A stretch of DNA of 64,000 bases from contig JAVLUZ010000547.1 in the NCBI GenBank assembly GCA_036768485.1, forward strand, positions 473,501-537,500, read 5' to 3'. Of the stretch, positions 1 through 64,000 are shown piece by piece. The first letter of the stretch is position 1. Every line of letters begins with the position of its first letter. This stretch comes from Mermis nigrescens (taxonomy: Eukaryota; Nematoda; Enoplea; Mermithida; Mermithidae). The notes beneath the pieces are model-generated. The model was given only the letters and a program-made list of their open reading frames with translations. It was not told the origin of the DNA and did no database searches. The translations under genes were made by a program, and so were the position numbers.

Positions 1-205
1 CATATGACTAAACTGTTTTAGGTAATTAAAATTAGGAAGCCCTTCTATGAATAAAATATCATTTAATTTTTTATAAAGAGGCTGGTTTTCCATGAAGCAC
101 CACCAAATCTTTTTGATTTTAGTATCAATCAGGCATGCTCTATTCTCAATTAATCGCTTGACAAATGTTGTTTTGCCTGACTTTGTTGGTCTTGAAACAA
201 ACAAA
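1..205 (-). CDS. Partial P-loop ATPase-like protein, runs off the window edge
   Basis: Read on the minus strand, an open frame runs from about 205 to the window start. Near its beginning it contains RPTKSGKTTF, a Walker A-like loop whose usual first glycine is replaced by arginine. It continues with a basic and aromatic stretch (KKIWWCFMENQPLY) and then LNDILFIEGLPNF. The pattern of a P-loop followed by a W/Y-rich segment and an EGLP motif recalls P-loop ATPases that recur in invertebrate genomes, some of them linked to virus-like or self-synthesising elements. That family assignment is from memory and unverified. The N-terminal side runs into low-complexity A/T repeats, so the copy may be cut there. 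It lies head to head with the TBP-like exon at 313. The rest of the protein lies outside the window. Confidence 0.45.
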
Positions 206-300
206 AAAAATGTAAAATACAATACAATAAAAAATAAAATACAAAATACAATATAAAATACAAAATACATAAAATACAAGCAAAGCAAAGACTGCACAAT
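206..300. repeat. AT-rich simple repeat, AAATAC-like units
   Basis: Irregular runs of aaaatac, acaat and aaataca form low-complexity sequence between the divergent ATPase-like and TBP-like frames. It probably arose by microsatellite expansion and may have removed the start of the minus-strand gene. Confidence 0.75.
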
Positions 301-312
301 ACAATTATTTGA

Positions 313-726
313 GATTTCCAGGAATTGTATTTTGACTACCTCCAGGCAACATTAGTGATTTTCGAATCGGGTAAAATTGTATGTGTTGGAGCTAAAACAG
401 TGAAAGACGATGAAAGTGCTATAAAATCAGCTGTAGATGCATTAATTGCTAGAAGTGATGATTTAAAGGTGAAACCCCATATGTTTGCAGGTTCGGCAAA
501 TTTAGGGTTATGCATTAATCTTTGCAAATTTTATGAGCTGGTGAAAAGAAAATGCATTTATGAAGTAGAACTGTTCCCTAGCTTATTATACAAATTCAGA
601 AATATAACATTTTTGCTGTTCACCAGCAGAAAATTGATCCTTAAAGGTGCAAAACAGGAGCATGAGTTGCACAGAGCATATGAAATAGTTTCAACAATGC
701 TTGAGAAATGCAGATTAGATACATAA
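313..726 (+). CDS. TBP-like core domain, probable last exon
   Basis: An open frame from 313 to a TAA at 724-726 encodes about 137 residues that match the TATA-binding-protein saddle in outline. A first half has IFESGKIVCVGAK, like TBP repeat 1. A second half has YEVELFPSLLYKF followed by ITFLLFTSRKLILKGAK, like repeat 2. TBP binds the TATA minor groove and nucleates transcription pre-initiation complexes. There is no in-frame ATG. The frame opens just after a stop at 310-312, and ATTTCCAG at 314-321 looks like a splice acceptor, so this is best read as a final exon whose upstream part is missing or off-window. It is short and divergent compared with the ~180-residue TBP core. It could be a host paralogue, a decayed copy, or a gene of a virus-like element, given the ATPase-like neighbour. 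Confidence 0.55.
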   Translation, partial: DFQELYFDYLQATLVIFESGKIVCVGAKTVKDDESAIKSAVDALIARSDDLKVKPHMFAGSANLGLCINLCKFYELVKRKCIYEVELFPSLLYKFRNITFLLFTSRKLILKGAKQEHELHRAYEIVSTMLEKCRLDT

Positions 727-848
727 TATTTCAAACTTTACAAAAAATTTTCCAAATTTTACAAAAAATATTCCAAACTTTACAAGAAATATTCCAAGTT
801 TTACAAAAAAATTTCCCAAACTTTACAAAAAATATTCCAAACTTAGCA
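727..848. repeat. Minisatellite, 22-23-bp unit
   Basis: About five imperfect copies of a unit like ttccaaactttacaaaaaat follow directly after the stop codon of the TBP-like exon. Confidence 0.85.
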
Positions 849-1145
849 AATTTTTAGATCAATACTAATGACATGGATGAAGTTATGTTTTCATTAATTA
901 ATTTTGTGTGGAAGTTTGTAAAGTAAAACCTAGCTTCAGGGCTTAAATATTTCCACAAGTTGAACAGCAGGCAAAGATCGCCCTTTTTCAGGCATTTTCT
1001 GATAAACTTTGAGAAGCTCAAAATTGCATGATGATTAAATTTGAGCAATGTTCGCCTATACTGGTTGCGTATTTTTGGGCAAAAATAACCCCTAATGGCA
1101 TCATTAGACAAGTACTGGTAAAAAATTAAGCATTGTAAAGACAGT
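849..1145. other. AT-rich sequence with no recognised gene
   Basis: This is a transition into the ~136-bp tandem array. A phrase resembling the array (gtaaagtaaaa near 917) suggests a decayed monomer. Minus-strand open frames here have no recognisable domain. Confidence 0.5.
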
Positions 1146-2345
1146 GTCAAAAAAATCAGCATACTGTAGGTTGTGCGCTAAAATTTTGTACATAGCATAC
1201 CTACGTAAACCTAACGTACTTTGAAAATTTGAGCCAAATCTGCCCTCTAGTTCTTGAAATATAGTGCTATATGAGAAAGTGTAAAGTAAATTGGTGTACT
1301 GTAGGCTGCGCGCTGAAATTCCATATGTGTAGCATGCCTTGCCTATATACATCATATCCTAACAATTTGAACAAAATCACAGCATTGGTTCTTTAAATAT
1401 GGTGCTATATGAGGAAGTGTAAAGTAAAATCCGCATACTGTAGATCACGTGCTGTTAACAATAAGATGATACATGCAACATAAACCCACCCTACTATGAA
1501 AATTTTTTTCCAATCCGCCCTCTATTCCTAAGGTTATAGTACTATTTGAGCAGGTGTAAAGTAAATTGGTATACTGTAGGCTGCGCGCTAAAATTCTATG
1601 CATAGCATGCCTCGCCTCTATACATCATATCCTGAAAATCTGAACAAAATCCAAGCATTGGTTCTTGAAATATGGTGCTATATGAGGAAGTGTAAACTAA
1701 AATCGGCATACTGTAGATTACATGCTGATAACAATAGGATAACACATGCAACATAAACCCACCCTACTACGAAAATTTTAACCCAATCCGCCCTCTATTT
1801 CTGAAGTTATATCACTATTTGAGCAAGTGTAAAGTAATTTGGTATACTGTAGGCTGCGCGCTAAAATTCTATGCATAGCATGCCTCACCTATATACATCA
1901 TATCCTAGAAATCTGAACGAAATCCAGCCATTGGTTCTTGATTTACGTTCCTATATGAGGAAGTGTAAACTAAAATCGGCATACTGTAGATTTCATGTTG
2001 ATTACAATAAGATAACACATGCAACATAAACCCAACCTATTATGAAAATTTGAGCCCAATCCGCCCTCTATTTCTAAACTCATAGTACCAAATGAGAAAG
2101 TGTAAAGTAAACTGGTATACTGTAGGCTGCGCACTGAAATTCTGTGCATAGCATGACTCGACTATATACATCATGTCATGAAAATTTGAACAAAATCCGG
2201 CCATTGGTTCTTGAATTATGCAAAAGTGTAAAGTAATGCTGGTATACTGTAGGTTGCGCGCTAAAATTTTGTACGTAGCATACCTAACATATACTTAACA
2301 GACTCTGAAATTTTTAATCCGATCTGGCTGCTGGTTCTTGAATTA
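1146..2345. repeat. Tandem array of ~136-bp monomers in alternating types
   Basis: The phrase actgtagg/actgtaga recurs at 1164, 1301, 1437, 1574, 1710, 1846, 1983, 2119 and 2248, so the spacing is 136-137 bp (last step 129). From 1301 to 2119 two monomer types alternate: one with ggctgcgcgctaaaattc and one with gat..catgctgat. The effective higher-order unit is therefore about 272 bp. Each monomer carries gtgtaaagtaaa and an invariant CTGTAG core. No coding potential was seen. Confidence 0.9.
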
Positions 2346-2888
2346 TAGCTCTTTCAATTTTTCCACCAGGGAAATTCCCCCCGCTGGAAATTTGCCCCTC
2401 CCTTGGCCTGGGCTTGCGTGCGCCCCCTCCTCGGCAGGTCCGGCAGGTCCTATGCTACAACACAACCTATGCAGCAGCATTGCTCCCTGAGAAAAGCCAG
2501 GGAGTAGATTCTGAGCCCCTCCGCCTATGCTATAACAAAGGCGATGTTATAGCTTTGCCCCCTAGGGATACACGGTATACAACTGACATCATAAGATTAA
2601 TTGACTGTTATAGTGCTAGTCTGTGTATGTATGTAGTTATAAATTTATTCCGGATTGATCAAATATGTGTGTATGTATGTATGCCCCAGGCTTAAGCTGG
2701 CCCATCAACATGCACTAATGGGTGACTGGGCAGCTATTGAATGTGCTACCCATGCAGCGCAAAAAAATATTTTCTAATGAGGAAGCAAATCTGCCAGACC
2801 ATCTCAAATAAAAGTGCCTTCTAAAACCATCTACTACAGGTTGAAATGCGAGCAAAGCGCCAGCTTCCCATATCGATAAGCTTCCAAC
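2346..2888. other. Intervening sequence with no recognised gene
   Basis: It starts with a pyrimidine/purine-skewed stretch (caggg...ccccccgctgg) around 2364-2400 that resembles the end of a small inverted-repeat element. A 93-codon frame at 2414-2695 has no domain signature and is not called as a gene. Confidence 0.4.
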
Positions 2889-3240
2889 TTGACTGCATAT
2901 AATATCACATTGTGTGCTATATTGCCTGCAGTCTAGGCCGCTGGTTTTTGACTGCATATAATTTTACGTTGTGTGCTATATTGCCTGCAGTCTAGGCCAC
3001 TGGTTTTTGACTGCATATAATTTTACGTTGTGTGCTAGATTGCCTGCAGTCTGAGCCACTGGTTTTTGACTGCATATAATTTTACATTGTGTGCTATATT
3101 GCCTGCAGTCTAGGCCGCTGGTTTTTGACTGCATATAATTTTACATTGTGTGCTATATTGCCTGCAGTCTAGGCCACTGGTTTTTGACTGCATATAATTT
3201 TACATTGTGTGTTATATTACCTGCAGTTGACTGCAAATAA
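2889..3240. repeat. Tandem repeat, 59-bp unit, about 6 copies
   Basis: gactgcatataat recurs at 2891, 2950, 3009, 3068, 3127 and 3186, a constant 59-bp step, with a degenerate start at 3229. Each unit contains tgcctgcagtctaggcc and ctggtttttgactgc. Copies differ by only a few bases, so the array is young. Confidence 0.95.
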
Positions 3241-3882
3241 TTACTGCCTACTTACAACACTTAATTATGTTCTCAAACTTCTTGATTTTTCCTAGGCTTA
3301 GGCTTAGATTTATGGGCACTACTGTTCTGCGACGTAAAATCGAAGTGCCGATTTCTTCTATCTTCCGAAGGTTTCTATCGTTTTACAGCTGGAAAACTCA
3401 AAAAAAATTAGCGCTTCGACTGAATAATAACATTTTTACGTCAAAAACGTACGTAAAAGATTTCCAAAAATTTTTTCATTGCTTAAATAGTGCAGGACGA
3501 AGTGAAAAGCCCAAAAAACATGTTATTTAACGGCCCAGCCTCTTTTTATGACTTTTTACTTTAAAAATGTTTTGGATTCACCGCTGGCGAAAATCCTGGC
3601 TACGCATAGACCCCCGAACCCCCGTGCATTTCTGCTAGCGACTGTATACATACGTGCGCCTTTATAATATGACGACTATATTAATCTATATGTGAACCTG
3701 CTTTGCTACCCATATGCCTAAGCGCACCATCCTACAGCTAATTCAGTGTTCACTAGTCAGTCGTCAACGTCATCAAAAATATTTCGTTTCGTCAATTATA
3801 TACAGTAATTAATTACTGCCTGTGCCAAGCAACAAAAACAGATGTTCTTACAAAGCGCCATTGGTTTCAATCGGAGAACTGC
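3241..3882. other. Intervening sequence with no recognised gene
   Basis: An 87-codon plus-strand frame at 3267-3530 is basic and hydrophobic but shows no known motif. The rest is non-repetitive at the scale inspected. Confidence 0.35.
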
Positions 3883-4150
3883 TATAGTCTGTTCCATTTC
3901 AAACGGCCCATTTTGCTTCACGGCTCATTACTGTAGCACAATATTTTATAGGTTAGGTTATTGCGGCAGTTAGTTAAATGCGCTACGTGTTAAGTAAAAC
4001 ACATTAAACATCAATAAGAAGAGTTTAAATCAATCATCTACTGCAGGAGCATACATAAATGAAGATGTCATTTTTGCAGTGAAATTCATTACAGTTATAG
4101 GACTCAAGCGAAAATGGGCCGTTTGGAATGAAACAAAATATAGACAGTCC
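3883..4150. mobile_element. MITE-like element with ~40-bp inverted ends
   Basis: The left end (3883-3926) and the reverse complement of the right end (4101-4150) share CAAACGGCCCATTTT together with flanking tagtctgtt / gactgtcta and tttcatt words. The element is about 265 bp and has no coding capacity. The flanks are TA-rich, so a TA target duplication is possible but not clear. A similar solo end (ctatagtctgtttcattt) occurs at about 17291. Confidence 0.65.
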
Positions 4151-4574
4151 ATATATAGGCTGTTTGTTAACCCAGTGCATGGACCGGATCCTTAAACTAA
4201 GTTCTTTATTACTAAAGCACTTAATTTTTTCTTCTGCACGGCGAAATGGATAGCGACTCTTTTCTTATAGGTCGCGGATCCAGTGATCAAAGAAATTTGA
4301 TAAAAAACTCAGTCCATGCATTCGATAAAAAATAGACTACAAATTGAAACAGAACTGATTCGCATGGCTTTGGGAATCGTGATCGAAAAAATCTGTTTTT
4401 AAACCGACCATCGGACATTCAGTACGTGTTCCGTGACGGGCCGGTTGATCCGGAAGGCAAATGACCCAGCTCCTTAAAAGTTTGCGCGACGACAAGGGTA
4501 AAACAAAACTTTATAATTTACATAAACAAGGTAGTCAAACAGGCGGATGATAAGTACATTGCATTGAGGGCTCG
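4151..4574. other. Intervening sequence with no recognised gene
   Basis: Mixed-composition sequence without long frames or clear repeats. Confidence 0.35.
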
Positions 4575-5294
4575 CCAAGACCTGACGTACAGGGCTCCGT
4601 TGCATAAAATTTACAAGCTACAAGCTACAAGCTACAAGCTACAAATGGAAATAGCTACAAGTCCTACAAGCATGCGTTGCATAAACATTTACAAGCTACA
4701 AGCTACAAGTTACAAGTCCAGACAGCCAATTTACAAGTCCTACAAGCTAGTTACAAGTCCTACATGTGTAGCCTTACAAGTCCTACAAGTTCTGCAAGTG
4801 CATGCTATAAAATACGTGTGCTAAAAATAACGTGTCCTACAAGTGGACTACTAGTCGTACAAGTTGGCGTTGCATAAAACATTGTCAGCACCTTGTAGTA
4901 AAAAGGTCACCGATTTTTTCGAGTTGCTAAAATGCCGTTATCGGAAGAAGAAAAATTGGCCTTATTGTCCTTGATCAATGATTCCAAGAAAGTTAGGATC
5001 ACTGGAACTTCTCAACCCCCTTCTCCAGCCGGGCCCATACACTGCCCACCCTTCCCAACTCTCCCCTAGCCCCAGAAAATTGATTTTTTTGCTCCAAAAT
5101 CAACCATTTTTGCCCCATAATCTCAAAACTTTTTGGCACTTCGCGCCGATTTTCAAAAAAATTTATATATTTCCCCAAAAAAGTGAAAAATTTTCAAAAT
5201 TTTCCGCTTTCTGCAAATTTTTGGTTTTAACCTCCCCTCCAAAGATGGTTCATGGGTAGGCTGACCTCCCTAGCCACCCAACATGGACAGGACC

Positions 5295-5559
5295 ACACCT
5301 GGGCGTGGGGGGTTTGGGGGAGGTATGCACCCCTCGAGAAACCAAAATACACCCCCCAGGAATCAAAATCCCCCCCCCAAGAATTCAATTTTTGAAAATT
5401 TTTTTCGTTCTTTTCGCAATTTTTGATGCCAATGGATAGTGCTTGGTGAGAAACGTCGAAAAATGGTGTTTTTTCGCCATACGACCATTTTTAAGGCCAT
5501 TTTTTGACCTTTGAAAAATCTTGCACCCCTCCCCCATAGAATTTTCTTGCTGCCCACGT
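5295..5559. mobile_element. Small non-autonomous element, copy 1, flanked by a 12-bp direct repeat
   Basis: The segment starts acacctgggcgtgggg and ends gctgcccacgt, giving short imperfect inverted ends rich in GTGGGC. The same 12 bases, atggacaggacc, lie immediately outside both ends (5283-5294 and 5560-5571), as expected for a target duplication. The interior alternates C-rich and A/T-rich blocks with no coding capacity. A second copy is at 5833-6088. The long duplication would fit a Mutator-like mechanism (usual 9-11 bp) only loosely. Confidence 0.6.
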
Positions 5560-5832
5560 ATGGACAGGACCCCCCAAAAATACCCTTAGCCCCCCTAGAA
5601 AATTTACCTGTTGTTACATGTATACCCACAATTCATACCCACAAAGCTAAATCCTCCTGAGGCCAATCAACTGTCTTGAATGGCTGTGCGTTTACACAGA
5701 ATCAACAAATCGGGACAAAGTTCGACAAACTGTGGATTTATGCACACCATGTGTATCTCCAATCACATTAAAAAATCGAGGAACTTGCCAAAAATCTTAA
5801 ACTTAGGCGAATTTGCTGATCGGGTGAAAGCC

Positions 5833-6088
5833 ACACGTGGGCGTGGGGAGGTTTGGAGGGGTATGCGACCCCCAGAAGTTGGAATACCCCCCCGAGAAAT
5901 CAAAATACCCCCTCCCCGCCCCAGAATTCAATTTTTGAATTTTTTTGCTTTTTCAGCTCGATGAGAAACGTCGAAAAATGGTGTTTTTTTCACCAAACTA
6001 CCACTTTTAAGACCATTTTTGACCTTTGAAAATTTTTTCACCCCCCAGAAATTTTTTCACCCCCCTCCCCAGAATTTCGTTGCTGCCC
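5833..6088. mobile_element. Small non-autonomous element, copy 2
   Basis: It shares with copy 1 the beginning (acgtgggcgtgggg), the internal phrases ccagaattcaatttttga and gagaaacgtcgaaaaatggtg, and the end (gctgcccacct). No clear target duplication is visible, so it is older, or its edges are slightly misplaced. Confidence 0.6.
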
Positions 6089-6255
6089 ACCTATGATGAG
6101 AGCGCAAAATTTCGAGAAGTCTCGTGTGCAATATCGGACCAATAATTTCACACAACATATTAATATCATCGTCACTCAATCTAAATCGTTCCATATTTTC
6201 AGTTATCAATCTATCCAAATTTATACGTGGTCTAAAAGTCCTTTTAGGATGATCG

Positions 6256-6442
6256 CAGGGGCGGATTTAGGGGGTAGGGCGGGGGGGGGCGGCCGCCCCC
6301 CTCATTGGCCCAAAGTAGTGCGCAAAATTAAGCATTTTTGAGCGATTTTTAGCGATTTTCGGGTTAAAACGGCTAATTTTTCCGCCCAAGTCAGGGTTCC
6401 GCCCCCCCTACCCCCCTTAGGAAAATCGTACATCCGCCACTG
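6256..6442. mobile_element. hAT-like MITE with perfect 8-bp target duplication
   Basis: The element is 187 bp. It begins CAGGGGCGGAT and ends with the complement of CAGTGGCGGAT, giving 11-bp inverted ends with one mismatch. Both sides carry the same 8 bases GATGATCG (6248-6255 and 6443-6450). An 8-bp duplication with CAGKGGCGGA-type ends is characteristic of hAT-superfamily elements. The interior is G-rich then C-rich and has no frame. It sits inside the foldback-like element, so it inserted later. Confidence 0.88.
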
Positions 6443-7179
6443 GATGATCGTGAACTAATACATCATTGAAGTCATCGTCAATATCGGAAAAATGCATAAT
6501 TGTTAATAGAACAAGAAAAAATTTCCGATTTACAAGTCAAAAACGACTTGTAAAAAAATGCATTACGAGCTACAAGTCTCCGACCTACAATTGTAGTACT
6601 AATAGTTTTATGCAACGCATTACTAATACGACTTGTGATTTCCATTTTTGTCTAATGATATATGCATGCCCCGGACTTGTAGCTTGTAGCTTCTAGCTAG
6701 TAGTTTTATGCAATCTACACTTGTAGCTACCAGTCTTGTACGACATATAGAACTTGTAGCGATTACAAGTGATTTTATGCAACGCAGACTTGTAGCTACA
6801 AGACTTGTAGAACTTGTAGTTTTGGACTTGTAGGACTTGTAGCCTGTAACTTGTAGCTAATAGTTTTATGCAACGGAATTCACTTGTAACTTGTAGCTTG
6901 TAGGACTTGTAGCGACTACAAGTCTTTTATGCAAACGAGCCCCAGGCAACGTCAGGATGGACGAAAATTGCGGGAAAATTATGAATTATTAGGCATTTCC
7001 GATCATTTTATTGATTATCGTAGAGGCGTCATTATACGTAAAAGTGACCGCGAAATTGTTTTTTCAACATCTAACATGTCAGCGTAGGAACGTGCGCCCC
7101 TGATAAAACCTCAGAAGTCTAAACAGAGTATAAAACCAGCAAAAAGAACAGTGTAAACACAGATTTTTTTGGTCATTCT

Positions 7180-10045
7180 CAGATTCACTCAGATTCCCAT
7201 TCCAGCCTTCCTGTTTGTAAAGCGTTGAAGTGTGTTTTATTCAATGCTAGAAGCATATGTAATAAACTTGAACATTTTCACTACCTCTTAGACCTATCAA
7301 CGTATGACATAATTTTTATTACAGAAACATGGTTAAATGAATTACACGCCGATTCTTTCCCATTCTTAAGCTCTGGGTACAGTATTATTCGTCGTGACAG
7401 AAAAAATCGGAAGGAGGTGTCGCCATAGTATTTAAATCATTTTTACAGCTAAAAAACGTAAATATCCCGGATGAGTTTTCTTTTCTTGAAGTTACTACAT
7501 GTGACATGACTCTTTTCGACTCAAAATACAGTTATTTTGTGTTACAGGCCTCCCAATCAAAATGAAATTGATCAGCAGTTTTTAAGATTATTAGAATGGG
7601 CCACTGATACCCCTAGGATAATTATAGCTGTAGGTGATTTCAATTTTCCAGAAATTAAATGGGATAAACGATCTTCTCTCCCTGAAAATAGTATTTCTTC
7701 ACAATTTTTGAGCTTACAAACGAAATAGGGTTACATCAGTTTACGCGACACCCTACTCTAGGTAATAATATATTGGATCTGATTTTCTGTTCATACAAAT
7801 CATGCGTTTTTAACGTCAAGAACATTGAGCCTTTATCAAATAGTGATCATGATGCCCTAACTTTCGATGTTCTTATTCCCAAAAAATTAGAAGTTGATTC
7901 TCCTGAAGAAAACTATGATTTTAGAAAAGGTGATTACGTTTCTATTATACATGATCTATCACTTGTTAGCTGGCCTGATATTTTTTCAACGTGTGTCATT
8001 GTTGGTGATTTTTATTCTGTATTTTTAGATATTTTAAATTCGACGATCAAATGCCACGTTCCTTTGAAAAAATTATTTTCGAAAAAACGCAAATTTCCGA
8101 AATACATTCTGAATTTACAAGGAAAGAAACGCAGACTTTGGCGAAAATTAAAGAAGGATACAAGTTTGTCGGATGACTATAAAATTGCTTGTCAAAATGT
8201 TGATAATGCAATTTCGGATTTTTATGCCAGTGAAGAGAATGAACTCATTAAAAAGGTTTCATCACTGAAAAACTTTTATAATTTTGTTAACACCAGGTTA
8301 AAACTGAAACGTTCCATACCTGATCTTGAGTTCGATGGGCAACTTATTTCTGATGAAACTATAAAAGCCAACGTTTTTAACAATTTTTTCGGTTCTGTTT
8401 TCACTTTAGATAACAACATTCAACCACTAAATATGGAACCTGTAAAGGTAAATGATCGCCCTCCTTTGGTTAAGTTTGAGCTCAGTATTGTAGCCTCGGC
8501 TTTAAATAAGCTGAAGCCCACTCACTCAGTTGGTCCCGATGGGCTCTCAGCTTACTTTTTGAAACAGATTAAAATTGTCTTAATTGAACCACTTTCAAGC
8601 ATTTTCGAAGTTTCATATCGGACTGGCAGGCTCTCACGTTTATGGTTATAAGCACTGGTTACACCCATTTTTAAAAAGGAGACCCCCACTCAGTCGAAAA
8701 TTATAGGCCTATATCTCTTTGTTGCGTTTTATGTAAAGTTATGGAGTCAATAATTAATAATACCATCATGGACTATTTTGACAGAACTGATCTGATAAGT
8801 CAACAACAATTTGGGTTTTTAAAGAACAAGTCTTGTTCATCTCAGCAAGTGGACTAAAAGTTTAGACAATCACGTTCCGATGGACATTATTTATAATGAT
8901 TTCTGTAAAGCCTTTGATTCTGTTGTTCATTCAAAACTTTTGTTAAAATTTAAATCCTTGGGAGTTTCGGGTACACTGTTAAGCTGGATTAGATCATTTT
9001 TAGCGGGAAGGTCACAAAAGGTAAAGATAAATAGTTGTTTCTCAAACCCACAACCGGTAATTAGCGGTGTCCCTCATCAAGGCAGTATGTTAGGGCCTAC
9101 ATTGTTTTTAGTGTTTATAAATGATTTAGTTGATTGTATTAAACATAGTGATATTATGTTGTTTGCTGATGATGCAAAAATTTTTAATGTTTCATGTAAT
9201 GCTGATCTCTTACAATCGGATCTGGATTCATTACACGCATGGACCAAAAAATGGCAGTTGCAAATAAGTTATGGTAAATGTGCAACGTTGTATTTGGGGT
9301 ATGGGAATCCTAGAAACAACTACAAACTGGGTTTTCAAGATTTAATTGTTTCTGAAGGATCTATTAAGGATTTGGGAGTGTTCATTAGTGATGACCTATC
9401 TTCTAGCATTCATTATGTAAACACTGCGTCTAAAGCTTCTCGAGTTGCATCACTGATCCAGAAAAGCTTTGTCTCAAAAAATATTGAATTAATGGTAAAG
9501 GCTTTTAAAGTCCATGTAAGACCCATTTTGGAGTATAACTCAGTGGTTTGGAACCCTTATTTGATTAAAGATATTAACTGTATTGAAAAAGTTCAGCGTA
9601 AATTTACAAAAAGAATACTATGGCGACAAGGTGACTTATCTTACAATGAGCGGTTGGGTTTGTTAAATCTTGAAAGACTCGAAACTCGGCGTATTCATTT
9701 TGATCTCACTTTTGCTTTCAGAATAATCAAGAGACAGTTACTTTCCTTTGAAGATTTTTTCGAACTCGCACCCGAAAGGGGTACCAGATCGGTAGTGATA
9801 TAAAGCTTTATATCCACGAATTTCATTTGGACTGTAGGAAAAACGACTTTGCAAAGGACGGCTAGAATCTGGAATACTCTGCCCCAAAGTATTGTTGTGT
9901 AAATCTTTTAAACGGTTTAAGGGTTTGATTTCTAAACTTTGTTTAGATGAGTTTCTAAAGGGGCGTACGTGAGCGCGATCCGCCTGTACGTCTCAGCCAT
10001 TACTATGCTATGCTGATAAACTTTCTTTCGTTCTTTCGAAATTAT
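7180..10045 (+). mobile_element. CR1/L2-like non-LTR retrotransposon, 5'-truncated, inactive
   Basis: The element contains an APE-type endonuclease followed by a reverse transcriptase, in the usual ORF2 order. ORF1 is absent, and sequence upstream of about 7180 shows no ORF1 homology. Coding ends near 9960. The 3' region carries a GC-rich phrase (gggcgtacgtgagcgcgatc), which has counterparts in the neighbouring copies, and finishes in a short pyrimidine repeat (ctttctttcgttctttcg, about 10021-10038). Such terminal microsatellites are usual for CR1/L2 elements. It stands tail to tail with the minus-strand fragments beginning at about 10080. Confidence 0.85.
7183..9960 (+). pseudogene. ORF2 polyprotein (endonuclease and reverse transcriptase), broken
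   Basis: Endonuclease signatures occur in order: LFNARSICNKL (about 7240), ITETWL (7315), GDFNFPE (7635) and SNSDHDAL (7838). Reverse transcriptase signatures follow: SVGPDGLSAYF (about 8530), a broken KKE..IIGLYL region, FCKAFDSVVHSKLL (8902), ISGVPHQGSMLGP (9061) and the catalytic LFADDAKIF (about 9160). The C-terminal part has EKVQRKFTKRI. Reading needs at least four frame changes or stops: after 7428, near 7728, at 8649 and near 8860. In the RT the normal GVPQGS loop carries an extra histidine codon. The last long open piece is 8880-9803. The original enzyme copied its RNA onto nicked chromosomal DNA; this copy cannot make the full protein. Confidence 0.88.
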
Positions 10046-10079
10046 CTCTTTATTATATCCTTTTTAAGAAAGAAATTTT

Positions 10080-10497
10080 ATTACTAATAAACCAAACTGA
10101 TAAAATACAGAATGACAAGTTACATAATAGATACAAACAAATTAGTAACGGAACATGCAAGTCAATGGAATGACAATTTGTACGCGCGCCCCACAAGATG
10201 TCTAGATAAATCAGAGTTTACTAATCTGGATTTAAATATGTTAAGTTTAGAGAAGATACAATGAAGTCAGGAAGATCGTTCCAAACTGCGATGTATTTGT
10301 AAAAGAAATCAAACTTTTCTAAATTAGAATGTACAACAGGTATAACTAATTTAAATCTATGCTGCGGGTCGGGTAATATTATGATTAAATACAAAAGAAT
10401 CATCAGCTTCTAAAGATGATTTATGACAAATAATTTGATACATCATACACAAGCAAATTTGCCAGCGTCTTAATTCAGGTCTGCTTAATTTAAGTTA
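10080..10497 (-). mobile_element. 3' fragment of a second CR1/L2-like element
   Basis: On the minus strand a short frame (from about 10490 down to 10221) reads LKLSRPELRRWQICLCMMYQ and then VAVWNDLP-like wording (IAVWNDLPDFIVSSLNL). These match the extreme C-terminus of ORF2 in the neighbouring copies (compare DSPEIRRLRSDLCMMYQ and VWNSLPEAVV near 16060-16300). It is followed by a GC-rich 3' UTR phrase (gtggggcgcgcgtac) and a T/A-rich tail. It is severely 5'-truncated and abuts the next fragment. Confidence 0.7.
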
Positions 10498-11960
10498 TAC
10501 TAAGACTAATACTAATAATTTATTCGGAAAAGACACAAGGGTAAAACAAAGTCGCAAGGAAAATAAGATAGCATAGTGTAATGCGAAATGTCCTGGACAC
10601 ACAGGCAAAATTGATTGCGCTCACGTGTGCCCCATCAAAAAATTCCCGAAATCAACCTTTTTCAAATTTCTCTTAAATGTCTCAACATTTGGAGAACTTC
10701 GAATATATTGTGGGAGATCGTTCCTATTGTGGGAGATCGTTCCAAATTCTAGCTGATCTAGTAGCAAAACAATACTTTTTACGATCAAGTCAAAATTTTT
10801 CTAAATAGATTTGATTTGCAAATGCATTTCTAGTACGCAAATGACCATAAAACTTATAAAAATCTTCAGAAGGCAAGAGATTATTGTGAATAATATTATA
10901 CGTAACAATTAAATCAAAATAAATTCTACGGAGTTCAAGCCTCTCTAAATTTAAGGCATTTAACCTTTCATCATAACAAAAGTCCCATATATCCAATTAA
11001 CCTTTTAGTAAATTTTCGCTGTACCCGTTTAACCCTGTTGATATCAGAAAGCAAACAGGGGCTCCATACAGTTGGAGCATACTCTACTAAAGGCCGTATA
11101 TAATTCTTAAAAGCAAGAACCAACATTTTAAGATCACGTGATTCAAAACATTTGCAAATCAAAGCACTAAGCTTTTGCTGATATATTAGTACAATGACAA
11201 CTAGATGATAAGTTTGTTGTAAAGGAAACACCTAAATCTCGAATTGAGGAACCTGCGTCAGATAACAAAAAATGGTTTATGTGATATGTAACTTTAGGAT
11301 TAGCGTACCCTAGATATAACACAGAACATTTAAGGAGAGATATGCTTAACTGATTTTCTTCAGACCAGGAAACCAGCTTATCTAAATCTTTTTGCAACAA
11401 AGTATAATTTTGAGAAAAATTAAAGAGCTTCAAATCATCAGCAAAGAAAAAGACTTCAGTATGCTCAACAGCTTGAACAAAATCGTTTGCAAACAACAGA
11501 AAGAAAGAGGGTCCTAAAACGCTACCTTGAGGTACGCCACTAATAACTGGTTTCCGATCAGAAAAAGCGTCAAAAATTTTGAACTTTTGTGTACGATTTG
11601 TCAAAAAAGAAGTTAACCATTTTAATAGCATTCCATTTATCCCATAATGCTTCAACTTCTCTATCAATTTAGAATAAACGACAGAGTCGAAGGCTTTACT
11701 AAAATCGACATAAACAACATCAATAGGAATAGATACGTCAAGTGATTTGACCCACATGTTTGTACACTTCAAAAGCTGAGTTTCACACGACTTTCCCTCT
11801 TGAAAACCAAACTGCCGTGAGAATAATTTAGTTTTCGACTTTAAAGAGCAATTAAAGCTCTGTTTATAATATACTCCATAATTTTACAAGTGACGCAACA
11901 AAGAGATATTGGACGGTAATTTTCTGCAAATAATGACTGCCGACAACTTGAGCTTCATAC
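10498..11960 (-). mobile_element. 5'-truncated CR1/L2-like element with intact RT core
   Basis: The minus-strand element starts at about 11960 inside the RT (YRPISLCCVTCKIME) and runs to a 3' tail of ttagtattagtcttagt around 10500-10520. It has the GC-rich 3' UTR phrase gggcacacgtgagcgcaatc near 10625. The coding part is annotated separately. The 3' terminal repeat differs from those of the other copies, so this is a separate lineage rather than a duplicate. Confidence 0.82.
10790..11960 (-). pseudogene. Reverse transcriptase fragment (ORF2 C-terminal half)
   Basis: The longest piece (11772-11167) holds YVDFSKAFDSVVYSKL (motif A), ISGVPQGSVLGPSFF (motif B) and FFFADDLKLFN (motif C catalytic pair). 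It is followed by LYLGYANPKVTY and IRDLGV. Two later pieces (11231-10971 and 10996-10790) in other frames give YIRPLVEYAPTVWSP, VQRKFTKRLIGY and ALNLERLELRRIYFDL. The RT active site looks normal, but at least two frameshifts separate the pieces and the endonuclease is missing, so it is dead. It is similar to the plus-strand copies on either side. Confidence 0.85.
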
Positions 11961-12340
11961 AGTAGCTGGGAATAGTTCCAACAGCTGCAAGACACGAAAC
12001 AAACAAAGAGCAACAACATTGTTCAGCTAATATTGAAATCCAACAACAAAATCGTTCGTTCATTGCGACTGCCACATATATGTAGGTATGTATCTTTCTC
12101 TTCAATGCTCAGACATTACCAAATTTTAATTTAAAAAATGCACTGGATCTCGAAAACAAATTAGGAAATAGGGATGCCATATCAGGCTCGTAACCATTTT
12201 TCTATAAAATTAAATTGCACACTCACAAGTTTTGACAACCCACATTAAAGTTCATATTATGCAGTATGACTGAGCGAGCTTGACCATGCACACAAAGGCC
12301 GCGCCGCGTCGATCGCAGCACTTTCATTGACGTGTTTTTA
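11961..12340. other. Sequence between retrotransposons with no recognised gene
   Basis: It may include the 5' UTR of the element that follows. A GC-rich phrase aaggccgcgccgcgtcgatcg (about 12296-12316) precedes the ORF1 leader. No frame with a domain was found. Confidence 0.35.
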
Positions 12341-12434
12341 CCCAAGTTAAAAGGGTACGACGAAACCGTTGAAGTGGTTCAGAAGATTTATAATTTTTGC
12401 GGTTCTTCGTATAATTTGGCAGTCAACGACGAAA

Positions 12435-13569
12435 ATGCTGATGTTCGGCGGCATACAATTGATCGTCTTCGTATTACTAATTGGATCGATGCGAGTTGAC
12501 GTCATACTACCGGACGAACTGTGCTCAAAATTTTGCCGTTTATACAGCGTCCATTGCGGAAGATGTTCGATGCGAAACGACTTTAGCCCCAACGAATTTT
12601 TTCGCGTATGGTTGCGAAAATTATGGTCTTTTGAACTTTCGTTTATTATTGCTAAGTGGCGACATCGAAACGAACCCTGGTCCTAAACGTCAGACAAAAG
12701 ATTCGACTAGTTTGCAGTCGAAAGACATTGACAAGAGTCAACTCATTACGGCACCCTGCGTTTGTTGTCGTTCGAATGTCGGCGGCGGCGACTTGGCTTT
12801 CCAGTGCGGTTATTGTGGTTCGTGGGGAGCACGCCGCGTGTGCTTCCATCTCGGACAACTTTCATAACGAATTCGCCGCCTTGTCGTCTGATGCCTCTAA
12901 ACTATTCATTTATTCTTGCACGCAATGCTACGTTCGCAGCGTTCCTACACTCGCTTTAAACTCCTATCGATTGCTGCAGAAGCCGAACTTTGCCCCTTTG
13001 CCCGCTGAGCCTGTGGATTTTGCTCAATCATCAAACATTTCTGCAGCCGCCCCTCATCGTCCTACGTTCGCAGGTGGACCTCCTTTTCGCGGCGGGCCTG
13101 TTTGTGGCCCATCGGTGTTGGACTCGGTTCGTATAGCCGTTGACCTTCAAGAACGTTCTACCAGGGCTGTTGGTTTTAACATCAATGAAGTAAAACCGGC
13201 ACCGCTTCTGATCAAAAAAAGTTTGATCTAGCCGAAGTTCGTCGCTTGGCGGATGACCATGATTTTGATCCAACTGACATTACCGATTGCTATCGTTTGG
13301 GACGGGGCGATATACCTAATCGAAAATACGAACGCTTGCTCAAAATACAATTCTCCTCAGCACACGCCCGCAACTTGTGGTTGCGAGCTTTCCAGTCGCC
13401 TAAACCTGCGGCGGGCGACAGACGGGATCCTACGCGAATCTGGTTTCGACGCGATTTGTCCGATCAGGAGCGTCAGGACGCTTACGAGGAGCGTCAGTTG
13501 CGTCGAACGTCCGGCGCTGATGCTAACGAGCGTCGATCGTCGTGGAGGAATAATTCGCGCATAATTTGA
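12435..13569 (+). pseudogene. CR1-type ORF1 protein with hydrophobic leader, 2A motif and zinc finger
   Basis: The first ATG in the plausible frame is at 12435 and gives a leader with IQLIVFVLLIGS, which resembles a signal peptide or membrane segment. That frame must shift by one before about 12620 to enter the frame holding GDIETNPGP, a 2A-like motif. In the 2A frame there is no ATG upstream, only a TAA at 12478-12480. After 2A comes a cysteine-rich finger (CVCC...CGYC, about 12757-12820), then a second frameshift near 12830. A linker follows, and after a third shift near 13230 comes a conserved C-terminal part (DCYRLGRGD, RLLKIQFSSAHARNLWLR, IWFRRDLSDQERQDAYEER). ORF1 proteins of such elements bind the element RNA. 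The finger and the basic C-terminus fit that role. At least three frame disruptions make it non-functional. Confidence 0.8.
12625..12684 (+). other. 2A-like translational recoding motif in ORF1
   Basis: The codons spell ...LLLLSGDIETNPGP, matching the D-x-E-x-N-P-G-P consensus in full. Established knowledge: 2A peptides make the ribosome skip the bond between the last glycine and proline, releasing the upstream peptide while translation continues. They are known in APE-type non-LTR retrotransposons of several invertebrates. Here skipping would separate the hydrophobic leader from the finger-bearing ORF1 protein. Confidence 0.9.
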
Positions 13570-13596
13570 GGATGCGGGCCCCCTCGCGGACGGCAG

Positions 13597-16372
13597 TCAG
13601 TTTTGCGTTGTTGTTTATTTAATGCACGTAGTATACTAAATAAACTAAATGAGTTTGATGCATTTTTAACAGCAAATGATTTCGATATCGTGTGTGTGTG
13701 TGAATCCTGGTTAACTCCTAGTGTATCTAATGGCTTACTTTGCAATTTAAACCTGTTTTAATGTGTATCGTTCCGATAGGATCAATCGAAAAGGTGGAGG
13801 TGTTTTTATTCTTTCAAAAAGTACTTTAAAATCCTACTTGCCGAAAGTACCGGAAAATCTTTTCAGTGAAGAAATAGTTATTGTTGATTTCATTGGCGTA
13901 AGCTCCAAGATTCGTGTGCTACTTTTTTACAGGGCGCCGGATTATGATTTCTCCCACATGAGAATGCTTTGCCGTGTTATAGAATGGGCCTCTCAGATAC
14001 AGTATCCTTTTGTCATATTAGGTGATTTAAATTTTCCTAATGTAGACTGGTCTAGTTTTATTCTACCTTCGAGTCCTATTAACCGATCTTTTTGCGAGTG
14101 TATGCTTTCTCTATCTTTTAGTCAAAAAGTTTCTGAACCAACACACGGTATGCATATTTTAGATGTTATTTTTGATGCCCATTCTATCGAAAACGTTGAA
14201 GTCAACCCACCTTTTTCTACTAGTGATCACTCGGTTGTTACTTTTTCTCTTAAATGTTCTATCTTGGAAGAAAAAAGTTCTGCTAAACTTAATTTTCGCA
14301 GAGCAAATTATGATCAGATTGAATTATTTTTGTCCGCAATTTCGTGGCCTGACATTTTTTCGGTTGCGTTACTTGTGATGATTTCTACAACAAATTTTTG
14401 TCTGTTATAAATCCTTTAATTTCCCAGCATGTTCCAAAAATTGAAGCTAAACCTGCAACTGTGAAAAGATACCCAATGAACATAAGAAAGCTGGTTGCTA
14501 AAAAACTGAGGCTGTGGCATGTTTATAAACAGAGAAAAACGCCTGAATCTAAAGCTGTTTATAATAACTGTGCAAAGTTATTAAAGGCCGAAATCTATAA
14601 ATTTCACTCTTCCAAAGAGGATAAACTTATTAAATCTGGAAATTTGAATTCTTTTTATAATTTTGTTAATTCTCGTATTAGTGGTGAAAGAACTATTCCA
14701 ATTTTAACTGATGGCGATCGTGTGATTGCTTCTACTGACAAAGATAAGGCAAACGTTTTTAGCACACTTTTTTGCTTCAGTCTTTAGTGTTCCTACGCAA
14801 ACGAATTTTGGTCTTATTAATGCTTGTGCACAGCCAAAGTTATCAAACATTCGTTTTTCTGATGATGTCGTTTTTTCTGCTATACGGAAAATTAAACCAT
14901 CATTATCGATTGGCCCTGACGGACTTTGCGCATTTTTTGTGAAAAAACTTGCTTTTGTACTTACCCAGCCCTTAACCACTATTTTTGAAATATCTTTCAA
15001 AACCCATTGTATTCCTGCACTGTGGCGCACCGCTAATGTTGTTCCTGTGTATAAAAAGGGCGACCGGAGTGATGCTAAAAATTACAGGCCGATATTGTTA
15101 TGTTGTATTACGTGTAAGATCATGGAATCTATAATTAACAGTATGATGCGAAGCACATTTACGTGAGAATAATTTGATCTCCTCCGGTCAGTTTGGTTTC
15201 CAAAAGGGTAAATCGTGTGAATTGCAATTACTAAAGTGCAAAAATGAATGGACTAAATTAATTGATGAAAAAAACACTGTTGATGTTATCTACATTGATT
15301 TTTCTAAAGCTTTCGATCACTGTAGTTCACCGTAAATTAATTTATAAACTGGAAACTTTTGGATTTTCTGGAGATTTATTGAGTTGGTTAACTTGTTTTT
15401 GAGCGATAGGACTCAAAGGGTTGTTATTAACGGTCAGTTTTTCGAGCGAAAAATCTGTCACTAGCGGTGTTCCTCAGGGCAGTATACTTGGCCCGATTCT
15501 TTTTGTTTTATTCATAAATGACATTAGCGACCGCTTAAATAGCAAAAGTTTGCCTTTTTGCCGATGACGTCAAGCTTTATAATTTATCTAGCAATCACAC
15601 CCAACTTCAAGATGATATCGCTAAACTCGTAGTCTGGTCCAAGGATTGGCAGTTAAAAATTGCTACTGAAAAATGCTACGTGTTATATCTAGGTTTTGGA
15701 AATCGCAAGCATTCTTATAGAATTTCTGACCTGACTGTAGAACAGAGTGTAAATTCTGTAAAGGATTTGGGTGTTTACGTATCAAGTAAACTTGATTTTA
15801 ATTTCCACTATAATGATATAACGCGTAGAGCTTATGCTAGGGCTATGCTAATATCGAAATCATTTGCTTCTAAAAATAAACTAAATATGTCTAGGGCTTT
15901 TACTGTTTACGTCAGACCGCTTCTTGAGTATTGTAGCACTGTTTGGAATCCATACCGTAAGACCCATGTTTCAATGATCGAAAATGTTCAAAGGAAATTT
16001 ACACGTAAAATTATTGGATTTCGGGGACTTTCTTATGCTGAAAGACTCAGTTCTTTAGAATTGGATAGCCCGGAGATTCGCAGATTGCGTAGTGATCTGT
16101 GTATGATGTATCAGATATTGAGTGGTAGATGCGTTTTGCAGCAAGCCGACTTTTTTACTTTTTGTGAAAACAACACGCGTGCTCAAAATTCAATGAAATG
16201 TGAATGCACTCCTTTTCGGCTTGATGTTCGTGGGTATGATTTATCCAATAGGTGGATTCACGTATGGAATTCTCTCCCTGAAGCTGTTGTAAGATCTCCT
16301 AGTGTTGCTTCCCTCCGTGAAAAGTTGAAAAAAGTTGATCTAACGGGGTATTTGCTAGGGGGCGTGTTCTAA
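13597..16372 (+). pseudogene. ORF2 polyprotein (endonuclease and reverse transcriptase), frameshifted
   Basis: The endonuclease part has LFNARSILNKL (13615), VCESWL (13695), GDLNFPNVDW (about 14021) and TSDHSVV (14220). The RT part has SIGPDGLCAFFVKK (14908), VVPVYKKGDRSDAKNYRP (about 15038), FGFQKGKSCE (15190), YIDFSKAF (15290), [14 protein letters not shown] (about 15463) and [10 protein letters not shown] (about 15560). The longest clean piece, 15680-16372, holds the C-terminal domain (VQRKFTRKI, VWNSLPEAVV). Frame breaks occur near 13750, 14390, 14780, 15160, 15320, 15400, 15440 and 15550. All catalytic motifs are recognisable, so the element died recently compared with the fragments at 10-12 kb. 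Confidence 0.9.
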
Positions 16373-16600
16373 GTGCATAATTTATTTAGCCTGCGCGCCT
16401 ACCTTCGTCTTTTGCACTAATCTCGTATAAATGTACTTTAATTAATAATTTCTTGCTTTTAGAATATGTGATTTTGTATGATGATTCATGTCGAATGTTT
16501 ATTTATAATTGTATTTCATTGTATATTAATGTTTCTTTTCTTATTGTGTTCTTTTTTTGTGCGACGAAAATAAAATATTTGTATTTGTATTTGTATATTG

Positions 16601-17404
16601 TATAATCAGAAACGATCGAATAGATTTTAATAAAATCTTCATACACTGCTTTGTAATTGACACAAGAACATATGTGACTGTAATTTTACCCAGCTACTCT
16701 ACAATTTATACACCTACTATTATTTTCAGTCTATTTAAAAAATTGGTAACCTGTGGATCAAAAACCCAAAACCCAGTGATTTGTTGCACCCAAAAAACCC
16801 AGCCTTGCCAACCCTGCTTGGACAACCGTTTTCTGGGCCAAACCAACCAGTTTTCAAGGCTAGATAACAATTTTTAAACCATGGAAAGCAATTTTTAGCT
16901 TGGTAATTGGACAACCACGTTTTGGAACAGGTAGACAGTTCGATAAGACACGCCAAAAATGTTATTACTTTTACCGGCCGCTACCACCTGAAAAATACAT
17001 ACAGTAAAGCATAAGGTGAGTTATTTGTTTTTACTGCTGAGCTTGCGTATTTGTATTTACATATTTGTACATGTGCAGGGAATTATGTATGCATGTAGAT
17101 GTGTAAAATGCTCTGCATAATCTCATGTCTTTTATATGACGAATTCAGATGTCATAAACCAGCATTTTTTATATTTTAGTTGATCGATACTTACCGTACT
17201 CTATCATTTTACGTTGACAACGTAAAAGAAAATCGCAGGATTATCAAAGACTCTATGCAATAGAACGTTCGTATTCTTGGGCATTTGTATCTATAGTCTG
17301 TTTCATTTATACGAGAGCTTTTTCAGTAAATGTTTTCGGAGGTTACAGTTACCCCTTCTTTCTTATTTACTGTAGGTCGTTAGATCTCACTAATATAATG
17401 TAAT
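16601..17404. other. Intervening sequence with no recognised gene
   Basis: AT-rich sequence. A run of aaaaccca/accca words occurs at 16757-16810. A solo copy of a MITE-like end (ctatagtctgtttcattt) is at about 17291. No convincing frame was found. Confidence 0.35.
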
Positions 17405-17971
17405 TTAGAGGGCTTCGCCCGCTTTCGAGTTATTGGAGTATCTTAGCGCGCGCAAACGAGTTGGCTGATTAAGTACTTGAATTATGTACGGATAACTAAA
17501 CCGACGGCATGCCGTCGAGGAAGATACCCAACACACAACAACTACGAAAGCAACGATCCCCAGTAAGTACCTTCGGGGCTTACCTAAGTAAGCGCTGGTC
17601 AAGAAGCTGCGGTAAAAACCTGCACTCTTCCAAAATGACCCTGAATACCTACTACCTAAAATCTCCACGGACGTAATTGGTCTGGTACTTATGGAGATTA
17701 TGGGATGGAGATGCCGACCGCAGATCTTAACCAGGAGTAATTAGATAACCCCGGAATTCGCCCTAGGTCCTTGGACCTTTTTAGACCAAAAGAATAATTT
17801 TTCGCGAAAAAGAATTGAAAAGGTTTCGCACCAGATTACCTATGGCAAAAGTACTTATAAATTCCGGTTCCAAAAAGCACTCTGTACTTAAAACACAACA
17901 ACAAAGAGCTCTATTCCGGGCTGTCATCTACTATAAAAATTATGTAATAATTTTTATAGATTTTTGGTTCT
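17405..17971 (+). repeat. Inverted-repeat arm A
   Basis: This segment is inversely repeated at 18622-19190 with roughly 10-15% differences by eye. Landmarks include ttagcgcgcgcaaacgag, ccgtcgaggaagatacccaa, gtaccttcggggcttaccta, ttagaccaaaagaataattt and the end ataatttttatagatttttgg. It is immediately followed by arm B. No coding sequence was recognised. Confidence 0.9.
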
Positions 17972-17974
17972 AAA

Positions 17975-18620
17975 AAGTGTAGATAGTGTATCTACACGTG
18001 CCGTTACTTGTACGGCCTTTGCGCACATTAGTGCGCAATTCCGACCATCCGGTCTGTTTGGTTCCACTTTGGCGATCCAGCCATATTTTCAGATCGACGA
18101 TATGACATGCGGAGGCATTCCGACCACGCAGTGTCAATTGGTTGGACTCTTGTCGCTAGGTGTCGCGAGAGATACTATGATGCGACCTTTTACTGTGGAA
18201 CCCCCTACAAGTCCCCTATCATTTCTTTACAATTAAAACATAGGCGACATGACCGCTATTCACATTGAGCCTGTGCAGAGACCGGAAAAATCCATGCGCA
18301 AGTAGCGCCAATTTCTTATAAATAACATTTCTTTCTATTTCTCTTCTTATATTACTGTAGGCCAATCCCCCGGAGGATTATTAGTTAGTTGGTGGCAGTT
18401 TTAGCCTTGCGTTTTTCGGCGTGTCGTTTCCGACTTTATCAGCGCCATTGCCTGTACATTGTTTTTGATTTGGTAAAAGCACGAAAATTAACTGCCTAGA
18501 GGTGCAATATATCGCAGGCAGTTAGGAATTGGGAATAGGCCGGCCTCTACATTATAAATTGCCGGATTTCGTTGGGTAAAATCTTTATTTATCATTTCGT
18601 GCAAAATTCACAATTCCTTT
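17975..18620 (+). repeat. Inverted-repeat arm B
   Basis: This segment is inversely repeated at 19198-19850. It opens with the near-palindrome gtgtagatagtgtatctacac and ends ttatcatttcgtgcaaaattc. A 90-codon frame at 17964-18236 is partly kept in the other copy (shared CGGIPTTQCQLVGLLSL). No family was recognised, and the similarity may simply reflect shared DNA. Confidence 0.9.
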
Positions 18621-18621
18621 T

Positions 18622-19190
18622 TCAAACCAAAAATCTATAAAAATTATTACATAATTTTTATAGTGGATGACAGCCCGGAGTAGAGCTCTTTGTTGTTGTG
18701 ATTTAAGTACAGAGTGCTATTGGAACCGAAATTTATAAGTAGTTTCGCCATAGGTAATCTGGCGCGAAACCTTTTCAATTCTTTTCGCGAAAAATTATTC
18801 TTTTGGTCTAAAAAGGTCCAAGGATCTAGGGCAAATACCGGGGTTATCTAATTACTCCTGTGTTAGGAACCGCGGTCGGCATCTCCTTCCCTTAATCTCC
18901 ATAGGTACCGGACCTATAACGTCCGTGGAGATTTTAGGTAGTAATTATTTAGGGTAATTTGGAAAAGTGCAGGTGAATTGCCGCAGTTTCCTATCCAGCG
19001 CTAATTGTAGCAAAGGTACTTAGGTAAGCCCCGAAGGTACTTATTGGGGTTCGTTGCTTTGGTAGTTGTTGTGTGTTGGGTATCTTCCCCGGCGGCGTGC
19101 TGTCGGTTTAGTTATCCGTACATACTTCAAGTACTTAATCAGCAAACTCGTCTGCGCGCGCTAAGACAACTCCAAGGTAACTAAAGCCCT
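18622..19190 (-). repeat. Inverted-repeat arm A'
   Basis: Reverse-complement copy of arm A. The landmarks run backwards: aaccaaaaatctataaaaatt, aaattattcttttggtctaa, gcggtcggcatctcc, ttaggtaagccccgaaggta, ttgggtatcttcc and gcgcgcgctaaga. Single-base differences and small indels are spread evenly, so the copies have drifted since duplication. Confidence 0.9.
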
Positions 19191-19197
19191 AAAAGTT

Positions 19198-19850
19198 ACA
19201 AAAGGAATTATGAATTTTGCACAAAATGATAAATAAAAGGTTTTACCCAACGAAATCCGGCAAGAATTAAAGTTGAGGCCGGCCTAATCCCAAATCCTAA
19301 CTGCCTGCGATATACTGCACCTCTAGGCAGTTAATTTTTGTGCTTTTACCAAATCAAAAGAATGTACAGGAAATGGCACTGATAAAGTCGGAAACGACAC
19401 GCCAAAAAACGCAAAGGCTAAACTGCCACCAACTCACTAATAATTGTAGGGGGAATGGCCTACAGTAATATAGGAAGAAAATATTGTATAATGTGTTTAT
19501 AACAAAAATGGGTGCTGCTTGCACATAGATTTTTCGGGTCTCCGCACAGGCTCAACGTGAATAGCGGTCATGTTGCCTATGTTTTAAATGTGAAAAGTGA
19601 TAGGGGACTTGTAGGGGGTTCCACAGTAAAAGGTCGCATCTTTGTATCCCTCGCGACACATAGCGACAAGAGTCCAACCAATTGACACTGCGTGGTCGGA
19701 ATGCCTCCGCATGTCATACTATCGATCTGAAAACTATGGCTGGATCGCCACAGTGGAACCAAAAGACCGGATGGTCGGAATTGGCGCTCTAAGGTGCGCA
19801 AAGGCCGTAACAAGTCACGGCACGTGTAGATACACTATCTACACTCCTCC
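19198..19850 (-). repeat. Inverted-repeat arm B'
   Basis: Reverse-complement copy of arm B. It begins aaggaattatgaattttgca and ends gtgtagatacactatctacac, the complement of B's opening near-palindrome. Together the four arms give A-B-A'-B', so each pair of inverted copies is interleaved with the other. Confidence 0.9.
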
Positions 19851-20260
19851 CCTCACCGGGAAAAATTTGGATCACGAGCCAAATTTTTTAATTGGAATGA
19901 AAATTATTGAAATATGAGAAAAAATTGTTGGGGATCCAACAAATATAAAATTTGAGTAATTTTATTGAAATTTTTAGAGTTGGGCCCCCTGTGGAAGGGA
20001 GAAAATTTTGAGTTGAAAAGTATGGCGGCTGAATCCATGACTGAGCCTCTATCGAGTAGGGCGGAGACCTGAAAAATAAATTTGAATAAAAGAAGAATTA
20101 AGTAGATTTTAGATAAAATTAAGATAAAATGAGGCCACACTTGCTCTGGGCAAGTTCAGGAATCAACGAGATTAAAATGACGAGATTACGCAAAATTCAA
20201 AGACGAAAATTAAAGACGAGATTTAAAGGCACAAAGAATAACAAAACGCGAACTAGTAGT
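19851..20260. other. AT-rich sequence with no recognised gene
   Basis: It separates the inverted-repeat structure from the unidentified ORF region. Purine-rich direct words (acgagattaaa, gacgagattt) near 20167-20225 suggest small local repeats. Confidence 0.4.
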
Positions 20261-20262
20261 TT

Positions 20263-21120
20263 TTATAATAAGAACGCTTTACGACAAAATGCGAATAAAA
20301 CGACGTTGATCCAACGAATAGTGTGCTGCTGGCCATTGGCACAAACACAGAGTCCAAATATAGAATGCGAGCCAAACATGGCTACTGGCGGGCGTTTATG
20401 GTCTGGTTTTGACGTCGGAAAGAAGCAAGATGACCGAATCGAGCGACGTGACGAGTCGCAAGAGTCCGTATGGTGGCGATGCGACGGGCGATCCTCATCC
20501 AATAAATTAATGTGCGGTTGCTTCCGTTCGCACAGGCTGCGATATTCGTCGTAAGAAATGGCATCAGGCGATGGTGCTCCAAATCCATAATAAACTTGCG
20601 GCTGACTAGATGGAGTAGCCGTGGTGGCGAAAATCCTTGAAATTTTGATTGTGGCGCGGTGGAGATGGAAAGCGCCCAAAACTACCAGTTTTGCGCAAAT
20701 GAGAGCGCTGATTGTTGCGGTTGTTGTTGACCCCAAAACTCGTTTGACCGGGACATTGACCAACATTCGTGCTGCGGCCGGTTGAGGCTGATGGCTGACC
20801 GCGGCGACCAATATGTTGGTGATGGGCGACGCCCAACACCTTCAGCGTTGACGCTGCAGCGACCGCTGCTGCGACGATTTGCGCTGCCGCTGTTGATAAC
20901 TGCCGACGTTGTCAGTTGACCCCTGCAACCAATGCGTTGGTAATGAGCCACACCCAAAACCTTTGCGCTGATGCAGCGGCAACCTTTGGCGCTGCACTGC
21001 TCGCTGCAGCTGGGTTGAACGCGGCCAATGCTGCTGCGGAGGATGAGCTGAGCTGCCAGTGGGCCGCGGCAATCTACGCATTGGAGACAGGAAACGACCA
21101 AAACCTCCGCTAGATCGCTG
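20263..21120. repeat. Irregular GC-rich repeats, about 120-150-bp spacing
   Basis: A phrase like cccaaaacctttgcgctg recurs at about 20677, 20830, 20949 and 21097, with spacings of roughly 153, 119 and 148 bp. Because the spacings are not all multiples of three, the repeated peptide wording (VLGVAHYQRIGCRGQ-like) falls into different frames. This explains the several overlapping minus-strand frames. I do not call these separate genes. The sequence may be the decayed 3' part of the frame at 20842-21801. Confidence 0.6.
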
Positions 21121-21801
21121 CGGTGACCGCTGCTCCAATTGCTCACGCGGCGTCGACATTGCCGGCAACTGGGGCGGATTCTGCCTGAAACGAGACAAAG
21201 AAGAGGGCCCGGGTTCGTTATCTGATGGCTTCAATAATAACGCCAATTGGCGATAGATCATTGCTTGCCGCTCGCATCGCTCCTTCCATTTTTGATTGGC
21301 TCGATAAGCTCGTAGAGTATATTCGTATTTGTTCCGGACATATTGGCTGGCCCTTAATAAAGGAATATCTTTGTGATAGGATCTCAAACGTTCCATGTAC
21401 ACGGTCTGATCCTCACGTCTTATTTCAGAGGCCACGGCTTAAGAGCCTGGCTTACGTGCAACAGTAACGCGTGGCAATGGTGGCATTGGTTGAGTTTTGC
21501 GTTCAGATTTCTCAATTATCATCTCGGGCCTGATGCTTTCGACAAAACAGCCCGGCGAGTCCTTGGTCCATAACTCGCGCTGCACTGCCCATTTTCTCTG
21601 TCTCTTCCCCATACACATTCGATCAGACCGTATGAGGTTTCGGCCGTGAGTATGCGCACGCATCTCCAGCCCTAGAGACCAACAAACGCCATTAGTATTT
21701 TGCGGGCGAGAGACCTTAATGAGCATTTCGACCAATCTCGCATCGATTCCCCTGACCTTCAGGAATCGGCGCGCGTGTGCCGCAATACTCAATCTCTTCA
21801 T
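20842..21801 (-). CDS. Unidentified protein, 319-codon frame with one internal stop
   Basis: From an ATG at 21801 a minus-strand frame runs to 21441, meets one TAA (21441-21439) and continues in the same frame to 20842. The first 120 residues are basic and mixed (MKRLSIAAHARRFLKVRGID...). The second part begins around ASEIRREDQTVYMERLRSY, contains a probable helical segment rich in K, R, E and Q (RAYRANQKWKERCERQAMIYRQL), then turns into a P/Q/S/R-rich low-complexity tail that merges with the GC-rich DNA repeats. I do not recognise a family. It could be a host or mobile-element protein inactivated by one nonsense change, a readthrough product, or two exons. The next feature on its upstream side is the ITS1 edge. 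Confidence 0.4.
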
Positions 21802-22020
21802 TGTATCTTCCCCATCCTTTAATCAGGTCGTATGGGGTGCTGGCGCTTCCGCTCCACAGATACCCGACAAAATACATCCGTCAATTCCATTCGGGGGCGG
21901 TAACGCCAGGCGCTACTCATTGAATTTCAGCTGGACAAAAAAGGCGTCCAGTTACCCCGACGTGCAAACGCGTAGCCAGACAACTACCCAACGTCGGAAT
22001 AAATACCCCCGGTAAAACGT
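21802..22020. other. Junction sequence between unidentified ORF and rDNA
   Basis: No repeat or gene was recognised. The exact rDNA boundary is not visible. The phrase cgtcaattccattcgggggcgg near 21880 is not 5.8S or 28S. Confidence 0.4.
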
Positions 22021-22201
22021 CTGTTAAGATAAAAAGTCAAACTGTATGGAGCAGCCCCTGCAGACAAGAGCGACTAGCACTCTACACAGAACGAGCATAC
22101 TCCCAGCCGACTGTTGACGATAGAGGCGACGGATTAGCGACTAGCGCCCACCGCATATTCGCGCTCAACGCCCATAACGATACACTCTTTCGAGCACTCG
22201 C
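22021..22201 (-). other. Internal transcribed spacer 1, partial
   Basis: This is the sequence immediately 3' of 18S in transcription order, so by position it is the start of ITS1. It has no coding signal. No 5.8S sequence is seen at lower coordinates, so ITS1 is either interrupted or the rDNA ends here. The left limit is a guess. Confidence 0.55.
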
Positions 22202-22261
<60 letters not shown>

Positions 22262-22342
22262 AGATACGATTTGAACATCTTTCCAGGCAGTGTAGCGGTT
22301 TTTAGGCCACTTCACGCCCAGTCCAAAGTTCTCATCGAATCT

Positions 22343-22390
<48 letters not shown>

Positions 22391-22825
22391 ATCAACGCGA
22401 GCTTATGACTCACGCTTACTAGAAATTCCTCGTTCAAGGGAAATAATTGCAATTCCCTGTCCCAAGCACGAAAATGATTCATGTTTCCCAAGTCTTTCCA
22501 GACATGGCTTTCAAGCACTTTGCTACTTTCATTGTAGCGCGCGTGCAGCCCCGGACATCTAAGGGCATCACAGACCTGTTATTGCTCAATCTCGTGCAGC
22601 TAAACGCTGCTTGTCCCTCTAAGAAGGACGTAATACAAACAAATATCGCGTCTATTTAATAGGCTAGAGTCTCGTTCGTTATCGGAATTAACCAGACAAA
22701 TCGCTCCACCAACTAAGAACGGCCATGCACCACCACCCACAAAATCGAGAAAGAGCTATCAATCTGTCAATCCTTATTGTGTCTTGGCCGGGTGAGTTTT
22801 CCCGTGTTGAGTCAAATTAAGCCGC

Positions 22826-22870
<45 letters not shown>

Positions 22871-23046
22871 AAGCTTTGCAACCATACTTCCCCCGGAACC
22901 AGAAAACTTTGGTTTCCCGGAAGCTGCCCGCCGAGTCATATATTAACACCGGCGAATGGCTAGTTGGCATCGTTTACGGTTAGAACTAGGGCGGTATCTG
23001 ATCGCCTTCGAACCTCTAACTTTCGTCCTTGATTAATGAAAACATT

Positions 23047-23077
<31 letters not shown>

Positions 23078-24000
23078 GCTGCGATCCAAGAATTTCACCT
23101 CTAACGCAACAATACGAATGCCCCCGTCTGTTCCTCTTAATCATTACTTCAATCTCAAAAACCAACAAAATAAGACCAAAGTCCTATTCCATTATCCCAT
23201 GCACTTTATTCAAGCATATAGCTTGCTTTAAGCACTCTAATTTTTTCAAAGTAAACGTTCAAGTCACTGATGACACCCGGTAAAGAGCATCAACAGAAAA
23301 CTCAAATTCAGACTCGAAGGGACAGTGAAACCCATACAGGCTACTGACCTTCACAGTCGAAAAATCAACTACGGGCGTTTTAACCACAACAACTTTAATA
23401 TACGCTATTAGAGCTGGAATTACCGCGGCTGCTGGCACCAGACTTGCCCTCTAATAGATCCTCGTTAAAGGATTTAAATTGTACCCATTCCGATGACAGG
23501 CCACAAAGTGGACTATCTCGTTATTTTTCGTCACTACCTCCCCGTACTGGGATTGGGTAATTTGCGCGCCTGCTGCCTTCCTTGGATGTGGTAGCCGTTT
23601 CTCAGGCTCCCTCTCCGGAGTCGAACCCTTATTCTCCGTTACCCGTTATAACCATGGTAGGCATATAACCTACCATCGAAAGTTGATAAGGCAGACATTT
23701 GAAAGATACGTCGCCAGTGCGAGACTGTGCGATCAACTGAGTTATTCAGAGTCACCAAAACACGAGCAAAAGCCCGATTGGTTTTGATCTAATAAATGCG
23801 CTCTTTCCCGAAGGTCCGAGCTTTCTTGCATGTATTAGCTCTAGAATTACCACAGTTATCCAAGTAGATAACAAACATCTAATAAACCGTAGCTGTTATA
23901 CCGAGCCATTCGCGGCTTTACCGTTTTAAGGCATGTGCTTAGACATGCATGGCTTAATCTTTGAGACAAGCATATAACTACTGGCAGGATCAACCAGGTA
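22202..24000 (-). rRNA. 18S (small-subunit) ribosomal RNA, complete
   Basis: The gene reads leftward. The 5' end is the complement of ctactggcaggatcaaccag just before 24000 (universal TACCTGGTTGATCC start). The 3' end is the complement of taatgatccttccgcaggtt at 22202 (universal GGAAGGATCATTA end). The length of 1799 nt is normal for an animal. Conserved internal landmarks are present, including GTGCCAGCAGCCGCGG (complement near 23425), the GAATTGACGGAAGG region (near 22850) and GTACACACCGCCCGTCGC (near 22360). No frameshift-like indels or insertions were seen in conserved cores. It is the only complete gene of this rDNA unit in the window. RNA polymerase I would enter from the right (24.6-25.6 kb) through the 5' external spacer. 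Confidence 0.98.
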
Positions 24001-24640
24001 TCTATCGAACTCTCCAGCACAGTGCTGCCCGTCACTGCCTGAGCCGATTGTAACAAATCCCGCTGACAACGCAAATGACACTTTCATCCAGATACGAAGT
24101 GGTCGGCCAGTCGTTAGAACTTCCTTTTGGGGACGTCTGAAAATTGCAGTGCCGACCCAACACTGAATGGATTGCGGCCGTGTCTCCGCTCCATTTACAA
24201 TAAGCTCCATTCATCGCAGTGTCGCCCCTAACACTGTATCAATTGCGGCCGTGTCTCCGCTTCATTTACACTAAGCTCAGTGTCTATTGCCACTGGCTAC
24301 TCTCTCTTTCCCTTCTCTACCATTCTAACGATCAAGCTCAACACACTTTTTCTCCAGAATCGGCACCAATGCGCTCCAGCGCCTCATCATATACCAGGAG
24401 ATTCACTCCTTCTCGCCTTAGGCGACTGATAAGTTAAAAGCAAACGCGCCAAAATCCAAAGACTTTCGGCCAAAAAATCAAGGCAAATTGCCCTTCTTCC
24501 TCAGCACCCACAAATGTGGAGCAACTCCCGCCAGACAAGAACCGCACTAGGCAGATCTACAGCGAACCAAATGCACAGGCAGTCAGCTGAGAGGTCGTCT
24601 AAACCTCTCGTCTAAACCACTTGTGTCTTACACCAATTTG
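24001..24640 (-). other. 5' external transcribed spacer
   Basis: Upstream of 18S in transcription order. It contains a tandem duplication of about 72 bp: gcagtgccgacccaacactg...(24145-24215) and gcagtgtcgcccctaacact...(24217-24286), both with ttgcggccgtgtctccgct. The right-hand limit is not defined by sequence. Confidence 0.7.
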
Positions 24641-25035
24641 CTGACCCAAAAGTTGGTAAGCGGATTGAGCTGGCCCTGCCCGTGTTATAATGTACCATAC
24701 CTTGTCGGTTTTCTAATTTTCGTGCACAGTCCTGGGCGGAAAGTGACCACTTTTTGGCCGGATAGGCATTTTATCTCGGCGGCAGTTTTACTGGCCGACT
24801 TTATTCTTTTCCTCCTGGAGATGTGCGTCATCTCGGCCACAAATGATGTTTTGCTCTTCCGGCCATAGACTCTCTCCACCTCGGCCCTAAAAAAATTTTT
24901 TCGCTTCTCCGGCACTGAGAACGCTCACATCTCCCCTGAAAGAAAATTTTGCACTTCCCGCCAGTGGTGTGCATTGTCCCGGCCAAAAGCAGCAATTTGC
25001 TTTTCCTGCCTGAGATGTTCACCATCCTGGCCATA
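24641..25035 (-). promoter_or_regulatory. Spacer region that may hold the Pol I promoter
   Basis: Irregular repeats of 50-70 bp carry (t)ctcggcc(a), ttccggcc and ttggccggat words. Position between the 18S leader and the spacer arrays is where the RNA polymerase I start is expected. Pol I promoters are not conserved in sequence between animals, so the start site cannot be read directly. Confidence 0.3.
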
Positions 25036-25577
25036 AATGTGCTGGACATTGCCGATTTTTTGCTGATCTAATAGTTTTTGGACCAGATAAAGCTGGACAT
25101 AGATGATTTTTTGCTGATCTAATAGTTTTTGGACCAGATAAAGCTGGACATAGCCGATTTTTTGCTGATCTAATAGTTTTTGGACCAGATAAAGCTGGAC
25201 ATAGCCGATTTTTTGCTGATCTAATAGTTTTTGGACCGGATAAAGCTGGACATAGCCGATTTTTTGCTGATCTAATAGTTTTTGGACCGGATAAAGCTGG
25301 ACATAGCCGATTTTTTGCTGATCTAATAGTTTTTGGACCAGATAAAGCTGGACATAGCCGATTTTTTGCTGATCTAATAGTTTTTGGACCGGATAAAGCT
25401 GGACATAGCCGATTTTTTGCTGATCTAATAGTTTTTGGACCAGATAAAGCTGGACATAGCCGATTTTTTGCTGATCTAATAGTTTTTGGACCGGATAAAG
25501 CTGGACATAGCCGATTTTTTGCTGATCTAATAGTTTTTGGACCAGATAAGGCGGACATGACCGATTTTTTGCTGATG
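25036..25577. repeat. Spacer tandem array, 51-bp unit, about 10 copies
   Basis: The unit runs gctggacatagccgattttttgctgatctaatagtttttggaccggataaa. It repeats exactly every 51 bp with rare changes (accagataaa/accggataaa, one gatgat variant). Because 51 is a multiple of three, the minus strand stays open for 190 codons (a repeated ALSGPKTIRSAKNRLCP). I read this as a by-product of the repeat, not a gene. Arrays in this position often act as Pol I spacer promoters or enhancers. Confidence 0.93.
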
Positions 25578-26044
25578 TTGTACCTTTTCAATTAAAATGG
25601 TTTAATACTTATTAAATCAATAAATGTCACAATTATGTGTTTTTATTCTGCTTATAGCTATTTTGCAATAATTGTCAATTGATTAAGTTAAGTTTCAGTT
25701 TCAATATCACTAAATTCCTGTGAATTACTTTGATCCTCAAGAAATCAACAAATTTGGAGCAATTAAGCTAGGCTTTACCCTGAGAGACTGCAAATTGCAT
25801 AGATTGAATGAAATTATCCTCTTTTATTCTCAAAAAATAAACAAATTTAAAGCAACATAATCTTATTTAAGTTTAGAAACCAGAAAATTGTTATTATTTT
25901 TTGCATACTTTACTAAGTCATTTTGATTCTCAATCAATTTTGACTTTGGAAGCAGAAGTTCATTCATTGAGAATAAAGCTCAACTAGATGAAATTGCACT
26001 GAGTGACTGTAATTTTGTATTTCTCTATTCAAGATTTAAATTGA
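25578..26044. other. AT-rich spacer with decayed repeat traces
   Basis: It contains weak matches to the 100-bp monomer (for example gactgtaattttg at about 26004) but no clean periodicity. It looks like the degenerate edge of the main array. Confidence 0.5.
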
Positions 26045-26259
26045 AATACCTGACATTTGTGTTATCACTGTAACTTTAGTTAAAATAGCAACAATTGTAT
26101 CAAATCATCCTTAATTGGCGCTTCTTTACTTGCAATTCAAGTGAAATGCTTGAAATTCGTTTTATTACTGTAACTTTAGTTAAAAAAGCAACAATTGTAT
26201 CAAATCATCCTTAATTGGCGCTTCTTTACTTGCAATTCAAGTAAAATGCTTGAAATTCG

Positions 26260-29200
26260 TTTTATCACTGTAACTTTAGTTAAAATAGCACCAAATGCAT
26301 TTGATCATCCTTTATAGGCGATTCTTCAGTTCAAATTTGACTGAAATGCTTGAAATTCGTTTTATTACTGTAACTTTAGTTAAAATAGCAACAATTGTAT
26401 CAAATCATCCTTAATTGGCGCTTCTTTACTTGCAATTCAAGTGAAATGCTTGAAATTCGTTTTATTACTGTAACTTTAGTTAAAATAGCACCAAATGCAT
26501 TTGATCATCCTTTATTGGCGATTCTTCAGTTCAAATTTGACTGAAATGCTTGAAATTCGTTTTATTACTGTAACTTCAGTTAAAATAGAGCCAATTGTAT
26601 TGAATCATCCTTAATTGGCGCTTCTTTACTCGCAATTCAAGTGAAATGCTTGAAATTCGTTTTATTACTGTAACTTTAATTAAAAAAGCAACAATTGTAT
26701 CAAATCATCCTTAATTGGCGCTTCTTTACTTGCAATTCAAGTGAAATGCTTGAAATTCGTTTTATTACTGTAACTTTAGTTAAAATAGCACCAAATGCAT
26801 TTGATCATCCTTTATTGACGATTCTTCACTTCAAATTTGACTGAAATGCTTGAAATTCGTTTTATTACTGTAACTTTAGTTAAAATAGCAACAATTGTAT
26901 CAAATCATCCTTAATTGGCGCTTCTTTACTTGCAATTCAAGTGAAATGCTTGAAATTCGTTTTATTACTGTAACTTTAGTTAAAATAGCACCAAATGCAT
27001 TTGATCATCCTTTATTGGCGATTCTTCACTTCAAATTTGACTGAAATGCTTGAAATTCGTTTTATTACTGTAACTTTAGTTAAAATAGAATCTCTTGTAT
27101 TAAATCATCCTTAATTGGCGATTCTTTGCTTCAAGTTTGACTGAAATGCTAGAAATTTGTTTAATTACTGTAACATTGGTTAAAATAGAATTAAAGGCAT
27201 TGAGTCATCCTGTATTGGCGTTTCTTTACTTGCAATTTAAGTGAAATGCTTGAAATTTGTTTTATTACTGTGGCTTTAGTTAAAAAAGAATCTATTGTAT
27301 TAAATCATCCTTAATTGTTGATTCTTTACTTGCAATTCAACTGAAATGCTTGAAATTTGTTTTATTACTGTAACTTTAGTTAAATTAGTAGCCAAATGCA
27401 TTTGATCATCCTTTATTGGCGTTTCATTACTTGCAATTTAAGTGAAATGCTCAAAATTTGTTTAATTACTGTAACTTTAGTTAAAATAGCACCAAATGCA
27501 TTTGATCATCCTTTATTGGCGATTCTTCACTTCAAATTTGACTGAAATGCTTGAAATTCGTTTTATTACTGTAACTTTAGTTAAAATAGAATCTATTGTA
27601 TTAAATCATCCTTAATTGGCGATTCTTTGCTTCAAGTTTGACTGAAATGCTAGAAATTTGTTTAATTACTGTAACATTGGTTAAAATAGCATTAAAGGCA
27701 TTGAGTCATCCTGTATTGGCGTTTCTTTACTTGCAATTTAAGTGAAATGCTTGAAATTTGTTTTATTGCTGTGGCTTCAGTTAAAAAAGAATCTATTGTA
27801 TTAAATCATCCTTAATTGTTGATTCTTTACTTGCAATTCAACTGAAATGCTTGAAATTTGTTTTATTACTGTAACTTTAGTTAAAATAGAATCTATTGTA
27901 TTGAATCATCCTTAATTGGCGATTCTTCACTTCAAATTTGACTGAAATGCTTGAAATTCGTTTTATTACTGTAGCTTTGGTTAAAATAGCGCCAATTGTA
28001 TTAAATCATATTTAATTGGCGTTTCTATACTTGCAATTTAAGTGAAATGCTCAAAATTTGTTTAATTACTGTAACTTTAGTTAAAATAGCACCAAATGCA
28101 TTTGATCATTCTCAATTGGCGATTTTTCACTTCAAATTTGACTGAAATGCTTTAAATTCGTTTTATTACTGTAACTTTAGTTAAAATGGCACCAAATGCA
28201 TTTGATCATCCTTTATTGGCGATTCTTTACTTCAAATTTGACTGAAATGCTAGAAATTCGTTTTATTACTGTAACATTGGTTAAAATAGCATTAAAGGCA
28301 TTGAGTCATCCTTAATTGGCCATTCTTTACTTCAAATTTGACTGAAATGCTTGAAATTCGTTTAATTACTGTAACTCTGGTTAAAATAGCACTAAATGCG
28401 TTAATTCATCCTTAATTGGCGTTTCTTTACTTGCAATTTAAATGAAAAGCTCAAAATTTGTTTTATTACTGTAACCTTGGTTAAAATAGCGCCAATTGTA
28501 TTAAATCATCCATAATTGGCGTTTCTTTACTTGCAATTTAAGTGAAATGCTCAAAATTTGTTTAATTACTGTAACTTTAGTTAAAATAGCACCAAATGCA
28601 TTTGATCATTCTTAATTGGCGATTCTTCACTTCAAATTTGACTGAAATGCTTTAAATTCGTTTTATTACTGTAAATTTGGTTAAAATAGCACCAAATGCA
28701 TTTGATCATCCTTAATTGACGATTCTTTGCGTCAAGTTCGACTGAAATGCTTGAAATTCGTTTTGTTACTGTAGCTTTGGTTAAAATAGCGCCAATTGTA
28801 TCAAATTATCCATAATTGGCGTTTCTTTACTTGCAATTTAAGTGAAATGCTCAAAATTTGTTTAATTACTGTAACTTTAGTTAAAATTGAATCTATTGTA
28901 TTAAATCTTCCTTAATTGGCGATTCTTCGCTTCAAATTTGACTGAAATGCTTGAAATTCGTTTTATTACTGTAGCTTTGGTAAAAATAGCGTCAATTGTA
29001 TTAAATCATCCATAATTGGCGTTTCTTTACTTGCAATTTAAGTTAAATGCTCAAAATTTGTTTAATTACTGTAACTTTAGTTAAAATAGCACCAAATGCA
29101 TTTGATCATTCTTAATTGGCGATTCTTCACATCAAATTTGACTAAAATGCTTTAAATTCGTTTTATTACTGTAACTTTAGTTAAAATAGCACCAAATGCA

Positions 29201-32200
29201 TTTGATCATCCTTTATTGGCGATTCTTTACTTCAAATTTGACTGAAATGCTAGAAATTCGTTTTATTACTGTAACATTGGTTAAAATAGCATTAAAGGCA
29301 TTGAGTCATCCTTAATTGGCCATTCTTTACTTCAAATTTGACTGAAATGCTTGAAATTCGTTTAATTACTGTAACTCTGGTTAAAATAGCACTAAATGCG
29401 TTAATTCATCCTTAATTGGCGTTTCTTTACTTGCAATTTAAATGAAAAGCTCAAAATTTGTTTTATTACTGTAACCTTGGTTAAAATAGCGCCAATTGTA
29501 TTAAATCATCCATAATTGGCGTTTCTTTACTTGCAATTTAAGTGAAATGCTCAAAATTTGTTTAATTACTGTAACTTTAGTTAAAATAGCACCAAATGCA
29601 TTTGATCATTCTTAATTGGCGATTCTTCACTTCAAATTTGACTGAAATGCTTTAAATTCGTTTTATTACTGTAAATTTGGTTAAAATAGCACCAAATGCA
29701 TTTGATCATCCTTAATTGACGATTCTTTGCGTCAAGTTCGACTGAAATGCTTGAAATTCGTTTTGTTACTGTAGCTTTGGTTAAAATAGCGCCAATTGTA
29801 TCAAATTATCCATAATTGGCGTTTCTTTACTTGCAATTTAAGTGAAATGCTCAAAATTTGTTTAATTACTGTAACTTTAGTTAAAATTGAATCTATTGTA
29901 TTAAATCTTCCTTAATTGGCGATTCTTCGCTTCAAATTTGACTGAAATGCTTGAAATTCGTTTTATTACTGTAGCTTTGGTAAAAATAGCGTCAATTGTA
30001 TTAAATCATCCATAATTGGCGTTTCTTTACTTGCAATTTAAGTTAAATGCTCAAAATTTGTTTAATTACTGTAACTTTAGTTAAAATAGCACCAAATGCA
30101 TTTGATCATTCTTAATTGGCGATTCTTCACATCAAATTTGACTAAAATGCTTTAAATTCGTTTTATTACTGTAACTTTAGTTAAAATAGCACCAAATGCA
30201 TTTGATCATCCTTAATTGGCGATTCTTTGCTTCAAGTTCGACTGAAATGCTTGAAATTCGTTTTGTTACTGTAGCTTTGGATAAAATAGCGCCAATTGTA
30301 TTAAATCATCCATAATTAGCGTTTCTTTACTTGCAATTCAAGTGAAATGCTCGAAATTTGTTTAATTACTGTAACTTTAATTAAAAAAGCAACAATTGTA
30401 TCAAATCATCCTTAATTGGCGCTTCTTTACTTGCAATTCAAGTGAAATGCTTGAAATTCGTTTTATTACTGTAACTTTAGTTAAAATAGCACCAAATGCA
30501 TTTGATCATCCTTTATTGACGATTCTTCACTTCAAATTTGACTGAAATGCTTGAAATTCGTTTTATTACTGTAACTTTAGTTAAAATAGCAACAATTGTA
30601 TCAAATCATCCTTAATTGGCGCTTCTTTACTTGCAATTCAAGTGAAATGCTTGAAATTCGTTTTATTACTGTAACTTTAGTTAAAATAGCACCAAATGCA
30701 TTTGATCATCCTTTATTGGCGATTCTTCAGTTCAAATTTGACTGAAATGCTTGAAATTCGTTTTATTACTGTAACTTCAGTTAAAATAGAGCCAATTGTA
30801 TTGAATCATCCTTAATTGGCGCTTCTTTACTCGCAATTCAAGTGAAATGCTTGAAATTCGTTTTATTACTGTAACTTTAATTAAAAAAGCAACAATTGTA
30901 TCAAATCATCCTTAATTGGCGCTTCTTTACTTGCAATTCAAGTGAAATGCTTGAAATTCGTTTTATTACTGTAGCTTTGGTTAAAATAGCGCCAATTGTA
31001 TTGAATCATCCTTAATTGGCGCTTCTTTACTCGCAATTCAAGTGAAATGCTTGAAATTCGTTTTATTACTGTAACTTTAATTAAAAAAGCAACAATTGTA
31101 TCAAATCATCCTTAATTGGCGCTTCTTTGCTTGCAATTCAAGTGAAATGCTTGAAATTCGTTTTATTACTGTAACTTTAGTTAAAATAGCACCAAATGCA
31201 TTTGATCATCCTTTATAGGCGATTCTTCAGTTCAAATTTGACTGAAATGCTTGAAATTCGTTTTATTACTGTAACTTCAGTTAAAATAGAGCCAATTGTA
31301 TTGAATCATCCTTAATTGGCGCTTCCTTACTTGCAATTCAAGTGAAATGCTTGAAATTCGTTTTATTACTGTAACTTTAGTTAAAATAGCACCAAATGCA
31401 TTTGATCATCCTTTATAGGCGATTCTTCAGTTCAAATTTGACTGAAATGCTTGAAATTCGTTTTATTACTGTAACTTCAGTTAAAATAGAGCCAATTGTA
31501 TTGAATCATCCTTAATTGGCGCTTCTTTACTTGCAATTCAAGTGAAATGCTTGAAATTCGTTTTATTACTGTAACTTTAGTTAAAATAGCAACAATTGTA
31601 TCAAATCATCCTTAATTGGCGCTTCTTTACTTGCAATTCAAGTGAAATGCTTGAAATTCGTTTTATTACTGTAACTTTAGTTAAAATAGCACCAAATGCA
31701 TTTGATCATCCTTTATAGGCGATTCTTCAGTTCAAATTTGACTGAAATGCTTGAAATTCGTTTTATTACTGTAACTTCAGTTAAAATAGAGCCAATTGTA
31801 TTGAATCACCCTTAATTGGCGCTTCTTTACTTGCAATTCAAGTGAAATGCTTGAAATTCGTTTTATTACTGTAACTTTAGTTAAAATAGCAACAATTGTA
31901 TCAAATCATCCTTAATTGGCGCTTCTTTACTTGCAATTCAAGTGAAATGCTTGAAATTCGTTTTATTACTGTAACTTTAGTTAAAATAGCACCAAATGCA
32001 TTTGATCATCCTTTATAGGCGATTCTTCAGTTCAAATTTGACTGAAATGCTTGAAATTCGTTTTATTACTGTAACTTCAGTTAAAATAGAGCCAATTGTA
32101 TTGAATCATCCTTAATTGGCGCTTCCTTACTTGCAATTCAAGTGAAATGCTTGAAATTCGTTTTATTACTGTAACTTTAGTTAAAATAGCACCAAATGCA

Positions 32201-32760
32201 TTTGATCATCCTTTATAGGCGATTCTTCAGTTCAAATTTGACTGAAATGCTTGAAATTCGTTTTATTACTGTAACTTCAGTTAAAATAGAGCCAATTGTA
32301 TTGAATCATCCTTAATTGGCGCTTCTTTACTTGCAATTCAAGTGAAATGCTTGAAATTCGTTTTATTACTGTAACTTTAGTTAAAATAGCAACAATTGTA
32401 TCAAATCATCCTTAATTGGCGCTTCTTTACTTGCAATTCAAGTGAAATGCTTGAAATTCGTTTTATTACTGTAACTTTAGTTAAAATAGCACCAAATGCA
32501 TTTGATCATCCTTTATAGGCGATTCTTCAGTTCAAATTTGACTGAAATGCTTGAAATTCGTTTTATTACTGTAACTTCAGTTAAAATAGAGCCAATTGTA
32601 TTGAATCACCCTTAATTGGCGCTTCTTTACTTGCAATTCAAGTGAAATGCTTGAAATTCGTTTTATTACTGTAACTTTAGTTAAAATAGCAACAATTGTA
32701 TCAAATCATCCTTAATTGGCGCTTCTTTGCTTGCAATTCAAGTGAAATGCTTGAAATTCG
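26260..32760. repeat. Large internal duplication in the spacer, copy 1
   Basis: The order of monomer variants matches 43361-48860 nearly base for base, first at an offset of 17,101 bp (for example the rare insertion ttaaattagtagcc at 27383 and 44484) and, after 30160, at 16,101 bp. Copy 1 contains an extra 1-kb tandem duplication. Confidence 0.85.
28161..30160. repeat. 1-kb tandem duplication of ten monomers
   Basis: 28161-29160 and 29161-30160 agree nearly everywhere. The rare marker attaaaggcattgagtcatcc followed by ttaattggccattc occurs at 28291 and 29291. The corresponding place in the second large copy (45362-46261) has only one unit. Confidence 0.85.
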
Positions 32761-35700
32761 TTTTATTACTGTAACTTTAGTTAAAATAGCACCAAATGCA
32801 TTTGATCATCCTTTATAGGCGATTCTTCAGTTCAAATTTGACTGAAATGCTTGAAATTCGTTTTATTACTGTAACTTCAGTTAAAATAGAGCCAATTGTA
32901 TTGAATCACCCTTAATTGGCGCTTCTTTACTTGCAATTCAAGTGAAATGCTTGAAATTCGTTTTATTACTGTAACTTTAGTTAAAATAGCAACAATTGTA
33001 TCAAATCATCCTTAATTGGCGCTTCTTTACTTGCAATTCAAGTGAAATGCTTGAAATTCGTTTTATTACTGTAACTTTAGTTAAAATAGCACCAAATGCA
33101 TTTGATCATCCTTTATAGGCGATTCTTCAGTTCAAATTTGACTGAAATGCTTGAAATTCGTTTTATTACTGTAACTTCAGTTAAAATAGAGCCAATTGTA
33201 TTGAATCATCCTTAATTGGCGCTTCCTTACTTGCAATTCAAGTGAAATGCTTGAAATTCGTTTTATTACTGTAACTTTAGTTAAAATAGCACCAAATGCA
33301 TTTGATCATCCTTTATAGGCGATTCTTCAGTTCAAATTTGACTGAAATGCTTGAAATTCGTTTTATTACTGTAACTTCAGTTAAAATAGAGCCAATTGTA
33401 TTGAATCATCCTTAATTGGCGCTTCTTTACTTGCAATTCAAGTGAAATGCTTGAAATTCGTTTTATTACTGTAACTTTAGTTAAAATAGCAACAATTGTA
33501 TCAAATCATCCTTAATTGGCGCTTCTTTACTTGCAATTCAAGTGAAATGCTTGAAATTCGTTTTATTACTGTAACTTTAGTTAAAATAGCACCAAATGCA
33601 TTTGATCATCCTTTATAGGCGATTCTTCAGTTCAAATTTGACTGAAATGCTTGAAATTCGTTTTATTACTGTAACTTCAGTTAAAATAGAGCCAATTGTA
33701 TTGAATCACCCTTAATTGGCGCTTCTTTACTTGCAATTCAAGTGAAATGCTTGAAATTCGTTTTATCACTGTAACTTTAGTTAAAATAGCACCAAATGCA
33801 TTTGATCATCCTTTATAGGCGATTCTTCAGTTCAAATTTGACTGAAATGCTTGAAATTCGTTTTATTACTGTAACTTTAGTTAAAATAGCAACAATTGTA
33901 TCAAATCATCCTTAATTGGCGCTTCTTTACTTGCAATTCAAGTGAAATGCTTGAAATTCGTTTTATTACTGTAACTTTAGTTAAAATAGCACCAAATGCA
34001 TTTGATCATCCTTTATTGGCGATTCTTCAGTTCAAATTTGACTGAAATGCTTGAAATTCGTTTTATTACTGTAACTTCAGTTAAAATAGAGCCAATTGTA
34101 TTGAATCATCCTTAATTGGCGCTTCTTTACTCGCAATTCAAGTGAAATGCTTGAAATTCGTTTTATTACTGTAACTTTAATTAAAAAAGCAACAATTGTA
34201 TCAAATCATCCTTAATTGGCGCTTCTTTACTTGCAATTCAAGTGAAATGCTTGAAATTCGTTTTATTACTGTAACTTTAGTTAAAATAGCACCAAATGCA
34301 TTTGATCATCCTTTATTGACGATTCTTCACTTCAAATTTGACTGAAATGCTTGAAATTCGTTTTATTACTGTAACTTTAGTTAAAATAGCAACAATTGTA
34401 TCAAATCATCCTTAATTGGCGCTTCTTTACTTGCAATTCAAGTGAAATGCTTGAAATTCGTTTTATTACTGTAACTTTAGTTAAAATAGCACCAAATGCA
34501 TTTGATCATCCTTTATTGGCGATTCTTCACTTCAAATTTGACTGAAATGCTTGAAATTCGTTTTATTACTGTAACTTCAGTTAAAATAGAGCCAATTGTA
34601 TTGAATCACCCTTAATTGGCGCTTCTTTACTTGCAATTCAAGTGAAATGCTTGAAATTCGTTTTATTACTGTAACTTTAGTTAAAATAGCAACAATTGTA
34701 TCAAATCATCCTTAATTGGCGCTTCTTTACTTGCAATTCAAGTGAAATGCTTGAAATTCGTTTTATTACTGTAGCTTTAGTTAAAATAGAGCCAATTGTA
34801 TTGAATCATCCTTAATTGGCGCTTCTTTACTTGCAATTCAAGTGAAATGCTTGAAATTCGTTTTATTACTGTAACTTTAGTTAAAATAGCAACAATTGTA
34901 TCAAATCATCCTTAATTGGCGCTTCTTTACTTGCAATTCAAGTGAAATGCTTGAAATTCGTTTTATTACTGTAACTTTAGTTAAAATAGCACCAAATGCA
35001 TTTGATCATCCTTTATAGGCGATTCTTCAGTTCAAATTTGACTGAAATGCTTGAAATTCGTTTTATTACTGTAACTTCAGTTAAAATAGAGCCAATTGTA
35101 TTGAATCACCCTTAATTGGCGCTTCTTTACTTGCAATTCAAGTGAAATGCTTGAAATTCGTTTTATCACTGTAACTTTAGTTAAAATAGCACCAAATGCA
35201 TTTGATCATCCTTTATAGGCGATTCTTCAGTTCAAATTTGACTGAAATGCTTGAAATTCGTTTTATTACTGTAACTTCAGTTAAAATAGAGCCAATTGTA
35301 TTGAATCACCCTTAATTGGCGCTTCTTTACTTGCAATTCAAGTGAAATGCTTGAAATTCGTTTTATTACTGTAACTTTAGTTAAAATAGCAACAATTGTA
35401 TCAAATCATCCTTAATTGGCGCTTCTTTGCTTGCAATTCAAGTGAAATGCTTGAAATTCGTTTTATTACTGTAACTTTAGTTAAAATAGCACCAAATGCA
35501 TTTGATCATCCTTTATAGGCGATTCTTCAGTTCAAATTTGACTGAAATGCTTGAAATTCGTTTTATTACTGTAACTTCAGTTAAAATAGAGCCAATTGTA
35601 TTGAATCACCCTTAATTGGCGCTTCTTTACTTGCAATTCAAGTGAAATGCTTGAAATTCGTTTTATTACTGTAACTTTAGTTAAAATAGCAACAATTGTA

Positions 35701-38700
35701 TCAAATCATCCTTAATTGGCGCTTCTTTACTTGCAATTCAAGTGAAATGCTTGAAATTCGTTTTATTACTGTAACTTTAGTTAAAATAGCACCAAATGCA
35801 TTTGATCATCCTTTATAGGCGATTCTTCAGTTCAAATTTGACTGAAATGCTTGAAATTCGTTTTATTACTGTAACTTCAGTTAAAATAGAGCCAATTGTA
35901 TTGGATCATCCTTAATTGGCGCTTCCTTACTTGCAATTCAAGTGAAATGCTTGAAATTCGTTTTATTACTGTAACTTTAGTTAAAATAGCACCAAATGCA
36001 TTTGATCATCCTTTATAGGCGATTCTTCAGTTCAAATTTGACTGAAATGCTTGAAATTCGTTTTATTACTGTAACTTCAGTTAAAATAGAGCCAATTGTA
36101 TTGAATCATCCTTAATTGGCGCTTCTTTACTTGCAATTCAAGTGAAATGCTTGAAATTCGTTTTATTACTGTAACTTTAGTTAAAATAGCAACAATTGTA
36201 TCAAATCATCCTTAATTGGCGCTTCTTTACTTGCAATTCAAGTGAAATGCTTGAAATTCGTTTTATTACTGTAACTTTAGTTAAAATAGCACCAAATGCA
36301 TTTGATCATCCTTTATAGGCGATTCTTCAGTTCAAATTTGACTGAAATGCTTGAAATTCGTTTTATTACTGTAACTTCAGTTAAAATAGAGCCAATTGTA
36401 TTGAATCATCCTTAATTGGCGCTTCTTTACTTGCAATTCAAGTGAAATGCTTGAAATTCGTTTTATTACTGTAACTTTAGTTAAAATAGCAACAATTGTA
36501 TCAAATCATCCTTAATTGGCGCTTCTTTACTTGCAATTCAAGTGAAATGCTTGAAATTCGTTTTATTACTGTAACTTTAGTTAAAATAGCACCAAATGCA
36601 TTTGATCATCCTTTATAGGCGATTCTTCAGTTCAAATTTGACTGAAATGCTTGAAATTCGTTTTATTACTGTAACTTCAGTTAAAATAGAGCCAATTGTA
36701 TTGAATCACCCTTAATTGGCGCTTCTTTACTTGCAATTCAAGTGAAATGCTTGAAATTCGTTTTATTACTGTAACTTTAGTTAAAATAGCACCAAATGCA
36801 TTTGATCATCCTTTATAGGCGATTCTTCAGTTCAAATTTGACTGAAATGCTTGAAATTCGTTTTATTACTGTAACTTCAGTTAAAATAGAGCCAATTGTA
36901 TTGAATCACCCTTAATTGGCGCTTCTTTACTTGCAATTCAAGTGAAATGCTTGAAATTCGTTTTATTACTGTAACTTTAGTTAAAATAGCACCAAATGCA
37001 TTTGATCATCCTTTATAGGCGATTCTTCAGTTCAAATTTGACTGAAATGCTTGAAATTCGTTTTATTACTGTAACTTCAGTTAAAATAGAGCCAATTGTA
37101 TTGAATCATCCTTAATTGGCGCTTCTTTACTTGCAATTCAAGTGAAATGCTTGAAATTCGTTTTATTACTGTAACTTTAGTTAAAATAGCAACAATTGTA
37201 TCAAATCATCCTTAATTGGCGCTTCTTTACTTGCAATTCAAGTGAAATGCTTGAAATTCGTTTTATTACTGTAACTTTAGTTAAAATAGAGCCAATTGTA
37301 TTGAATCATCCTTAATTGGCGCTTCTTTACTTGCAATTCAAGTGAAATGCTTGAAATTCGTTTTATTACTGTAACTTTAGTTAAAATAGCAACAATTGTA
37401 TCAAATCATCCTTAATTGGCGCTTCTTTACTTGCAATTCAAGTGAAATGCTTGAAATTCGTTTTATTACTGTAACTTTAGTTAAAATAGCACCAAATGCA
37501 TTTGATCATCCTTTATAGGCGATTCTTCAGTTCAAATTTGACTGAAATGCTTGAAATTCGTTTTATTACTGTAACTTCAGTTAAAATAGAGCTAATTGTA
37601 TTGAATCATCCTTAATTGGCGCTTCTTTACTTGCAATTCAAGTGAAATGCTTGAAATTCGTTTTATTACTGTAACTTTAGTTAAAATAGCAACAATTGTA
37701 TCAAATCATCCTTAATTGGCGCTTCTTTACTTGCAATTCAAGTGAAATGCTTGAAATTCGTTTTATTACTGTAACTTTAGTTAAAATAGCACCAAATGCA
37801 TTTGATCATCCTTTATAGGCGATTCTTCAGTTCAAATTTGACTGAAATGCTTGAAATTCGTTTTATTACTGTAACTTCAGTTAAAATAGAGCCAATTGTA
37901 TTGAATCACCCTTAATTGGCGCTTCTTTACTTGCAATTCAAGTGAAATGCTTGAAATTCGTTTTATCACTGTAACTTTAGTTAAAATAGCACCAAATGCA
38001 TTTGATCATCCTTTATAGGCGATTCTTCAGTTCAAATTTGACTGAAATGCTTGAAATTCGTTTTATTACTGTAACTTCAGTTAAAATAGAGCCAATTGTA
38101 TTGAATCACCCTTAATTGGCGCTTCTTTACTTGCAATTCAAGTGAAATGCTTGAAATTCGTTTTATTACTGTAACTTTAGTTAAAATAGCAACAATTGTA
38201 TCAAATCATCCTTAATTGGCGCTTCTTTACTTGCAATTCAAGTGAAATGCTTGAAATTCGTTTTATTACTGTAACTTTAGTTAAAATAGCAACAATTGTA
38301 TCAAATCATCCTTAATTGGCGCTTCTTTACTTGCAATTCAAGTGAAATGCTTGAAATTCGTTTTATTACTGTAACTTTAGTTAAAATAGCACCAAATGCA
38401 TTTGATCATCCTTTATAGGCGATTCTTCAGTTCAAATTTGACTGAAATGCTTGAAATTCGTTTTATTACTGTAACTTCAGTTAAAATAGAGCCAATTGTA
38501 TTGAATCACCCTTAATTGGCGCTTCTTTACTTGCAATTCAAGTGAAATGCTTGAAATTCGTTTTATTACTGTAACTTTAGTTAAAATAGCAACAATTGTA
38601 TCAAATCATCCTTAATTGGCGCTTCTTTACTTGCAATTCAAGTGAAATGCTTGAAATTCGTTTTATTACTGTAACTTTAGTTAAAATAGCACCAAATGCA

Positions 38701-41700
38701 TTTGATCATCCTTTATAGGCGATTCTTCAGTTCAAATTTGACTGAAATGCTTGAAATTCGTTTTATTACTGTAACTTCAGTTAAAATAGAGCCAATTGTA
38801 TTGAATCATCCTTAATTGGCGCTTCCTTACTTGCAATTCAAGTGAAATGCTTGAAATTCGTTTTATTACTGTAACTTTAGTTAAAATAGCACCAAATGCA
38901 TTTGATCATCCTTTATAGGCGATTCTTCAGTTCAAATTTGACTGAAATGCTTGAAATTCGTTTTATTACTGTAACTTCAGTTAAAATAGAGCCAATTGTA
39001 TTGAATCATCCTTAATTGGCGCTTCTTTACTTGCAATTCAAGTGAAATGCTTGAAATTCGTTTTATTACTGTAACTTTAGTTAAAATAGCAACAATTGTA
39101 TCAAATCATCCTTAATTGGCGCTTCTTTACTTGCAATTCAAGTGAAATGCTTGAAATTCGTTTTATTACTGTAACTTTAGTTAAAATAGCACCAAATGCA
39201 TTTGATCATCCTTTATAGGCGATTCTTCAGTTCAAATTTGACTGAAATGCTTGAAATTCGTTTTATTACTGTAACTTCAGTTAAAATAGAGCCAATTGTA
39301 TTGAATCACCCTTAATTGGCGCTTCTTTACTTGCAATTCAAGTGAAATGCTTGAAATTCGTTTTATTACTGTAACTTCAGTTAAAATAGAGCCAATTGTA
39401 TTGAATCATCCTTAATTGGCGCTTCTTTACTTGCAATTCAAGTGAAATGCTTGAAATTCGTTTTATTACTGTAACTTTAGTTAAAATAGCAACAATTGTA
39501 TCAAATCATCCTTAATTGGCGCTTCTTTACTTGCAATTCAAGTGAAATGCTTGAAATTCGTTTTATTACTGTAACTTTAGTTAAAATAGCACCAAATGCA
39601 TTTGATCATCCTTTATAGGCGATTCTTCAGTTCAAATTTGACTGAAATGCTTGAAATTCGTTTTATTACTGTAACTTCAGTTAAAATAGAGCCAATTGTA
39701 TTGAATCACCCTTAATTGGCGCTTCTTTACTTGCAATTCAAGTGAAATGCTTGAAATTCGTTTTATTACTGTAACTTTAGTTAAAATAGCAACAATTGTA
39801 TCAAATCATCCTTAATTGGCGCTTCTTTGCTTGCAATTCAAGTGAAATGCTTGAAATTCGTTTTATTACTGTAACTTTAGTTAAAATAGCACCAAATGCA
39901 TTTGATCATCCTTTATAGGCGATTCTTCAGTTCAAATTTGACTGAAATGCTTGAAATTCGTTTTATTACTGTAACTTCAGTTAAAATAGAGCCAATTGTA
40001 TTGAATCACCCTTAATTGGCGCTTCTTTACTTGCAATTCAAGTGAAATGCTTGAAATTCGTTTTATTACTGTAACTTTAGTTAAAATAGCAACAATTGTA
40101 TCAAATCATCCTTAATTGGCGCTTCTTTACTTGCAATTCAAGTGAAATGCTTGAAATTCGTTTTATTACTGTAACTTTAGTTAAAATAGCACCAAATGCA
40201 TTTGATCATCCTTTATAGGCGATTCTTCAGTTCAAATTTGACTGAAATGCTTGAAATTCGTTTTATTACTGTAACTTCAGTTAAAATAGAGCCAATTGTA
40301 TTGAATCATCCTTAATTGGCGCTTCCTTACTTGCAATTCAAGTGAAATGCTTGAAATTCGTTTTATTACTGTAACTTTAGTTAAAATAGCACCAAATGCA
40401 TTTGATCATCCTTTATAGGCGATTCTTCAGTTCAAATTTGACTGAAATGCTTGAAATTCGTTTTATTACTGTAACTTCAGTTAAAATAGAGCCAATTGTA
40501 TTGAATCATCCTTAATTGGCGCTTCTTTACTTGCAATTCAAGTGAAATGCTTGAAATTCGTTTTATTACTGTAACTTTAGTTAAAATAGCAACAATTGTA
40601 TCAAATCATCCTTAATTGGCGCTTCTTTACTTGCAATTCAAGTGAAATGCTTGAAATTCGTTTTATTACTGTAACTTTAGTTAAAATAGCACCAAATGCA
40701 TTTGATCATCCTTTATAGGCGATTCTTCAGTTCAAATTTGACTGAAATGCTTGAAATTCGTTTTATTACTGTAACTTCAGTTAAAATAGAGCCAATTGTA
40801 TTGAATCACCCTTAATTGGCGCTTCTTTACTTGCAATTCAAGTGAAATGCTTGAAATTCGTTTTATCACTGTAACTTTAGTTAAAATAGCACCAAATGCA
40901 TTTGATCATCCTTTATAGGCGATTCTTCAGTTCAAATTTGACTGAAATGCTTGAAATTCGTTTTATTACTGTAACTTCAGTTAAAATAGAGCCAATTGTA
41001 TTGAATCACCCTTAATTGGCGCTTCTTTACTTGCAATTCAAGTGAAATGCTTGAAATTCGTTTTATTACTGTAACTTTAGTTAAAATAGCAACAATTGTA
41101 TCAAATCATCCTTAATTGGCGCTTCTTTACTTGCAATTCAAGTGAAATGCTTGAAATTCGTTTTATTACTGTAACTTTAGTTAAAATAGCAACAATTGTA
41201 TCAAATCATCCTTAATTGGCGCTTCTTTACTTGCAATTCAAGTGAAATGCTTGAAATTCGTTTTATTACTGTAACTTTAGTTAAAATAGCACCAAATGCA
41301 TTTGATCATCCTTTATAGGCGATTCTTCAGTTCAAATTTGACTGAAATGCTTGAAATTCGTTTTATTACTGTAACTTCAGTTAAAATAGAGCCAATTGTA
41401 TTGAATCACCCTTAATTGGCGCTTCTTTACTTGCAATTCAAGTGAAATGCTTGAAATTCGTTTTATTACTGTAACTTTAGTTAAAATAGCAACAATTGTA
41501 TCAAATCATCCTTAATTGGCGCTTCTTTACTTGCAATTCAAGTGAAATGCTTGAAATTCGTTTTATTACTGTAACTTTAGTTAAAATAGCACCAAATGCA
41601 TTTGATCATCCTTTATAGGCGATTCTTCAGTTCAAATTTGACTGAAATGCTTGAAATTCGTTTTATTACTGTAACTTCAGTTAAAATAGAGCCAATTGTA

Positions 41701-43360
41701 TTGAATCATCCTTAATTGGCGCTTCCTTACTTGCAATTCAAGTGAAATGCTTGAAATTCGTTTTATTACTGTAACTTTAGTTAAAATAGCACCAAATGCA
41801 TTTGATCATCCTTTATAGGCGATTCTTCAGTTCAAATTTGACTGAAATGCTTGAAATTCGTTTTATTACTGTAACTTCAGTTAAAATAGAGCCAATTGTA
41901 TTGAATCATCCTTAATTGGCGCTTCTTTACTTGCAATTCAAGTGAAATGCTTGAAATTCGTTTTATTACTGTAACTTTAGTTAAAATAGCAACAATTGTA
42001 TCAAATCATCCTTAATTGGCGCTTCTTTACTTGCAATTCAAGTGAAATGCTTGAAATTCGTTTTATTACTGTAACTTTAGTTAAAATAGCACCAAATGCA
42101 TTTGATCATCCTTTATAGGCGATTCTTCAGTTCAAATTTGACTGAAATGCTTGAAATTCGTTTTATTACTGTAACTTCAGTTAAAATAGAGCCAATTGTA
42201 TTGAATCACCCTTAATTGGCGCTTCTTTACTTGCAATTCAAGTGAAATGCTTGAAATTCGTTTTATTACTGTAACTTTAGTTAAAATAGCAACAATTGTA
42301 TCAAATCATCCTTAATTGGCGCTTCTTTGCTTGCAATTCAAGTGAAATGCTTGAAATTCGTTTTATTACTGTAACTTTAGTTAAAATAGCACCAAATGCA
42401 TTTGATCATCCTTTATAGGCGATTCTTCAGTTCAAATTTGACTGAAATGCTTGAAATTCGTTTTATTACTGTAACTTCAGTTAAAATAGAGCCAATTGTA
42501 TTGAATCACCCTTAATTGGCGCTTCTTTACTTGCAATTCAAGTGAAATGCTTGAAATTCGTTTTATTACTGTAACTTTAGTTAAAATAGCAACAATTGTA
42601 TCAAATCATCCTTAATTGGCGCTTCTTTACTTGCAATTCAAGTGAAATGCTTGAAATTCGTTTTATTACTGTAACTTTAGTTAAAATAGCACCAAATGCA
42701 TTTGATCATCCTTTATAGGCGATTCTTCAGTTCAAATTTGACTGAAATGCTTGAAATTCGTTTTATTACTGTAACTTCAGTTAAAATAGAGCCAATTGTA
42801 TTGAATCATCCTTAATTGGCGCTTCCTTACTTGCAATTCAAGTGAAATGCTTGAAATTCGTTTTATTACTGTAACTTTAGTTAAAATAGCACCAAATGCA
42901 TTTGATCATCCTTTATAGGCGATTCTTCAGTTCAAATTTGACTGAAATGCTTGAAATTCGTTTTATTACTGTAACTTCAGTTAAAATAGAGCCAATTGTA
43001 TTGAATCATCCTTAATTGGCGCTTCTTTACTTGCAATTCAAGTGAAATGCTTGAAATTCGTTTTATTACTGTAACTTTAGTTAAAATAGCAACAATTGTA
43101 TCAAATCATCCTTAATTGGCGCTTCTTTACTTGCAATTCAAGTGAAATGCTTGAAATTCGTTTTATTACTGTAACTTTAGTTAAAATAGCACCAAATGCA
43201 TTTGATCATCCTTTATAGGCGATTCTTCAGTTCAAATTTGACTGAAATGCTTGAAATTCGTTTTATTACTGTAACTTCAGTTAAAATAGAGCCAATTGTA
43301 TTGAATCACCCTTAATTGGCGCTTCTTTACTTGCAATTCAAGTGAAATGCTTGAAATTCG

Positions 43361-46300
43361 TTTTATCACTGTAACTTTAGTTAAAATAGCACCAAATGCA
43401 TTTGATCATCCTTTATAGGCGATTCTTCAGTTCAAATTTGACTGAAATGCTTGAAATTCGTTTTATTACTGTAACTTTAGTTAAAATAGCAACAATTGTA
43501 TCAAATCATCCTTAATTGGCGCTTCTTTACTTGCAATTCAAGTGAAATGCTTGAAATTCGTTTTATTACTGTAACTTTAGTTAAAATAGCACCAAATGCA
43601 TTTGATCATCCTTTATTGGCGATTCTTCAGTTCAAATTTGACTGAAATGCTTGAAATTCGTTTTATTACTGTAACTTCAGTTAAAATAGAGCCAATTGTA
43701 TTGAATCATCCTTAATTGGCGCTTCTTTACTCGCAATTCAAGTGAAATGCTTGAAATTCGTTTTATTACTGTAACTTTAATTAAAAAAGCAACAATTGTA
43801 TCAAATCATCCTTAATTGGCGCTTCTTTACTTGCAATTCAAGTGAAATGCTTGAAATTCGTTTTATTACTGTAACTTTAGTTAAAATAGCACCAAATGCA
43901 TTTGATCATCCTTTATTGACGATTCTTCACTTCAAATTTGACTGAAATGCTTGAAATTCGTTTTATTACTGTAACTTTAGTTAAAATAGCAACAATTGTA
44001 TCAAATCATCCTTAATTGGCGCTTCTTTACTTGCAATTCAAGTGAAATGCTTGAAATTCGTTTTATTACTGTAACTTTAGTTAAAATAGCACCAAATGCA
44101 TTTGATCATCCTTTATTGGCGATTCTTCACTTCAAATTTGACTGAAATGCTTGAAATTCGTTTTATTACTGTAACTTTAGTTAAAATAGAATCTCTTGTA
44201 TTAAATCATCCTTAATTGGCGATTCTTTGCTTCAAGTTTGACTGAAATGCTAGAAATTTGTTTAATTACTGTAACATTGGTTAAAATAGAATTAAAGGCA
44301 TTGAGTCATCCTGTATTGGCGTTTCTTTACTTGCAATTTAAGTGAAATGCTTGAAATTTGTTTTATTACTGTGGCTTTAGTTAAAAAAGAATCTATTGTA
44401 TTAAATCATCCTTAATTGTTGATTCTTTACTTGCAATTCAACTGAAATGCTTGAAATTTGTTTTATTACTGTAACTTTAGTTAAATTAGTAGCCAAATGC
44501 ATTTGATCATCCTTTATTGGCGTTTCATTACTTGCAATTTAAGTGAAATGCTCAAAATTTGTTTAATTACTGTAACTTTAGTTAAAATAGCACCAAATGC
44601 ATTTGATCATCCTTTATTGGCGATTCTTCACTTCAAATTTGACTGAAATGCTTGAAATTCGTTTTATTACTGTAACTTTAGTTAAAATAGAATCTATTGT
44701 ATTAAATCATCCTTAATTGGCGATTCTTTGCTTCAAGTTTGACTGAAATGCTAGAAATTTGTTTAATTACTGTAACATTGGTTAAAATAGCATTAAAGGC
44801 ATTGAGTCATCCTGTATTGGCGTTTCTTTACTTGCAATTTAAGTGAAATGCTTGAAATTTGTTTTATTGCTGTGGCTTCAGTTAAAAAAGAATCTATTGT
44901 ATTAAATCATCCTTAATTGTTGATTCTTTACTTGCAATTCAACTGAAATGCTTGAAATTTGTTTTATTACTGTAACTTTAGTTAAAATAGAATCTATTGT
45001 ATTGAATCATCCTTAATTGGCGATTCTTCACTTCAAATTTGACTGAAATGCTTGAAATTCGTTTTATTACTGTAGCTTTGGTTAAAATAGCGCCAATTGT
45101 ATTAAATCATATTTAATTGGCGTTTCTATACTTGCAATTTAAGTGAAATGCTCAAAATTTGTTTAATTACTGTAACTTTAGTTAAAATAGCACCAAATGC
45201 ATTTGATCATTCTCAATTGGCGATTTTTCACTTCAAATTTGACTGAAATGCTTTAAATTCGTTTTATTACTGTAACTTTAGTTAAAATGGCACCAAATGC
45301 ATTTGATCATCCTTTATTGGCGATTCTTTACTTCAAATTTGACTGAAATGCTAGAAATTCGTTTTATTACTGTAACATTGGTTAAAATAGCATTAAAGGC
45401 ATTGAGTCATCCTTAATTGGCCATTCTTTACTTCAAATTTGACTGAAATGCTTGAAATTCGTTTAATTACTGTAACTCTGGTTAAAATAGCACTAAATGC
45501 GTTAATTCATCCTTAATTGGCGTTTCTTTACTTGCAATTTAAATGAAAAGCTCAAAATTTGTTTTATTACTGTAACCTTGGTTAAAATAGCGCCAATTGT
45601 ATTAAATCATCCATAATTGGCGTTTCTTTACTTGCAATTTAAGTGAAATGCTCAAAATTTGTTTAATTACTGTAACTTTAGTTAAAATAGCACCAAATGC
45701 ATTTGATCATTCTTAATTGGCGATTCTTCACTTCAAATTTGACTGAAATGCTTTAAATTCGTTTTATTACTGTAAATTTGGTTAAAATAGCACCAAATGC
45801 ATTTGATCATCCTTAATTGACGATTCTTTGCGTCAAGTTCGACTGAAATGCTTGAAATTCGTTTTGTTACTGTAGCTTTGGTTAAAATAGCGCCAATTGT
45901 ATCAAATTATCCATAATTGGCGTTTCTTTACTTGCAATTTAAGTGAAATGCTCAAAATTTGTTTAATTACTGTAACTTTAGTTAAAATTGAATCTATTGT
46001 ATTAAATCTTCCTTAATTGGCGATTCTTCGCTTCAAATTTGACTGAAATGCTTGAAATTCGTTTTATTACTGTAGCTTTGGTAAAAATAGCGTCAATTGT
46101 ATTAAATCATCCATAATTGGCGTTTCTTTACTTGCAATTTAAGTTAAATGCTCAAAATTTGTTTAATTACTGTAACTTTAGTTAAAATAGCACCAAATGC
46201 ATTTGATCATTCTTAATTGGCGATTCTTCACATCAAATTTGACTAAAATGCTTTAAATTCGTTTTATTACTGTAACTTTAGTTAAAATAGCACCAAATGC

Positions 46301-48860
46301 ATTTGATCATCCTTAATTGGCGATTCTTTGCTTCAAGTTCGACTGAAATGCTTGAAATTCGTTTTGTTACTGTAGCTTTGGATAAAATAGCGCCAATTGT
46401 ATTAAATCATCCATAATTAGCGTTTCTTTACTTGCAATTCAAGTGAAATGCTCGAAATTTGTTTAATTACTGTAACTTTAATTAAAAAAGCAACAATTGT
46501 ATCAAATCATCCTTAATTGGCGCTTCTTTACTTGCAATTCAAGTGAAATGCTTGAAATTCGTTTTATTACTGTAACTTTAGTTAAAATAGCACCAAATGC
46601 ATTTGATCATCCTTTATTGACGATTCTTCACTTCAAATTTGACTGAAATGCTTGAAATTCGTTTTTTTACTGTAACTTTAGTTAAAATAGCAACAATTGT
46701 ATCAAATCATCCTTAATTGGCGCTTCTTTACTTGCAATTCAAGTGAAATGCTTGAAATTCGTTTTATTACTGTAACTTTAGTTAAAATAGCACCAAATGC
46801 ATTTGATCATCCTTTATTGGCGATTCTTCAGTTCAAATTTGACTGAAATGCTTGAAATTCGTTTTATTACTGTAACTTCAGTTAAAATAGAGCCAATTGT
46901 ATTGAATCATCCTTAATTGGCGCTTCTTTACTCGCAATTCAAGTGAAATGCTTGAAATTCGTTTTATTACTGTAACTTTAATTAAAAAAGCAACAATTGT
47001 ATCAAATCATCCTTAATTGGCGCTTCTTTACTTGCAATTCAAGTGAAATGCTTGAAATTCGTTTTATTACTGTAGCTTTGGTTAAAATAGCGCCAATTGT
47101 ATTGAATCATCCTTAATTGGCGCTTCTTTACTCGCAATTCAAGTGAAATGCTTGAAATTCGTTTTATTACTGTAACTTTAATTAAAAAAGCAACAATTGT
47201 ATCAAATCATCCTTAATTGGCTCTTCTTTGCTTGCAATTCAAGTGAAATGCTTGAAATTCGTTTTATTACTGTAACTTTAGTTAAAATAGCACCAAATGC
47301 ATTTGATCATCCTTTATAGGCGATTCTTCAGTTCAAATTTGACTGAAATGCTTGAAATTCGTTTTATTACTGTAACTTCAGTTAAAATAGAGCCAATTGT
47401 ATTGAATCATCCTTAATTGGCGCTTCCTTACTTGCAATTCAAGTGAAATGCTTGAAATTCGTTTTATTACTGTAACTTTAGTTAAAATAGCACCAAATGC
47501 ATTTGATCATCCTTTATAGGCGATTCTTCAGTTCAAATTTGACTGAAATGCTTGAAATTCGTTTTATTACTGTAACTTCAGTTAAAATAGAGCCAATTGT
47601 ATTGAATCATCCTTAATTGGCGCTTCTTTACTTGCAATTCAAGTGAAATGCTTGAAATTCGTTTTATTACTGTAACTTTAGTTAAAATAGCAACAATTGT
47701 ATCAAATCATCCTTAATTGGCGCTTCTTTACTTGCAATTCAAGTGAAATGCTTGAAATTCGTTTTATTACTGTAACTTTAGTTAAAATAGCACCAAATGC
47801 ATTTGATCATCCTTTATAGGCGATTCTTCAGTTCAAATTTGACTGAAATGCTTGAAATTCGTTTTATTACTGTAACTTCAGTTAAAATAGAGCCAATTGT
47901 ATTGAATCACCCTTAATTGGCGCTTCTTTACTTGCAATTCAAGTGAAATGCTTGAAATTCGTTTTATTACTGTAACTTTAGTTAAAATAGCAACAATTGT
48001 ATCAAATCATCCTTAATTGGCGCTTCTTTGCTTGCAATTCAAGTGAAATGCTTGAAATTCGTTTTATTACTGTAACTTTAGTTAAAATAGCACCAAATGC
48101 ATTTGATCATCCTTTATAGGCGATTCTTCAGTTCAAATTTGACTGAAATGCTTGAAATTCGTTTTATTACTGTAACTTCAGTTAAAATAGAGCCAATTGT
48201 ATTGAATCATCCTTAATTGGCGCTTCCTTACTTGCAATTCAAGTGAAATGCTTGAAATTCGTTTTATTACTGTAACTTTAGTTAAAATAGCACCAAATGC
48301 ATTTGATCATCCTTTATAGGCGATTCTTCAGTTCAAATTTGACTGAAATGCTTGAAATTCGTTTTATTACTGTAACTTCAGTTAAAATAGAGCCAATTGT
48401 ATTGAATCATCCTTAATTGGCGCTTCTTTACTTGCAATTCAAGTGAAATGCTTGAAATTCGTTTTATTACTGTAACTTTAGTTAAAATAGCAACAATTGT
48501 ATCAAATCATCCTTAATTGGCGCTTCTTTACTTGCAATTCAAGTGAAATGCTTGAAATTCGTTTTATTACTGTAACTTTAGTTAAAATAGCACCAAATGC
48601 ATTTGATCATCCTTTATAGGCGATTCTTCAGTTCAAATTTGACTGAAATGCTTGAAATTCGTTTTATTACTGTAACTTCAGTTAAAATAGAGCCAATTGT
48701 ATTGAATCATCCTTAATTGGCGCTTCTTTACTTGCAATTCAAGTGAAATGCTTGAAATTCGTTTTATTACTGTAACTTTAGTTAAAATAGCAACAATTGT
48801 ATCAAATCATCCTTAATTGGCGCTTCTTTACTTGCAATTCAAGTGAAATGCTTGAAATTC
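43361..48860. repeat. Large internal duplication in the spacer, copy 2
   Basis: Counterpart of 26260-32760 without the extra 1-kb unit. The first ~800 bp (through about 44160) is also found at 33761-34560, so this boundary block has been copied at least three times. Confidence 0.85.
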
Positions 48861-50560
48861 GTTTTATTACTGTAACTTTAGTTAAAATAGCACCAAATGC
48901 ATTTGATCATCCTTTATTGACGATTCTTCACTTCAAATTTGACTGAAATGCTTGAAATTCGTTTTATTACTGTAACTTTAGTTAAAATAGCAACAATTGT
49001 ATCAAATCATCCTTAATTGGCGCTTCTTTACTTGCAATTCAAGTGAAATGCTTGAAATTCGTTTTATTACTGTAACTTTAGTTAAAATAGCACCAAATGC
49101 ATTTGATCATCCTTTATAGGCGATTCTTCAGTTCAAATTTGACTGAAATGCTTGAAATTCGTTTTATTACTGTAACTTCAGTTAAAATAGAGCCAATTGT
49201 ATTGAATCATCCTTAATTGGCGCTTCTTTACTTGCAATTCAAGTGAAATGCTTGAAATTCGTTTTATTACTGTAACTTTAGTTAAAAAAGCAACAATTGT
49301 ATCAAATCATCCTTAATTGGCGCTTCTTTACTTGCAATTCAAGTAAAATGCTTGAAATTCGTTTTATTACTGTAACTTTAGTTAAAATAGCACCAAATGC
49401 ATTTCATCATCCTTTATAGGCGATTCTTCAGTTCAAATTTGACTGAAATGCTTGAAATTCGTTTTATTACTGTAACTTCAGTTAAAATAGAGCCAATTGT
49501 ATTGAATCATCCTTAATTGGCGCTTCTTTACTTGCAATTCAAGTGAAATGCTTGAAATTCGTTTTATTACTGTAACTTTAGTTAAAAAAGCAACAATTGT
49601 ATCAAATCATCCTTAATTGGCGCTTCTTTACTTGCAATTCAAGTAAAATGCTTGAAATTCGTTTTATCACTGTAACTTTAGTTAAAATAGCACCAAATGC
49701 ATTTGATCATCCTTTATTGGCGATTCTTCTCTTCAAATTTGACTGAAATGCTTGAAATTCGTTTTATTACTGTAACTTCAGTTAAAATAGAGCCAATTGT
49801 ATTGAATCATCCTTAATTGGCGCTTCTTTACTTGCAATTCAAGTGAAATGCTTGAAATTCGTTTTATTACTGTAACTTTAGTTAAAATAGCACCAAATGC
49901 ATTTGATCATCCTTTATTGGCGATTCTTCAGTTCAAATTTGACTGAAATGCTTGAAATTCGTTTTATTACTGTAACTTCAGTTAAAATAGAGCCAATTCT
50001 ATTGAATCATCCTTAATTGGCGCTTCTTTACTTGCAATTCAAGTGAAATGCTTGAAATTCGTTTTATTACTGTAACTTTAGTTAAAAAAGCAACAATTGT
50101 ATCAAATCATCCTTAATTGGCGCTTCTTTACTTGCAATTCAAGTAAAATGCTTGAAATTCGTTTTATCACTGTAACTTTAGTTAAAATAGCACCAAATGC
50201 ATTTGATCATCCTTTATTGGCGATTCTTCTCTTCAAATTTGACTGAAATGCTTGAAATTCGTTTTATTACTGTAGCTTTGGTTAAAAGAGCGCCAATTGT
50301 ATCAAATCATCCTTAATTGGCGCTTCTGTACTTGCAAATTCAAGTGAAATGCTCGAAATATGTTTAATTGCTGTAACTTTAGTTAAAATAGCACCAAATG
50401 CATTAAATCATCCTTTGTTGGCGATTTCTTACTTCAAATTTAACTGAATTGCTAGAAATTCGTTTTATTACTGTAACTCTAATTAAAATGGCATTAAATG
50501 CATTGAATCATCCTTTATTGGCGATTCTCTACTTGAATTACAAGACAAGTGCATAAAATT

Positions 50561-51480
50561 GGTTGGTTTAGTGTAAATAGACTTAACCTAGGGCCAAATG
50601 TATTGAATTAATCTTATTTGGCGTTTCTTTAGTTCAAAATTAATTGAAATGCGCCAAATTAGATGGGTTGGTGTAAAGAGACAATCAAAGCAATTAATGC
50701 TAGAAATTCGTAAATTTATTGAGGAATAAAATTAATTAGCCGAAAATTAAAACAATTTGGCAATTTTAAATCTTAAAAGATTAATTTAATGCATTTTGCC
50801 CAGTTTTGACTCTATTTACACTAATCCAACAAATTTCGAACGTTTCTTTAAAATTCCATGTATAGAAATGCCAAATTAGAATGATTTAATGCCTTTGGCG
50901 CTATTTCGAAAAAAGTTGCATTGAATCAACTAATTTAGAGCATTTCACCTAAATGCCAAGTGGGGAATTGCTAAATTACAGTGTCTTGGTGCACATTTAT
51001 CTTATTTAACTTTATTCTCAATAGATTAACAAACTCCAAGCATTTCAGCCATGTTTCAGGCGCTAAAAGGCACTAACTCTTGATAATTTTGGTTCAATCA
51101 TCAAATTTCACAACTTCAGGGCAATTTTTGCTGAAAACAATCGGCAAGTGCTTAGTATTATTAAAAATGAGCACAAAAACTCAATCATTTGCTAAGAATT
51201 TCGCATATTAAAGCATTAGTGCATATTTTTAGTCAAAGAAATGGCTAAATTACAGTAATAGATTAAAATTTATACAAGGTCACAGTGAATTTGCGCCAAA
51301 AAGGATTAAACTGGGCCCATAATGTGTCAGTCATGAATGGAATGGTGAGAATTAATCAAAACCACACTTAGCTACACAAAATAATTAACTTGGAACAATT
51401 TGAACTTTTGACCATCAATACTTTTTAAACTTGGAACAATTCATAATCCAACTATAAGTCTAAGATGAATTTTGCATCTG
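50561..51480. other. AT-rich spacer, decayed 100-bp monomers grading to unique sequence
   Basis: The first 200 bp still show monomer phrases (tcatcctttattggcgattct). Beyond 50700 only scattered words remain (gaaatgc, ccaaatta). No gene is seen. Confidence 0.55.
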
Positions 51481-52275
51481 GCCCAAAATGTGTTTGACAT
51501 GGAAAAAATTGATGCCTGGTAAGACATTGGGCCAGATAACGCATCTGGTCCAAAAAGTGTTGGACTTAGAAAAATTTAGCTGGGCAAAAGATTGGGCCAG
51601 ATACTCCATCTGGTCCAATAAGTGTTGGACTTAGAAAAAATTTACGCCACATAAAACATTGGGCCGGATAAGTCATCTGGTCCAAAAAGTGTTGGACTTA
51701 GACAAAATTTATCACAGTCAAAATATTGGGCCGGATAAAGCATCTGGTCCAAACAGCTGTTGGACTTAGAAGAAATTTGCAGGGCAAAACATTGGGCCGG
51801 ATAAGGCATATGGTCCAAAAAGTGGTGGACATAGAAAAATTTTGCAGGGCAGAACATTGGGCCAGAGAACGCATCTGGTCCAAAAAAGTGTTGGACATAG
51901 AAAAATTTTGCAGGGCAAAACATTGGGCCGGATTACGCATCTGGTCCAAAAAGTGTTGGACATAGAAAAATTTTGCAGGGCAAAACATTGGGCCGGATTA
52001 CGCATCTGGTCCAAAAAGTGTTGGACATAGAAAAATTTTGCAGGGCAAAACATTGGGCCGGATAAGGCATCTGGTCCAAAAAGTGTTGGACTTAGAAAAA
52101 TTTAGCTGGGCAAAAGATTGGGCCAGATACTCCATCTGGTCCAATAAGTGTTGGACTTAGACAAAATTTATCATAGTCAAAACATTGGGCCGGATAAGGC
52201 ATCTGGTCCAATAAGTGTTGGACATGAAAGAATTTGATGGTAGGAAAAACATTGGACCGGATAAGGCATCTGGCC
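51481..52275. repeat. Spacer tandem array near 28S, ~65-bp unit, about 12 copies
   Basis: The unit resembles attgggccggataaggcatctggtccaaaaagtgttggacatagaaaaattttgcagggcaaaac and repeats every 65-67 bp (exact 65-bp step between the ggccggattacgcat copies at 51926 and 51991). It shares ccggataa...ctgg and ttggacatag with the 51-bp array at the other end of the spacer. Minus-strand frames across it are repeat artefacts. Confidence 0.92.
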
Positions 52276-52483
52276 CATTGGACTTGGAAAAAATAATGGA
52301 AGAATAGTGGATCAAATTGTCTAAGACCACCTTTGCTTTTGAGACCACGTGCGGCTGGGGGCGCCGGCGCGCGCGCGCGCCACCCGCCCTGCTCTTCCGC
52401 CGCCGCCCCTCACAAACTCCATCGGGCCGGATAAAAATATCCGGTCTGAAACAAATTGCCAAAAAATGGACTATGTCCAAAAC
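52276..52483 (-). other. 3' external spacer of 28S with a GC-rich island
   Basis: Directly downstream of the 28S 3' end in transcription order. At 52345-52415 it contains a GC island including the perfect palindrome GGCGCGCGCGCGCGCC (52366-52381) and ccgccgccgcccctc, in surroundings that are strongly AT-rich. A last CCGGATAA-type repeat unit (52426-52444) follows it towards 28S. Confidence 0.7.
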
Positions 52484-52913
52484 AACAAATCTTCCAATCA
52501 AGAGCTAAGTCTCAATAGATCGCAGTATGGTGGCTGCTCTACTAAATACAACACTCTGACCAGTATCTAAGTCGTCTGCAAATGATTTAGCGCCCCAACC
52601 TTGCATCGAAATACTCTTCGTATAACCACGGCGGCCTGTTACGGCCGCCGACTAGGCTATAGAAAGGGGCTTTTAAAGGACCACACAGTGGCCCAATATC
52701 CATACCTCTCAAGGCATAGAGAGCAAATATTGTCGCCGTACCTAGACCGAATACTAACTTAGAGGCGTTCAGTTATAATTCGTCAGATGGTAGCCTCGCG
52801 CCATTGGCTTTTCAACCAAGCACATAAACCAAATGTCTGAATCTGCGGTTCCTCTCGTACTGAGCAGAATTACTATTGCAACAACCGGTCATCAGTAGGG
52901 TAAAACTAACCTG
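52484..52913 (-). rRNA. 28S (large-subunit) ribosomal RNA, 3'-terminal segment
   Basis: On the minus strand this is the last ~430 nt of 28S. It contains CAGTACGAGAGGAACCGCAG (complement near 52855), CAGACATTTGG, the GGCGCTAAATCATTTGCAGACGACTTAG region (near 52580) and the terminal GCGATCTATTGAGACTTAG (near 52515), all matching the animal 28S 3' end. The gene is interrupted at 52913 in the middle of CAGGTTAGTTTTAC by a long insertion and resumes at 63773. No decay is visible in this segment, so the unit was functional until, or is still functional despite, the insertion. Confidence 0.95.
52900..52913. repeat. Left copy of 14-bp target duplication
   Basis: GTAAAACTAACCTG, part of normal 28S. 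The same 14 bases occur at 63773-63786, where 28S resumes, so they mark both edges of an insertion. Confidence 0.93.
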
Positions 52914-52924
52914 GCTTACGGGTC

Positions 52925-53255
52925 AGTATCGATAAGTTTAGACGGGCCTCTAAACCACTGACCCGCCGGTCAAAACCTCGCCGGTCTAAACTGCTGACTT
53001 GTCCGTCTAAACACTGACTAGGTCCGTCTAAACCACTGACTAGGTCCGTCTAAACACTGACTAGGTCCGTCTAAACCACTGACTAAGTCCTTCTGAGAGT
53101 CCGTCTAAACCACTGACTAGTCCGTCTAAACCACTGACTAGTCCATCTAAACCAACTGACTAGTCTGTCTAAACAGGTTTACTGACCCCTCCCAACTTTA
53201 ATGCTTTTAGGGGGATCAGTGTTTAGACCCAAGGGTCAGTGGTTTAGACAAATTA
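52925..53255. repeat. Left direct-repeat block, GTCTAAACCACTGAC type
   Basis: About fifteen copies of 18-22-bp units such as gtccgtctaaaccactgact, with variants gactaggtcc and gactagtcc. It ends with an inverted pair (actgacccctcccaa / gggggatcagtgtttagacc). The matching block at the other end of the insertion has the same orientation. Confidence 0.9.
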
Positions 53256-54009
53256 AAAACATACTAATTTCTTAGTTTGAGAAGCATTGAACTTTTAAAT
53301 ATCACATTATTACACCTATCACTATTTTTATGATTGCTTTTCTAGCACATGGATCTTTTTAATTGGCAACATGATTTAACTTAATTGTAATTATACATTT
53401 ATACATTTTTTTGTACAGCAATGACATAAACAATTATCTGTTTTAAAGTGAGGAAACCATACTGCCTTAATCCTTCTCTGCTATGCATAAGCATTATTGT
53501 GCTAATCAAGCATCCATTATAATATGTATGATTATACTATATAAAATGCATATGTGTGGTATACTTGTTTTAGCTGTGATTGGTAGGTCTTCTTTTAATT
53601 TTCAATTCATGGTTTTTGAGATTTGATCAGTGTACTATCAAAATACAAATTCATGATGTATATGCATAAATGAGCTTACAAAATGTCCTGAGCAACATAT
53701 ATCAACATATAGGATATATCAACATATATAATATCAACAAATATATAATATATAACATAATAATATACAACATATATAACAACATATAGGATTGACTGGT
53801 GAATTACAATTTTTGTGTGATATCCACCTTAATTAGCGTTTTCATTAGCACATTTATAGTTCAATGGCAAATATGATATTTAGGACTAAATTACAAATAT
53901 TTTTATCTTTAACTTCAGTAGTTTGACTTGATTTCTGTTTTACATTCCATATTGATCCATGAAATCTTCATTTAAAGATGAAGTCATAGAGTGAGAGCTA
54001 TATAAATGT
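53256..54009. other. AT-rich interior of the insertion
   Basis: No frame. Near 53700-53800 there is a local repeat of atatcaacatata words. Confidence 0.5.
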
Positions 54010-54121
54010 CATCTAAACCACTGACCACTGGTCTAAACCTCATTGAATACTGACCCAACTTGGTTTGGTACATTTGCGGGTCAGTATTTCAAAGTTTAGA
54101 CCAGAGGTCAGTGGTTTAGAC
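54010..54121. repeat. 112-bp hairpin 1
   Basis: Left arm atctaaaccactgacc..ggtctaaacc...atactgaccc, right arm gggtcagtat...agtttagacc..ggtcagtggtttagac. The arms can pair over about 45 bp with a short loop. gagctatataaat lies just upstream. Confidence 0.9.
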
Positions 54122-54567
54122 TCAAATGAGTCCTTGTACAAACATTTAATTGAGCCCATCTAAACCATATATCCACTTAACTCAAGTCCAGCCACTATAT
54201 TGATCAATATGTAATAGATACAACCAGTCAACAACAAGAAGAAAATGTGCAATGCATTTGTATAAAGAGCCAACAAAATGTACTCATTAGCATTTGTAAT
54301 TCAAAGAGTCCTTTTGACAGAAAATAACATATTAGATATTATTTATGATTTCTCTTGTAGAATCAGAATGTGATATAATACCTGCTTTAATAAGCATTGT
54401 ATTTAGCATATTTATATTTCAATGGCATAAATGACTCTAAGCGCCTAGTCTTACGTGAGTTGAATCAAGATTCTATTCATTTAATTTAGTTTGTGCTTTA
54501 TAATGCTTGACTGATTGATAGGTCTTCATTTAATGATCAATTGATAGAGTTAGAGCTATAAAAGCCC

Positions 54568-54677
54568 ATCTAAACCACTGACCCCTGATCTAAACTTCAG
54601 AAAACACTGACCCAGCTGGATTTGAGACCTACACAGGTCAGTATTTTGAGGTTTAGACTAACAGGTCAGTGGTTTAT
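54568..54677. repeat. 112-bp hairpin 2
   Basis: Same design as hairpin 1, with left arm atctaaaccactgacccctg and right arm ggtttagactaacaggtcag. It is preceded by gagctataaaag. Confidence 0.88.
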
Positions 54678-55281
54678 ATGTTGAATCTTGTGCAATGGAC
54701 CACTTTTGAACAATGTTTGCCACATAAATTAAAGACTATTCAAGTCATTATGGCTAAAACTTAAAAAATAACCATGATTCAAAATGCAAATTTAAAGTGC
54801 TGTATGTTTTGTCAATATTATACAAATATTTGGGATGTTCTCTACTAAAATGCACATATGTGATATAGATTAGCCTCTGAAGCTAAAATCTCTTCACAAA
54901 ATTGATCAATTTTTAATGGTTTATGACATTCAGCCAGTGTCCTGCCAAAATGCAAGTGTGCAATACATTTGCATAAATATGCTAATAAAACATCCTTAAT
55001 AGCATGTATTTTTTATGACACCTCTTAACAGGATGGAACATAACACATATTAATTTTGTGGTGAATGAGAAATGATGTGATTTTAGCTTTATTTTGCTTT
55101 TGTAGTATCACATTTATGGTTTAAAGGCATAAATGATCTCATAAATGACACTTAGCATAAAGTCATAGATATCATAATCATAGGATTTTATTTTTTAAAC
55201 TTAATCTCTGCAATACAGGCTTCCTGGTCCATTGAATCATCATTAAGGGATTAATTCATGGAGTTTCAGCTATAAAAACCT

Positions 55282-55392
55282 CATCTAAACTACTGACCAC
55301 TGGTCTAAACCTTGTAAAATACTGACCCAGCTGGGTTTGGGACATCTGTGGGTCAGTATTTTGTGGTTTAGTCCAGAGGTCAGTGGTTTAGA
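55282..55392. repeat. 112-bp hairpin 3
   Basis: Left arm atctaaactactgaccactg, right arm gtttagtccagaggtcagtg. It is preceded by cagctataaaaa. Confidence 0.9.
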
Positions 55393-55559
55393 CTGCAAAT
55401 GAGTCCATGTAGAAAACATACAATTGAGTCCACCTAAACCACTGACACTTTTGTCTAAACCTTAGTTTTACTGACTCCTAAAGCACAAATGTCTGAATTA
55501 ATCTAGCTGCCTACCTTCTAGGATGATTAGAACTTGTAAATATAGAATATATTCCAAAT

Positions 55560-57420
55560 AGAAGCCATTTAAGCCTATACCTTGTGATCTGTCAATGCTA
55601 GCTAAATAACTAATTGTTTTGTAGGCCTTAATGAGGTAAATCTTATTACAGTATGCAATTTAAGTGAAATGACTTCTAGATAGTTTAAAACTACCAATTA
55701 CAGTATGTATTCTAACTAGAGCTTTTTTAGCCTATGCCTTGTGATCTGCTTATGCTAACCATTACAAACAAGTACTTGTTTTGTAGGCCTTAAATGGATA
55801 AATCTCATTACATTATATGGTGTTTGTGAATACACTTCTAGGATGCTTCAAACTAGAAAGTATTGTTTATATTCTAATTAAAAGCCCTTTCAGCCCATAT
55901 CTTGTGATCTGCTAATGCTAACTATAATAAATAAGTACTTGTTTTATAGGCCTTAATGAGATGAATCTCAATACAGTATGTGATTTATGTGAAATGACTT
56001 CTAGATAGCTTGAAACTACTTATTACAGTATGTATTCCAACTAGATCCTTTTTAGCCCATGCCATGTGATCTACCAATGCTAACTATAATAAATAAGTAC
56101 TTGTTTTATAGGCCTTAATGAGATGAATCCTAATACAGTACGTGATTTATGTGAAATGACTTCTAGATAGCTTTAAAGTACTAATTACAGTATGTATCAA
56201 ATCTAGAGCTTTTTTAGCCCATGCCTAGTGATCTGCTAATGCTAACTACTACAAAGAAGTACTTGTTTTGTAGGCCTTCAATGAATAAATCTCATTACAT
56301 TATATGGTGTTTGTGAATACACTTCTAGGATGCTTCAAACTAGGAAGTATTGTATATATTCTAATTAAAAGCCTTTTCAGCCCATATCTTGTGATCTGCT
56401 AATGCTAACTATAATAAATAAGTACTTGTTTTATAGGCCTTAATGAGATGAATCTCAATACAGTAAGTGATTTATGTGAAATGACTTCTAGATAGCTTGA
56501 AACTACTTTTTACAGTATGTATTCCAACTAGATCCTTTTCAGCCCATATCTTGTGATCTGCTAATGCTAACTATAATAAATAAGTACTTGTTTTATAGGC
56601 CTTAATGAGATGAATCTCAATACAGTACGTGATTTATGTGAAATGACTTCTAGATAGCTTGAAACTACTTATTACAGTATGTATTCCAACTAGATCCTTT
56701 TTAGCCCATGCCATGTGATCTACCAATGCTAACTATAATAAATAAGTACTTGTTTTATAGGCCTTAATGAGATGAATCCTAATACAGTACGTGATTTATG
56801 TGAAATGACTTCTAGATAGCTTTAAAGTACTAATTACAGTATGTATCAAATCTAGAGCTTTTTTAGCCCATGCCTAGTGATCTGCTAATGCTAACTACTA
56901 CAAACAAGTACTTGTTTTGTAGGCCTTAATTGAATAAATCTCATTACAGTACTTGATGTTTGTGAAAACACTTCTAGGATGCTTAGCACTAGAAAGTATA
57001 GTATATATTTTAATTAGAAGGTTTTCAGCCTGTATCTTTTGATCTGCTAATGCTAGCTGTAATAAATAAGTACTTGTTTTGTAGGCCTTGATGAGATGAA
57101 TCTTAACACAGTACGTGATTCATGTGAAATGGCTTCTAGATAGCTTTAAACTACTAATTACAGTATGTGTTCCAACTAGAGCTTTTTAGCCCATGCCTTG
57201 TGATCTGCTAATGCTAACTATTACAAACAAGTACTTGTTTTGCAGGCCTTAATGAGATGAATCTTATTGCAGTATGTGATGCATGTTAAAAGACTTTTAG
57301 ATTGCTCATTACTACTAATTATAGTATGTATACCAATTACAGCTCTTTTGGCCTATACTTTGTTAGCTGCTAAAGCCAGATTTGAGAAATAAGTACTTGC
57401 TTCATAGGTCAAAAGAGGTA
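55560..57420. repeat. Tandem array of a ~160-bp repeat, about 11 copies
   Basis: The phrase agtacttgttttgtaggcc (or ttttatagg) recurs at about 55778, 55937, 56098, 56259, 56428, 56587, 56747, 56908, 57069, 57231 and 57392, mostly 159-162 bp apart. Units also share gtgatctgctaatgctaact, acttctagatagctt and ttacagtatgtattcc. Four-unit blocks repeat: 55940-56430 resembles 56430-56910. Confidence 0.92.
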
Positions 57421-57547
57421 AATCCTATTATATTACTTAACATGTGTATATGACATTATGTAGTGAAAGTAATAGCCTCTGCATGCTTTATTGATCAACT
57501 AAATCATCATTTAGGGTTAAATTTATAGAGTTAGAGCTATTAAAGTT

Positions 57548-57600
57548 TTGTCTAAACCACTGACCACTGATCTAAACTTCATAATATACTGACCCAATCA
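57548..57600. repeat. Hairpin left arm only
   Basis: tctaaaccactgaccactga..ctaaac...atactgaccc without its right arm. It is followed within 50 bp by a complete hairpin. Confidence 0.8.
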
Positions 57601-57641
57601 ACATTTGGGTAAAAGATTTTAGAGTTGCAGCTGAAAAAATC

Positions 57642-57752
57642 TGTCTAAACTACTGACCACTGGTCTAAACCTTTTGAAATACTGACCCAGCTGGATTTGG
57701 GACATCTGTGGGTCAGTATTGTAGGGTTTAGACCAGAAGTCAGTGGTTTAGA
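57642..57752. repeat. 112-bp hairpin 4
   Basis: Left arm tgtctaaactactgaccact, right arm ggtttagaccagaagtcagt. Same spacing as the other hairpins. Confidence 0.9.
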
Positions 57753-58055
57753 GGCAAATAAGTCCATGCCCAAACATTATTTTTCTTGACAAGTAATACA
57801 CAAATGCCTGAATTAACCTCCTTGCTCACATTCTGACTACTTTGTATCTTATCTAGAGGTTTATATATGCTAGCAATGCCCAATAAGTACTTGTTTTTGG
57901 AGTTTAACAAATATATCTCATTAAAGTACTAGATTTAGGTGAAAAGCCTTCTAGGATGCTTAGAACTATCTGCTGTGCTGCCACTCCAACAAATGCATTG
58001 CTGGATAAAAGAGTCTGGTCCAAAACTAATGGACAAAACTAGGGACAATGTCCAA

Positions 58056-58627
58056 AACATCAATACTTGCAATCAAGAGCTAAGTCTCAATAGATCACAG
58101 TAAGGAGGCTGCTCTACTAAATGCAACAATCTGACCAGTATTTATGTTGTCTGCACATGATTTAGCACCCCAACCTTGAATCAAAATACTATTTGTATAA
58201 ACAAGGCAGCCTCTTACGGCCACCAACTAGGCTATGGAAAAGGGCTTTTAAAGGACAACAATATCCATACCTCTCAAGGCATAGAGAGCAAATATTGTCG
58301 CCGTACCTAGACCGAATACTAACTTAGAGCCATTCAGTTATGATTCGTCAGATGGTAGCCTTGCAACATTGGATTTTTAACCAAGCACATAATCTAGATG
58401 TCTGAATCTGAAGTTTCTCTTATACTGTCCAGAGTTACTATTGCAACAACCAGATATCAGTAGGATAAAACTAACCTGTCCTGCTATGGTCTAAACCCAG
58501 CTCACATTCCTTTTAAACAGGTGAACAGTCCAATGCTTGGCAAATTCTGCTTCACAAAGATTGGAAGAACCGACCTCAGTGGTAAAATAAGCAATATCAA
58601 TATGGTTGCTTGGCTGCAAAAATGGTC
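58056..58627 (-). pseudogene. Decayed 28S 3' region, not interrupted at the insertion site
   Basis: A ~570-bp copy of the 28S 3' end lies inside the insertion in the same orientation as the functional gene. It covers the same stretch as 52484-52913 plus the first ~145 nt beyond the insertion site (through gcttggctgc near 58615). The site itself is intact (ggataaaactaacctgtcctg). It differs by many changes, often C to T or G to A, and a small deletion near 58258. About 70 bp of spacer-like sequence (ctggataaaagagtctggtccaaaa) precedes its 3' end, as in the real unit. It cannot make functional rRNA. Confidence 0.9.
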
Positions 58628-58757
58628 TTAAGCATGCCATCATGGACAAGATAATCCTAAATTTTATTTTTCAACTTAATTTCTGGTTTGCAAGATTTAC
58701 TGATCAATTATATCATCATTTAGGTATAAATTTATACAGTTAGAGCAACAACAATCT

Positions 58758-58812
58758 TGTCTAAACCACTGACCACTGATCTAAACTTTGCAATATACTG
58801 ACCCAGTCATCA
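58758..58812. repeat. Hairpin left arm only, second instance
   Basis: tctaaaccactgaccactga..ctaaact...atactgaccc, followed by catcatttgggg. This repeats the arrangement at 57548, so a solo arm plus a hairpin was copied as a block. Confidence 0.8.
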
Positions 58813-58850
58813 TTTGGGGATAAAATTTTAGAGTTGCATCCGAAAAAATC

Positions 58851-58962
58851 TGTCTAAACCACTGACAATTGGTCTAAACTTTGTGAAATACTGACCCAAC
58901 TGGGTTTGGAACGTTTGTGTGTCAGTATTCTAAGGTTTAGACCAGATGGTCAGTGGTTTAGA
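58851..58962. repeat. 112-bp hairpin 5
   Basis: Left arm tgtctaaaccactgacaatt, right arm ggtttagaccagatggtcag. Confidence 0.9.
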
Positions 58963-59099
58963 CCCAAATGAGTCCAAGTACAAAACATACATTGTGTCAG
59001 TCTAAACCACTGACACTTTGGTATAAACCTTACTTTTACTGACTCTTAATGCAAAAAAGCCTGAATTAATCTACTTGCTCAATTATTGATCACTTTGTA

Positions 59100-59960
59100 T
59101 CTTATTTAGAGGTTAATATATGTTAGCTATGACAAATAAGTACTTGTTTTGTAGGCCTTAATGAGATAAATCTTATTACAGTACATGATGTATGTGAAAA
59201 GACATCTAGATTCCTCAGAACTACGAAGTATAGTTTGTATTTTAACTACAGCTTTCCTAGCTATACCTGTGTTGTAGTTGTAGGCCTTAATGTCATAAAT
59301 CTCATTACAGTACATGATGTTTGTGGAAACACTTCTAGGATGCTTAGAAATAGTAATTGCCATATGTATTAGAATAAGATGCCCTTTTAGCCTCTGTCTT
59401 ATTATCTGCTAATGTCAGCTATAATAAACAAGTACTTGTTTTGTAGGCCTTGATGAGAGGAATCTTATTGCACTACACAATGTATGTGAAAAGACATTTA
59501 GATTGCTCAGAAATGCTAAATAGAGTTTGTATTCCAATTAAAGCTATTCTAACCTATACCTTGTGATCTGCTATTGCAAGCTATGACAAATAAGTACTTG
59601 TGTCGAAGGCCTTAATGTCATTAATCTCATTACAGTAGTTGATATTTGTGGAAACACTTCTAGGATGCTTAGTAATAGTGAATGTCATATATATCTCAAG
59701 TCAGATGCTTTTCAGCCTCTATCTTGTGATCTGTTAATGTAAGCTACAATAAATAAGCACTTGTTTTGTAGGCCTTAATGAGAGGAGTCTTATAACAGCA
59801 CACAGTGTATGTGAAAAGACATCTGGGTTGCTCAGTACTATTAAATACAGTTTGTATTGCAAATACAGCTTTTTTAGCCTATACCTTGTCAAAACTAATG
59901 CTAGGTTTAACCTCTAAGTTCTTATTTTGAAGTCCTTAATGATATAAACCTTATTTTATT
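59100..59960. repeat. Second ~160-bp repeat array, about 5 copies, more diverged
   Basis: The aagtacttgtttt..taggccttaatg phrase recurs at about 59135, 59280, 59430, 59595 and 59760, with spacing around 150-165 bp. It is homologous to the array at 55560-57420. Confidence 0.85.
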
Positions 59961-60072
59961 GCTTAACATATGTTTAAAGGCCCCCAGTAAAAGTAAAAGC
60001 CTCTATATTCTTTATTGATTAATTAAATCATCATTTAAGGATACATTTGTAGAGTTACAGCTATAAAAGTTC

Positions 60073-60184
60073 TGTCTAAACCACTGACCACTGGTCTAAA
60101 CCTTGTGAAATACTGACCCAGCTGGGTATGGCATGTCTGTGGGTCAGTATTTTGAGGTTTAGACCAGGGGTCAGTGGTTTAGAC
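60073..60184. repeat. 112-bp hairpin 6
   Basis: Left arm tgtctaaaccactgaccact, right arm ggtttagaccaggggtcagt. It is preceded by cagctataaaag. Confidence 0.9.
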
Positions 60185-60969
60185 TCGAATGAGTCCATGT
60201 ACAAACATCAATTGAGCTCATCTAAACCAGTTACACTTTGGTCCAAACCTTTGTTTTACTGACTATAAATGCACAAAAGCCTGAATTACTCTACTTTCTC
60301 ACCTTGTGACCTCTTTGTTTCTTATTTAGAGGTTTATATATGCTTGCTATGAGAAATAAGTGCTTGTTTAATAGGTTCAGTGATATAAATCTTAATACAG
60401 TACTTGATGTATGTGGAAAAACTTATTGATTGCATATAATCATTAATTATAGTATATATTTCAGCAAGAGCTTTTACAGCCTATAGCTTCTGATCTGCTA
60501 ATGATAGCTATGACAAATAAGTACTTGTTCTATAGGCTTTAAACACATAAATCTTATCACTGTTCTCAAGATAAATGTAAAGGCATTAAGATACATACAA
60601 GTGGAAAACATAGTATATATTTCAATTGTACTTCATTTAGCCTGTACCTTGTAATCTACTAGTGTTAGCTATGACATGTAATTACTTGTTCTTAACAGTA
60701 TATACTCTTGAGTGACTTCTCATGAGAGGAAGGACCTTAACCTTTATTATTAATAATTTTTCATAGTGAGTCAGAAAGTAATGTAATTTTAGCTTTGTCA
60801 TATTTATTAGCATATTTATGGTTAAATAGCATAAGAGAGCTTGAGCATGGAACCATGGATGTGATTAATTCTAGATTTTATTTTTTCAACTTAATTTCTG
60901 GTTTGCAAGCTTTATTGATCAACTAAATCATCAATCAGGAATAAATTTTTAGAGTTACAGCAAAAAATT

Positions 60970-61081
60970 CATCTAAACCACTGACCACTGGTCTAAACCT
61001 TATGAAATACTGACCCAGCTGGGTTTGGGACATCTGTGGGTCAGTATTTTGAGGTTTAGACCAGAGGTCAGTGATTTAGAC
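60970..61081. repeat. 112-bp hairpin 7
   Basis: Left arm atctaaaccactgaccactg, right arm ggtttagaccagaggtcagt. It lies in the first copy of the 904-bp block. Confidence 0.92.
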
Positions 61082-61873
61082 ACAAATGAGTCCATGTAGA
61101 AAACATACAATTGAGTCCACCTAAACCACTGACACTTTTGTCTAAACCTTAGTTTTACTGACTATCAATGTACAAATGCCTGAATTATTCTACTTGATCA
61201 CCTTCTAACCACTTTGTTTCTTATTTAGAGATTTATATATGATGAGAAATAAGTATTTGCTTCTTGGGTTTACAGTGTCACGGATAATCTTTTAATTAGA
61301 CCACTTAGCTCATGCACTCCATGTTATGGGGTTTAAAAGGAAAAAAGAACAAAACATTTTAAAAAATTGAAAAAATAAAAAATAAAATTAAAAAAAATTC
61401 TGCTAATGATAGCTATGACAAATAAGTACTTGTTCTATAGGCTTTAAAAACATAAATCTTGTCACTGTTCTTAAGACATGTGTAATAGCATTAAGATGCT
61501 TGCAACTAGTAGGCATAGTATATGTTCCGATTAAAGTTTTTTAGCCTGTCCTTGTAATCTGTTAGTGTTATCCATGGCAAGTGAATACTTGTTCCTAACA
61601 GTATATAATCTTGAGTGAATTCATTTGACAGGAAGGACCTTAATCTTTATTATTAGTAATTTTTCATAGTGAGTCAGAAAGTTATGTAATTTAAGCTTTG
61701 ACATTTTAATTACCGCATTTATTGTTAAATAGCATATGTGAGCTTTAGCATGGAATTATGGATGTGATTAATCCTAGATTTTATTTTTTCAACTTAATTT
61801 CTGGTTTGCAAGCTTTATTGATCAACTAAATCATCATTCAGGAATAAATTTTTAGAGTTACAGCAAAAAAATT

Positions 61874-61985
61874 CATCTAAACCACTGACCACTGGTCTAA
61901 ACCTTATGAAATACTGACCCAGCTGGGTTTGGGACATCTGTGGGTCAGTATTTTGAGGTTTAGACCAGAGGTCAGTGGTTTAGAC
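61874..61985. repeat. 112-bp hairpin 8
   Basis: Almost identical to hairpin 7, in the second copy of the 904-bp block. Confidence 0.92.
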
Positions 61986-62234
61986 GCAAATGAGTCCATG
62001 TAGAAAACATACAATTGAGTCCATCTAAACCACTGACACTTTTGTCTAAACCTTAGTTTTACTGACTATCAATGTACAAATGCCTGAAATATTCTACTTG
62101 ATCACCTTCTGACCACTTTGTTTCTTATTTAGAGATTTATATATGATGAGAAATAAGTATTTGCTTCTTGGGTTTACAATGTCACGGATAATGTTTCAAT
62201 GATACCACTTAGCTCATGCACTCTATGCTATAGG

Positions 62235-62410
62235 GTTTAAAAGAAAAAAAAAGAAAAAAAATGAAAAAAGAAAAAAGAAATTTAAACATAAAAATAAATA
62301 AAATTAAAAAAAGAAAAAAATAGAAAAATATCAAAAAATAAAAAAAGAACAGAAATAGAAAAAAGTAAAAAGAAAATAAAAAAAATGAAAAAAATGAAAT
62401 TAAAAAAAAT
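62235..62410. repeat. A-rich tract
   Basis: About 175 bp of nearly pure A with scattered G and T (aaaaaagaaaaaaa, aaaatgaaaaaa). A shorter equivalent ends the previous block at about 61333-61398. The minus-strand frame across it (all F, L, S, Y) is an artefact. Confidence 0.9.
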
Positions 62411-62579
62411 TGTTGTATGCACAGGCCTTGTGCATCAAAGCAGTTCCCTGCTTTGTACATGTTTTCTTATAATGTTTTTTGATATTGGTGTTGGGCTATG
62501 GAATATACAATGTGCACTTGAGTATGTATGTATGTTTGCATGTATCTTATCTATTTATGTGTGTTGGAGATGTTAGAGA

Positions 62580-63270
62580 TCACAGCTAGCAAATGCTGTA
62601 GTGGTAAGATCAATTCAATGTCTATATCAAAACCACAGTTTCCTAGCTTGCACAGCAATGTCCAGATCAAAGCCACCAAGTACAATACTTGTGCTTTGTA
62701 TCGGTCAGTCAGTGGTTTGAGAAAAGCAAAGTCTGAATCAAAACCACTTTGTTGTCACAGCTTGTGCAAATTATAGTTGTGTGATCAAAGCCAGGTCTAG
62801 ATCAAAACCACAATGTACAATACTTGTACTTCATATTAGTCAATCCAAGAGTCAATACTTGTGCTTTGTATTGGTCAGTCAAAGGATGACTTGAATGAAT
62901 ATGACTGGTCTGATAAAAGCAAAGTCTGAATCAAAACCACTCTGTCACTGGTTGAACAAATTATAGTGGTATGATCAAAGCAATGTCCAGATCAAAACCA
63001 GTATGTACAATACCTGTACATTGTATTTGTCACGTATGACTTCTGCAGAAATTTGAATGCTTTGACAAAAGCAAAGTCTGAATAAAAACCACTCTGTCAC
63101 AGCTTGAACAAATTATATGGTTAGATCAAAGCAATGTCTAGATCAGAACCACTTTGTTCAATACTTGTACTTTTCATTGGTCAGTTTCAGCATGAAATGC
63201 CAGCTTTTGTATGGTTTGATAAAAGCAAAGTCTGAATCAATACCACAATGTTTTGTTTTACACATCATTT
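62580..63270. repeat. Imperfect repeats, ~150-190-bp step, AAAGCAAAGTCTGAATCAAAACC type
   Basis: aaagcaaagtctgaa(t)c recurs at about 62726, 62917, 63067 and 63224. Each is followed by accactctgtcac..ttgaacaaatta, gatcaaagcaatgtc and acaatacttgtact. It is confined to the right part of the insertion. Confidence 0.8.
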
Positions 63271-63670
63271 TGAGTCTAAACCACTGACCCCTGGTCTAAA
63301 CTACTGACCCCTTGCCATGCACAGGTCTTATGTTGAGTCTAAACCACTGACCCCTGGTCTAAACTACTGACCCTCTTGTCATCCATAGGTCATATGTTGA
63401 GTCTAAACTACTGACCCCTGGTCTAAACACTGACCCTTTGCCTTCCATAGGTCCATCTAAACCACTGACTAGGTCTGTTTAAACCACTGACTAGTCCGTC
63501 TAAACACTGACTAGTCCATCTTTACCACTGACTAGTCTGTCTAAACACTGACCCAATTGGGACCAAAGTTCCGTCTAAACCACTGACAAGTCTGTCTAAA
63601 CACTGACTAAAATCCGTCTAAACACTGACCCAGTCTGTCAAACACTGACCTCTTGGGTCAGCACTTGCTG
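63271..63670. repeat. Right direct-repeat block, GTCTAAACCACTGAC type
   Basis: The first part has ~75-bp units (gagtctaaaccactgacccc..ggtctaaactactgaccc..cataggtc). The second part has ~20-bp units (gtccgtctaaacactgacta) like the left block at 52925-53255, in the same orientation. Confidence 0.9.
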
Positions 63671-63772
63671 ACACCAGTTTAGACCAAACTGACTCCAAAC
63701 TTATCGCTCGTCCGGAGCATGCTTAAAAGGGGTCAGTTTCAGATCCCGTTTACTGACACTTTACCATGTACC

Positions 63773-63786
<14 letters not shown>
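63773..63786. repeat. Right copy of 14-bp target duplication
   Basis: GTAAAACTAACCTG, identical to 52900-52913. Here it is followed by the normal 28S continuation tctcacgacgg. Confidence 0.93.
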
Positions 63787-63821
<35 letters not shown>

Positions 63822-63862
63822 TTAACGGGTGAACAATCCAACGCTTGGCGAATTCTGCTTCG

Positions 63863-63900
<38 letters not shown>

Positions 63901-63923
63901 AACGTCGCTATGGACGCTTGGCT

Positions 63924-63967
<44 letters not shown>

Positions 63968-64000
63968 AATTTAAACTCTAAATCTTAAAAGGATCGATAG
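63773..64000 (-). rRNA. 28S ribosomal RNA, segment upstream of the insertion (runs off the window)
   Basis: 28S continues in the minus orientation with GTTTAGACCGTCGTGAGACA (complement near 63795), the CAGAATTCGCCAAGCG region (near 63855), GATCCTTCGATGTCGGCTC (near 63885), GGGATAACTGGCTTGTGGC (near 63940) and GGTGTCAGAAAAGTTACC (near 63957). No decay is seen. The upstream part and the R1/R2 target region lie beyond the window. Confidence 0.96.

Follow-up and report, generated by a model that had tools for sequence, protein, structure and literature searches.

What kind of element can interrupt a 28S rRNA gene with almost 11 kb of sequence, carry no recognisable gene, and leave the same short repeat on either side? 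The question is raised by a stretch of 64,000 nucleotides from Mermis nigrescens (the window, to which all positions refer unless a contig is named), in which a minus-strand 28S gene is broken by an insert of 10,859 bp (52914..63772) without detectable coding sequence by open reading frames (ORFs), Pfam and a LINE comparison. Known 28S inserts are mostly coding retrotransposons, and no insert in a mermithid 28S gene was reported among the matches listed in the open-licence literature.

The 28S insert and its flanks

The insert is bracketed by an exact 14-bp repeat, GTAAAACTAACCTG. On the minus strand, the copy at 52900..52913 runs on into the 3' end of 28S and forms the 3' junction, and the copy at 63773..63786 carries on the upstream 28S and forms the 5' junction (ends and junctions are named here in 28S sense). 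The 28S gene is otherwise continuous across the insert, with positions 2765-2997 of the Rfam 28S model corresponding to 64000-63768 and positions 3007-3399 to 52885-52487, which bears out an earlier note on this DNA that had described a 14-bp duplication around an insertion in 28S. The insertion point falls at about 2997 of 3401, a position measured on the Rfam model only, and in the alignment the repeat starts 52 nt before AGTACGAGAGG, which we take to be the sarcin-ricin segment of 28S. With up to one mismatch the 14-mer is found at three sites (the two flanks and 58465-58478), compared with an average of 0.05 in shuffled sequences, 1 of 100 of which held three or more. Neither junction has poly(A). 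The rDNA unit breaks off inside ITS1 at 21534, from which we infer that the 28S copy carrying the insert belongs to the edge unit of the rDNA array.

A second insert at the same 28S base

The earlier note had suggested looking for another insert that ends here and shares terminal sequence, and at the 3' junction the search was positive. Contig C64 carries another, divergent insert that stops at the same 28S base (C64:4707261), next to 28S that is 97% identical over 488 bp (about eight substitutions and a 2-nt deletion). The 3' termini of the two inserts align with a score of 46, compared with a maximum of 28 among 1000 random C64 110-mers from outside the insert, controls that are not word-rich, and shared words may supply part of this score. 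The last 13 or so bases of the window insert, CTGACMCGTAAGM, are identical to those of the C64 insert at 11 of 13 positions. Since the two inserts stop at one and the same base, resemble each other in their termini and have word variants in common, the window and C64 inserts are members of a family specific to this 28S site, rather than a one-off or an assembly slip. The family has at least two divergent members, with the 3' junction read in two inserts and the 5' junction in one; the two insert copies on contig C496, to which the window belongs, count as one observation, since they lie in an exact inverted duplicate.

The two inserts are also linked by short words. Variants of the 15-base word of the window insert abound in the C64 insert, which may reach farther upstream than the 7 kb next to the 28S: two more upstream C64 stretches hold 17 further word matches and repeat part of this insert. 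Allowing two mismatches, GTCAGTNGTTTANAC has 38 matches in the window insert and is absent from the rest of the window; on C64, 32 matches fall within the 7 kb next to the 28S and none in the other 33 kb compared there. The exact word GTCAGTGGTTTAGAC has 45 copies in the 524 Mb searched (none for the reversed-word control), with one copy only in the 7 kb of C64. Of the neighbouring words less than 60 bp apart, 14 of 24 on C64 and 4 of 16 in the window are spaced at 20-22 bp. The window insert is further enriched in 28S words from near the site (22 matching 10-mers versus 2.8 expected, a count reached by 7 of 1000 shuffles), an enrichment not found in the C64 insert.

With a sister insert that ends at the same base, this gene-free insert of nearly 11 kb indicates that rDNA can also house large non-coding inserts at a fixed site. 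Nematodes would gain a further 28S insertion site, and the question arises whether the interrupted rDNA units are silenced or processed.

Internal architecture and coding content

The 3' terminal region (52914..53250) comprises the last bases ACTGACCCGTAAGC, a terminal hairpin and an array of words of about 21 bp, and the 5' terminal region (63270..63772) consists of arrays of the same words in the same orientation. In the sequence searched, neither the 3' terminal region nor the insert ends have relatives outside contig C496. Between the ends, the first half of the body (53830..57965) is made of hairpin units and tandem repeats, including a 162-bp repeat in 11.4 copies (55550..57399), and the second half (58640..62181) of hairpin units and 163-bp repeats; both halves mostly have dispersed relatives, those of the first half on C170 and C199. 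One hairpin unit of about 110 nt (61869..61991, minus strand) folds at -71.4 kcal/mol (z -12.0), and other units that align to it start near 54005, 54562, 55277, 57637, 58845, 60068 and 60965. Hairpins and tandem repeats had been named before as the make-up of the insert, and repeat search and folding confirm both. The segment 62182..63269 comprises an A-rich tract and sequence for which the compared loci hold no relative; within the searched genome, 62410-63270 matches only itself.

Dispersed hairpin and tandem units match 6,666 of the 10,859 insert bases, and blastn of the insert against the rest of the window (E<=1e-3) gave no match. The stretches compared on C170 and C199 and the two upstream ones on C64 were considered as full elements and rejected, as they contain unit fragments; the 14-mer target is absent from these loci at up to two mismatches. 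Rfam at gathering thresholds gave no match on loci L044, L045, L048 and L049, and neither did Pfam (E<=0.01) on 10 ORFs from L040, L044 and L049. Inside the body lies a decayed copy of the 28S 3' end and the start of the spacer (57970..58622, minus strand), 84.4% identical to the empty-site join and with CpG lost at 32 of 38 sites, in which the target 14-mer is uninterrupted and has one mismatch (58465..58478, minus strand). This inner copy is 15.6% diverged, yet both flanking 14-mers are identical, suggesting that the element moved as a unit.

Thirty stop-to-stop ORFs of at least 50 aa overlap 52914-63772, the longest of 93 aa. A Pfam scan of 10 of these 30, all among the longest, yielded one match (DUF6699, E 0.083), below its cutoff, and five LINE pieces from the window matched neither the insert nor the stretches from C64 and C170. 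By the ORF, Pfam and LINE checks the insert has no detectable genes, in line with the earlier note. The same checks found no remnant of a reverse transcriptase (RT) or endonuclease (EN), and in this respect the proposal of an R-type retroelement as driver found no support; no RT/EN-coding copy at the 28S site was found in the sequence searched. At E<=1 over 52400-64000, Rfam returned no ribozyme or intron family; its matches were 28S pieces and, below gathering thresholds, microRNA-precursor-like hairpins, caiA (E 0.78) and sok (E 0.55). An RNA-level role of the hairpins was rejected, as covariation is not clearly above shuffles: both sides changed in 3 of 36 pairs, a count that 183 of 500 shuffles reached, and 40 of 500 reached the covariation score. 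For this reason the words, rather than the pairing, seem to be what is conserved.

Mode of integration and comparison with known systems

We tentatively favour a non-autonomous mobile element placed by a site-specific recombinase supplied in trans and predicted to be of the tyrosine type; the large non-autonomous passenger of an unseen element, proposed earlier, remains the best category for it. The terminal word arrays would be putative binding sites for the integrating enzyme, with a spacing of about 21 bp, or two helical turns, that is clearest in C64. The enzyme may read similar words in 28S, GGTTTAGAC and CGTGAGACAGG, which adjoin the insertion point on its upstream 28S side, and a crossover between the 28S core and a similar core of the element would leave one repeat at each flank. 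The body, with its hairpin units, 162-bp units and rDNA fragment, would be dispensable filler, grown by tandem amplification and capture, and the element would persist in the edge unit of the rDNA array.

The data are compatible both with integration of the tyrosine-recombinase kind and with target-primed insertion in trans of the R1 type. We lean to the former because the site abuts a motif used by nimaviruses, the element end mimics the adjoining 28S, and nothing RT-like was seen. In crustacean 28S, insertions of PajaWSV and PotrWSV, nimaviruses that carry tyrosine recombinases, come with a duplicated motif, CCGTCGCGRGAC (named an 11-mer but printed with 12 letters in the source; PMC10871703). 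Its Mermis counterpart, CCGTCGTGAGAC, shares 1 nt with the 14-bp repeat, its last C being the first base of the repeat, and lies together with GGTTTAGAC in the 28S immediately upstream of the site (TGAGCTGGGTTTAGACCGTCGTGAGA; 63787..63812, minus strand). Next to the 14-mer, the element ends in CGTAAGC in the window and in CGTAAGA in C64 versus CGTGAGA in 28S (5 of 7 and 6 of 7 bases). This match is post hoc and the two ends are not independent of each other; equally good 7-mers have frequencies of 0.65% and 0.05% within the respective inserts. The C64 end also contains an 8-bp dyad with a 6-bp spacer and one mismatch, GTCTCACG-CTGACA-CGTAAGAC; no such dyad occurs at the window junction, at the 5' junction or in the empty site. 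The recombinase reading is weakened because no recombinase gene was seen, because the dyad is confined to the C64 end and the 28S-word enrichment to the window insert, because the 7 kb of C64 have a single copy of the exact word and the 5' junction could be read in one insert, and because an exact 14-bp duplication is a product of R1. The broader proposition, that gene-free elements of 7-11 kb or larger capture a tyrosine recombinase with phased word arrays and integrate, as a new class of rDNA parasite, at a 28S attachment core that coincides with the hot spot of endogenous nimaviruses in crustaceans, seems unlikely to us; if true, large DNA elements driven by recombinases, and not retrotransposons alone, would generally use the 28S 3' domain of animals for integration.

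A plausible but doubtful alternative is a non-autonomous retroelement that borrowed the protein of an R1-type or mosquito-RT-like element, itself unseen, for target-primed reverse transcription, the 14-bp repeat being a staggered-cut duplication and CGTAAGM the RNA 3' end. Ancestral-type R1 insertions have 14-bp duplications and variable 5' ends (PMC2718515), and the junction common to both inserts is the 3' one. However, a gene-free 10.9 kb far exceeds short internally deleted elements, long hairpins (one folded at -71 kcal/mol, eight aligned) are a hard template, and the lack of any RT/EN remnant or coding copy at the site, noted above, weighs on the same side. To our knowledge, retroelements do not carry arrays of shared words at their two ends. 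A derivative of a DDE transposon of the Foldback/Galileo/Tm1 kind, with repeat-rich ends that bind transposase and a body of amplified subterminal repeat, is quite improbable: its 14-bp duplication would exceed the 2-11 bp of cut-and-paste transposons, and no terminal inverted repeats were found over the outermost 120 bases, where the ends share just a 14-base inverted match, whereas longer terminal regions, of lengths other than this 120-base comparison, match in direct orientation (score 173). The repeat-rich ends, dispersed hairpin units and inverted word pairs between the terminal regions (for example 53212-53249 with 63274-63311, 79% complementary) are consistent with it, as are Tm1, a nematode foldback family (PMC3169594), and Pokey, a DNA transposon of a fixed 28S site with rDNA spacer pieces and non-coding relatives (PMC3849761).

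The inverted duplicate on contig C496, exact over at least 55 kb, and the many scaffolding steps of the assembly (PMC10989877) would suit an assembly artefact or scaffold misjoin, which is nevertheless highly improbable given that the divergent C64 insert ends at the same base and that no N occurs within the window. Also very unlikely is a small R insertion of long standing that lay in an edge unit of the array, was enlarged there as it duplicated in tandem and took up dispersed repeats and an rDNA fragment, and never moved at its present size. Such growth would account for the dispersed unit types of the body, the captured 28S piece and the edge position in the array, but C64 is a separate copy of similar architecture at the same base, and exact 14-mers beside the diverged inner copy would need gene conversion.

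Among known systems, mosquito RT1 and RT2, presumably 28S elements about 630 bp downstream of R1 and roughly in the zone of the Mermis insert, have 17-bp duplications rather than 14 bp, poly(A) tails and two ORFs. The R1 site presumably lies several hundred nt upstream of the Mermis insertion point. R1 inserts 74 nt downstream of R2 in 28S domain IV (PMC2048585). Like R1 and the R2/R1 hybrid SIDEs of arthropods, the Mermis insert has a 28S target, a 14-bp duplication and a conserved junction on the 28S 3' side, and non-autonomous relatives are known for R1; it differs in its apparently separate 28S site, its 10.9 kb, its word arrays and hairpins, and in that no RT/EN was seen. Pokey and mPok (piggyBac, Daphnia) are likewise DNA elements that keep to a single 28S position, have relatives without coding sequence and have captured rDNA spacer, but are described with TTAA duplications and inverted terminal repeats, mPok being about 750 bp (PMC3849761); a Pokey-type origin was rejected, as the Mermis insert has a 14-bp repeat and no inverted repeats over its outermost 120 bases. 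Foldback, Galileo and Tm1 resemble it in their long, internally repetitive ends and non-coding members; Tm1 differs in its composite inverted ends and 9-bp duplications, and the abstract of PMC3169594 makes no mention of rDNA specificity. The 14-bp rather than 9-bp duplication and outermost 120 bases that are not inverted repeats speak against a Foldback/Mutator origin of the Tm1 type. From PajaWSV and PotrWSV, the Mermis insert differs in an insertion point about 11 nt farther downstream and in that no viral gene and no recombinase were seen in it, but it lies in the same 28S segment, abuts the counterpart of their motif and is a large DNA cargo. The Mermis inserts provide a concrete way to ask whether endogenous viruses and other elements share this 28S segment as a hot spot of integration.

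Structure and rDNA setting of the insert

The minus-strand 28S gene of the window is interrupted by an insert of 10,859 bp (52914 to 63772), with an exact copy of the 14-mer GTAAAACTAACCTG on both sides and continuous 28S sequence on either side. The insert is AT-rich and includes no ORFs longer than 93 aa. Pfam searches of 10 of its 30 ORFs of at least 50 aa gave no match above the cutoff, and the LINE proteins from the rest of the window had no match within it. Among its repeats are hairpin units of about 110 nt (eight or more), 162-bp tandem repeats, and, at both ends and in identical orientation, arrays of words of about 21 bp. One of the hairpins (61869 to 61991) folds at -71.4 kcal/mol, a value equaled by none of 200 shuffled sequences.

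The middle of the insert (57970 to 58622) carries a decayed rDNA copy that comprises the 28S 3' end and the beginning of the spacer, and in which the target site is uninterrupted. Compared with the 28S flanks joined without the insert, this inner copy has 84.4% identity over 652 aligned bases and has lost 32 of 38 CpG sites. Since the inner copy is 15.6% diverged, while both flanking 14-mers are identical and the 28S flanks of the window look intact, the insert appears to have arrived with a 28S fragment that was already captured and aged, unless gene conversion refreshed the flanks.

The 18S gene (24000 to 22202) and the 28S 3' end are both on the minus strand, and are separated by tandem spacer repeats with 100-, 200-, and 300-bp units (26042 to 50544). 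This spacer of about 24.5 kb looks unusually long, by impression rather than by comparison. The spacer upstream of 18S includes two copies, 13 bp apart (24597 to 24617), of the insert's word, GTCTAAAC (reverse complement GTTTAGAC). The rDNA stops within ITS1 at 21534 and is followed by non-rDNA, whereas a unit on the same contig continues to 5.8S and 28S. Position 21534 is either an array edge or an insertion boundary; because the rDNA ends inside ITS1 there, the interrupted 28S adjoins an array edge or an edge-like boundary. Remnants of LINE-like endonucleases and reverse transcriptases (RT) occur near this edge in three places (7692 to 9803, 11167 to 11883, and 13751 to 16372). An ORF at 313 to 726 has a TBP domain (Pfam TBP, E = 2e-20) and is possibly a divergent TBP or a TBP-related factor.

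Genomic copies and a second insert at the same 28S base

The assembly searched comprises 860 contigs and 523,963,438 bases, in which the window occupies C496:473501-537500. The Mermis nigrescens assembly was published as 867 scaffolds totaling 524,220,005 bp, and was obtained by assembling nanopore reads with Flye and applying numerous scaffolding steps (PMC10989877). A 361-bp query from the left junction recovered an identical inverted copy on the window's own contig (C496) and two weaker matches in the opposite end of the insert. The inverted copy lies inside a larger inverted duplicate, exact over at least 55 kb, which extends from window position 6885 onward, is symmetric about C496:553942, and breaks down between 548 and 550 kb. 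This duplicate is either an assembly duplicate or a true palindrome, and the mirror copy of the junction therefore counts as the same observation. In the assembly sequence searched, the right end of the insert and the region 62410 to 63270 matched on C496 only. The body is more widely distributed: 6,666 of the 10,859 bases have relatives in six stretches compared (L044 to L049, from C170, C199, and C64), and a 1,540-bp body query gave at least 96 matches (12 scored candidates) on C199, C510, C174, C1, C170, and C98, as well as C496. Beside dispersed hairpin units on C199 (stretch L046) are a putative transposase-like ORF (4499 to 5568; Harbinger-looking by eye) and a putative gag-like ORF (454 to 1535).

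The 28S 3' end, used as a genome query, matched 14 places. Among these, C64:4707261-4707747 is a separate 28S piece with 97% identity over 488 bp; about eight bases of its 28S part are substituted and a 2-nt stretch is deleted. It starts exactly at CAGGTTAGTTTTAC and is preceded by DNA rich in word variants rather than by 28S. Allowing up to two mismatches, the word has 32 matches in the 7 kb before this piece (only one of them exact), and the remaining 33 kb compared have no match. No 28S was detected at the gathering threshold in the 30 kb upstream. Two stretches further upstream on C64 have 7 and 10 word matches, and part of the C64 insert (4700514 to 4701926) recurs there, so this insert may begin further upstream. 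Together with about 0.9 kb of spacer, the orphan 28S end occupies C64:4707261-4708612, on a 21.5-Mb contig apart from the C496 array.

Over their last 110 bases, the two inserts can be aligned with a score of 46, compared with 28 for the best of 1000 random controls, which were not word-rich, and their final 13 bases (CTGACCCGTAAGC and CTGACACGTAAGA) are identical at 11 of 13 positions. Beyond these junction bases and the inner 28S copy, blastn (at least 60 nt, E ≤ 1e-5) found nothing in common between them. The assembly sequence searched has 45 exact matches to the word GTCAGTGGTTTAGAC, of which the window insert accounts for 18, its mirror copy for 14, and C1, C61, C64, C174, C199, and C510 together for 13; the reversed word is absent from the same sequence. 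A pattern of the target plus its downstream side (up to three mismatches) was found in five places in the assembly sequence searched, and the upstream-side pattern in two, of which the one on C64 is that insert's own end. All intact targets in the assembly sequence searched are interrupted, the only uninterrupted ones belonging to the decayed copy inside the insert and to the mirror of that copy; since the search covered part of the sequence and the assembly may lack some high-copy rDNA, this does not imply interruption of all 28S genes. The window insert is real and gene-free, with a sister insert ending at the same 28S base.

Routes of insertion and known rDNA elements

Two enzymatic routes fit the window insert, namely R1-type target-primed insertion and recombination by a tyrosine recombinase. 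We tentatively favor placement by a tyrosine recombinase, on signs recognized post hoc. The element end mimics the seven 28S bases before the repeat, with five identical positions in the window and six on C64 (a post hoc comparison), and agreement at that level is reached by 0.65% and 0.05%, respectively, of the 7-mers within the two inserts. A dyad with a 6-bp spacer, also noted post hoc, is present at the end of the C64 insert and is not formed at that of the window insert. Words of the window insert recur as 10-mers in the 28S beside the site (7 of 1000 shuffles were as high; post hoc), and no such recurrence was seen for the words of the C64 insert.

In R1, as described, a bottom-strand cut primes reverse transcription and a top-strand cut 14 bp away results in 14-bp duplications (PMC2718515), the same length as in the window. 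SIDEs, which are non-autonomous, apparently hitchhike on R1 (PMC3414825), and a gene-free insert might do likewise. The size of the insert, its hairpins, the word arrays at both of its ends, and the lack of any RT trace within it speak against this route, which is only somewhat less probable than recombination. DDE transposition, growth in place, or an artefact jointly account for the remaining probability.

The window insert belongs to a known kind, the rDNA-specific mobile element, as a variant of it. The endogenous nimaviruses PajaWSV and PotrWSV, which encode tyrosine recombinases, are reported to integrate in 28S with a duplicated motif, CCGTCGCGRGAC (PMC10871703). At the window site 28S reads GGGTTTAGACCGTCGTGAGA followed directly by CAGGTTAGTTTTAC; thus, the motif duplicated in those viruses directly abuts the 14-bp repeat, a further post hoc sign in favor of the tyrosine recombinase route. 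The rDNA fragment within the insert also has a precedent among 28S-targeted elements, since Pokey of Daphnia is reported to carry rDNA spacer sequence (PMC3849761).
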